Virus record (IMG/VR): IMGVR_UViG_3300042564_001487
Span: 1-35,009 of that record
Reading direction: 5' to 3' (one strand)
Origin: a virus
Length of the DNA stretch: 35,009 nucleotides
The position numbers and the translations under genes were made by a program. Below are positions 1 to 35,009 of this stretch, piece by piece; position 1 is the first letter of the stretch; each line of letters begins with the position of its first letter. A model generated the notes under the pieces. That model had not been told where the DNA came from. It worked only from the letters and a program-made list of their open reading frames with translations, and did no database searches.

Positions 1-1228
1 GTGTGTTGCCATAATGTACCACAGTCAAATTCTCAATCTGTGGAAGTTTACGCCATGGATCAACCACTACACTACCATGTGGGATTGGGCAATACGGCAA
101 CGTGTCAGGTTGATCACCGGTGTACTCATAAGTGATCTTGCGATTGTGTGCCCACAATATCACCGCAGGACCTGCCAGTTCTGTAATAACTTCTGCAGGA
201 TCATCTGCCAGGGGATCAAGGTATCTTACGCCAAAGCCTGCTTGTTTAACATAGTGTCCTACTAGAGTAGAGTATGATCCAATACAATATTCAACATCGG
301 GCTTGTAGGCTTTGCCATGAATCACAATGCTCATGCCATGTTGTTTAGCCTGTTCAACTAGAAACATGGCAAGGTTCTTGGCTTGAATTTCTCGAGCATG
401 CATCACTGTGTCAAACAAGTCGTAGCCAATGTCATATTCTTTGGCCAACCAACGCAAGGCAATGTTGTCACGTGGATGGCAAGCGCCTGCATCGCCCATA
501 CCTGCGGTCATGTACTTGGGGCCCATGATACGCATGGTCGAGCGTGCCAAGGCATCTGTAACCACGTCAACATTGATGTTGCCAATGCGCAGTGCAAAGT
601 CTTGAATCATGTTCACAAGACCAACTTTTGCGCTAATGAATGTGTTGTAGAAAATCTTCATTGCTTCACATTCGTCCCAGGTGCCAATCTCATAGCGAGG
701 ATCGTTTACCATCATGGTCTTGTACAAATCGATCAACTCGCCTGCTAGTGCATTGGGGTTGCCATCCTCTGTACCAATCATGACCATCTCAGGGTTGACC
801 ATGTCCCACTTCACACTGCCCATGGCAATTAGATAAGGGTTGTACAAGAACTGATGACTCTTGTCTAGCAGTGGATAAAACTTGCGGCGTGTGGTGCCGG
901 GTAATACTGTGGAGATCAACACAACTTTCTTGGGTGACTTTGCGTACTTGTTGACATTGTTGATTGCACTGATCACAGCGTCATGTCCAAAGTCACGTGG
1001 TTCCATGTGTGAGCTGGGCACCGAGCCATCGTAGCCTTCAGCATGTGGAGTGGGTACTGCAATAAAAATCCATTCGCTTTCATTGACCAATTCATCAATA
1101 TCGCAAACTTTTACCGAGTCGCTGGTACGCGGGTAAATATCGTAACCTCTGACTTCGTGCTTCTCTGCCATAACTTCCGCGCAGTCGAGTCCCAGTTTGC
1201 CGATACCAATAAATCCAATTTTCTTCAT
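1..1228 (-). CDS. Nucleotide-sugar (UDP-glucose/GDP-mannose type) dehydrogenase, 3' end cut by window edge
   Basis: Enzymes of this family oxidise the C6 hydroxyl of a nucleotide sugar to a carboxylate with two NAD+, feeding polysaccharide or glycan synthesis in the cytoplasm. The reading frame stays open for 409 codons to the window edge. It shows a Rossmann GIGKLG loop at residues 8-13, a VPTP segment near 58-61, STVLPGT at 106-112, an NPYLIA segment at 130-135 (the NPEFL-like signature), catalytic-type Lys191 and Asn195, and the catalytic cysteine C250 in GACHPRD (248-254). KAYKPD at 306-311 matches the C-terminal domain signature. The ATG at 1228 has an AAAGGA ribosome-binding site. The start codon abuts the divergent gene that begins at 1229. 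The substrate (UDP-Glc, UDP-ManNAc or GDP-Man) cannot be told from sequence. The family call is secure; only the C-terminus is missing. Confidence 0.93.
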   Translation of the reverse strand, partial: MKKIGFIGIGKLGLDCAEVMAEKHEVRGYDIYPRTSDSVKVCDIDELVNESEWIFIAVPTPHAEGYDGSVPSSHMEPRDFGHDAVISAINNVNKYAKSPKKVVLISTVLPGTTRRKFYPLLDKSHQFLYNPYLIAMGSVKWDMVNPEMVMIGTEDGNPNALAGELIDLYKTMMVNDPRYEIGTWDECEAMKIFYNTFISAKVGLVNMIQDFALRIGNINVDVVTDALARSTMRIMGPKYMTAGMGDAGACHPRDNIALRWLAKEYDIGYDLFDTVMHAREIQAKNLAMFLVEQAKQHGMSIVIHGKAYKPDVEYCIGSYSTLVGHYVKQAGFGVRYLDPLADDPAEVITELAGPAVILWAHNRKITYEYTGDQPDTLPYCPIPHGSVVVDPWRKLPQIENLTVVHYGNT

Positions 1229-2482
1229 ATGAGTGTTCCTTTAGATAGATTATACAACTTTTTGCACGATGTTTGCAACCATCGCGATCTAATAATTTAT
1301 CGCTTTTTCCCACATGGCTCAAGAAAAATAACCGACCTTACGGTGTTTTTAACCAATGGTCTTATTGATGGTTCGGACCAGTCATGGGAAACAAGATATC
1401 AATATGCCCGTCAAAATATCTTGTTTATGCATGATCAAGAACCGTTGAATTTTGATCTTTATTCGTCACCTGATGTGTTTGAATCAGTGCATCCTAATTT
1501 TCAGATCATTCAAGACCAAGATGAATTTATTACTGGCATGGTCAAATCACTAGTGGGAAAAATAATACATCATCTCAATTTCAAAATTATCTTTGGGTTT
1601 TTACTGTATCAGATTCCAGTTTTGTTAATACATTCTGAACAACGATCATCTAATTTACAAAAATATCAAGATATAGATTTTATAGGAGTATACTGGTGGT
1701 GTCACGGTGTGATTGCTAGAGATTGGTTTAGATATGCACAACATGATGTATTGCTATCAAAACGAACGCCACAAAAAGACTTTTTGATATACAATCGTGC
1801 TTGGTCAGGTACTAGAGAATATAGATTAAAATTTGCCGAACTTGTGGTCGAACATGACCTGTATTCGCATTGCAAGATGGGATTTAACAGTCAAGATTCA
1901 ACTGATTATCGTCAACATCAATTTCAAAATAAAAAATTTCAAATCCAACGTCAAGACCTTGAGCAATATTTTTTCCACAACACTAGTGACAGTCTATCTA
2001 GTGCTGATTACTTTACACACGACTATCAAACTACCAATCTAGAAGTTGTACTAGAAACTTTGTTTGATGATGATAGATTACATCTTACAGAAAAAACACT
2101 TAGACCAATTGCTTGCGGGCATCCGTTTATTTTGGTGGCCACGCAAGGTAGTCTGGAATATCTTCGCGGTTATGGGTTCAAAACTTTTCATAACATAATC
2201 GACGAAACGTATGACACCATTGCTGACCCATTGGAAAGATTGCAGGCTATTCTGTCAGAGATGAAGCGTATTGCAACATTACCACATGATGCTAAACAAC
2301 AAGTTTATGATTCATTGAGATTGATTGCTAACTATAACCAACAGAGATTTTTTTCAACGGAATGGCACAATCAGTTGATCAATGAATTTAAACAGAATTT
2401 TGATGGTGCTATAGACGCTCGCAACAAACGTATGCAAAGTTTACTTACTTTGCCTAACAGTGAATCCATCCCAGTCGTCTGA
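1229..2482 (+). CDS. Glycosyltransferase-like protein of unknown specificity
   Basis: This 417-aa protein has the look of a phage glycan-modifying enzyme, but I cannot place it in a named family with certainty. The C-terminal third carries a block near residues 285-345 (LTEKTLRPIACGHPFI, then a GS.EYLRGYGF.TF stretch). It resembles the acceptor/donor-binding end of fucosyltransferase- or exostosin-type glycosyltransferases. A MHDQEPL segment occurs near residue 70. The frame is open back to 1043, but that part lies antisense to the dehydrogenase, so ATG 1229 (MSVPLD...) is preferred. No good ribosome-binding site precedes it. The gene is visibly more AT-rich than its neighbours, which hints at separate acquisition. 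The adjacent nucleotide-sugar dehydrogenase suggests a shared glycan task. The 3' end overlaps the convergent gene by 42 nt. Confidence 0.6.
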   Translation: MSVPLDRLYNFLHDVCNHRDLIIYRFFPHGSRKITDLTVFLTNGLIDGSDQSWETRYQYARQNILFMHDQEPLNFDLYSSPDVFESVHPNFQIIQDQDEFITGMVKSLVGKIIHHLNFKIIFGFLLYQIPVLLIHSEQRSSNLQKYQDIDFIGVYWWCHGVIARDWFRYAQHDVLLSKRTPQKDFLIYNRAWSGTREYRLKFAELVVEHDLYSHCKMGFNSQDSTDYRQHQFQNKKFQIQRQDLEQYFFHNTSDSLSSADYFTHDYQTTNLEVVLETLFDDDRLHLTEKTLRPIACGHPFILVATQGSLEYLRGYGFKTFHNIIDETYDTIADPLERLQAILSEMKRIATLPHDAKQQVYDSLRLIANYNQQRFFSTEWHNQLINEFKQNFDGAIDARNKRMQSLLTLPNSESIPVV

Positions 2483-2797
2483 CGGCGGATTTTCTTTCAA
2501 GTGCATCACACGACTCAATAGATTGGTGTAGAATGTGTCAAGCTCACCATTCCAACGTCCCATGAGTCCTTCTATTGCATGTTCGCAATAGTTCCATTGC
2601 CGTTCTCGATAGAACTTTACAAGATCAGCATGTATTTTTTTATAGTCTTCCAGCGTGGCAAATTCTGACAGGGGTATGGTTTCTACCACACAATATGCTG
2701 TTCGTAACTCGTCCTTGGGTGTGCGAAATGTGTCTAGTTCTAATATTGTAAAACTGTCCGGAATCTCTTTGATGGCGTCGCCAAATATTATGTTCAT
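2441..2797 (-). CDS. Hypothetical phage protein (118 aa)
   Basis: I do not recognise this protein. It is a soluble-looking 118-aa product with no signal peptide or membrane segment, rich in aromatic and acidic residues, and ending in a DDWDGF-type tail. A good AAAAGGAA ribosome-binding site lies 5-12 nt before the ATG at 2797, which supports it as a real gene. Its 3' end runs 42 nt into the convergent glycosyltransferase-like gene. It is divergent from the metallophosphoesterase at 2822, with only 24 nt between the two start codons. Confidence 0.7.
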   Translation of the reverse strand: MNIIFGDAIKEIPDSFTILELDTFRTPKDELRTAYCVVETIPLSEFATLEDYKKIHADLVKFYRERQWNYCEHAIEGLMGRWNGELDTFYTNLLSRVMHLKENPPSDDWDGFTVRQSK

Positions 2798-2821
2798 GTT
2801 ATTTCCTTTTAAATATGTATC

Positions 2822-3610
2822 ATGAGTTTTGCATTTGATTTAATTTCAGACCTACACGTAGAAACCTGGGATCAACTGGATTGGCATCATCAGGCCACCA
2901 GCCCAGTGTGCGTAGTTGCTGGGGATATTGCCCGGGATCGCGACACTGTCACACGTACCCTTAGACATCTTGGACGATGCTATCAGGCTGTGTTTTACAT
3001 TGACGGGAATGACGAGCATTATAATTATCTTGAAGATCTTGGTTCCAGTTACAGCGATCTTGTGCGGCGTATCAAACGCATACCCAATATAGTGTACTTA
3101 CAAGACAACGTGGTAATTGTTGATGGAGTTGCTATTCTAGGTACCAATGGCTGGTTTGGATTTGATTTTGATCTAGGAATTGATCCTGATCAAGTGGATC
3201 AATGGGTGCAAGAAAAATACAACATGAGCGCCGCAGCCACCAAAAACATAGCAAGACTCAGTAACAACGATGCTAGTTACATGATTAACAGTGTGCAAAA
3301 ACTGCAACGGCATGCAGATGTTCGAAAGATTGTGATGGTCACTCATACTGTGCCCGATCCAGCCCTGATTGCTCATGACATCGATCTAGACGGTAGCATG
3401 AAATTCAATACCATGGGCAACAGACTCATGATGCAGGCCATGGCAGCCGACACCGAAAACAAGATTCATACTTGGTGTTTTGGACACTACCATGGATCAG
3501 TAGACCAAACACGGTCGGGTATTCGATTTGTCAACAACTGTCGTGGACGACAACATACCAAATATTCACGGCATGTGTACTATCCACAACGCATTGTGAT
3601 TGATTTTTAA
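2822..3610 (+). CDS. Calcineurin-like metallophosphoesterase
   Basis: A 262-aa binuclear metallophosphoesterase, likely hydrolysing a phosphomono- or diester (nucleotide or nucleic acid). All five signature blocks are visible: D10-x-H12 (SDLHVE), GD at 34-35 (AGDIARD), GN-D-E-H at 62-66, VTHT about residue 173, and GHYH about residue 222. These provide the two metal sites. It is one of only three plus-strand genes in the window. No strong ribosome-binding site precedes the ATG; a TAAATA-like sequence lies just upstream (about 2810-2816). The stop codon overlaps the end of the convergent clpS by 4 nt. Substrate unknown; phage relatives are often annotated simply as phosphatases. Confidence 0.88.
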   Translation: MSFAFDLISDLHVETWDQLDWHHQATSPVCVVAGDIARDRDTVTRTLRHLGRCYQAVFYIDGNDEHYNYLEDLGSSYSDLVRRIKRIPNIVYLQDNVVIVDGVAILGTNGWFGFDFDLGIDPDQVDQWVQEKYNMSAAATKNIARLSNNDASYMINSVQKLQRHADVRKIVMVTHTVPDPALIAHDIDLDGSMKFNTMGNRLMMQAMAADTENKIHTWCFGHYHGSVDQTRSGIRFVNNCRGRQHTKYSRHVYYPQRIVIDF

Positions 3611-3918
3611 CCAACAGGTTCTGGTTCTAGTTTGATTTGCAGTGGATAACTTTGTGCTCGTGCCAGCATGGTCACTTCCACACCTTTTTGTTCAGCAATC
3701 TCGTATGGCAGCACTGCTACCACAGCTGATCCCGCATCATGGATGTCTATTGTGATTTGTTCTGCGGTTTCTGCGGTGTAGTCAAAGTATTCAATCAAAG
3801 TCTCTACCACAAATTCATACGTGGTTTGATTGTCATTGAGATAGACCACACGGTACAAGGGCGGCTCTTGCACAGATTCTAAGGGTTTGATTCTAGTTTT
3901 AGTTTCGCTTTGTGCCAT
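3607..3918 (-). CDS. clpS: ClpS-like N-degron adaptor protein
   Basis: ClpS binds proteins with destabilising N-terminal residues and passes them to the ClpA unfoldase of ClpAP. This 103-aa copy has the full core: PPLYRVVYLND at 19-29, EFVVETL at 35-41, TAEQIT at 51-56, H60, and the C-terminal YPLQIKLE. Compared with E. coli ClpS, pocket residues N34 and D35 are kept (N28, D29). D36 becomes N30, and the gatekeeper M40 becomes Y34, so substrate preference may differ. Length is normal for the family. The ribosome-binding site is AAGGAAAC, 5 nt from the ATG. A perfect hairpin lies just upstream (3935-3959) and a plausible sigma70 promoter at 3970-3998. No ClpA or ClpP is seen in the window, so the partner is probably a host protein. 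Confidence 0.9.
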   Translation of the reverse strand: MAQSETKTRIKPLESVQEPPLYRVVYLNDNQTTYEFVVETLIEYFDYTAETAEQITIDIHDAGSAVVAVLPYEIAEQKGVEVTMLARAQSYPLQIKLEPEPVG

Positions 3919-3934
3919 TTTGTTTCCTTGTTAG

Positions 3935-3959
3935 CAGTAGGGACACCGCGTCCCTACTG
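3935..3959 (-). promoter_or_regulatory. Perfect 10-bp hairpin in the clpS 5' leader
   Basis: CAGTAGGGAC (3935-3944) and GTCCCTACTG (3950-3959) are exact inverse complements separated by 5 nt. On the minus strand the hairpin sits 16 nt before clpS and 16 nt after the hsp20 stop. It lacks a following U-tract, so it is a poor intrinsic terminator. If transcription starts at the promoter predicted just upstream, the stem would lie a few bases from the mRNA 5' end, like known 5' stabilising stem-loops. An RNA processing site between hsp20 and clpS is the alternative. Confidence 0.75.
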
Positions 3960-3969
3960 TATTTACACT

Positions 3970-3998
3970 ATTATATTAGGAAGTGTATGTGATAGCAA
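3970..3998 (-). promoter_or_regulatory. Putative sigma70 promoter for clpS
   Basis: On the minus strand, TTGCTA (3993-3998) and TATAAT (3970-3975) are separated by 17 bp. The -10 box is perfect and the -35 box matches 4 of 6. The -35 box lies in the last codons of hsp20. The start point would be about 3963. A TAAATA motif (3960-3965) overlaps this region and is a possible alternative late signal. Confidence 0.5.
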
Positions 3999-4434
3999 TA
4001 GTCTTTGGCTTGGCTTCTTCGGGCACTTCACGTCGCAAGTGAACGCTGAGAATACCTAGTTCAAGGTGAGCATTACTAATTTCCACATGATCCGCAAGTT
4101 GGAATTCTCTGCGGAAACTTCTTTCACTAATACCTTTGTGCAAATATTTTGCAGTGGCATCGTCATTCTCCACAGTTTCACGACTGTGCTTGCCTTCAAT
4201 AATCAAGAAGTTTTTGTCCTTGGTCACAGTAAGGTTGTCATGCCCAAAACCGGCCACAGCCACACTGATCATGTACTCGTCGTCATTGATTTGTACAATA
4301 TCGTAGGGCGGGTAGTTGGTTGAGGATTGTTGAGTACTCACACGCATGAGTTCATCAAACATGTTATCGAAACCGATACCAAATTTGGTGAGTGCGGGAA
4401 TGTCGAAACTACGAAGGGTGAGAGTTTTTGTCAT
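3976..4434 (-). CDS. Small heat-shock protein (Hsp20/IbpA family)
   Basis: A 152-aa alpha-crystallin-type chaperone that holds unfolding proteins without ATP. The N-terminal part (about 1-38) has the IbpA-like FGIGFDNMFDEL segment. The alpha-crystallin domain covers about 40-135 (YPPYDIVQ, AVAGF, LIIEGKH, YLHKGISERSFRREFQL), followed by LGILSVHL and a short C-terminal extension. Such genes are known in several T4-like phages, where they are thought to help virion protein folding. A strong AAAGGAG ribosome-binding site precedes the ATG. The leader contains a small imperfect hairpin (4468-4489). The gene sits between bS21 and clpS in what looks like a protein-quality-control block. Confidence 0.93.
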   Translation of the reverse strand: MTKTLTLRSFDIPALTKFGIGFDNMFDELMRVSTQQSSTNYPPYDIVQINDDEYMISVAVAGFGHDNLTVTKDKNFLIIEGKHSRETVENDDATAKYLHKGISERSFRREFQLADHVEISNAHLELGILSVHLRREVPEEAKPKTIAITYTS

Positions 4435-4495
4435 TTGTTTTCTCCTTTATAAGCAAGATGACTTAGATGTAGCCCCACTATGGGCACTACACAGT

Positions 4496-4506
4496 TATTT
4501 ATTATA
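4496..4506 (-). promoter_or_regulatory. Overlapping -10-like box and TAAATA motif before hsp20
   Basis: The minus strand reads TATAAT (4501-4506) merged with TAAATA (4496-4501), about 62 nt before the hsp20 start. The spacing-matched -35 region (TTTATT) is poor. The site therefore may be a T4-late-type signal rather than a sigma70 promoter. Either reading would give hsp20 a start point separate from the clpX-bS21 operon upstream. Confidence 0.4.
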
Positions 4507-4521
4507 CACGAAAACCCATTA

Positions 4522-4746
4522 TCAATAAAGTTTTTTGGGCAAAGCCTGTTCGGCTAGTTTTTTGCGCCAACGATTTTGCGCCGCTGACTTTTTGCGTTTG
4601 CGTTCTGTAGTGGGTTTTTCGTAAAACTCTTTGGCTCGAACATCATCTAAGATGCCCGATGTTTGAATTTTCTTTTTGAATTTACGTAGAGCTTTGTCTA
4701 CGTTACCATCTGTGACCAGTACTGATCTACCCCTTAGCTTTTCCAT
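4522..4746 (-). CDS. rpsU: Ribosomal protein bS21
   Basis: A 74-aa homologue of bacterial bS21, the small-subunit protein next to the anti-Shine-Dalgarno region of 16S rRNA that is needed for translation initiation. Seen in the sequence: the N-terminal [13 protein letters not shown] block (15-27), SGILDD (30-35), the [13 protein letters not shown] signature (41-53), then a basic [13 protein letters not shown] tail. Length is close to the usual 71 aa. Phage-encoded bS21 is known in marine and huge phages; its inferred role is to bias host ribosomes to phage mRNA. The start codon lies inside the clpX 3' end (20-nt overlap), with an AAAGGAAG ribosome-binding site in clpX, so the two are probably translationally coupled. 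Confidence 0.95.
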
Positions 4747-5944
4747 TTGCTTCCTTTAGTTCTGTAGGGGTATTTACCTGATCTGCATCAATAAACACGC
4801 GGTTTACTCCTTCCCTACGATAACGGGCCAAATAAAACATATGGGGGAGTAACACACGTTCTAGCTCTGAGTGCAAACCCCTAGCACCAGTTTTGTTTAG
4901 AATAGTGCGATCTGCAATCATTTCCAAGGCTTCTGCACTGAATTCTAGTTCTACTTTGTCTTGTTCAAACAACCAAGAGTATTGTGCAATGTAACTGTGT
5001 TTGACATCCAGCAAGATACGGATCAAATCTTCTTTGTTGAGTTCGTTGAGTGCTACCCAGCTAGGGAAACGACCCACAAACTCTGGAATCATACCAAACT
5101 TGATCAAGTCTTCTGGTGTGACTTGGTCTAGGTGTGTTTCTGTGTCGTCTTTTACTTTTGCACTGAAACCAATCGAAGTTCCACGCACACGATTTTTTAC
5201 CACTGCATCAAGACCCACGAACGCACCACCAGCAATAAACAAGATGTTAGTGGTATCAATCTCAATCATGTCACCTGAAGGATGCTTGCGATTTCCTGTG
5301 GGAGTGACTCTGCACTTGGTGCCTTCTACCAGTTTAAGCAAGGCCTGTTGTACACCTTCTCCTGACACATCTCGTGTGATTGAAGCACTTTCACTGCGGC
5401 GACTGATTTTGTCAATTTCGTCAATGAACACAATGCCGCGCTGTGTTTTGGCGATGTCACCGCCCGATGCGGCAAACAATCTAGAGATCAAGCTCTCAAC
5501 GTCGTCGCCTACATAACCTGCTTCAGTAAGACTTGTGGCATCGGCAATCACGAACGGTACATCCAAGTAACGTGCTACACTACGTGCCAACAATGTTTTG
5601 CCCGACCCCGTTGGGCCAAGCATGAGAATGTTACACTTTTCAATCTCAGTATCAGTTCCCGGATTACTAATGCGTTTGTAATGATTTACCACTGCCACGC
5701 TCAGTACCTGTTTGGCACGATCCTGGCCAATCACATACTGATCTAGATGATTTTTTATGTGTTCAGGGTCCATCACAACAGGAGGGCTGACTGTGCCGGC
5801 AAAATTTTCATCTTTCAGCAAAGTTTCACATAGTTCCACACACTCATTGCATATGGCAACACCTTCACCTACAATAAGTTTAGCCACTGCATCTTTGTGT
5901 TTTCCACAAAAACTGCAGGATGTGATTTGATCATTTGATTTCAT
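4727..5944 (-). CDS. clpX: ATP-dependent Clp protease ATP-binding subunit ClpX
   Basis: A complete 405-aa AAA+ unfoldase (E. coli ClpX has 424 aa). It has the N-terminal zinc domain with C10, C13, C32 and C35, Walker A GPTGSGKT (110-117), Walker B FIDEID (173-178), the GYVG pore-1 loop (143-146), the RKH loop (219-221), the IGF loop that docks on ClpP (258-260) and the sensor-2 GARGL (353-357). All key parts are intact, so it should unfold proteins and bind a ClpP, presumably the host's because none is visible here. The start overlaps the upstream membrane-protein stop (ATGA) without a ribosome-binding site, indicating coupling. bS21 starts inside its 3' end. It is probably transcribed from the 7967-7996 promoter. 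Confidence 0.97.
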
Positions 5945-7443
5945 GTGTTTGTATTTGTATTTGATTGTAAACGTTGGGACACTTGCTCACGCTCGATTTC
6001 ACTCAATAGTTCAGCATCATATTCGCCAGATGCAATGCGCTCTATCAAGTGATCAATATAAGCAATATCGTAAGTATAACTGTCTGTTAGATTTTTGTCA
6101 ACTTCTATCCAGTCTTTACCATTGTACTTATAGACCACTGTGGGCAGGCGGTCAACTCTTACAAAGGTATCGCCACGTTCGGCATGTGGTGGAAACTGTG
6201 TGCCAAACCCACTGTTTATTTCTTTTCTTGATTCATTGTCAGCCAACAAGCCCATCCAAGGTAATTCAGCAATTTCTCCCCGCATCAATTTGAAACGTTG
6301 GTTCTTCAAGGTATCGTCGGGGTTGGCAGCTTTCCATTGTCTAATGGCAGCTTTGAGTGCATCATCCTCTTCATCTTCGTGATCCGCCGCCTCCAGCGCC
6401 GCTATTTCGTCAGGAGTAAATGGGCGTGTTTCTATACCAGGAGGTTCTGCAACAATGTTCATGGCCGCTTGGTCATTGTCAGACTGAGCCGGCATGGGTT
6501 TGACGTCTTTGAAGAACATGGCCGCGCCAGCCTGTAGATAAGGAAACTTGTCAAACATCCAGCCTGGTGGGTGCGGGTCTGTTTTAAGCACTTCAACAGA
6601 TTTGTTGAGTTGATCAACTTGTTGGTCAGTTAAAGGACCATCGTCGGCCTCGTACTTGGGCTCGTCGTGTACAAAACCTCCGGTGCCTTGTCGTGCCCAT
6701 TCAAACTGTTTGTTGGCGGCTAGAATTAAGGTTAGTGCTAGTGGATCAAACACCAGCACAATCATTATGATCATCCAACGCACCGCACGTTCTAGCAGAT
6801 TGTTGTCAGGGTTGTCTCCGTACAGCAAGGCCGCAATGTATTTTATCGGTCCAACTTCTGCTTCAACCTTACGAACCTCGGCAGCGATTGGCGCACGTTC
6901 TTCGCTAACGGCGGCAATTGTTTTCTGTTCGGCCGCGATCTCGGATTGAAGTCTTGCACGTTCTTTTTGCTGTGCTCGTCGGATTGCAACAGCTTTGTCG
7001 GCACCTTTTTCATCACTGCTTCGACCCATAACTTGGTCCACAGCTTCATCCATCTGTCTAAGCGCCTTCCGGTTCGCATCTATATTGTCCTTTGCTGTCT
7101 TGATCTTTTCGTCATAGATGGCAATTTTACTTTGTACATCGCCCGACACTAAACTTTGATCACTGTGTGCTTTTGATAGATATCCAAAAATACCCATACT
7201 AGTCAAGATCATGAGAAACGCCACAGCAGGCACAAGATAAAACTTGAATGCCCAACCAGCACGTCGCCAATTGTTGTGCAACCACACTGTGGCTGCAATC
7301 TTGCCCAGTTCCAGGCTGCCACCCATGATGATAACCGGAATGGTCGCCGCAGAAAATATGGCCACCAATCCGGCTACTGAGTAATAAGCAGCCACCATGC
7401 TTAACAACAATGCGGTGGCGAGAATAGCAAATCCAAATATCAT
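5941..7443 (-). CDS. Phage membrane protein with long coiled coil
   Basis: A 500-aa protein of unknown role, whose N-terminal half I recall as similar to membrane proteins of marine T4-like phages. Two hydrophobic segments lie in residues 1-43, a third around 68-90 (ending SMGIFGYL), then a long charged heptad region (about 100-205) and a fourth membrane helix around 222-246. The rest (250-500) is a soluble, acidic, probably cytoplasmic tail ending in Asn-Thr repeats. The layout suggests an inner-membrane protein with an extracytoplasmic coiled coil. The ATG is 6 nt after the preceding gene. The stop overlaps clpX by 4 nt, placing it in the clpX-bS21 operon; a membrane anchor for substrates or for the protease is possible but unproven. 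Confidence 0.75.
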   Translation of the reverse strand: MIFGFAILATALLLSMVAAYYSVAGLVAIFSAATIPVIIMGGSLELGKIAATVWLHNNWRRAGWAFKFYLVPAVAFLMILTSMGIFGYLSKAHSDQSLVSGDVQSKIAIYDEKIKTAKDNIDANRKALRQMDEAVDQVMGRSSDEKGADKAVAIRRAQQKERARLQSEIAAEQKTIAAVSEERAPIAAEVRKVEAEVGPIKYIAALLYGDNPDNNLLERAVRWMIIMIVLVFDPLALTLILAANKQFEWARQGTGGFVHDEPKYEADDGPLTDQQVDQLNKSVEVLKTDPHPPGWMFDKFPYLQAGAAMFFKDVKPMPAQSDNDQAAMNIVAEPPGIETRPFTPDEIAALEAADHEDEEDDALKAAIRQWKAANPDDTLKNQRFKLMRGEIAELPWMGLLADNESRKEINSGFGTQFPPHAERGDTFVRVDRLPTVVYKYNGKDWIEVDKNLTDSYTYDIAYIDHLIERIASGEYDAELLSEIEREQVSQRLQSNTNTNT

Positions 7444-7449
7444 AGAGTA

Positions 7450-7767
7450 TTATTTACCGGGTGGTTGCACCTGTCTAACAGCATGTTTAATGGCTATCCA
7501 GGTACCGAACTTGGGATCTGGCACTTCAAACCACACACGTTCTGCGTGACCATCCACTCGCCAGAGACTGGCGTGTTCTAGTCGTCGTTTGACATGTGCC
7601 TGACTACGCCAGTTTTTGCCGAACTGTGCTCGTGCTTCACGCATGATGGCATACCATGTGTCAATATCACTCAGTTCGAAATATAATTTGTGCATGGGCA
7701 AAGCCGTTGTTTTAAGAGAGTCAAGGGATGGAAGCATGGAATCAGAGGCTTCTATTTTAACAGACAT
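7450..7767 (-). CDS. Hypothetical phage protein (105 aa), first gene of the clpX operon
   Basis: I do not recognise this protein. It is a 105-aa soluble product with a basic C-terminal half rich in Trp, Arg and His (around 50-90), which could bind nucleic acid. A good AAAGGAACG ribosome-binding site precedes the ATG at 7767. It is the first coding sequence after the structured leader and strong promoter at 7967-7996, so it is probably expressed early and in quantity. Its stop is 6 nt before the next start. Confidence 0.7.
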   Translation of the reverse strand: MSVKIEASDSMLPSLDSLKTTALPMHKLYFELSDIDTWYAIMREARAQFGKNWRSQAHVKRRLEHASLWRVDGHAERVWFEVPDPKFGTWIAIKHAVRQVQPPGK

Positions 7768-7960
7768 TTAACGTTCCTTTCACTGTGAATTCCAACTGAA
7801 GCATACACCGGGTACCAGCCGGTTTTGACCCGTTGCCGGGTCTTGGACAGTGTCTCAACCTCGTGGGCATTACATCTACCTGCCACGGCTATGTCGGGCC
7901 CGGGCGTTCAATCACCCCGCTCATGCCATTAGATCGCCACCTATCTCCTTGCCCATGCAC
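7768..7960 (-). ncRNA. Structured GC-rich leader RNA, possible ncRNA or cis-regulator
   Basis: About 190 nt between a strong promoter and the first gene hold no convincing ORF but several hairpins. These are a 6-bp stem with a GCAA tetraloop (7827-7842), an ACCGG/CCGGT stem (7807-7823), a GTGG/CCAC stem (7863-7886) and a CGGG/CCCG stem (7901-7919). The stretch is much more GC-rich than other intergenic DNA here. A GNRA tetraloop and ordered hairpins suggest a folded RNA: an untranslated regulator of the clpX operon or a separate small RNA. I do not match it to a known riboswitch or tRNA. The 3' limit is unknown; it may end before 7790. Confidence 0.5.
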
Positions 7961-7991
7961 ACTTGCATTATACACAAGGAGTGGTGGCGAT
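7933..7991. repeat. Long interrupted palindrome spanning the 7967-7996 promoter
   Basis: Three nested pairs of arms share a centre near 7962: ATCGCCACC/GGTGGCGAT (7933-7941 and 7983-7991), TCCTTG/CAAGGA (7946-7951 and 7975-7980) and TGCA/TGCA (7956-7959 and 7964-7967). The -10 box lies between the arms and the outer right arm touches the -35 box. Because the predicted start point is inside it, transcripts from this promoter carry only one half. It is therefore either a DNA-level operator or a hairpin formed only in read-through RNA. Confidence 0.7.
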
Positions 7992-7996
7992 GTCAA
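7967..7996 (-). promoter_or_regulatory. Strong sigma70 promoter (TTGACA-18-TATAAT)
   Basis: On the minus strand both hexamers match consensus exactly: TTGACA at 7991-7996 and TATAAT at 7967-7972, with an 18-bp spacer. It begins directly after the stop codon of the preceding acidic gene. It would be recognised by unmodified host RNA polymerase and reads the leader RNA, then the 105-aa gene, the membrane protein, clpX and bS21. Confidence 0.85.
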
Positions 7997-7997
7997 C

Positions 7998-8381
7998 TTA
8001 TTGTTGTTCTAAATCTAGTGGACCATGGAACCAAGTTTCTGTGTCGTCGTTTGACCAACCTTCTTCTTCCCAGGCACTATATGAATCTTCATCCCAGAGT
8101 TCGTCCATACGCTCTTGTTCTTCTTCGCTCATGTCGTCCGGATATTCAACATCACAGTAATGTCCATCATCCAAGTTGTCAAGTTCGAAGTCATAATCAG
8201 TAGCAAATACTTCAAGGCCATCCGGATTCTCTAAATCAATATCAGGCCGTTCATCACTTTCGCAATAGACTGTGCCCCAACGAAAACCAGTAGTGCGTTT
8301 GATTATTTTTCCGTCTTTGTACCAAAATTCAATTTCTTCAACGTTTTTCTTTTCAGCAGTTGTTAATACCCATGTTGCCAT
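7998..8381 (-). CDS. Strongly acidic hypothetical phage protein (127 aa)
   Basis: Function unknown. The 127-aa product starts MATWVLTTAEKK and is acidic throughout its second half (runs of D and E between about 55 and 125, with several Trp and Tyr). It has no membrane segment. Such charge could mean DNA mimicry or protein binding, but nothing proves this. The frame is open 30 nt further upstream. The ATG at 8381 is chosen because GAGGAG lies 8 nt before it, inside the end of the upstream gene. It is the last gene of the long 13765-7998 operon. Confidence 0.75.
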   Translation of the reverse strand: MATWVLTTAEKKNVEEIEFWYKDGKIIKRTTGFRWGTVYCESDERPDIDLENPDGLEVFATDYDFELDNLDDGHYCDVEYPDDMSEEEQERMDELWDEDSYSAWEEEGWSNDDTETWFHGPLDLEQQ

Positions 8382-8382
8382 A

Positions 8383-9351
8383 TTAGTTCTCCTCTTTCGA
8401 CAGTTCGTCAAATTCTACAACAAGTTTATCAAAGTCTTCTCGAATTTCTAGTTCTTCAGGATCAAAAGAGATGCCTTGCCATTCTTTGATTTTGAGTTCT
8501 TCAGTGTCGCTAACGTCCTCTTGCCAGGAACTAATCCAACGTGTACCGGTCCACTTGGCATGATGTGTATAACCACTTTTGCCTGGTACTCTGATCATGT
8601 ACACGCCTTCACGCACAGGCTTGATCTTCTTGGGAAACCATTCAGTCATTGGATATTCAATATCATCCATGGTGCAATATTTTTGCCAGGTGTTGGAATC
8701 CTTAACCAGGTAGAAACCAAAATCACTACTTTTGCCGTTGGTGTCACCTCCCCAGTTGTCGATCTGTTCGCCATCATATTTGACGTTGGTGATAATGTCG
8801 TTGCCGTCAATCTCGTCATAGCCCATTTCAAGTTTGGCAACGTCAAATGGTTGGGTTAGTGGAAGTTCACCTTCAAAGAAAGTGCCCTTCTCGTTGCTGA
8901 TGCCAAAGAACACTACTGTGCCCACCGGCTTCATACCAATCCAGTATTCCTCGCCACCGCCCCATTCGGGTTCAGGTGGATCACCATCTGCACCCATGCC
9001 TGAGATGTCTTCCAGTCTCTTTTCGTAAACAATTTGATCTTGTTCGTCCATGATTTGAATTGTGCCAGCATTGCGGTCAACCCCGTGTTCATGGCAAATG
9101 TCATCACAGTCATAGTAACTGCCTGGTGAGAACGGCCACATTTCTTCGGGAATGTTGTTTTCCTCTGCATAGTCCGAGTCCCAAGCAAAGTCACTTAGGC
9201 TCAGTCTACGATAGCGAAAGTAATCATAGATCTTGCGATCCACTGTGCCCATGATGTACTCACCACCATAGCCCCACAATTGAATCTTGTAGGTGCGTGG
9301 TGTAAACTTGAGTACTTCAATCAATTTGTTTTGTTCGTCAATTGTGGCCAT
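8383..9351 (-). CDS. Acidic hypothetical phage protein (322 aa)
   Basis: I do not recognise a domain. The 322-aa protein is acidic and rich in Trp, Tyr and Gly, with a Gly/Pro-rich linker around 121-136 separating an N-terminal part (1-115) from a C-terminal part. The N-terminal part has a cluster of Cys, His and Asp (about 75-92) that might bind a metal. The start ATG at 9351 follows a GAGGAC ribosome-binding site located in the end of the 36-aa ORF. Only 1 nt separates its stop from the next start, so it is part of a coupled operon. Confidence 0.78.
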   Translation of the reverse strand: MATIDEQNKLIEVLKFTPRTYKIQLWGYGGEYIMGTVDRKIYDYFRYRRLSLSDFAWDSDYAEENNIPEEMWPFSPGSYYDCDDICHEHGVDRNAGTIQIMDEQDQIVYEKRLEDISGMGADGDPPEPEWGGGEEYWIGMKPVGTVVFFGISNEKGTFFEGELPLTQPFDVAKLEMGYDEIDGNDIITNVKYDGEQIDNWGGDTNGKSSDFGFYLVKDSNTWQKYCTMDDIEYPMTEWFPKKIKPVREGVYMIRVPGKSGYTHHAKWTGTRWISSWQEDVSDTEELKIKEWQGISFDPEELEIREDFDKLVVEFDELSKEEN

Positions 9352-9352
9352 G

Positions 9353-9463
9353 CTAGTCCTCTACTAAAAAATAACCCGAAACTGGGTAGTGTTCTTGCAA
9401 CCATTCCAACAGGCCTGGCTCCCAGGGCAATTGTATTTCAAGATTCCTGGATGAGATGTACAT
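9353..9463 (-). CDS. Small ORF (36 aa) between BI-1 gene and 322-aa gene
   Basis: This ORF encodes 36 residues, starting MYISSRNLEIQLPWEPG and ending FLVED. Its ATG overlaps the stop of the upstream BI-1 gene by one base (TAATG). The end of its own sequence carries the ribosome-binding site for the next gene. It fills the only gap between two coupled genes, which is the usual pattern of real small phage genes. No function can be assigned. Confidence 0.55.
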   Translation of the reverse strand: MYISSRNLEIQLPWEPGLLEWLQEHYPVSGYFLVED

Positions 9464-10158
9464 TAGTCGTCTTTGTTGTTCATAATTCCAAACAACTGGA
9501 GCAAGTGAATAAAGATATTGATAAAGTCCAGGTACAAACTCAGTGCTCCAGACACTTCATCACCATAGGTGCTATCTTCACGTGATACTCTTTCACGAAT
9601 GGTTTGAGTGTCGTAGGCCGTGAGTGCCAAAAACACCAAGATTGCAATTGCGGAGATCACCATCTGCATCACGGTGCTGCCAATAAAGATATTAACTATA
9701 CTGGCAATGCAGATGGCGATCAAAGCGACAAAGGCATACTTGCCTACTGAATCAAGACTTTGTTTGGTAAAATAACCATACCCACTCATGGTGCCAAAAA
9801 GCACAGCCGCACCCATGAAGGCAGTAAAGATCGATCCCATGGTGTAGATCACAAAGATCATTGCAAAGCTCAGACCCATCAAGGCCGCAAAGCCGTGTAG
9901 AGCCGCCATGGCCACCGGAGGTGTTGGGTTACTGGCCAGTACAGGTGCAACCACAAACACTGCCGCAAGTGGTGCAAAGATCACTACCCACTTCATGATG
10001 CCGGTAAAGAAAAACTCAACCAGTTCTGGGTTCATGCCCACAAACATGCTCACAAGCATGCTGGTTAGCACAGCCAGCGCCATATGGCCATATACTCGGC
10101 CCATGGCCTGGTTTACGCCTGCGGCGTCTCGATAACTGTCAACTGTTGTTGCATACAT
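9463..10158 (-). CDS. Bax inhibitor-1 (BI-1/YccA/YbhL) family membrane protein
   Basis: A 231-aa polytopic inner-membrane protein with about seven hydrophobic helices, close to the size of bacterial BI-1 homologues. The C-terminal signature is clear: AYDTQTIRE, then GALSLYLDFINIFIHLLQLFG near residues 196-227. In E. coli the relative YccA binds and inhibits the FtsH protease, and others act as ion leak channels. The role here is inferred from that. The frame extends 10 codons further, but ATG 10158 is preferred because AAGGAG precedes it by 8 nt. The ATG overlaps the upstream stop (TAATG), so translation is coupled. Confidence 0.9.
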   Translation of the reverse strand: MYATTVDSYRDAAGVNQAMGRVYGHMALAVLTSMLVSMFVGMNPELVEFFFTGIMKWVVIFAPLAAVFVVAPVLASNPTPPVAMAALHGFAALMGLSFAMIFVIYTMGSIFTAFMGAAVLFGTMSGYGYFTKQSLDSVGKYAFVALIAICIASIVNIFIGSTVMQMVISAIAILVFLALTAYDTQTIRERVSREDSTYGDEVSGALSLYLDFINIFIHLLQLFGIMNNKDD

Positions 10159-10616
10159 TATGCATTCTCCTTCTTGGTTAATTCGCATACCAACAGGAAT
10201 TGTTCGTATGCACTTTTTACACTTTCGTGTTGCATTAATTTATCTGCTTCTGCTTGCAATGCTTTCAATCCTGCTTCGGCAATATCTCTGGCACTACTGA
10301 TTTGCAATGTGGCTAATTCACTACCAAACTCTTTGGCCAACTTTTCCCAGGCTTGCTTTTGTCCTGGGGTAATAGTGGTTTTTTGTGGTCGCAGTTCGCT
10401 GGCCTTGCGAATGGCTTCGCTCATTGCATCCTCAGCAACACGCCCAGCGGCAATCAAGGCCGCATAGTTAGGGTTGATGTTGTAGCGTTTGCTTTGTCCA
10501 CCAGGATAGCACATCACAAGATGTGCGCCTTTTGGCATGGCATCAAACATGTCATAGTCATTTTCAGCGACAGGCACGTACCTGCGACCACGTTTTTCGT
10601 AGTAGATTTTTTTCAC
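10158..10616 (-). CDS. Hypothetical phage protein (152 aa)
   Basis: Function unknown. The 152-aa protein has a basic N-terminus (YYEKRGRRYVPV), then a mainly helical, Ala/Glu/Lys-rich remainder. No membrane segment or known motif is seen. It starts with GTG at 10616, the GTG overlapping the stop of the upstream 39-aa gene (GTGA). Its own stop overlaps the BI-1 start. The tight coupling supports it being real. Confidence 0.75.
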   Translation of the reverse strand: MKKIYYEKRGRRYVPVAENDYDMFDAMPKGAHLVMCYPGGQSKRYNINPNYAALIAAGRVAEDAMSEAIRKASELRPQKTTITPGQKQAWEKLAKEFGSELATLQISSARDIAEAGLKALQAEADKLMQHESVKSAYEQFLLVCELTKKENA

Positions 10617-10732
10617 TTTTGTTCCACTTTCTTTTCAATGGGTGGTGGAAAGTGCGGCTCAATCACATAGTGTGTGGCACTCCACCAACCAAATGCTGAG
10701 ATAAAACCGTACAAAAATATCTCAAGTACCAT
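10613..10732 (-). CDS. Small membrane-like protein (39 aa)
   Basis: A 39-aa ORF with one hydrophobic, aromatic N-terminal helix (FLYGFISAFGWWSA, residues 6-19) followed by a proline-rich hinge and a basic tail (PPPIEKKVEQK). The start lies 11 nt inside the upstream gene and the stop overlaps the next gene's GTG by 4 nt. The composition fits a single-pass inner-membrane micro-protein of the kind that recurs in T4-like phages. Its function is unknown. Confidence 0.68.
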   Translation of the reverse strand: MVLEIFLYGFISAFGWWSATHYVIEPHFPPPIEKKVEQK

Positions 10733-10952
10733 CGTCTTTTATTCCTAATGTTCCTGGACTGTGATCTAGTGTTGCACTAAATTCGTCTTCATACAAGTAT
10801 GCATCTTCATCATCAATTACCACAGTCAAATCGCAATGACGCAACAGGTAATCTGTAAAGTTGTGATCAGCATCATACACCCGAAAATAATAGGTGCCGT
10901 CAAGGCTGTCGATAATGTGACCACGCAGGCCTTTTGCTGATTTTGTTGTCAT
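10722..10952 (-). CDS. Hypothetical phage protein (76 aa)
   Basis: A 76-aa acidic protein with a compact beta-rich look (YYFRVYDADHNF, LTVVIDD). No recognised domain. The ATG overlaps the stop of the preceding gene (ATGA), and its 3' end overlaps the 39-aa gene by 11 nt. Function unknown. Confidence 0.7.
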   Translation of the reverse strand: MTTKSAKGLRGHIIDSLDGTYYFRVYDADHNFTDYLLRHCDLTVVIDDEDAYLYEDEFSATLDHSPGTLGIKDDGT

Positions 10953-11176
10953 TCGTATTGTTTGATCACTAGGTTCAATGCTTCGATTATGCGGATGTTG
11001 TTGCCAACGTCTTCAGGATGCAACCAATAGCCGTTGGGATTGTCTTCAGTTTTGGGATTCTTTTTCCAGTCACTGAGCTCTTTCTTGAGATAGCCACGGA
11101 ACTCTTTCAAGTTAAGCAAAGTAATGCGATCAGCGGCGTCGCCGTCCAGGGTGATGGGTCCAACTCGTTTACTCAT
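10949..11176 (-). CDS. Hypothetical phage protein (75 aa)
   Basis: A 75-aa protein with a likely helical core (LKEFRGYLKKELSDWKK) and a second helix at the C-terminus. It overlaps its upstream neighbour by 8 nt and its downstream neighbour by 4 nt. No function is apparent. Confidence 0.7.
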   Translation of the reverse strand: MSKRVGPITLDGDAADRITLLNLKEFRGYLKKELSDWKKNPKTEDNPNGYWLHPEDVGNNIRIIEALNLVIKQYE

Positions 11177-11588
11177 TGTGTGCTTTCAGTGGGGTGCCTC
11201 GAAGGCCAGATACCAGTTGGAATTTGTTCCAAGCGTCTTTTACAGTGGGCGAGTTTTCTAGGTCGCTGTCTGATACCACAGTTTCTAACCAGTAGTACGG
11301 CAGGCGTCGGGGGTGAGCACCGAACTTGCGGGGCTGGTGGAACTTGCCTTGATTCCATAATTCAATACTGACATCACGGAAATCTTGTTCCGTGTAATCA
11401 GTATCGCCCCATTCCATATTTGTGTTTAGAAATGAGCCGCCACTATAGCCTGCCCAGATACCCGACCATTGTGCATCATCACGTGGATCAAAGTCTGTGC
11501 GAGCAACAATGACCAGAACATCATTGATGTCTACCTTGCCGTCAACAATGTCACGAACACAACGGCTGTAACTGAGTCCAATTTTCAT
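11169..11588 (-). CDS. Hypothetical phage protein (139 aa)
   Basis: A 139-aa soluble protein with no recognised motif. The N-terminal half resembles a small alpha/beta domain (KIGLSYSRCVRDIV, DVLVIVAR) and Trp/Tyr residues are frequent. The ATG overlaps the DNA ligase stop (ATGA), and AGGAAAT in the ligase end acts as ribosome-binding site. Position in the ligase operon suggests an early or DNA-metabolism role, without direct proof. Confidence 0.72.
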   Translation of the reverse strand: MKIGLSYSRCVRDIVDGKVDINDVLVIVARTDFDPRDDAQWSGIWAGYSGGSFLNTNMEWGDTDYTEQDFRDVSIELWNQGKFHQPRKFGAHPRRLPYYWLETVVSDSDLENSPTVKDAWNKFQLVSGLRGTPLKAHNE

Positions 11589-12958
11589 AATTTATTTCCT
11601 GCATCAAAATCACGGAAGCGCAAAAAGCGCGGAAATCTCAGGGAGTATGTTCCGTCTTGGTTTTGTGTGACTGCGTCCGCTTGGACTTCAACCAAGTGAC
11701 CAAGCAAGTTATCCCTTGCGGCCCAATACTCATCACGAAGAGCATCACTAAAGCCGCTACCAACATTAACGCGAATTCTACGGTCATTGTCTTCTCCTTC
11801 ACAAATTATAGCACCAAGTCGATTTTCATTGCGACCTGTTCCTTGCTCAAAACCCACAATATTGAGATCAACACTAATTGTAGGCTTCCATTTCATCCAA
11901 AAGTCTGAACGTTTGCACTCATAAGGTGCATCCATGCTCTTGATCATAATGCCTTCGAAACCTTCTGCCACTGATGCTTCAGCGAACCGTTGCATGATAT
12001 CATGACCTTCGGCTGTGTCCAAGTTCACTTCTAGCCCATTCATAATACGCAGGCAGGGTGTTTCAAGCAGACGCTCCTTGGCACTATCAATCCATTCAAT
12101 GCGTTTGTACTGTTGTATGTTACAATGCCCTTCTTGGAAACTATCCAACGGAATGATATCAAAAATGTGATAAACCATACCATCAGTTCGGGCATCACTT
12201 TTGCGGTGTGCTTGTTTCATCAGCTTCTGGAAGCTCTCGCCCACAATCTCGCCATCTAGTACAAAACGCCCACCGGTACCACGACCATATTGGAAGTGTT
12301 TGCGAGCATCTTCTACAGCATCTGCAATCTGCGGAAAGTTTTCAAACTCTTTGCCATTACGGCTGAACAAGGTAACATTACTGCCATCAACCACTGCCAA
12401 CACACGCACACCATCCAGCTTGACTTCCAGACGTTTGATGCCTTTTAGTTTCTTGGGTTGGTCTGTGGAGTCTTGTGCCAGCTGGCAAGTAAACACAGGA
12501 ATCTTGTATTCGGTCTTGCCCAGCACTTTGTTCAAGGTCTTTTCTGAGATTCCGCATCGTAGATCTTTAATCATCACACGCCGAGCCAAGTTGTTCCACT
12601 CATCTGAGTCAAACTCTTGGCTAAGAGATTCAACACTGTCACGGGCACGATTGCCTGTGATGTATCGTGTGCGCAGGGCTTCCAACAAGGCCCAAAATTT
12701 TGTCCAAGGGTTAGGCCTACCAGTCAGGCCCTCAGTCTCAGGCACCTGACGGATGTTAAATGTGTAGAAAGGATTGTAAGCCTGGTAGCAATTAAAGAGG
12801 AAACATTGTGCATCGGCACTGCCCAGTTTGGCGGCCATCAATGCTTTTTCAATTGTTTTTTCTTTGTGTATGCGACTGTCCGAACTTTCTAGATCACGGA
12901 TCCAACCTGCCGCCACTATGCTGTCAAACCTTTCGTTTGAGAAGTCAGTTTCATTCAT
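11585..12958 (-). CDS. ATP-dependent DNA ligase (T4 gp30-like)
   Basis: Seals nicks in DNA through a covalent lysine-AMP intermediate, needed for phage replication and recombination. The nucleotidyltransferase motif I is EVKLDG with K180 as the adenylated lysine. Motif III is VLDGEIVG (about 233-240), motif IV FEGIMIKS (about 338-345) and motif V WMKWKP (about 361-366). An OB domain follows. The first 170 residues match the helical N-terminal domain of T4-type ligases. At 457 aa it is close to the 487 aa of T4 gp30. A TAAATA motif directly touches the ATG but is probably chance. Confidence 0.93.
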   Translation of the reverse strand: MNETDFSNERFDSIVAAGWIRDLESSDSRIHKEKTIEKALMAAKLGSADAQCFLFNCYQAYNPFYTFNIRQVPETEGLTGRPNPWTKFWALLEALRTRYITGNRARDSVESLSQEFDSDEWNNLARRVMIKDLRCGISEKTLNKVLGKTEYKIPVFTCQLAQDSTDQPKKLKGIKRLEVKLDGVRVLAVVDGSNVTLFSRNGKEFENFPQIADAVEDARKHFQYGRGTGGRFVLDGEIVGESFQKLMKQAHRKSDARTDGMVYHIFDIIPLDSFQEGHCNIQQYKRIEWIDSAKERLLETPCLRIMNGLEVNLDTAEGHDIMQRFAEASVAEGFEGIMIKSMDAPYECKRSDFWMKWKPTISVDLNIVGFEQGTGRNENRLGAIICEGEDNDRRIRVNVGSGFSDALRDEYWAARDNLLGHLVEVQADAVTQNQDGTYSLRFPRFLRFRDFDAGNKL

Positions 12959-12969
12959 TATTTACAGCC

Positions 12970-13326
12970 TTACCATGAGGAGTTATAAAACACTTTTAAA
13001 CCCAAGAACAATTCTGCTCGGGCCTTCTTGATGAACTCAAGATCTTGTGCTTTGTAGTAGTCGTCTGCAAAATCACCAAAGAAGAAACCTCGTGTGGGAG
13101 GCAGTTGATTGTGCGTTATTGCATGTTCCAGTTTGTCTAGATCCTCCCAAGTAAGTTCTAGTTCAACGCCGTTGAATGTACTGTACTCTACATTTTTAGA
13201 TTCAGCAAGTTGTTCCATCCAACCATGTAGGTTAGGATGTTTACGCCAGTAGGCAAGTTCACGTTGACCAGTTTCGTAGTCTGCATTGGCCTTGGCGGCG
13301 GTGTATGCATACATGTCGAGACCCAT
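12970..13326 (-). CDS. Hypothetical phage protein of the MGLDMYAY type (118 aa)
   Basis: A 118-aa protein beginning MGLDMYAYTA, with a YWRKHPNLHGWM block at 26-37. I recall the same N-terminal style in many uncharacterised phage and bacterial proteins. No enzymatic motif is clear. The ribosome-binding site (AAGGAG) lies inside the end of the 52-aa gene upstream, and the start overlaps that gene's stop by one base (TAATG). It lies 12 nt before the ligase gene. Function unknown. Confidence 0.78.
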   Translation of the reverse strand: MGLDMYAYTAAKANADYETGQRELAYWRKHPNLHGWMEQLAESKNVEYSTFNGVELELTWEDLDKLEHAITHNQLPPTRGFFFGDFADDYYKAQDLEFIKKARAELFLGLKVFYNSSW

Positions 13327-13484
13327 TATTTTGCTCCTTGTTGATGACGGTATTCACGCTTGAGCCAATATTTGTATTTGTTGAAGTATTCTTTCAACTC
13401 ATACTTGGGTGGCAACATACCCAGTGATTGTAGTTCGTCGAGGTGGTCATACCACATCTCTCGCAACCATGCACGGAATGTCAT
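13326..13484 (-). CDS. Small hypothetical protein (52 aa)
   Basis: A 52-aa ORF starting MTFRAWLREMWYDHLDEL and containing YFNKYKYWLKREYRHQ, so basic and aromatic in its second half. It overlaps the upstream stop (ATGA) and the downstream start (TAATG), exactly filling the gap between two genes. That arrangement and its composition make it very likely real. No function known. Confidence 0.75.
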   Translation of the reverse strand: MTFRAWLREMWYDHLDELQSLGMLPPKYELKEYFNKYKYWLKREYRHQQGAK

Positions 13485-13765
13485 GCGGCCTCCAGCATGT
13501 TGGCTGGTACATTGAACAAGCCTGCATTGGTCTTGACAAGAATAAATTTGATTTTGACTTTGTTAACTGTGCCAACATAAGTCAGGCCATTGCGATTGCT
13601 GGTGAACTTCACAGAGTCGCCTGGCTGGAATGCTCGTTTGTTTTGCTTGGCCAGGCTGGCCCGTGCAAACTTCACTGCCGAAATTACAGATTCCAGTTCT
13701 ACATTAGAAAGATTACCAAACATGATAGCAGAATTGATTTGCTGAATAGTGCTGAGTTTTTCCAT
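13481..13765 (-). CDS. Hypothetical phage protein (94 aa), first gene of a long operon
   Basis: A 94-aa protein with a helical N-terminal half (QQINSAIMFGNLSNVELESV) and a basic beta-rich C-terminal half (about 45-90) that resembles a small SH3/KOW-like barrel (PGDSVKFTSNRNG). That suggests RNA or ribosome contact, but this is inference. The ribosome-binding site is ACAGGAGA, 7 nt from the ATG. A sigma70 promoter at 13796-13824 lies just upstream, making this the first gene of the run down to 7998. Confidence 0.75.
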   Translation of the reverse strand: MEKLSTIQQINSAIMFGNLSNVELESVISAVKFARASLAKQNKRAFQPGDSVKFTSNRNGLTYVGTVNKVKIKFILVKTNAGLFNVPANMLEAA

Positions 13766-13795
13766 CTTGGTCTCCTGTTAAGTTTCTGTACAAGT

Positions 13796-13824
13796 ATTAT
13801 AACAAATTGGGAATATTCGGTCAA
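13796..13824 (-). promoter_or_regulatory. Sigma70 promoter (TTGACC-17-TATAAT) for the ligase/BI-1 operon
   Basis: Minus-strand TTGACC (13819-13824) and a perfect TATAAT (13796-13801) are 17 bp apart. The -35 box overlaps the stop codon of the 33-aa peptide gene. It shares the GGTTGACCGA context with the promoter at 13953-13981. Confidence 0.8.
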
Positions 13825-13922
13825 CCACGCAACCGCTTGACCAACAACTGATTTAGAGTTGGCTTGAGTCCCAGTCGTTTGCGGAACAGTTCTCCCAGGG
13901 TTGGCTTTTTGTTTTTTGTCAT
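13821..13922 (-). CDS. Small basic peptide with internal duplication (33 aa)
   Basis: A 33-residue ORF with an AAGGAAAAG ribosome-binding site and its own sigma70 promoter. The peptide contains the same 13-14-residue unit twice: KPTLGELFRKRLG (6-18) and KPTLNQLLVKRLRG (20-33). It is strongly cationic, and each unit could form an amphipathic helix. Duplication at protein level, a good ribosome-binding site and a dedicated promoter all support a real gene despite the length. An upstream in-frame ATG would add 9 Lys-rich residues. Function unknown; a nucleic-acid, RNA-polymerase or membrane-binding peptide is possible. Confidence 0.6.
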   Translation of the reverse strand: MTKNKKPTLGELFRKRLGLKPTLNQLLVKRLRG

Positions 13923-13952
13923 CTTCTTTTCCTTTTTTGTTTTCATGTTCTA

Positions 13953-13981
13953 ATTATAGCAAAAGAGCAATTATCGGTCAA
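13953..13981 (-). promoter_or_regulatory. Sigma70 promoter (TTGACC-17-TATAAT) for the 33-aa peptide
   Basis: Minus-strand TTGACC (13976-13981) and TATAAT (13953-13958) with a 17-bp spacer. It starts directly after the porin terminator and precedes the 33-aa gene by about 30 nt. Confidence 0.8.
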
Positions 13982-13984
13982 CCA

Positions 13985-14015
13985 TAAAAAAAGCCCTACA
14001 CGCAGAAGGGCTTTT
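13985..14015 (-). terminator. Rho-independent terminator after the porin gene
   Basis: The stem AAAAGCCCT/AGGGCTTTT (13989-13997 with 14007-14015) has a 9-nt loop and is followed on the minus strand by a run of seven U residues (13985-13991). It lies 42 nt after the porin stop and closes the porin transcription unit. Confidence 0.9.
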
Positions 14016-14057
14016 GTAGTACTTGAGTATTACTTTTTGATCAGTAGTACTTTGGTA

Positions 14058-15155
14058 TTAGAACGTGTGGCGTATACCAACTGCGGTGCGCTTTGTTACA
14101 CCAGCAGCGGCTGTGGCACCTGCTGTGTTAGTGTCAGCATCACGAGTATCAAGACGTGCATACAAGGTGGTTCTTTTGCTTAGGTCATGATTCACACCGT
14201 ACCCAAGAATTTTCTTGTCTACATTGGCTGTGCTCTTTTCGTTGCTGGAACCAGTTGAAATCATGAAGCTGGTAGCACCGACGGTGTACTTGGCACCAAA
14301 CATCTGTCCAACCTGGTCAATGGCGGTGGCAGTGTTTTGTTTTTCTGTCCAACGAGCACCATACACAGTTGCGGCACCAATCTGGTAGTTGGCCGACAAC
14401 AGGCTAAGAGTGTTGTTGGTACCGGCTTCTAAGGCCTGTGAACCAGGGGTAATAAATGATGCTGTGGTGGTGGCCAAAGTGCCTGATTGTTCAATACGTT
14501 GAGAGGCATACTGCACACTCAAAGGACCATTGGCATATTTTACACCATAGTCAACCACACTCTGAGCATTGACGCTGGCACTGGGTGGCACATACAAATA
14601 AGAACCACTAAAACCTGCTACTGCAGGAGATTCATAACGAATGGCTCCATTGAAACGTGTGGGTGCAGATTGTGCTGTGTGAGTTGCTGTGGCACTGTAA
14701 CGAGTAAAGATGTTACCGTTTGATCCATAACCTGAACCAATAGCAGTCCCGAGTGCTGAGCCGTTGAGCCATGTTTCCAAGATGTTTGAGTTCACACGAC
14801 CAAGTTTCACAGTGCCCCAATTGGCTTCTGTACCGATAAAGGCTTCTTGACCAACACCCACAGTGCCTGCTGTGGTTGAGTTGTATGAGGTGCCTTCAAC
14901 ACCAGCACCATTAATAAAATCAGGTGTGAGTTGCAGTTTGAAATTGGCACGTAGGCCGCTGCCCAAATCCTCAGTGCCTCCGATAGTAAGCACTGTGGTA
15001 GATGAATTGTTGGCCGCAAGGCCTTTGGTATTGACACCAGTGGCTGCATTGGTGAACAACAGGCCGGTGTCAACCAAGCCAGTGATGTTGACAGCACTTT
15101 GAGCAAACACAGAGGTAGCCGCAAGTGCAATCATGATTGCGAAGATTTTCTTCAT
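14058..15155 (-). CDS. Gram-negative outer-membrane porin (Burkholderiales type)
   Basis: A 365-aa general porin forming a beta-barrel trimer in the outer membrane. The signal peptide is clear: MKKI, a hydrophobic core, cleavage after VFA (residue 18). The mature protein starts with the usual SAVNITGLVDTGL strand, has alternating amphipathic strands with GTEDLGSGLRANFKLQ and GTVKLGR blocks, and ends in VGIRHTF, the terminal Phe needed by the BAM machinery. It is full length and undamaged. The ribosome-binding site AAAAGGAAAA and a sigma70 promoter (15198-15226) precede it and a terminator follows, so it is a one-gene unit. Porins are rare in phages; lambdoid phage PA-2 is the known case, where the porin gives superinfection exclusion. 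Host origin is likely. Confidence 0.93.
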   Translation of the reverse strand: MKKIFAIMIALAATSVFAQSAVNITGLVDTGLLFTNAATGVNTKGLAANNSSTTVLTIGGTEDLGSGLRANFKLQLTPDFINGAGVEGTSYNSTTAGTVGVGQEAFIGTEANWGTVKLGRVNSNILETWLNGSALGTAIGSGYGSNGNIFTRYSATATHTAQSAPTRFNGAIRYESPAVAGFSGSYLYVPPSASVNAQSVVDYGVKYANGPLSVQYASQRIEQSGTLATTTASFITPGSQALEAGTNNTLSLLSANYQIGAATVYGARWTEKQNTATAIDQVGQMFGAKYTVGATSFMISTGSSNEKSTANVDKKILGYGVNHDLSKRTTLYARLDTRDADTNTAGATAAAGVTKRTAVGIRHTF

Positions 15156-15197
15156 TAGTTTTTCCTTTTAAAAGTAGAATGACATAAGTCAATCTGT

Positions 15198-15226
15198 ATT
15201 ATATAGCAGTGTTTGTACTAAGTCAA
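15198..15226 (-). promoter_or_regulatory. Sigma70 promoter (TTGACT-17-TATAAT) for the porin
   Basis: Minus-strand TTGACT (15221-15226) and a perfect TATAAT (15198-15203) are 17 bp apart, about 43 nt before the porin ATG. The 98-nt gap 15156-15253 holds nothing else I can identify. Confidence 0.85.
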
Positions 15227-15253
15227 CACAAAATCAACCTCAAAGTAGCCGTT

Positions 15254-17320
15254 TTATGTGTTAACTGGGAGTATTACCGGAATTGGTGCCACCACTGCAT
15301 CACTAGGTACCTGAGTGTTATTGTACAAGCCTCTGGCATTCAACCGTTCCTGATTGCGGCCTTCTCTCATGGCACCAATGATGGCCTGGCCGCCTAGTGT
15401 TGTGGTGTCTGCTAGGTTTTCCAAAAACTCAGCAGCATCACCTTGGGCAGTGAGACGACCATAGTAGGCCAAATTTTGCACAAAACTCTTGGTGCTGTTT
15501 GCATCGCCTGCTTGCAACAAGAAATAATCAACTCCGGCTTGGCTGGTATACTTGGCGCTTAAATTCATCAAGTTGGCCATGTAGGTCCAGGCTGTGTTCA
15601 TTGTCGCCACTTGAGGCGGATGCACCGAATTAATACTTGCTATTTCTGCATTGGCATTAGCAATGAGTGTTATCATAGCGGCATCATTTGCCGAACTCAA
15701 CATGTCAATGTAGATTTGAGATAAATCATCTAGGCCAGTACCAAGCCCGTCAATAATATCAGCGACGTCAGTAAGCCGTGCGGCAAAGTCATTGCTGTCT
15801 AGTGCCAAGCCCAGCACATCATAGGTGGTGAGTACTCCGCATGGCCCTGTGCCTGTGGCCACTTCGGTTGCAAAAAATGCAGCCACGCTGGCCGGTACTG
15901 GTGTGGTCTGTTGTTGAATCAGCGGCAGATCAGCCATGGTACTGAGACCGCCCAGTGAGGTTTCTGACCAGTAGTTGCTGTTTGTAATGTCCACTCCTGG
16001 CGGAACTACAAAATTGCCCGGAGTACAGCCTGGTGATTTGGCTCGATAAAATGTGGGCACAGGCGAACCCACGCTGACCACATCATTGGCTAGATATTCT
16101 TGCGTTGGATCCCACTCTTGGTCAACAGAGCCAAGTATTGTGTTGGCCAATTCGGGCAGTGTAGTTGTGCCAATGTTGTTGATTTGTTTCAAGGCCACTT
16201 CAATGGCCTTGTTGGCCACTGCATCAGCAGGTGGAATAATTTTGCCCAGTTCGTCACAACCCGATGCTGTGGGTAGATATGAGTTGACAATGGGTGTGAC
16301 ACTGGAATTCACACTACCGTCGTTGCCAAATATAGGCACCGCGCCCGCAGGTGTGGGAGTCAGCATGGTGGGATAACTCAACGGAAACACCTTGGTAGGA
16401 TCCAACAATTGATCCAGGCTGGTTATATTGGGAGTGGTCACGTCCAAGATTGACAAAATTTGATCTAGGTCGTCGCCCGATACTGATGACAATGCTGTGT
16501 AGGCAAGTTTTTGTATGCGGTCAAATTCGTTTTGACTCAGTCCATTGGGTCGATTGATTCCCACACGATTGTCAGTCACAATGTTTTCAATGTCGCTGTC
16601 TGTGAGTCCCACCGCATTCATGGCCAACTGAACAGCAGGCACAGCTTGTCTGTTGACTCCAGCCAGGCGAGATATCTGTTGTACAAGTCCAGCAGGAGTG
16701 CCGTAAAGATCAAGGTTTTGAAGATTCACAAGATTACCTTGCTTGGCCAAGTCCACACCAAATTTTTCAAGGTCGCTGTTTGCACCACTGATTCCTGCAG
16801 TGGTCAAGGAATCCATGTTGGTAAAGGTTGGTCCAAGAAATTGATTGGCATTCACTGCTGAATTGATGTATTCATTGGTGCTGGCAATGTATCCTTGCAC
16901 AGCCACAAATCCTTGGCTGAATCGGCCATAGTCCCCGTTGCCCAGATAAGCCGCACAGGTTTGCTCAATCAAGTTGGAAAATCCCGATGGATCAATGGTT
17001 GAGCCGTCCACGGCACCAAGATAATTGATCAAGTATTCTCTGTTGAGATAAGTGTAGGTACCCACTGGACTGGCAGGTATGCTGTTGCCCAAGGCTGGAC
17101 ACACAGTACTGCCAATGCTCAACAAACTGGTCAAGGTTGATTCGGTGGCAAATGACTGAGATTTATAAAAATTAACTGCGGCAATAAAATTGCCAATCAC
17201 TGTGGTGGCATTGAATGCGGCAATGGCAGTTTGCAATGCCGACGGAAATCCTTTTAATCCAGTGTTGTTCAACATGGATGCCGCAACGGTCAATTGCAGT
17301 GGTGTTAGTACGCTAGGCAT
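15254..17320 (-). CDS. Large putative virion (tail/baseplate) protein, 688 aa
   Basis: A 688-aa protein with no signal peptide, rich in Ala, Asn, Thr and Leu and low in charge, typical of virion components. Its ATG overlaps the PAAR gene stop by one base, so it is probably part of the tail spike or baseplate tip. Residues about 403-451 (WDPTQEYLANDVV ... YRAKS ... NYW) resemble a carbohydrate-binding module of the CBM5/12 type, with the spaced Trp/Tyr/Trp pattern. The N-terminal 400 residues look helical. It is the last gene of the RNR-to-baseplate series; the porin promoter follows it. The exact role is not established. Confidence 0.75.
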   Translation of the reverse strand: MPSVLTPLQLTVAASMLNNTGLKGFPSALQTAIAAFNATTVIGNFIAAVNFYKSQSFATESTLTSLLSIGSTVCPALGNSIPASPVGTYTYLNREYLINYLGAVDGSTIDPSGFSNLIEQTCAAYLGNGDYGRFSQGFVAVQGYIASTNEYINSAVNANQFLGPTFTNMDSLTTAGISGANSDLEKFGVDLAKQGNLVNLQNLDLYGTPAGLVQQISRLAGVNRQAVPAVQLAMNAVGLTDSDIENIVTDNRVGINRPNGLSQNEFDRIQKLAYTALSSVSGDDLDQILSILDVTTPNITSLDQLLDPTKVFPLSYPTMLTPTPAGAVPIFGNDGSVNSSVTPIVNSYLPTASGCDELGKIIPPADAVANKAIEVALKQINNIGTTTLPELANTILGSVDQEWDPTQEYLANDVVSVGSPVPTFYRAKSPGCTPGNFVVPPGVDITNSNYWSETSLGGLSTMADLPLIQQQTTPVPASVAAFFATEVATGTGPCGVLTTYDVLGLALDSNDFAARLTDVADIIDGLGTGLDDLSQIYIDMLSSANDAAMITLIANANAEIASINSVHPPQVATMNTAWTYMANLMNLSAKYTSQAGVDYFLLQAGDANSTKSFVQNLAYYGRLTAQGDAAEFLENLADTTTLGGQAIIGAMREGRNQERLNARGLYNNTQVPSDAVVAPIPVILPVNT

Positions 17321-17601
17321 TATCCTGCCCTTACATCACCGGAACCGCCAGCACGAGCATGTCCGCAGGTGTCAGCACATCCAGTTGTGACCACAGGTAC
17401 GCCGCCAGCTCTGACTGTACCGTTGCCACCTGTGGTAGTTGCTGCCGAATGGGGCGGGTGTGGCCGACCCCAGGGTGCATGAGCAGTTACTGAGTTACCA
17501 TTCACAATGATAGGTTGTCCGTTCACACGCACAGAGGCAACACCGCCCTGGGCTACCCCACCGGCTCCGTTTGCATCACCTACTCTCTGTACTGCTGGCA
17601 T
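17320..17601 (-). CDS. PAAR-motif tail spike tip protein
   Basis: A 93-aa PAAR protein, the cone that sharpens the central spike of contractile tails (T4 gp5.4 role). It shows the typical Gly/Val/Ala repeats with short beta turns, metal-binding-type His and Cys (H41, H48, H51 and a CADTCGH cluster near 75-81) and the ending GSGDVRAG. Size is normal for phage PAAR proteins. It lies between the Lsm-like gene and the 688-aa virion gene, overlapping the latter by 1 nt. Confidence 0.88.
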   Translation of the reverse strand: MPAVQRVGDANGAGGVAQGGVASVRVNGQPIIVNGNSVTAHAPWGRPHPPHSAATTTGGNGTVRAGGVPVVTTGCADTCGHARAGGSGDVRAG

Positions 17602-17602
17602 A

Positions 17603-17908
17603 TTATCCTAGTATTAGTTTTTTCTCTGGCACTTTGATGCCAGTTGTGGCTTCAATATATTTCATCTTGACAGGGTCATCTGTCAAGGCGTAAATTGCTA
17701 CGCTGGCAGTATTTAGCTTGATTTCTGCGCCAGGATCAGCGGTAAACATTGAGGGTACCAAGCCCATGCCCTGTGGACCCGGAGCCACACTAACTGGATC
17801 AGTAATTTCAATCCAGTCCCCACCGGCCTGTTTGACTTTGGCAATGAGTTCTTCTCCTGAGTTTAACTTAAAGGTGTAAACTTGACCTGGGGTTGCGATT
17901 AGTTGCAT
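17603..17908 (-). CDS. Small beta-barrel (Lsm/SH3-like) phage protein
   Basis: A 101-aa protein whose first 55 residues (YTFKLNSGEELIAKV, then GDWIEITDPVSV) have the strand pattern of Sm-like small barrels: a GEELIAKV strand followed by a variable loop. The C-terminal part is charged. Similar proteins are common and uncharacterised in T4-like phages. It sits 1 nt before the PAAR gene. RNA binding or a structural role are both possible. Confidence 0.72.
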   Translation of the reverse strand: MQLIATPGQVYTFKLNSGEELIAKVKQAGGDWIEITDPVSVAPGPQGMGLVPSMFTADPGAEIKLNTASVAIYALTDDPVKMKYIEATTGIKVPEKKLILG

Positions 17909-17909
17909 T

Positions 17910-18581
17910 TTAAACTTTCTGTATAACGTATTGATAATTGATCATGCCAATGGCAATATGCTTTCTAAACATATTAACAAAAGCATCAATGGACATTTTA
18001 GGATGGTCCAACACATCCGGGGATTCGTTCCACAAGTAGTCATCAAAGATCATGAACCCGCCGGTCTTGAGCAAGCCAAACGCCATAGTGGCATCTGCCA
18101 ACACAGCATCTGAACAATGACTGCCATCTACATATATAAGGTCAAACTCGCGACGGTCCACAATCAATTGTGCTAGACCATGATAACTCATGACAGGCAT
18201 GACCTCAACTGACTGTGTGGGCAACTTTGCTAGATCTGTATTGTGTTTGTGTATGTCTCGAATGATCAGGTGCTCGGGCAAATCATCATTGGTATAGGCA
18301 TTCAATGGTAGGTTACCAAAAGGATCTATACAAGTAATTGTGCCGTCTTCTGCCAGCAAGTTTTCCAGCATCCAACAGGCACTGCGACCTTCATGTGAAC
18401 CAATTTCTAGTATTGCCGATAGCTTTTGATCTGCATGCGCCTTAACAAACTCAAAATTTACAACAGCGTTTGAAAACCAGTCGGCTGTGAAAAAATGTTT
18501 GGTTTCAAAGTCTGGGATATTTTCCTTGAACCAGTCTATTGTGATGTTGTCTAGGTCAGGCAAGTTTTTGTTTGAGCTCAT
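17910..18581 (-). CDS. Class I SAM-dependent methyltransferase
   Basis: A 223-aa Rossmann methyltransferase. Motif I is ILEIGSHEGRSACW (57-70), followed by the acidic residue in TCIDPFG (83-89), then LIYVDGSH (about 148-155) and LLKTGGFMIFDDYLW (about 170-184), the pattern of the Methyltransf_24 type. The substrate is unknown; such enzymes often methylate sugars or small molecules. The start at 18581 lies 26 nt inside the glutaredoxin gene, with a GGGAGG ribosome-binding site. Operon position is between glutaredoxin and tail genes. Confidence 0.88.
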   Translation of the reverse strand: MSSNKNLPDLDNITIDWFKENIPDFETKHFFTADWFSNAVVNFEFVKAHADQKLSAILEIGSHEGRSACWMLENLLAEDGTITCIDPFGNLPLNAYTNDDLPEHLIIRDIHKHNTDLAKLPTQSVEVMPVMSYHGLAQLIVDRREFDLIYVDGSHCSDAVLADATMAFGLLKTGGFMIFDDYLWNESPDVLDHPKMSIDAFVNMFRKHIAIGMINYQYVIQKV

Positions 18582-18777
18582 TGAAGCCTCCCACTAGCTC
18601 TTCGCCAAGAAATATCTGTGGCACGGTGCGAGCATTTGGAACTGCTTCTAATAGATCTTCTTTGGTGTATCCGTCACCAATTTTCTTTTCTTCAAATTCT
18701 ATACCCTTCTGTGTGAGCAAGGCCTTGGCTTGGTCACAGTAAGGGCAGTGGTATTTGCTCCATACAATTGCTTTCAT
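18556..18777 (-). CDS. Glutaredoxin
   Basis: A 73-aa glutaredoxin that can reduce the active-site disulfide of ribonucleotide reductase. The CPYC active site is at 11-14, the cis-proline motif TVPQIFL is near 51-57, and the glutathione-binding GGFNEL follows. The frame is open far upstream, but ATG 18777 has an AAGAAGGA ribosome-binding site and gives the normal glutaredoxin length. It lies in the nrdA-nrdB neighbourhood, as expected for its role. Confidence 0.93.
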   Translation of the reverse strand: MKAIVWSKYHCPYCDQAKALLTQKGIEFEEKKIGDGYTKEDLLEAVPNARTVPQIFLGEELVGGFNELKQKLA

Positions 18778-18778
18778 T

Positions 18779-19243
18779 TTATTTTCCTTCTTGTGATTTA
18801 TCGTAGGTCTTGGCAAAGATATCTGTCTTAACAACACCATAGTCGCTAGGGCCGTGCTTGACAATATAGTCATTGCCAGCAGTGTAAAATAATTTTTGCG
18901 GACCACTACCCCAATCCACAGTGACAAAGCCATCATGATCGGCTAGTTTTGCAACCTTTGGAATTTTCTTTGGTTGGCAACGACCATCACCTAGATCGTC
19001 TTTGAGGCTGTTGAATTTGGCGGGACTCAGCACATACTGTTCGTCGTTGGGACCTGTCATAATGTAATCACCAGGTTGGTAGGGCACAGGGTCTGGATTT
19101 TCAAGATGAGTCAGCTCTCCAGGTTTTTGTGCAATCTCATATTTTTCAATTTTATCTGGATTTTTAAAAGTGGCGAACCCATCAGCGAACCAAGCGTCGG
19201 TGATGCCCTGTGCATTTTCTATTATGTTGATAAAATTTCTCAT
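18779..19243 (-). CDS. Hypothetical protein with two PGDYI-type repeats (154 aa)
   Basis: Function unknown. Two related units are visible: PGDYIMTGPNDEQYVL ... F (about 56-77) and GNDYIVKHGPSDYGVV ... F (about 122-144). Each is a short beta unit with a G-D/N-D-YI core and an aspartate/proline turn, as seen in many phage and bacterial proteins of unknown role. The N-terminus MRNFINIIENAQG resembles the capsid-targeting peptide of T4 internal proteins. The start overlaps the nrdB stop (ATGA). Confidence 0.72.
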   Translation of the reverse strand: MRNFINIIENAQGITDAWFADGFATFKNPDKIEKYEIAQKPGELTHLENPDPVPYQPGDYIMTGPNDEQYVLSPAKFNSLKDDLGDGRCQPKKIPKVAKLADHDGFVTVDWGSGPQKLFYTAGNDYIVKHGPSDYGVVKTDIFAKTYDKSQEGK

Positions 19244-20340
19244 AGATCCGGTAACTCCTCGTAATCAATCGAATCACTCATGACTCCAATCACATAGTTA
19301 GTCGATTCGTTTTCCTGGAGAGCAGTTTGTTTCTTGCTGGTGTCCACGTGCTTGGTAAACCAAGGAATAGGTGTACTACGTGGTGCCGGCTCGGTGTACT
19401 TGACTCCAATTTCTTTGAGAGCTGCTGCGGCTGTAAAATCCACAAAGTCCTTGAGAATGTTTGCATTAAGACCAATCACTGGTCCTTTGTTAAACAAGTA
19501 ATCAGCCCAGGCTTTTTCTTCACGGATCACATCCAGGTACATTTGGTATACTTCGCCTTCGCACTCGGCCTTGACAGCAGCAAAGCGTGGGTCTTCTTTG
19601 ACCACCTGATTGATCAACCAACCTGTCCACTCTTTGTGTAGCATTTCGTCTTGCAAGATCAACTGAATAATGTTGCCATTGCCAATGAAGATACGATTCT
19701 CTACCATGGCCAAGCTGGTAGCAAATGATACCATGAATCGGAATGCTTCCAGGGCATAACTTGCGTTCAGTGCCATCCAAATTGCTTTGATATGTTTTTC
19801 TTCGTCAATCTTTTCGCCGGTTTCTACAACACAATTAATCAAATGTAGCTTGTCATAGTAGTTGCCAACACTAGACGCCATGTCCACAATCTCTTGTGTG
19901 TCATGAATAGTGTTGAACACATCCTTGGGCACATTGTAAATGTTGCGAATGATGTGACTGTAGCTACGTGAATGAATGTTGGTTTCAAAGAATGTCCAGT
20001 TGTAGACCAAGGCTTCCAGTTCGGGAATACTCACAACAGGTGTAAAGATTTGACTGGGACCACGTCCTTGCAAACTGTCTAGTGCTGTTTGGCGTAACAA
20101 GTTTGATGTAAAGATATGCTTGACTGTGTCTGACGCATCTTTGAAGTCTTGTGCGTCTTTGGTCAAAGAGATTTCTTCTGGAACCCAAAAGAAGCCACGT
20201 GCTTCTTGCTCGTACTTGACCAGTTTGTTGTACTTGACTTCTTCAAATCGTTGTACTGTTACAGGACCTGCTGGATCTAGGAACATCTTGCGACTAAGAT
20301 AGTCTGTTTTTGTTTTTAAATTGTATTGTGCTCTACTCAT
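19240..20340 (-). CDS. nrdB: Class Ia ribonucleotide reductase, beta subunit (NrdB)
   Basis: A 366-aa ferritin-like protein that holds the di-iron/tyrosyl radical cofactor for dNTP synthesis. Seen: D62 (LTKDAQDF), E119 and H123 with radical Tyr127 in HSRSYSH, the second pair ALEAFRF and QDEMLH, and a C-terminal acidic tail ending EELPDL for docking on NrdA. Compared with E. coli and T4 NrdB the first iron motif reads E-T-N-I-H rather than E-T-I-H, one residue longer. The start follows a possible sigma70 promoter (20400-20428) and the 63-aa gene. Confidence 0.95.
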   Translation of the reverse strand: MSRAQYNLKTKTDYLSRKMFLDPAGPVTVQRFEEVKYNKLVKYEQEARGFFWVPEEISLTKDAQDFKDASDTVKHIFTSNLLRQTALDSLQGRGPSQIFTPVVSIPELEALVYNWTFFETNIHSRSYSHIIRNIYNVPKDVFNTIHDTQEIVDMASSVGNYYDKLHLINCVVETGEKIDEEKHIKAIWMALNASYALEAFRFMVSFATSLAMVENRIFIGNGNIIQLILQDEMLHKEWTGWLINQVVKEDPRFAAVKAECEGEVYQMYLDVIREEKAWADYLFNKGPVIGLNANILKDFVDFTAAAALKEIGVKYTEPAPRSTPIPWFTKHVDTSKKQTALQENESTNYVIGVMSDSIDYEELPDL

Positions 20341-20347
20341 TGTGTAA

Positions 20348-20539
20348 TTACCAGTGTCTAATTGTGTTGGCTATAATAAAACCACAGGTTACAACATGTA
20401 TTATAACCCAAAACGTTTTGAAAAACAAGGCCATTCGGGCTTCTCGTAGTGTCAGTATAGGCACATCCGGGCGGTCATGATCACTCTCGCCCATTACATG
20501 CCCAGTGGCCCGGGCCCAGATCTTTTCTATGCTGTTCAT
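20348..20539 (-). CDS. Small membrane protein between nrdA and nrdB (63 aa)
   Basis: A 63-aa protein with a soluble N-terminus (MNSIEKIWARATGHV) and one membrane helix at about 38-58 (FFKTFWVIIHVVTCGFIIANT). I recall similar small proteins beside nrd genes of T4-like phages. The start overlaps the nrdA stop by 4 nt (ATGA). Function unknown. Confidence 0.75.
   Translation of the reverse strand: MNSIEKIWARATGHVMGESDHDRPDVPILTLREARMALFFKTFWVIIHVVTCGFIIANTIRHW
20400..20428 (-). promoter_or_regulatory. Possible sigma70 promoter before nrdB
   Basis: Minus-strand TTGTTT (20423-20428) and TATAAT (20400-20405) are 17 bp apart, inside the 63-aa gene and about 60 nt before the nrdB start. The spacer holds the 12-bp palindrome CAAAACGTTTTG. 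The -35 box matches only 3 of 6. Confidence 0.35.
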
Positions 20540-22854
20540 AACTTGCAGGCTTCGCAGTCTTCGCCCTCGAGATCAAAGTCGATGATTTCAAGAGGGGCCG
20601 CTTCGGCAGTTTGTTTTGATCCGGCTTTGTTGATCAGGCTGTAGTAGAATGTTTTCAGGCCCCAGTAGTGTGCCTGCATCAAGTTCTTGGCAATCAATGT
20701 TGTAGGGACTTTGCGATCTGGGAAATGTGCTGGATTGTAGAACGTATTTGTTGAGATTGACTGATCCACATAGGCCGCCAACACCGCCGCTGTTTTCAAA
20801 TAACCATCACAGTCTTTTTGTGCCCACATCTGTTGATACTTGTTTTTCAATTTGTGGTACTCGGGCACAACCTGTGTAAGGCTTCCTGCTTTAGATTCTT
20901 TAACTGAAATCAAGCTCATGGGCATTTCAATGCCGTTGGTTGAGTTGATAACAACACTACTGGACTCCACAGGAGCAATGGCCATCAGTGTGGCATTGCG
21001 TACTCCGTAACTACGCATTTCAGCACGTAGGCCTTCCCAGTTCAGTTCAGGCGTAAAGTCCGCGAGTTCATTTACCCCGGCGCTACGTCTCTCCCAAGGA
21101 AAGATACCTTTACCGTACCAGGTGCGGTCAGAATCTTTGCAACGGCCTCTTTCCTTAGCAAGTTCAACTGTTGCTTCGGTAAGGTAGAAAGCCTGATGTT
21201 CCATCCACGACTTGACTTCGGCCAAAGAGTCCTTGTTACCATATTGGAGTCCGCGCTTGGCATGCCAGTAAGCCAAGTTAGTAATACCGATACCAAGCGG
21301 CTGGATTTCGTCATTTGATAACTGCGATTGGATTGACAGGAAGTCTTGGTAGTCAAGAATATTACACAAGGATCTCTGCAGAATTCTACAAGCACGACGC
21401 ATGTCTTCAGGATTCCGGAATGCACCCCAGTTAATACTTCCCAGCGTACAGAGGGCGATTCGCCCATCAGCGTCATCCAATCTTTTAAATGGTCGAGTAG
21501 GTAGGAGAATTTCACAGCAAAGGTTACTCTGGTAAATGGTATGGTATTCAGTATCAAACGGACCTTGATTCTGAACGTTGTCAATGAACACTAGATAGAT
21601 GCGGCCAGTGTCAGTGCGCTCTTTGAGTATGCCTGACTTGAACACTTCTTCTGCACTCATGACCTTGGTACGTAGGTCTCGGCGCTTTTCATATTCCACA
21701 TACAGTTTTTCAAAGCGTTCGGTGTTGGCATAGAATGCTTCGTACAGTTCAGGTACTTCGTTGGGATCAAAGAATGTTATTTGTTCTTTGTTTTTAAATC
21801 GTCTCCAGAAGAAAGCACTAAGCACAACCCCATAATCCATATGACGGACTCGGGTTTCTTCGGTTCCTTGGTTGTTCTTAAGAACAATAAGATCATCAAA
21901 CTGAAGATGCCAAATAGGATAGAATACAGTAGCACTTGCATTGCGGATACCTCCTTGTGAGCATGAGCGTAAATCTCCAAACCACTTCTTTAAAAATGGT
22001 ATCATACCGGTGTGCATGATTTCGCCACCACGTATGGGTGAGCCTAAGGGGCGCAAGCGACCAATCTCCAAACCAATGCCAGCACGTTTGCTGGCATACT
22101 TGGCCATCATTTCGCCACTAGCAAAAATGGAGTCAAGATCATCATCACTGCGAATGAGTACACAACTACTGAACTGCTTAGTGGGAGTGCCAAGCCCAGC
22201 AAGAACAGGAGTTGCGAGAGTAAATAGACCGTCAGAAGCTGCATTGTAGTACTCCTTGATATAACGCATACGAGCTGTGTTGGGTTCTTCTCGGTGAAAC
22301 ACCGTGGCAGCCGCAATCATGTAACGAACCTGTGGTGTTTCATAAATTTCTTTTGTTGAGCGATTACGCACAAGATATTTTTCAATCAGTTGTTCCACAG
22401 CCGCATATGAATACTGCTCGTCTTTCACATGGTCGATCATGTCTTCCATGCGATTCCAGTCTTCTTCTGAATACCATTCCAAGAGTTCAGGAGTGTAGAG
22501 ACCAGTAGCCACGTTGCGCTTGACAATTTCATACAGGTGTGGAGGATCGTATGAACCGTATACATCTTTACGCAACATTGATAGTCGTTGCTTACCTGCC
22601 ACATACTGATAGTTGGTATGCCCAACGTCAGGATTTGATTCTACGTCAATCAGGTCCACTATGGCTCTCAGTGTGATACCGTCAATTTCTTTGGTTGTGA
22701 TGCCATCATAGAAATGCAACTGGGCTTTGATCTCAATCATTGATTGGCTCACATCTGCGATGCCTGCACAAACCTTGGCTATTTGCGCTTGCCATTTTTC
22801 CAACGCCAACGGCTCGCGAGTTCCGTCACGTTTTTGTACTGTTATTTGCTTCAT
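20536..22854 (-). CDS. nrdA: Class Ia ribonucleotide reductase, alpha subunit (NrdA)
   Basis: The catalytic subunit reducing ribonucleoside diphosphates, 772 aa (E. coli 761). An N-terminal ATP cone is present (1-95, starting QITVQKRDGT), giving allosteric control. Active-site pieces: C231 and C469 as the redox pair, N444-x-C446-x-E448 with the thiyl cysteine, Y737-Y738 in the radical path, and the C-terminal C767-x-x-C770 tail cysteines. Nothing essential is missing. It is followed by the 63-aa gene and nrdB with overlaps, so all are co-transcribed. It is preceded by the 141-aa gene with a 2-nt gap and a TAGGTAAC ribosome-binding region. Confidence 0.97.
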   Translation of the reverse strand: MKQITVQKRDGTREPLALEKWQAQIAKVCAGIADVSQSMIEIKAQLHFYDGITTKEIDGITLRAIVDLIDVESNPDVGHTNYQYVAGKQRLSMLRKDVYGSYDPPHLYEIVKRNVATGLYTPELLEWYSEEDWNRMEDMIDHVKDEQYSYAAVEQLIEKYLVRNRSTKEIYETPQVRYMIAAATVFHREEPNTARMRYIKEYYNAASDGLFTLATPVLAGLGTPTKQFSSCVLIRSDDDLDSIFASGEMMAKYASKRAGIGLEIGRLRPLGSPIRGGEIMHTGMIPFLKKWFGDLRSCSQGGIRNASATVFYPIWHLQFDDLIVLKNNQGTEETRVRHMDYGVVLSAFFWRRFKNKEQITFFDPNEVPELYEAFYANTERFEKLYVEYEKRRDLRTKVMSAEEVFKSGILKERTDTGRIYLVFIDNVQNQGPFDTEYHTIYQSNLCCEILLPTRPFKRLDDADGRIALCTLGSINWGAFRNPEDMRRACRILQRSLCNILDYQDFLSIQSQLSNDEIQPLGIGITNLAYWHAKRGLQYGNKDSLAEVKSWMEHQAFYLTEATVELAKERGRCKDSDRTWYGKGIFPWERRSAGVNELADFTPELNWEGLRAEMRSYGVRNATLMAIAPVESSSVVINSTNGIEMPMSLISVKESKAGSLTQVVPEYHKLKNKYQQMWAQKDCDGYLKTAAVLAAYVDQSISTNTFYNPAHFPDRKVPTTLIAKNLMQAHYWGLKTFYYSLINKAGSKQTAEAAPLEIIDFDLEGEDCEACKL

Positions 22855-22856
22855 TG

Positions 22857-23282
22857 TTACCTAATTTGTTGTTTTAATTGCTCTTGCGTAATGCTGTGTC
22901 GGGAGTTGAAACGTCCTAGAGTGATATTTAACATCTGCTCCGAGTCCCAATTCAGTATATATTTCTTTTCATGCACCAGGACTAAATTGTCGCTATCTAC
23001 CTCTACCAAAACGGCATCCTGCAGATCTGGCCGATCCAGCATAGTTATAGTATACAGTATTCCCAGGCCGCGAGCAAGAGGACAATAGAGATCGTCGCTC
23101 AATAATTGCCAGGGATCAGGCCAAACGGCTCGATCGTCCCAGTGCAAATGATATGCTCGCCAGGGAGTTTGAAACCACCATGAGTTGATGGCGTTGAGTG
23201 CTGTTTCCGCATCAGCGGTGGAGGCTTGTCGACGGAGTTGTGTCCAACTCTCAAGCCTTTCGGCAAAGGTTTTAGGCCACAT
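22857..23282 (-). CDS. Hypothetical phage protein (141 aa)
   Basis: A 141-aa protein rich in Trp and Asp (INSWWFQTPW, LHWDDRAVWPDPWQLL) with a later LGILYTITML helix and a VHEKKYILNWD strand pair. The order of Cys (C67 region), His and Asp around these blocks is vaguely like transglutaminase/papain folds, but I would not assign that. The start overlaps the tail spike stop by one base (TAATG), so it may assist that protein. Function unknown. Confidence 0.72.
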   Translation of the reverse strand: MWPKTFAERLESWTQLRRQASTADAETALNAINSWWFQTPWRAYHLHWDDRAVWPDPWQLLSDDLYCPLARGLGILYTITMLDRPDLQDAVLVEVDSDNLVLVHEKKYILNWDSEQMLNITLGRFNSRHSITQEQLKQQIR

Positions 23283-25069
23283 TAACTAGGAATAGTAGGA
23301 GAACCGAGACTAGTGATAGAATAATTAATTGCACCATCTGACCCGGTGCTGGTTGCGGTATAACTTACCAGTACATTAGCGCCATCGGCTGCGGCAGTTA
23401 GTGTCACGCCAGTTACACCATTTTCATAGTAGTCATCTGTGTACACAAAGCCTGTGCCTGTTGTACTCTGACCTTTGACTGCGGTCAATGTGCCTGTTCT
23501 ACGAAAGTCGCTTCGATTGATTGTGTAATCCATCTTAAAACCACTGTAGTATGTTCCTGCTACGTATACCAAATTGGCTCCGGCATTGTCATTAATAATG
23601 TCGTTGATACCAGCAACACGAGTGTAGGTGCCCACACTCAACTGATTGGCCAAGGTTAGATCTACTACATTATCTTGATATAGTGTGATGTTGTTGACAT
23701 TCATGCCCTGGGCGATATTGTTTTTGTCGTTTAGTGCTATGCGAGGATGCAAGGCTGTGCTGTATTGAGTTGTGCGTTCAAACATATCCCCAACACTGAC
23801 ATTGTTGGTTGCGTCTAGGTCAATTATGGCAGTCACTGGATTGGTCTGACCATTGAAACTGTTTCCAACTTCATAGAACGTGTTGTAGGCAGTGGCATTG
23901 AGACTGCAATTCACAATGATGATACCTTCAGCATAGATATTATCAAATGTGTTTTGTACTATGCGCACACCAGTTGGTCCAACATAGCCCACACCCGGAG
24001 AGATGGTTCCAAGATATACACCTTGGAACAAGGTATCAAATCTACAGTTGCTGACAGTTACGCCTTCCACTGCTTCGTCTGTGTTAACTCCCCATGCCAT
24101 CTTGGTAAAAATACAATTGTTCCAAACAATATTGGTACAAACATAACTGCCTTGGTTAGCAAAACTCACACCAGCTGTGGCAAGAGTGGCGGTGGTAAGT
24201 GTGGCCGCAGTTCCATTGCCTTCAAACGCCACACAGTCAAACACACAATCCACTGCACCCTGTACCAGCGCACCGCTAGTGGGCACATTGGTCTTAAACT
24301 TGATGCTGGACATTTCTACATGACCTGGCGGCAATGCACCACCGGTACCAATGTTTGCACCGGTCTGTTGAAGACTATCTGTGGTTCTAAACATATAATC
24401 GGGCAGTGTTTCAACACCCCAATAAGTGGTATTACCAATAGCTATGCCAATTGGCACCGCGGCAATGCTTCTATAGTATAGACCGCTGTTTTCTACCAGC
24501 ACACCCGAAGCATAGGCGATTGTAGAAGTCCAGGGTTGAACATTGAAACTGATGATTGTGCTGTCAGATCCTTCGCCGTAGAGTTTACAGTAAGGTGGAA
24601 TCAGCAGTGTGTCTGTGATAATGTATGTGCCGGCAGGAAAGAAAATACTGCGGCGGATACTGGGATTGATGTCTTGACAAAAAATCTGATCCAATGCACG
24701 ATTGATGTCAGCCGTGACATCTGTGATGCCATCTCCAGTGGCACCGAAGTCTGTAATCACAGCATAACTGTCCAGTCTGCTTTGTAGACTTTGACTGACT
24801 GGTGTACCTGCTGTGGCACCAGTTTGGACTGTGTAACCGGCCGCTTCACCTTTATAGGTATACTCAGTGGCATAGTTCAAGATGTCAGAAAATTCAGTAA
24901 GAACTTCTGTGTTACCAATAATAGGAGCGCCATCTGCCAGGGTACCATTACCGATAAAAAGTTGACGTGTGTCAGTTGCCCAGCCCAGTTCTGCGCCGGC
25001 TAATGGTTCGGGTAGATCGTTAAATAAACCCTTGCGTTGTGTGATTCGTGATATTTGTACAATTGCCAC
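23282..25069 (-). CDS. Tail spike/fibre with pectate-lyase-like beta-helix
   Basis: A 595-aa receptor-binding or glycan-degrading virion protein. The N-terminus (about 18-50, AGAELGWATDTRQLFIGNG) is the module found at the start of many phage tail fibres. At 107 the DFGATGDGITD motif begins a right-handed beta-helix of the Pectate_lyase_3 type, with FFPAGTYIITDTLLIP near 143-158 and YGEGSDSTII after it. Many short N/G/T-rich rungs follow up to about 470. The start is GTG at 25069 with AAAGGA 8 nt before it. A TAAATA motif at 25094-25099 may be a late promoter. Enzymatic activity cannot be read from the sequence. Confidence 0.87.
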   Translation of the reverse strand: MAIVQISRITQRKGLFNDLPEPLAGAELGWATDTRQLFIGNGTLADGAPIIGNTEVLTEFSDILNYATEYTYKGEAAGYTVQTGATAGTPVSQSLQSRLDSYAVITDFGATGDGITDVTADINRALDQIFCQDINPSIRRSIFFPAGTYIITDTLLIPPYCKLYGEGSDSTIISFNVQPWTSTIAYASGVLVENSGLYYRSIAAVPIGIAIGNTTYWGVETLPDYMFRTTDSLQQTGANIGTGGALPPGHVEMSSIKFKTNVPTSGALVQGAVDCVFDCVAFEGNGTAATLTTATLATAGVSFANQGSYVCTNIVWNNCIFTKMAWGVNTDEAVEGVTVSNCRFDTLFQGVYLGTISPGVGYVGPTGVRIVQNTFDNIYAEGIIIVNCSLNATAYNTFYEVGNSFNGQTNPVTAIIDLDATNNVSVGDMFERTTQYSTALHPRIALNDKNNIAQGMNVNNITLYQDNVVDLTLANQLSVGTYTRVAGINDIINDNAGANLVYVAGTYYSGFKMDYTINRSDFRRTGTLTAVKGQSTTGTGFVYTDDYYENGVTGVTLTAAADGANVLVSYTATSTGSDGAINYSITSLGSPTIPS

Positions 25070-25088
25070 AGTGATTGTCCTTTGGATA

Positions 25089-25805
25089 TCACATATTTAG
25101 CATGTAGTACTGTTCAACCTTTTTCCACCACAAGTTACGATATTTTTCAAATTCTGCGCCTTCCAGCACAAATTCCTGGTACTGCGGCCGGCCAACAATA
25201 TTGTGTTGCTCGTCTAGATCAGGTTTGACGCACATCAAAATCACGCCTTTGCGTATGCGTGTGCCGTGTAGTTCGTTGTGCGCTTCTGCATAGGCACACA
25301 GTTGTACAAAGTAGTCGTCGATCCACTCGCGCTTTTTGGGCCGGTTGGTTTGTTTGTAGTCTAGTATGGCTTCTTCGTTCAAGTGCATGCCCGCACCGTC
25401 TGTGGTACCTGCGTACACGCTGGGAAAGTATAAGGGAACTTCAATGCCCCAAAACTCCGTGACGTTCTTGAGTCCTTGATCAATTACCACATCTGCCATT
25501 GAATGGCTGGGCCAAGAGAAGGGATTGGACCCACGTTCTTTTCGCTCACCTGTTTTGACATAGTGCTCAAGATAGGTGTGCATGCGGGTGCCACGGTTGG
25601 CCGCTTCAGTGGTGATTTGCTGTGCTTTTTCTGCACCCACACGCCGTCGCCATTGATTCAAGGCTTCAACTTTTTCTGGCGGTTTTGTTTTGTCTAGGAT
25701 TGTGGTCACTGACGGTAAGTTTTTGCCATCGGGTGTGGCATAGTAACGCTTGCCCTCTATTGTGACTCGGGGAATGGGCTGGTAATCAAATTTTGGATTA
25801 TACAT
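25089..25805 (-). CDS. PD-(D/E)XK superfamily nuclease (RecB/Cas4-type exonuclease)
   Basis: A 238-aa nuclease-like protein. The core shows an early NLPSVTTILD block, RGTRMHTYLEHY (about 70-81, the motif with conserved His), GTTDGAGM (about 133-140) giving the first Asp, ILDYKQTNRP (146-155) giving D-x-K, and a Q-L-x-x-Y motif (QLCAYAEA, about 168-175). This order fits RecB-like/Cas4-like exonucleases used in phage recombination or host DNA breakdown. ATG 25805 is preferred over the ATG at 25817, because the promoter -10 box is at 25817-25822 and the message would start about 25810. It lies after iscA. Confidence 0.85.
   Translation of the reverse strand: MYNPKFDYQPIPRVTIEGKRYYATPDGKNLPSVTTILDKTKPPEKVEALNQWRRRVGAEKAQQITTEAANRGTRMHTYLEHYVKTGERKERGSNPFSWPSHSMADVVIDQGLKNVTEFWGIEVPLYFPSVYAGTTDGAGMHLNEEAILDYKQTNRPKKREWIDDYFVQLCAYAEAHNELHGTRIRKGVILMCVKPDLDEQHNIVGRPQYQEFVLEGAEFEKYRNLWWKKVEQYYMLNM
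25094..25099 (-). promoter_or_regulatory. TAAATA motif, possible late promoter for tail spike
   Basis: The minus strand reads GCTAAATATG, 24 nt before the GTG start of the tail spike gene. T4 late promoters have TATAAATA at -10 and no -35 box. The same core precedes other virion genes here (29884, 32960, 32984). It overlaps the last codons of the nuclease gene. Confidence 0.4.
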
Positions 25806-25806
25806 A

Positions 25807-25832
25807 ATTATAGTCAATTATAGACAATTATA
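25807..25832 (-). repeat. Three tandem 10-bp units, each a perfect -10 box
   Basis: The minus strand carries CTATAATT three times at exact 10-bp intervals; TATAAT lies at 25827-25832, 25817-25822 and 25807-25812. Ten base pairs is about one helical turn. The block lies directly before the nuclease start. Confidence 0.85.
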
Positions 25833-25845
25833 GTCCAGTTGTCAA
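25817..25845 (-). promoter_or_regulatory. Consensus sigma70 promoter (TTGACA-17-TATAAT) for the nuclease
   Basis: Minus-strand TTGACA (25840-25845) and the middle TATAAT (25817-25822) are both perfect and 17 bp apart. The -35 box touches the iscA stop codon. The predicted start about 25810 leaves only a few bases before ATG 25805, so the mRNA may be leaderless. Confidence 0.8.
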
Positions 25846-26169
25846 CTATATTCGAAAACTTTCTCCGCAGCCGCAACGATCACGTTCGTTGGGATTTGAG
25901 AATTCAAAGCCTTCGTTGAGGCCTTGGCGCACATAATCTACAGTCATGTTGTGTAGATACACATCATCTTTTTGAGTTACTAGAACTACAAAATCAGGTT
26001 GTGCATAATTGATAACATACTGTTCAGGTGTGTATTCTCGAACGTATTCCAGCACATAAGCAAGACCTGAGCAACCTGTAGTTTTAACTCCAAGCCGAAT
26101 GCCAGCATAGCCCTTGGCTGTGACTAGTTTTTGGATTTTGTTTCGTGCTGTGTCAGTGAACGAGATCAT
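25846..26169 (-). CDS. iscA: A-type iron-sulfur carrier (IscA/HesB family)
   Basis: A 107-aa A-type carrier that passes Fe-S clusters to target proteins. The three ligand cysteines are present: C33 in TGCSGLAY and C99/C101 in RCGCGESF at the C-terminus. Length is typical. HesB/IscA-like genes are known in several T4-like phages. It overlaps iscU by 17 nt, and lacks a clear ribosome-binding site, so it is probably translated by coupling. It ends next to the nuclease promoter. Confidence 0.94.
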   Translation of the reverse strand: MISFTDTARNKIQKLVTAKGYAGIRLGVKTTGCSGLAYVLEYVREYTPEQYVINYAQPDFVVLVTQKDDVYLHNMTVDYVRQGLNEGFEFSNPNERDRCGCGESFRI

Positions 26170-26536
26170 GCTTTTTGCGATAGTCTTCTACCGCGGCTTT
26201 AATCGCGTCTTCAGCAAGTATGGAACAATGTATCTTGACCGGCGGGAGGGCCAGCTCTTCAGCAATCTCTGAATTCTTGATCGCCCCTGCGGCGTCAAGC
26301 GACATTCCTTTGACCATTTCAGTAATCAGCGAGCTTGAAGCAATTGCTGAGCCACATCCGTAAGTCTTAAATCTTGCATCTGTGATAATGCCGTCTTTGA
26401 CCTTGATCTGAAGTTTCATCACGTCACCGCAAGCAGGTGCTCCTACCATGCCTGTACCGATTGAATCGTCAATTTCAAATTTACCCACGTTGCGTGGATT
26501 TTCATAGTGATCAATTACTTTGTCTGAGTAGGCCAT
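26153..26536 (-). CDS. iscU: Iron-sulfur cluster scaffold IscU
   Basis: A 127-aa scaffold on which [2Fe-2S] clusters are built from IscS sulfur. All functional residues are seen: C36 and D38 (GAPACGDVM), C61 (YGCGSAI), C104 (KIHCSIL) and the LPPVK motif (97-101) that is read by the HscA/HscB chaperones. It looks fully functional and nearly the same length as E. coli IscU (128 aa). No IscS, HscA or ferredoxin is nearby, so it would rely on host partners. The start is 1 nt after the secreted-protein gene, with no clear ribosome-binding site. Confidence 0.96.
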   Translation of the reverse strand: MAYSDKVIDHYENPRNVGKFEIDDSIGTGMVGAPACGDVMKLQIKVKDGIITDARFKTYGCGSAIASSSLITEMVKGMSLDAAGAIKNSEIAEELALPPVKIHCSILAEDAIKAAVEDYRKKHDLVH

Positions 26537-26537
26537 A

Positions 26538-26837
26538 TTATTGTGTACAGGTTCTAGATCTAGTCACAGTGCCGTCCCAGTTTCGGGTTTCAACCCAAGG
26601 GCCACATTGTTGGCGTTGATATTCAACCACTTGAGGGTGTACAACCACAGGGCGTTCAACATACACTGTTTGTGGCTGTGTGTAAACCACTCGAGGAGGA
26701 GCATCAACCTGGTTGAGTCTTTGGAAAGCCCATAATGCGGCCATGCCTGCTAGTGCGCCTTGTTCACGGTCGCCCCAGGCCAATGCATTGGTACTGGCCA
26801 ACGCACTCATCAAAACAAAAATTACAGCTTTTTTCAT
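26538..26837 (-). CDS. Secreted protein with signal peptide (99 aa)
   Basis: A 99-aa exported protein. MKKAVIFVLMSALASTNALA is a clear signal peptide with cleavage before WGDREQ. A short Ala/Leu helix (ALAGMAALWAF) follows, then a Pro/Val/Tyr-rich stretch (RVVYTQPQTVYVERP) and a C-terminal domain with two cysteines (CGPWVETRNWDGTVTRSRTC). I associate the AWG.RE..ALAG start with uncharacterised betaproteobacterial periplasmic proteins, so it may be host-derived. ATG 26837 is preferred over upstream starts because of a perfect AGGAGG. A sigma70 promoter is just upstream. It leads an operon with iscU and iscA. Confidence 0.8.
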   Translation of the reverse strand: MKKAVIFVLMSALASTNALAWGDREQGALAGMAALWAFQRLNQVDAPPRVVYTQPQTVYVERPVVVHPQVVEYQRQQCGPWVETRNWDGTVTRSRTCTQ

Positions 26838-26856
26838 AATACGCCTCCTATAGTGA

Positions 26857-26885
26857 AGTATACTATATTTAACGTTTTGTGTCAA
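26857..26885 (-). promoter_or_regulatory. Sigma70 promoter (TTGACA-17-TATACT) for secreted protein-iscU-iscA
   Basis: Minus-strand TTGACA (26880-26885) and TATACT (26857-26862) are 17 bp apart. The start point is close to the AGGAGG ribosome-binding site. The spacer includes TAAATA, which is probably incidental. Confidence 0.8.
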
Positions 26886-26898
26886 CCTTTGGTTGACA
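26880..26898. repeat. Perfect inverted repeat overlapping the -35 box
   Basis: TGTCAACC-TTT-GGTTGACA: two 8-bp arms with a 3-nt centre. One arm holds the -35 hexamer of the promoter at 26857-26885. It lies between the stop of the 120-aa gene and that promoter, so it could be an operator or a small terminator hairpin; no U-tract follows. Confidence 0.65.
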
Positions 26899-26905
26899 GG
26901 ATTGG

Positions 26906-27268
26906 TTAAACACCGCGGTCTTTGTTCATTGCCGATTTGGCAGCACTGGCCACAATGTCCTGTGCTTTGTTCACTGGCATAGCAACATTTGGTTCGCCTG
27001 CACCTTTGAACACTAACACGCCTGTGTTTGGATCCATAGGTTCCAAAAGGTTACTGAGTGGCTCTTGACTCACAACATCGGCTAGATTTTGGGCGGTGAT
27101 GTTGATATCCAAATCATTTGCCAGTTTGATGAATGCATCCTGGCTGATTTCTTTTTTGGCATTGGTGTCTTTGGCACGACCATCCAGAAACTGCACCAAG
27201 CCCGACAGTTGCGCTGGGTTAGGCGGAGCCGCCATTCCCATGCTACTGTCAACTTCAAATATTTTCAT
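26906..27268 (-). CDS. Hypothetical phage protein (120 aa), probable virion/head-associated
   Basis: A 120-aa soluble protein with an LSNLLEPMDPNTGVLVFKG block (71-89) that I recall from marine T4-like phages without assigned function. The N-terminus MKIFEVDSSMG has an [IL]-x-E motif within six residues. The start overlaps the preceding Ala-rich protein gene by one base (TAATG). It probably belongs with the head/virion group that follows upstream. Confidence 0.7.
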   Translation of the reverse strand: MKIFEVDSSMGMAAPPNPAQLSGLVQFLDGRAKDTNAKKEISQDAFIKLANDLDINITAQNLADVVSQEPLSNLLEPMDPNTGVLVFKGAGEPNVAMPVNKAQDIVASAAKSAMNKDRGV

Positions 27269-28215
27269 TATCTTTTGGCGCGACCCAGCGCGGCGGCAGG
27301 AGGTTCAGCACCAGCATCAGCGGCTGCGGCATCCAATGCAGCATCTGCACCCATGTCAGCACCAGCTTCGGCACCCATAGCACCTGCGGCGGCCATGTCA
27401 GCACCTGCGGCGGCCATATCACCTGCGCCTGCGGCGATGTCAGCGCCCATAGCGCCAGCGGCTGCGGCACCAGCAGGAGCAGCACCAGTTACCACATTCA
27501 ATGCGGCGTCAAGTTGTTGCTTGGCACCTTGAATATTTTGTAACAGGCCTGTTAGTGCGGCTGTGGCGTCTGCATTGAATTGTGCGGCTTGGTCAACACC
27601 AACTTGATTCTTGATTGAATCAACTAGAGCTGGAAGTTCTTTGAATTGCAGTTCACTCACATCTTCCAACATGGCTTGCATTTTGTCAACCATGTCTTGA
27701 GCGGCCAACACAACTTGAGCTTGTTGAATTTCGCTTTCGTTCAGTCGGCGTGCCATTCTACGGAAGCGGCTTTCGGCTTGCATCATTGCGGCGCCAGCCA
27801 CTAGCTTTTGTTCTTCAGGATTCAATGACTGACCAGCGGCAGACTTCTTGAGTGCGGCAGCTAGTTTAGGATCTTTAGGGGCGGCGCCGGCTGTGGGGGC
27901 AGGAGCTGCGCCAGGAGCAGGTGTAGAACCTGGAGCAGGTGTAGAACCTGGTGTAGGAGGCATGACGTTTTCTTTCAAACGTGTGCTCAATGCCTGCTCC
28001 ATCATTACCAATTGCAGATAACGTGGATCTTGCTCACTACTGTGACGTGCAGAAGTCTTGCGATGCTCGCCTAGGATGCCACGCACTTTGCCCAACATTG
28101 CTCGAGTTTGACCACGTGTTAATTGGTCAAAACTAATGCGGTTACCAAAGTAACTTTCGAATACTTTGGCTATTTGCTTACTTGGCGTTGGAGCCGATAG
28201 TTCTTGCAGTTTCAT
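27268..28215 (-). CDS. Ala-rich hypothetical protein, probable head/assembly protein (315 aa)
   Basis: Residues 1-80 form a helical domain (ESYFGNRISFDQLTRGQTRAML, RYLQLVMMEQAL) seen, from memory, in uncharacterised proteins of marine T4-like phages. A Pro/Ala/Gly linker with 6-residue repeats (GSTPAP) covers about 87-112. A second helical domain runs about 113-240, with heptad-like spacing. The last 70 residues are almost only Ala, Gly, Met, Asp and Glu. Helical, low-complexity proteins of this kind suit a scaffold or internal head protein, but that is inference. The start overlaps the upstream gene by 38 nt. Confidence 0.72.
   Translation of the reverse strand: MKLQELSAPTPSKQIAKVFESYFGNRISFDQLTRGQTRAMLGKVRGILGEHRKTSARHSSEQDPRYLQLVMMEQALSTRLKENVMPPTPGSTPAPGSTPAPGAAPAPTAGAAPKDPKLAAALKKSAAGQSLNPEEQKLVAGAAMMQAESRFRRMARRLNESEIQQAQVVLAAQDMVDKMQAMLEDVSELQFKELPALVDSIKNQVGVDQAAQFNADATAALTGLLQNIQGAKQQLDAALNVVTGAAPAGAAAAGAMGADIAAGAGDMAAAGADMAAAGAMGAEAGADMGADAALDAAAADAGAEPPAAALGRAKR
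27918..27951. repeat. 18-bp tandem repeat coding for GSTPAP units
   Basis: CAGGTGTAGAACCTGGAG is followed at once by a second copy of at least 16 bp. It encodes the duplicated GSTPAP in the linker of the 315-aa protein and is a likely site of length change by slippage. Confidence 0.8.
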
Positions 28216-28663
28216 TATTGAATCCCTTAATTTGCATATATTTAGCCTGATTTACACATTTCTCTAGTTCGGCTGTAACTGAGTTGTACTGGTCTATTTT
28301 GGGTTGCAGTTTCATGTTTATGATTTCATAAAATGATTCTGTTCGCCCACGCTCGCCAATGACTTGTCGGCAGTATATATCTGCCGCTAATACTTGTTTT
28401 TTACGATCCAACACCAGAATCTGATTGGATAGATTGTAATTGCGTTGATGGTCTGTTGTACACCAACTCATAGCTGTTTTTTTTGTGCTGAATGAATGAA
28501 TAGTTTTGTCCCAAGTACTCACTTGATATCTAGTGCCCTGCGGCTGTATACAATACTTGCCAAAAACCACAAGAGAACCAGTACCATCATCCAGGATGAT
28601 AGAATCGATATTGCGTTTGAGCTCACGTTCGGCCCATTGTTCTAGTTTCTGGTCTCGGGTCAT
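28178..28663 (-). CDS. Hypothetical phage protein (161 aa)
   Basis: A 161-aa protein with an N-terminal helix (RDQKLEQWAERELKRN), a central beta domain (GSLVVFGKYCIQ, TRYQVSTWDKTIHSFS, AMSWCTTDHQRNYNL) and a C-terminal coiled coil ending KYMQIKGFNNETART. I recall relatives in cyanophages, uncharacterised. The frame is open 23 codons further. ATG 28663 is chosen because it overlaps the upstream stop (ATGA). Its 3' end overlaps the 315-aa gene by 38 nt. Confidence 0.75.
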   Translation of the reverse strand: MTRDQKLEQWAERELKRNIDSIILDDGTGSLVVFGKYCIQPQGTRYQVSTWDKTIHSFSTKKTAMSWCTTDHQRNYNLSNQILVLDRKKQVLAADIYCRQVIGERGRTESFYEIINMKLQPKIDQYNSVTAELEKCVNQAKYMQIKGFNNETARTIGSNAK

Positions 28664-28923
28664 TTTAATACGTAGTGAGTAACCAAGTATCCTATGACGG
28701 CTGTCAAGAATCCAATGATTCCCACTCCCCATCCAATCAACTGTGTGTTACGATTGTCACTCATTTTATGCACCATGGCATGAACAGCCTGGATGGTGGT
28801 TTTTAATTCTGCGGTGTCTGCTTTGACATCGTCAATGCGTTGTTCTAAAGCTGTGTACCGCTGAGCGCATAACTCAACGTGTGCTTCAAGACTCTTCTTT
28901 TCAATGTCAGTGGTGTCAGCCAT
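28660..28923 (-). CDS. XhlA-like small protein: coiled coil plus C-terminal membrane helix
   Basis: An 87-aa protein with heptads in residues 8-55 (LEQRIDDVKADTAELKTTIQ) and one membrane helix at about 62-84 (LIGWGVGIIGFLTAVIGYLV). This layout matches haemolysin XhlA-type phage proteins, which accompany holins. A lysis role is possible but no holin or endolysin is seen nearby. ATG 28923, preceded by TTGGAA, is preferred; another in-frame ATG at 28941 would add six residues. Confidence 0.65.
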   Translation of the reverse strand: MADTTDIEKKSLEAHVELCAQRYTALEQRIDDVKADTAELKTTIQAVHAMVHKMSDNRNTQLIGWGVGIIGFLTAVIGYLVTHYVLK

Positions 28924-28927
28924 TTTG

Positions 28928-29359
28928 TTATTCCAATGCATTATTTACCGTAGAGAACCAAATATTTTGATTGTCGCCCGACGTGCTGATCGTGGGCGCC
29001 AGGCGGGGTTTTTCGGTTAAATTCAACATCATTGGAACTCCTTCACAATCTTGTTTGAGTCCAGCTAATGGGTCTGGGTTGTCGTGCATTTCAAACACAC
29101 CTTCTGATTCAGATCTAAACTCAAACTCCCATGCTGTGTCTTTTTTCTCGGGCACAGTGAGGTCAATGGGCTGGGTTCTAAGACTTATGATCTGTAACAA
29201 GGTTTCCCAATTGCGTTGCTGATTGCGCGAATGGTTCCAGTCATGTTGATTGTGTACAGTCTGCCCGGCACGGTCCACAAAAGGAATCTCGCTTGATCTG
29301 TAGTGTCCGGTTACACCGGTAAGACTGCAATCAAAAAGGGTACGGCATGTGATCTTCAT
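28928..29359 (-). CDS. Hypothetical phage protein (143 aa)
   Basis: A 143-aa protein with Trp/Asn/His-rich segments (VHNQHDWNHSRNQQRNW, then EFEFRSESEGVF). No domain recognised. ATG 29359 is preferred to a TTG at 29380. There is little room between the TAAATA motif (29368-29373) and the ATG, and no strong ribosome-binding site. It lies just after the terminator of the 135-aa gene, and its stop overlaps the start region of the XhlA-like gene. Confidence 0.7.
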   Translation of the reverse strand: MKITCRTLFDCSLTGVTGHYRSSEIPFVDRAGQTVHNQHDWNHSRNQQRNWETLLQIISLRTQPIDLTVPEKKDTAWEFEFRSESEGVFEMHDNPDPLAGLKQDCEGVPMMLNLTEKPRLAPTISTSGDNQNIWFSTVNNALE

Positions 29360-29375
29360 TCTGTGAGTATTTAAT

Positions 29376-29411
29376 GCCAAAAAGAAACCCTGGAGTTTTT
29401 AATCCCAGGGT
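29376..29411 (-). terminator. Rho-independent terminator after the 135-aa virion gene
   Basis: Minus-strand stem ACCCTGG/CCAGGGT (29405-29411 with 29387-29393) with an 11-nt A-rich loop, followed by TTTCTTTTT. It lies 22 nt after the stop of the 29433-29840 gene and isolates it as a single-gene unit. Confidence 0.85.
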
Positions 29412-29432
29412 CAGCGTGGTCAACTAAACTGA

Positions 29433-29840
29433 TTACAGGTTAGTGAATGTAGCTGATGCAGCAACGTTGGCAGTTGGGATACCAATGTTCAAGCCGCCAG
29501 TGGCGTTGGCTGTTTGAGCGGCCGCAACCAATGTTGTTGTAGTGTAAGCACCACTTGGATAGATAGCCAAGTTGATTGTGCCAGCTGCGGCACCAGCTTG
29601 GTAAATTGCGATTGTACCAAGTTGTTGAACTGCTGTCAAAACGTTGTTCAAGTAACCGTTAACGTTACCAGCGTTTGTCAACGCGGCGTTAGCTGTCAAA
29701 GTGAAGAAGTCAAGTTTTGGACCTTGGATCTGAACTGGACCTTGAGCTGCTACGTTAGCTGTTCCTGCGATGGAACCGTTTGCCACGTCCAGTGCAAATA
29801 CTGGTTGTGTAGTTCCGTTTACTTTTGTAAATACTGCCAT
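29433..29840 (-). CDS. Probable abundant virion protein (135 aa)
   Basis: A 135-aa protein, almost free of charged residues and rich in Ala, Asn, Thr, Gly, and Val, as in capsid decoration or tail tube-like proteins. No specific family is recognised. It has a strong ribosome-binding site (AAAGGAAA), a TAAATA motif 44 nt upstream and its own terminator, which fits a highly expressed late structural gene. Codon use appears regular and rich in GTT/GCT compared with neighbours, another sign of high expression. Confidence 0.72.
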   Translation of the reverse strand: MAVFTKVNGTTQPVFALDVANGSIAGTANVAAQGPVQIQGPKLDFFTLTANAALTNAGNVNGYLNNVLTAVQQLGTIAIYQAGAAAGTINLAIYPSGAYTTTTLVAAAQTANATGGLNIGIPTANVAASATFTNL

Positions 29841-29883
29841 GATAAATTTCCTTTAAGTTAGTGAGACATTTAGTCCCTGCTTT

Positions 29884-29889
29884 TATTTA
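29884..29889 (-). promoter_or_regulatory. TAAATA motif, possible late promoter for the 135-aa virion gene
   Basis: The minus strand reads GGCTAAATAAAAG in the 64-nt gap between two genes, 44 nt before the ATG. No -35 box is seen. This is the best placed of the T4-late-like motifs because it lies outside coding sequence and precedes a single-gene unit with a terminator. Confidence 0.5.
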
Positions 29890-29904
29890 GCCAGTTTGGA
29901 AAAA

Positions 29905-31806
29905 TCACGCCTGTTGCGGATTGTTTCTCTGTCTATTTTGAGCCGCAAATGCATTGGGATCAAATCTATTTACCGCTTTTGCATATCCCACAGGGGTAGC
30001 CATAACCCAGCCTTCTTGCCCAGGATGCTCTGTGTCTGCTTGGCGTAGCAGGTGCATTTTGACATCATGCAACAAGTTAAATGCGTTGAATGCTGCGGCA
30101 AGTGCAGGAGTATTTGACGTGGGGCTGTTCAAGTATTCCACAATGTTGCGGAACTTTTGCGGAGTGACTTTTGTTTCCAACCACTTGCCAAACTCAGGCA
30201 GTAGTGTAGCACCGTTGAGTGGTGCGCCCACTTTGGTGTTGATAAAGTCCACGCACAGTTTTGCCAGGTCTGTGATCTTGTGTGCCCGCAATTCTGTGGG
30301 GTTGAACAAGGTGTCAATTGCCTGGCCCTGAGACTTGATCAACTGTTTGAGTTGTTTTTCAGCGTTGGTTTCAGTTTCAAGTTGACGAGGGCTAGCTGGC
30401 TTTTCCAACATTAGTCCAGGGACTGGATTAAAGGCCACACCACTCAAGGGCTGACGTGGCTCACCCACATCCGCATACATCGAGTGTATGGCAATGCCAA
30501 TGTTGCTGTTGCCAATGCGTTGTCCCAGTGTGCTCTTGACTGGGATTCGGTATTCCACGGTGTTGGGACGGAACACATAGTTGCCTGCTTCAACAGGCGG
30601 GGTTGACATGTACAACAAATCGCCTTTGACATAGCCACGGAAGTTTGGGGGCAATGCGGCTTCTAATACAGGAAACAATGTGGCATACAATTGAATCAAT
30701 TCAGTTCTGTCCCCGGATCTTTTGCTCTGTATGTCAGCCATCATTTGGGGACTGGTAGCAAGGCCGTCGTAGCCTTTGGCTTCAAATCCCGATCCATCAG
30801 TCAACACAAACTCGCCTGTGGCAGGCTTGCGTCCAAATATCACAGCAGGTTTGCCGTCCCACTTGGCTGTGACTGTTCGAGGTTGCTGAGTAGCATGACT
30901 GACAATTTCTAGTGCGTCTCGGATACCTTGTGTGCCACGACGGAACACAAGATCTTCCAGGTGTTCAATACCCTTGGCTCGGCCGCCCACACCGGCCTGT
31001 TCAGCTTCCACAAGAGCAACATAACCACGATTTACAATTCTATCACGTAGACGTGCCAGGAAGTTAACGTCACTTTCTGCCATGCCTGTTTCAGGTTCCT
31101 TTACACCTTCACGTGAGAGATATTCACGGAAGTCTGCTAGTTTGGCATCACGATCAGGGTCCATGGCCAAGGCTTTGTAAATGTTTTCCACGGTCATTAG
31201 CTGACTACGTTTGTACTGTGGCGCCAGCAATATGCCAGCGGCTTGATCTGGATCCATTGTGATTACTTTTTCAGTCTGACGACTGATGATACCCTTGGCC
31301 GAGGCTTTGAGTCCCAGTGCTTTGGCAATGCTTGACATCAAGACGTTGCGAAACACACCTTTGTAGGCTGATCCTGCACCACCGCCTAGCCAGAATGTGC
31401 CCCATTCTAAATTGGGCATGAACATGAAGTCTGTTTGCACATAACCACGCTTGGGGTCGCCTTGTATGGGTGTTTTAAAATGCACTGCTTCGCCTGACAG
31501 TCTGCACCATTCCTTGGGATCTTGTTTGTTTTTTATGGCCCAGGCATCCAGTATGCCCTTGAGTTCAGCCTTGGTTATTTCGTTGGCATCCACAGCAAGG
31601 TCTAGATCACCCGAATCAGGCTTCTTGCCTGTTGACCCCAGCCACTTGACGGGGATACCGTTTTCATCTTTATCATGTGATAAATCAAGGCCTGTGACTG
31701 CTTCTAACCAAGCCACTGTGCTGGGTATGTCTGCTTGTTTGATGCGTTGTGTTAGTGGCTGGCCTTGTGCATCTTTAAAAACATTGCCACCTTCGTTGAG
31801 ATACAT
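29905..31806 (-). CDS. Two-domain nucleotidyltransferase / ligase-like protein (633 aa)
   Basis: Residues about 50-165 show a Pol-beta-type nucleotidyltransferase signature: G58-S59, then D67-x-D69 (SGDLDLAVD), with a third acidic residue at D126 (VQTDFMF). Residues about 280-470 show features of covalent nucleotidyltransferases (DNA/RNA ligases, capping enzymes): K315-x-D-G (TAKWDGKPAV), a GDLLY segment at 395-399 resembling motif III, and FRPNTVEYRIPV. I recall the second half as a conserved cyanophage protein of unknown role. Both activities are predicted only from motifs; nucleic-acid repair is a reasonable guess. The start overlaps the preceding stop (TAATG). Confidence 0.72.
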   Translation of the reverse strand: MYLNEGGNVFKDAQGQPLTQRIKQADIPSTVAWLEAVTGLDLSHDKDENGIPVKWLGSTGKKPDSGDLDLAVDANEITKAELKGILDAWAIKNKQDPKEWCRLSGEAVHFKTPIQGDPKRGYVQTDFMFMPNLEWGTFWLGGGAGSAYKGVFRNVLMSSIAKALGLKASAKGIISRQTEKVITMDPDQAAGILLAPQYKRSQLMTVENIYKALAMDPDRDAKLADFREYLSREGVKEPETGMAESDVNFLARLRDRIVNRGYVALVEAEQAGVGGRAKGIEHLEDLVFRRGTQGIRDALEIVSHATQQPRTVTAKWDGKPAVIFGRKPATGEFVLTDGSGFEAKGYDGLATSPQMMADIQSKRSGDRTELIQLYATLFPVLEAALPPNFRGYVKGDLLYMSTPPVEAGNYVFRPNTVEYRIPVKSTLGQRIGNSNIGIAIHSMYADVGEPRQPLSGVAFNPVPGLMLEKPASPRQLETETNAEKQLKQLIKSQGQAIDTLFNPTELRAHKITDLAKLCVDFINTKVGAPLNGATLLPEFGKWLETKVTPQKFRNIVEYLNSPTSNTPALAAAFNAFNLLHDVKMHLLRQADTEHPGQEGWVMATPVGYAKAVNRFDPNAFAAQNRQRNNPQQA

Positions 31807-32705
31807 TATGCTCGTAATCCAAATATTTCTTTAAAAGACGCATCATTTGCGGCATCTTGTGCCAAAGCTAACATTGACGTGAGCTCTGCATCAGTTAATT
31901 TTGTTTGTTGTCCAAATTGTTTAATCAAGGGAGAAGCTATTGTTGCAGGTGTTCTCTTGTCAAGAATTGTTCTTGCATATTGCTCGCCGCCAGGGATTTT
32001 AATGGTTTGTCTAATCTTCACTATATCCCCGTCGTCTAACCTTAACAAATCGGCCAATTTCGTAGCGCCTGGGGACATTGTTATTACACTACCAGATTTG
32101 CTATCATAGGCTCTTGCGTTCTGCGCCGGCAAGATACCGTCGCCTACTAGTTTGAGCCAACTATTAGACATTGTTTTAGGATCAACACCCTGCACTGTGG
32201 CGTCAAAAATAGACTCTATATATTCATTGATTCTACTAATGATTTCTTGACTTCCAGCCTTAGCAACAGGGTCACCAATGTTGTTGGCCATATTACTATA
32301 ATCAAAACTTGAGGTTCGGCCATCAATCATTTTATTAACCAATGCTCGTAGTTGATTTTTCAACGCATCAATGCTGGGTGAAGTAACTGCTTTAACACTG
32401 GTGGGAGGGTTGCCCATAGAATCTTTACTATTGGCCAGGAAGTTTTGCACAGTTTGTGCCCAAGCAGTCTGCATGGTAGTGGCCAGCGTTTTGGCCGCTG
32501 AACTGTTGACCATGCTTTTAAAGCCTTGCTCTCGATCTTGAGTATCTCCGTATTGCGGTGTTACATCTTGGCCAAACGCCTGAGTCATTAAATTTTTGCC
32601 CAGGGCGGATGCTATACCGCCGGCTACGGCCCCTGCGCCTCCTACGGCACCAGCCACACTGGCTTCGTTGATTTTGCGTGGTCGTGTTAATTCATGAATC
32701 TGCAT
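31806..32705 (-). CDS. Hypothetical phage protein, possible internal head protein (299 aa)
   Basis: A 299-aa protein starting MQIHELTRPRKINEA, then a Gly/Ala-rich hydrophobic stretch (SVAGAVGGAGAVAGGIASALG, about 16-36) and a mainly helical body. The INE|A at residue 12 resembles the cleavage site of T4 prohead protease. No enzymatic motif is seen. The frame is open 32 codons further, but ATG 32705 has a TTAGGAGA ribosome-binding site. It overlaps the upstream gene by 14 nt and the downstream gene by 1 nt. Confidence 0.7.
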   Translation of the reverse strand: MQIHELTRPRKINEASVAGAVGGAGAVAGGIASALGKNLMTQAFGQDVTPQYGDTQDREQGFKSMVNSSAAKTLATTMQTAWAQTVQNFLANSKDSMGNPPTSVKAVTSPSIDALKNQLRALVNKMIDGRTSSFDYSNMANNIGDPVAKAGSQEIISRINEYIESIFDATVQGVDPKTMSNSWLKLVGDGILPAQNARAYDSKSGSVITMSPGATKLADLLRLDDGDIVKIRQTIKIPGGEQYARTILDKRTPATIASPLIKQFGQQTKLTDAELTSMLALAQDAANDASFKEIFGLRA

Positions 32706-32940
32706 TTGTTCTCCTAACTGAACGCGAGAACTTGCCAGCATCTTTGGTACGTATTGCATTGAGCAATTTACGTGTGAGATTGTCAGCTTGTTCTGCGCCA
32801 AACTCTGCTTCGATCTGTTCTATCAGTCGTATGGCACTAGATATAATACTGTCAGCCCGAGTTTCAATTATCAAGCGACGATCACGCTCTACATACAACG
32901 AGTCTAGTTCTTCTAGTAAACTTCGGGTCTTTTTCTGCAT
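32692..32940 (-). CDS. Small helical phage protein (82 aa)
   Basis: An 82-aa charged helical protein (KKTRSLLEELDSLYVERD, SSAIRLIEQIEAEFG, RKLLNAIRTKDAGKFSR). Similar short proteins occur, from memory, in cyanophages with unknown role. It follows a TAAATA motif 19 nt upstream and is first in a minus-strand series through the nucleotidyltransferase-like gene. Confidence 0.75.
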   Translation of the reverse strand: MQKKTRSLLEELDSLYVERDRRLIIETRADSIISSAIRLIEQIEAEFGAEQADNLTRKLLNAIRTKDAGKFSRSVRRTNADS

Positions 32941-32959
32941 TCGATCTAGGCCTTTGGAT

Positions 32960-32965
32960 TATTTA
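32960..32965 (-). promoter_or_regulatory. TAAATA motif, possible late promoter (minus strand)
   Basis: CACTAAATAATCC on the minus strand, 19 nt before the 82-aa gene, in the short divergent region 32941-33009. It is paired with an opposite copy at 32984-32989. Confidence 0.45.
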
Positions 32966-32983
32966 GTGCTTTTTAGATTCTAA

Positions 32984-32989
32984 TAAATA
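32984..32989 (+). promoter_or_regulatory. TAAATA motif, possible late promoter (plus strand)
   Basis: TAATAAATATCT on the plus strand, 20 nt before the start of the 307-aa virion gene and followed by a TATTATA stretch and AGGAA ribosome-binding site. Seven of eight bases fit the T4 late consensus TATAAATA. Confidence 0.5.
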
Positions 32990-33009
32990 TCTATTATACA
33001 GGAATCTCC

Positions 33010-33933
33010 ATGACAAGTCAAATTAACCCAAACAACGTAGATGGTACATACCCAGTTGCCGGACAACCCAACAACACACAGGGGTTCCGGGACAACTTTA
33101 CCAACATCAAAACCAATTTTAGTTATGCTGGCACTGAAATCACAGACTTGCAAAACAACGGTATTTTCAAAGCCGCATTGAGTGGCACCACGTTAGACAA
33201 CAACATGGCGGATAACTTAATATACGCCGTTAAATTACAAGACGTCAGTTATACCTATGTGCAAAACACAGCAAGTGCTGGTTCTATCAATATTGACTAT
33301 AGTGCTGGTCCATATCAATACATTTCAACCACAGGGTCTATCAGTTTAAATTTTGAAAACTGGCCAGTGAGTGGTACTGCTGGAGTTATTCAAATTGCTG
33401 TAAACGTAACCAGCACAGCACATACCTTGACCTTGCCTGCCGCAGTAACACTAGGTACTACAGGTATCCAAGGATACTCTGCAGGTGTTATTACATTTGC
33501 CGCAACTGGTACATATCAGTTCTCATTCAGCTCTGTAAATTATGGTACCACTATTACCATTTACGATTTAAATAGACCACTTACAGCTTACACCAACCCA
33601 TTCGGATATATTGCAGGAGGTGGTGGTACTGTGACACAGGACACTAACAAAGCCACAGGTGTTACATTAAACAAACCCAGTGGGCAAATTACCATGAACA
33701 ATGCGTCCTTGGCAGCCGCCACCATTGTGAGTTTTACTTTTACAAACAGCACAATCTCATCGACTGATCTGTTGGTAATCAATCATGTGAGCGGCGGCAC
33801 TATTGGTTCTTATACCTTTACTGCCGCTTGTGGTTCAGGCTCGGCTACAGTTTATGTTCGCAATGCAACCAGTGGTTCGCTTGGTGAAGCCATTGTGTTG
33901 CGTTATGCTGTGATTAAGGGTGCTATTTCTTAA
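33010..33933 (+). CDS. Putative tail fibre / virion structural protein (307 aa)
   Basis: A 307-aa protein rich in Thr, Asn, Gly and Ser, with almost no helices. The N-terminal NNVDGTYPVAGQPNNTQGFRDNF block (8-30) and LQN segment resemble, from memory, fibre-like proteins of aquatic T4-type phages. The C-terminal 100 residues after a GGGG linker (about 201-204) form a separate beta domain (KPSGQITMNN, VSGGTIGSYTF), likely a receptor-binding or trimerisation head. It is the only plus-strand gene in the right half, with its own TAAATA motif. Its stop overlaps the helicase gene by 4 nt. Confidence 0.72.
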   Translation: MTSQINPNNVDGTYPVAGQPNNTQGFRDNFTNIKTNFSYAGTEITDLQNNGIFKAALSGTTLDNNMADNLIYAVKLQDVSYTYVQNTASAGSINIDYSAGPYQYISTTGSISLNFENWPVSGTAGVIQIAVNVTSTAHTLTLPAAVTLGTTGIQGYSAGVITFAATGTYQFSFSSVNYGTTITIYDLNRPLTAYTNPFGYIAGGGGTVTQDTNKATGVTLNKPSGQITMNNASLAAATIVSFTFTNSTISSTDLLVINHVSGGTIGSYTFTAACGSGSATVYVRNATSGSLGEAIVLRYAVIKGAIS

Positions 33934-35009
33934 TTAGATTTAATCTGCCCCAGCAGTTGTTTTAGTTTTGCACTTTGAACATCTGCTGTGACTTTGCCTG
34001 TTTCTTGTGGTGGTTTTTCCCAGGCAGGAGTTCCTGTAGCTCGTTCCCATGGTGGAGATGAGTCACTTGACTCTCCGGTATCAGCAGCCTTGACTTGACT
34101 TCGAGCTTTGATTGAGTCCATGATACTGCTTTGGGGTCTATTGTATCCAGTTCCTTCATCCCCACCTTCGTCAGTAATTCGCATGGTTTCAATGTTGTAT
34201 TCCAGATCAATCTTTTGCCCAACCCCTGTCGAACTACGACTCTTCATACATTGAATTTGATACTTGCCACGCTCTTTCATAGCACGTGAAGTAAAGATAC
34301 CAAACACATTGTCAGCTGTGTTGATCTTTGAAATACCACCCGAAATATGCGAGTGGTCAAATTCAATTTCTTCAACCGCACTACGATTCAACTGGCTTGC
34401 AGTGACCATTAGCACTGCCAGTTCTTTGGCCAAGTTGCGTAGTTCTTCTGACACATACTTGTCTTTCACAAACAAGTCATTAGGTGACACTTTGGCACTA
34501 ACAGGCATCAGCAAGTCCAAGTAGTCAATCATCACAAAGTCAACTTTCTTGCCTGTTTGAATTTGATACTCTTTCAAATACGCACGAATGTCATTGATGT
34601 TGCTCTGTGCCGGCAGGCCTTTGACCTGATAGTTGCCAGACTTTTTGGCCACAAGTTTGACCTTGAGTTCAGTTGTGTCCATGTCGCGACGGATGTCTTT
34701 GGTGCTCATGTTGGTTAGCATGGCATCTGTACGCAAACTTGTGAGTTCTTCTGAAAGTTCTAGTGTGATATACACTCCACTAAGGCCTTGTTGCAACCAG
34801 TTTAGTGCAATGTTCATCATCACAAGTGACTTACCAGAACCTGATCCGCCGGCAAAAATGTTTAGTTCACCACGACTGAATCCACCATACAACAATCTAT
34901 CCAGTTGTGGCCATCCTGTGCTTACTTGCCCGCCCGAGTTAAAGTATTTCTCAATGCGAGCCTTAGGATCAGCAAAGTAATCCGTGCCCATGTCTTTAGT
35001 GAGTGATAT
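33930..35009 (-). CDS. DnaB-type replicative helicase (T4 gp41-like), 5' end cut by window edge
   Basis: The C-terminal RecA-type motor of a hexameric replicative helicase. Walker A GGSGSGKS is at 48-55 counting from the Met at 34991, Walker B VMIDYLDLL near 153-161, the DnaB-type VTASQLNR near 196-203, and the conserved HISGG (about 217-221). The frame stays open through the last 18 nt of the window, so the Met at 34991 is probably internal and an N-terminal domain of about 100+ residues lies outside. The C-terminus has a low-complexity Ser/Pro/Trp stretch and a final helix, possibly for binding partner proteins. It is convergent with the 307-aa gene. Confidence 0.93.
   Translation of the reverse strand: MSLTKDMGTDYFADPKARIEKYFNSGGQVSTGWPQLDRLLYGGFSRGELNIFAGGSGSGKSLVMMNIALNWLQQGLSGVYITLELSEELTSLRTDAMLTNMSTKDIRRDMDTTELKVKLVAKKSGNYQVKGLPAQSNINDIRAYLKEYQIQTGKKVDFVMIDYLDLLMPVSAKVSPNDLFVKDKYVSEELRNLAKELAVLMVTASQLNRSAVEEIEFDHSHISGGISKINTADNVFGIFTSRAMKERGKYQIQCMKSRSSTGVGQKIDLEYNIETMRITDEGGDEGTGYNRPQSSIMDSIKARSQVKAADTGESSDSSPPWERATGTPAWEKPPQETGKVTADVQSAKLKQLLGQIKSN

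Follow-up and report, generated by a model that had tools for sequence, protein, structure and literature searches.

The porin gene carried by a 35,009 nt stretch of viral DNA (positions 1 to 35,009 of IMG/VR record IMGVR_UViG_3300042564_001487, hereafter the window) is one of several unrelated outer membrane barrel genes found at the same position in related phages, and it also occurs at another position in a different phage lineage. Both observations go beyond the first-pass annotation, which had described a complete porin gene forming its own transcription unit in a T4-like phage. Judging from gene order and sequence comparisons, this position is very probably a dedicated slot at which outer membrane barrels are exchanged. 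The features of the locus, in the direction of transcription, are as follows.

23282..25069, minus strand: 595-aa pectate-lyase-like (tailspike-like) gene, examined for linkage with the cargo
19240..22854, minus strand: nrdB and nrdA (class Ia RNR) with a 63-aa gene between them; upstream synteny markers
15254..17320, minus strand: 688-aa gene, the upstream boundary of the slot, with PAAR and phrog_527 genes next to it
13766..15253, minus strand: exchangeable slot between the 688-aa and 94-aa genes, defined by synteny across about 60 classified contigs
15198..15226, minus strand: putative promoter of the porin unit, TTGACT-17-TATAAT, from a sequence scan; the 92 nt upstream region is conserved in relatives
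15176..15195, minus strand: predicted 5' leader hairpin AGAUUGACUUAUGUCAUUCU, directly after the -10 box
15161..15169, minus strand: Shine-Dalgarno sequence AAAAGGAAA, kept across slot occupants
14058..15155, minus strand: 365-aa outer membrane porin (Porin_4), a complete ORF with a signal peptide at about residues 1-18 and a terminal Phe
about 13985..14012, minus strand: predicted intrinsic terminator AAAAGCCCT..AGGGCTTTTTTT, a stem-loop of about -12 kcal/mol with a T7 tail
13953..13981, minus strand: putative promoter of the next small gene, TTGACC-17-TATAAT, from a sequence scan
13821..13946, minus strand: 41-aa small ORF, also downstream of the slot in loci L139 and L143
13481..13765, minus strand: 94-aa gene (s94), the downstream boundary of the slot, 99% identical in L139, which has a different barrel
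11585..12958, minus strand: DNA ligase, the downstream synteny marker

The porin was confirmed as complete: the ORF is intact, the N terminus of the protein reads as the signal peptide MKKIFAIMIALAATSVFA and its C terminus as ...GIRHTF. The only Pfam family reported for it, Porin_4 (PF13609), matches residues 8-342 with an E value of 1.5e-32 and a score of 114 bits (cut-off 27). As modelled by AlphaFold2 from 54 sequences (pLDDT 79, pTM 0.81), the protein has 17 strand segments around it and a short helix at residues 124-131 in the L3 position, giving a predicted 16-strand barrel with an inward loop L3. The top PDB matches of this model are Omp32 (Foldseek E value 6e-22) and then other 16-strand porins, in agreement with the best PDB match by sequence, 1e54 (E value 1.7e-9). 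Omp32, the closest solved structure, is anion-selective and has also been solved with malate. Its eyelet arginine, R38, is a common feature of the Porin_4 family rather than a criterion of membership: 36 of the 44 cellular homologues have it, and all of the 365-aa phage alleles have Val in its place; a glycine invariant in all 44 of these homologues is likewise replaced, by Thr or Asn, in the phage porin. On account of these two substitutions, Omp32-like anion selectivity cannot be assumed for the phage protein. Ratios of dN/dS between the 365-aa alleles lie between 0.04 and 0.14, indicating that the intact gene is under purifying selection. Neither the porin nor the small barrels described below have a family in PHROGs.

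The description of the gene as a self-contained unit also held, in that promoter, 5' hairpin and terminator are all conserved in relatives. By itself the promoter match is weak, with seven sites found by the scan against 3.3 ± 1.7 in shuffled sequences, and other exact TTGAC-N18-TATAAT sites lie on the minus strand at 33021, 25845, 13981 and 13824; conservation in relatives extends beyond this match to the whole leader of the porin gene. The terminator stem-loop is absent from the scanner's list, and equivalent stem-loops are found 3' of the cargo gene both in relatives and in the transposed copy of the porin, L011. Leaders of barrel genes are unusually folded: among 58 non-redundant examples the mean folding z was -1.36, with 64% below -1, compared with a mean of -0.13, and 20% below -1, for 137 leaders of other genes in the same phages (Mann-Whitney p = 2e-9, which overstates the independence of these interrelated leaders). 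The sequences of the hairpins vary between leaders and it is their position and form that persist. The leaders of ompA provide a precedent for the stabilisation of mRNA by 5' structure, and by analogy the leader hairpin probably stabilises the barrel mRNA. We infer that the porin is expressed early, because its promoter resembles the host sigma70 consensus.

A scan with the 688-aa gene retrieved 80 related loci, some of them on near-duplicate contigs, with the gene order nrdA-nrdB-...-PAAR-688-aa gene-[slot]-94-aa gene-118-aa gene-ligase. Between the 688-aa and 94-aa genes lies the 365-aa porin in 11 contigs, the window included, a 149-aa barrel in six, a 181-aa barrel in three and a 182-aa barrel in two; ten have Porin_4 porins of 293-298 aa under other promoters, some relatives have other small genes, and about 15 contigs have no barrel in a slot of about 210 bp or less (about 120 bp in L179). 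One and the same promoter and leader precede the 365-, 149-, 181- and 182-aa barrels, with 81-86% mean identity over 92 nt against a baseline of about 50% for shuffled sequence, and the signal peptide MKKIFAI... is common to the 365-, 181- and 182-aa classes. The mature proteins of these four classes, by contrast, have no blastp match to one another below an E value of 0.05, other than a weak similarity between the 149- and 182-aa barrels (E value 0.002). The nearest relatives of the window by NrdB, L137 and L139 (RNR 96-97%), carry the 149-aa barrel in place of the porin, with the tailspike-like gene 95%, the ligase 97% and s94 99% identical to those of the window. Cargo types are scattered over the NrdB tree, several forks of which are weak. 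The upstream boundary gene had been called a virion gene: its position beside the PAAR and phrog_527 genes agrees with this, whereas the 688-aa protein itself matches no Pfam or PHROG family, leaving a structural role plausible but unproven.

Porins are normally bacterial genes, and the cellular homologues of this one are betaproteobacterial, which would fit a chimera or bacterial DNA wrongly assigned to a phage. Such an artefact is nevertheless extremely improbable, as it would require the same assembly error in all of ten contigs and as phage genes flank the porin on both sides. The window is a single IMG/VR record. A 77,318 bp contig from another metagenome (IMGVR_UViG_3300044655_001596) contains the whole of it at 99.75-99.96% identity and spans the porin (99.95%) with both flanks, and nine further contigs (L003-L010 and L012) have the porin at 91-100% amino acid identity in the same site between the same neighbours. 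With the same junctions in ten independent contigs, a chimera was rejected; so was misbinned bacterial DNA, there being no bacterial homologue of more than 36% identity among the matches listed, and the relatives of the region are phages rather than a bacterial chromosome. The description of the phage as T4-like is reasonable, though not proven: the window encodes a DnaB-like helicase and a class Ia RNR, and the related contigs G010, G445, G450 and G454 encode the Gp23 capsid protein, but none was found in the window's own 77 kb contig. No integrase or lysogeny genes were recognised in the window or the 77 kb contig, both of which are fragments; the genes found include RNR, the DnaB-like helicase and a primase.

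The porin has also been transferred between phages. Locus L011, in the 105,163 bp phage contig G009, has the porin at 92% amino acid identity in a different site, under a different promoter and with an equivalent terminator; its new leader is again predicted to form a hairpin. The other proteins common to this phage and that of the window are at most 79% identical, and therefore the porin has moved between phage lineages. Including this copy, alleles of the 365-aa porin are found on 12 contigs, and about 24 more viral contigs have other Porin_4 genes, nearly all of them sharing genes with the window's phage group.

A Burkholderiales-type host had been proposed from the porin. The cellular homologues among the matches listed are indeed betaproteobacterial, mostly Burkholderiales, but at 36% identity or less; the host is probably a member of this order on the evidence of these homologues, without this being proven. 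A profile search of genome contigs with an alignment of the phage porins alone found no relative, and in a sample of 399 genomes from one order the closest porin, at 36%, was in a 1.7 Mb genome. A closer cellular donor may exist. Among the matches listed, the closest cellular porin (36%; L133, G100) is on a short contig, between integrase-like genes.

The smaller occupants of the slot appear to be membrane barrels as well. The 181-aa protein is predicted to form a ten-strand barrel (pLDDT 87), the structural matches of which are membrane barrels, and the 149-aa protein has a YfaZ match above the Pfam cut-off together with a sub-threshold match to Phage_OMP (PF24653). Both families are common among viral contigs, which reach 383 kb; one small-barrel family has about 60 loci and another about 35. 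The members of the 181-aa family at L259, L263, L264 and L266 have another signal peptide, MKK(I/L)AIATLV..., which looks as though it had been shuffled independently of the barrel.

What the slot is for is less certain. Our leading suggestion, held tentatively at slightly under an even chance, is that it remodels the surface of the infected cell to competitive advantage, for instance by superinfection exclusion, with the porin as the present occupant of an expression site dedicated to outer membrane beta-barrels. Expression would be driven by the host-type sigma70 promoter, 5' stem-loop, strong Shine-Dalgarno sequence and signal peptide, with the terminator insulating the unit; the host would then export the barrel through Sec and insert it, folded, into the outer membrane with its BAM machinery. 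In this way the phage would alter the cell surface, and lineages would swap the barrel that they use. Once added, it might mask, dilute or displace surface receptors and so keep later phages out, a benefit modelled on the Lc porin of phage PA-2, which has been proposed to change host porins and exclude superinfection. This surface role is favoured over transport alone because the slot is shared with barrels that have no obvious large pore, and it is supported by the presence or absence of a barrel among relatives. In its most specific and still more tentative form, the suggestion would be that a widespread group of large freshwater phages maintains an expression site with a constant promoter, hairpin, Shine-Dalgarno sequence and mostly constant signal peptide, at which unrelated barrels are exchanged as a surface-variation module against competing phages, a logic comparable to that of antigen expression sites. 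Within the 365-aa class nothing points to an arms race at the cell surface: 15% of sites are variable in predicted loops against 11% in strands, and diversifying selection on the loops was thus not seen. No specific support was obtained for masking of the receptor that the phage itself uses, because the cargo is independent of the tailspike-like gene: the window and L139 have the same tailspike-like gene with different barrels, and the window and L146/L150 the same porin with different tailspike-like genes (60%). In the search output, matches to the 595-aa tailspike-like gene in many relatives cross one in-frame TGA or TAA. Periplasmic solute-binding genes occur in many phages of the group, and would also fit transport.

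Nutrient uptake is accordingly a rival explanation, if a less likely one: as an auxiliary metabolic gene, the porin would open the outer membrane wider to limiting nutrients, such as phosphate or organic acids, in cooperation with phage periplasmic binding proteins and host inner membrane transporters. The window's own phage encodes PstS on the 77 kb contig (G001:41517-42539, equivalent to L024:1517-2539), about 17 kb from the porin and above the NCBIfam equivalog cut-off (NF008171, 428 bits against 339), and a 225 kb relative has a homologue at 52%; as a general partner PstS was rejected, being present in only two of 23 contigs. With the same porin, G009 encodes TctC, DctP, an acyl-CoA ligase, BKACE and a CoA-transferase, a set suggestive of the uptake and breakdown of organic acids. 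An SDR and a zinc-type dehydrogenase are also found with this set (coordinates 23281-24249, 96158-97129, 32591-33943, 69214-72379 and 50028-51017). G010 has TctC near its porin, in L235 a TctC-like gene below the Pfam cut-off comes 9 bp after the porin, and the anion selectivity of Omp32 and its structure with malate point the same way. Against uptake, the slot also holds barrels of 149-182 aa that are unlikely to be wide pores, the altered eyelet weakens the comparison with Omp32, and contigs with small barrels have TctC about as often as contigs with porins do, so that a uniquely porin-linked TctC was not seen; above-cut-off matches to this family were found in 12 of 42 further contigs. The huge phage contig G445 (337 kb, locus L243) encodes Gp23 and a porin, and matches the TctC family in five separate places. 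Published precedents for viral nutrient uptake include an OmpL gene next to amtB (PMC8115048) and SusC in a megaphage (PMC9723777), and pstS is induced during cyanophage infection under P limitation (PMC6359870).

A further possibility, which we regard as improbable, is envelope upkeep: in a long infection, after host shut-off, a barrel supplied by the phage would keep the outer membrane intact or occupy BAM, and its identity would matter little. This would account for the exchange of unrelated barrels behind a single promoter and leader, and other upkeep genes (ClpX, ClpP, IscU/IscA and superoxide dismutase) are found on the same phage, but it explains neither the phages that have no barrel nor the strong purifying selection on the porin. 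Of these genes, ClpX and IscA and IscU, together with an Hsp20-like protein recognised by eye, lie in the window (4727-5944, 3976-4434 and 25846-26536), and two ClpP-like proteases and an Fe/Mn superoxide dismutase in the 77 kb contig (L024:7108-7683 and 9273-9899; L025:12998-13558).

Phage porins have so far been familiar from lambdoid prophages, as isolated curiosities; in these large, apparently lytic phages of freshwater, barrels are a cargo that recurs and is exchanged. Thanks to the leader that the barrels have in common, it can be tested if lytic phages rebuild the surface of the host that they infect, and if the purpose is rival exclusion, feeding or envelope upkeep, with the unrelated barrels in one slot as natural controls. 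The analogy with PA-2 drawn in the first-pass annotation is sound, in that the lc gene is present in the phage collection (J02580.1) and 42 INPHARED records, PA-2 among them, match OmpC. Like the PA-2 Lc and NmpC/OmpD-type lambdoid porins, the window gene encodes a complete porin of the trimeric type and, as predicted from its promoter and terminator, is an independent transcription unit. However, Lc is an OmpC-like Porin_1 protein of a temperate lambdoid phage of enterobacteria, whereas the window porin belongs to Porin_4, is carried by a large phage in which no lysogeny genes were identified and, unlike Lc, is one of several interchangeable barrels. The Omp32 porin of Comamonas (Delftia) acidovorans (1e54, 2fgq) has the same domain over its full length, the window porin being about 24-30% identical to this and other betaproteobacterial Porin_4 proteins.

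That no porin had been described in such phages proved true of isolates, as a tblastn search of the INPHARED phages with the window porin gave no match, PA-2 included, and nor did searches with the 149-, 181-, 298- and 688-aa proteins. It is less true of uncultured phages. The marine OmpL gene, which adjoins glnK-amtB on viral contigs and has been interpreted as metabolic, is likewise a porin gene of an uncultured phage, though it differs from that of the window in its linkage to ammonium transport, its Bacteroidetes origin and the lack of any described exchangeable slot (PMC8115048). BFVD contains entries named 'OmpC Outer membrane protein (Porin)' from uncultured Caudovirales phages (A0A6J5L4P1 and others), and these, with Phage_OMP (PF24653), mean that phage-encoded outer membrane barrels like those of the slot had already been deposited or modelled; they are database entries only, the best structural match among them being about 20% identical, and have no function or slot described. 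Searches of open-access papers found nothing direct on phage-encoded porins in this type of phage, and the exchangeable slot appears to be undescribed in them.

The small barrels may be shortened porins, on the evidence of sequence comparison. The C-terminal half of the Porin_4 profile aligns, just below the cut-off, with a relative of the 149-aa barrel at L318:4001-4447.
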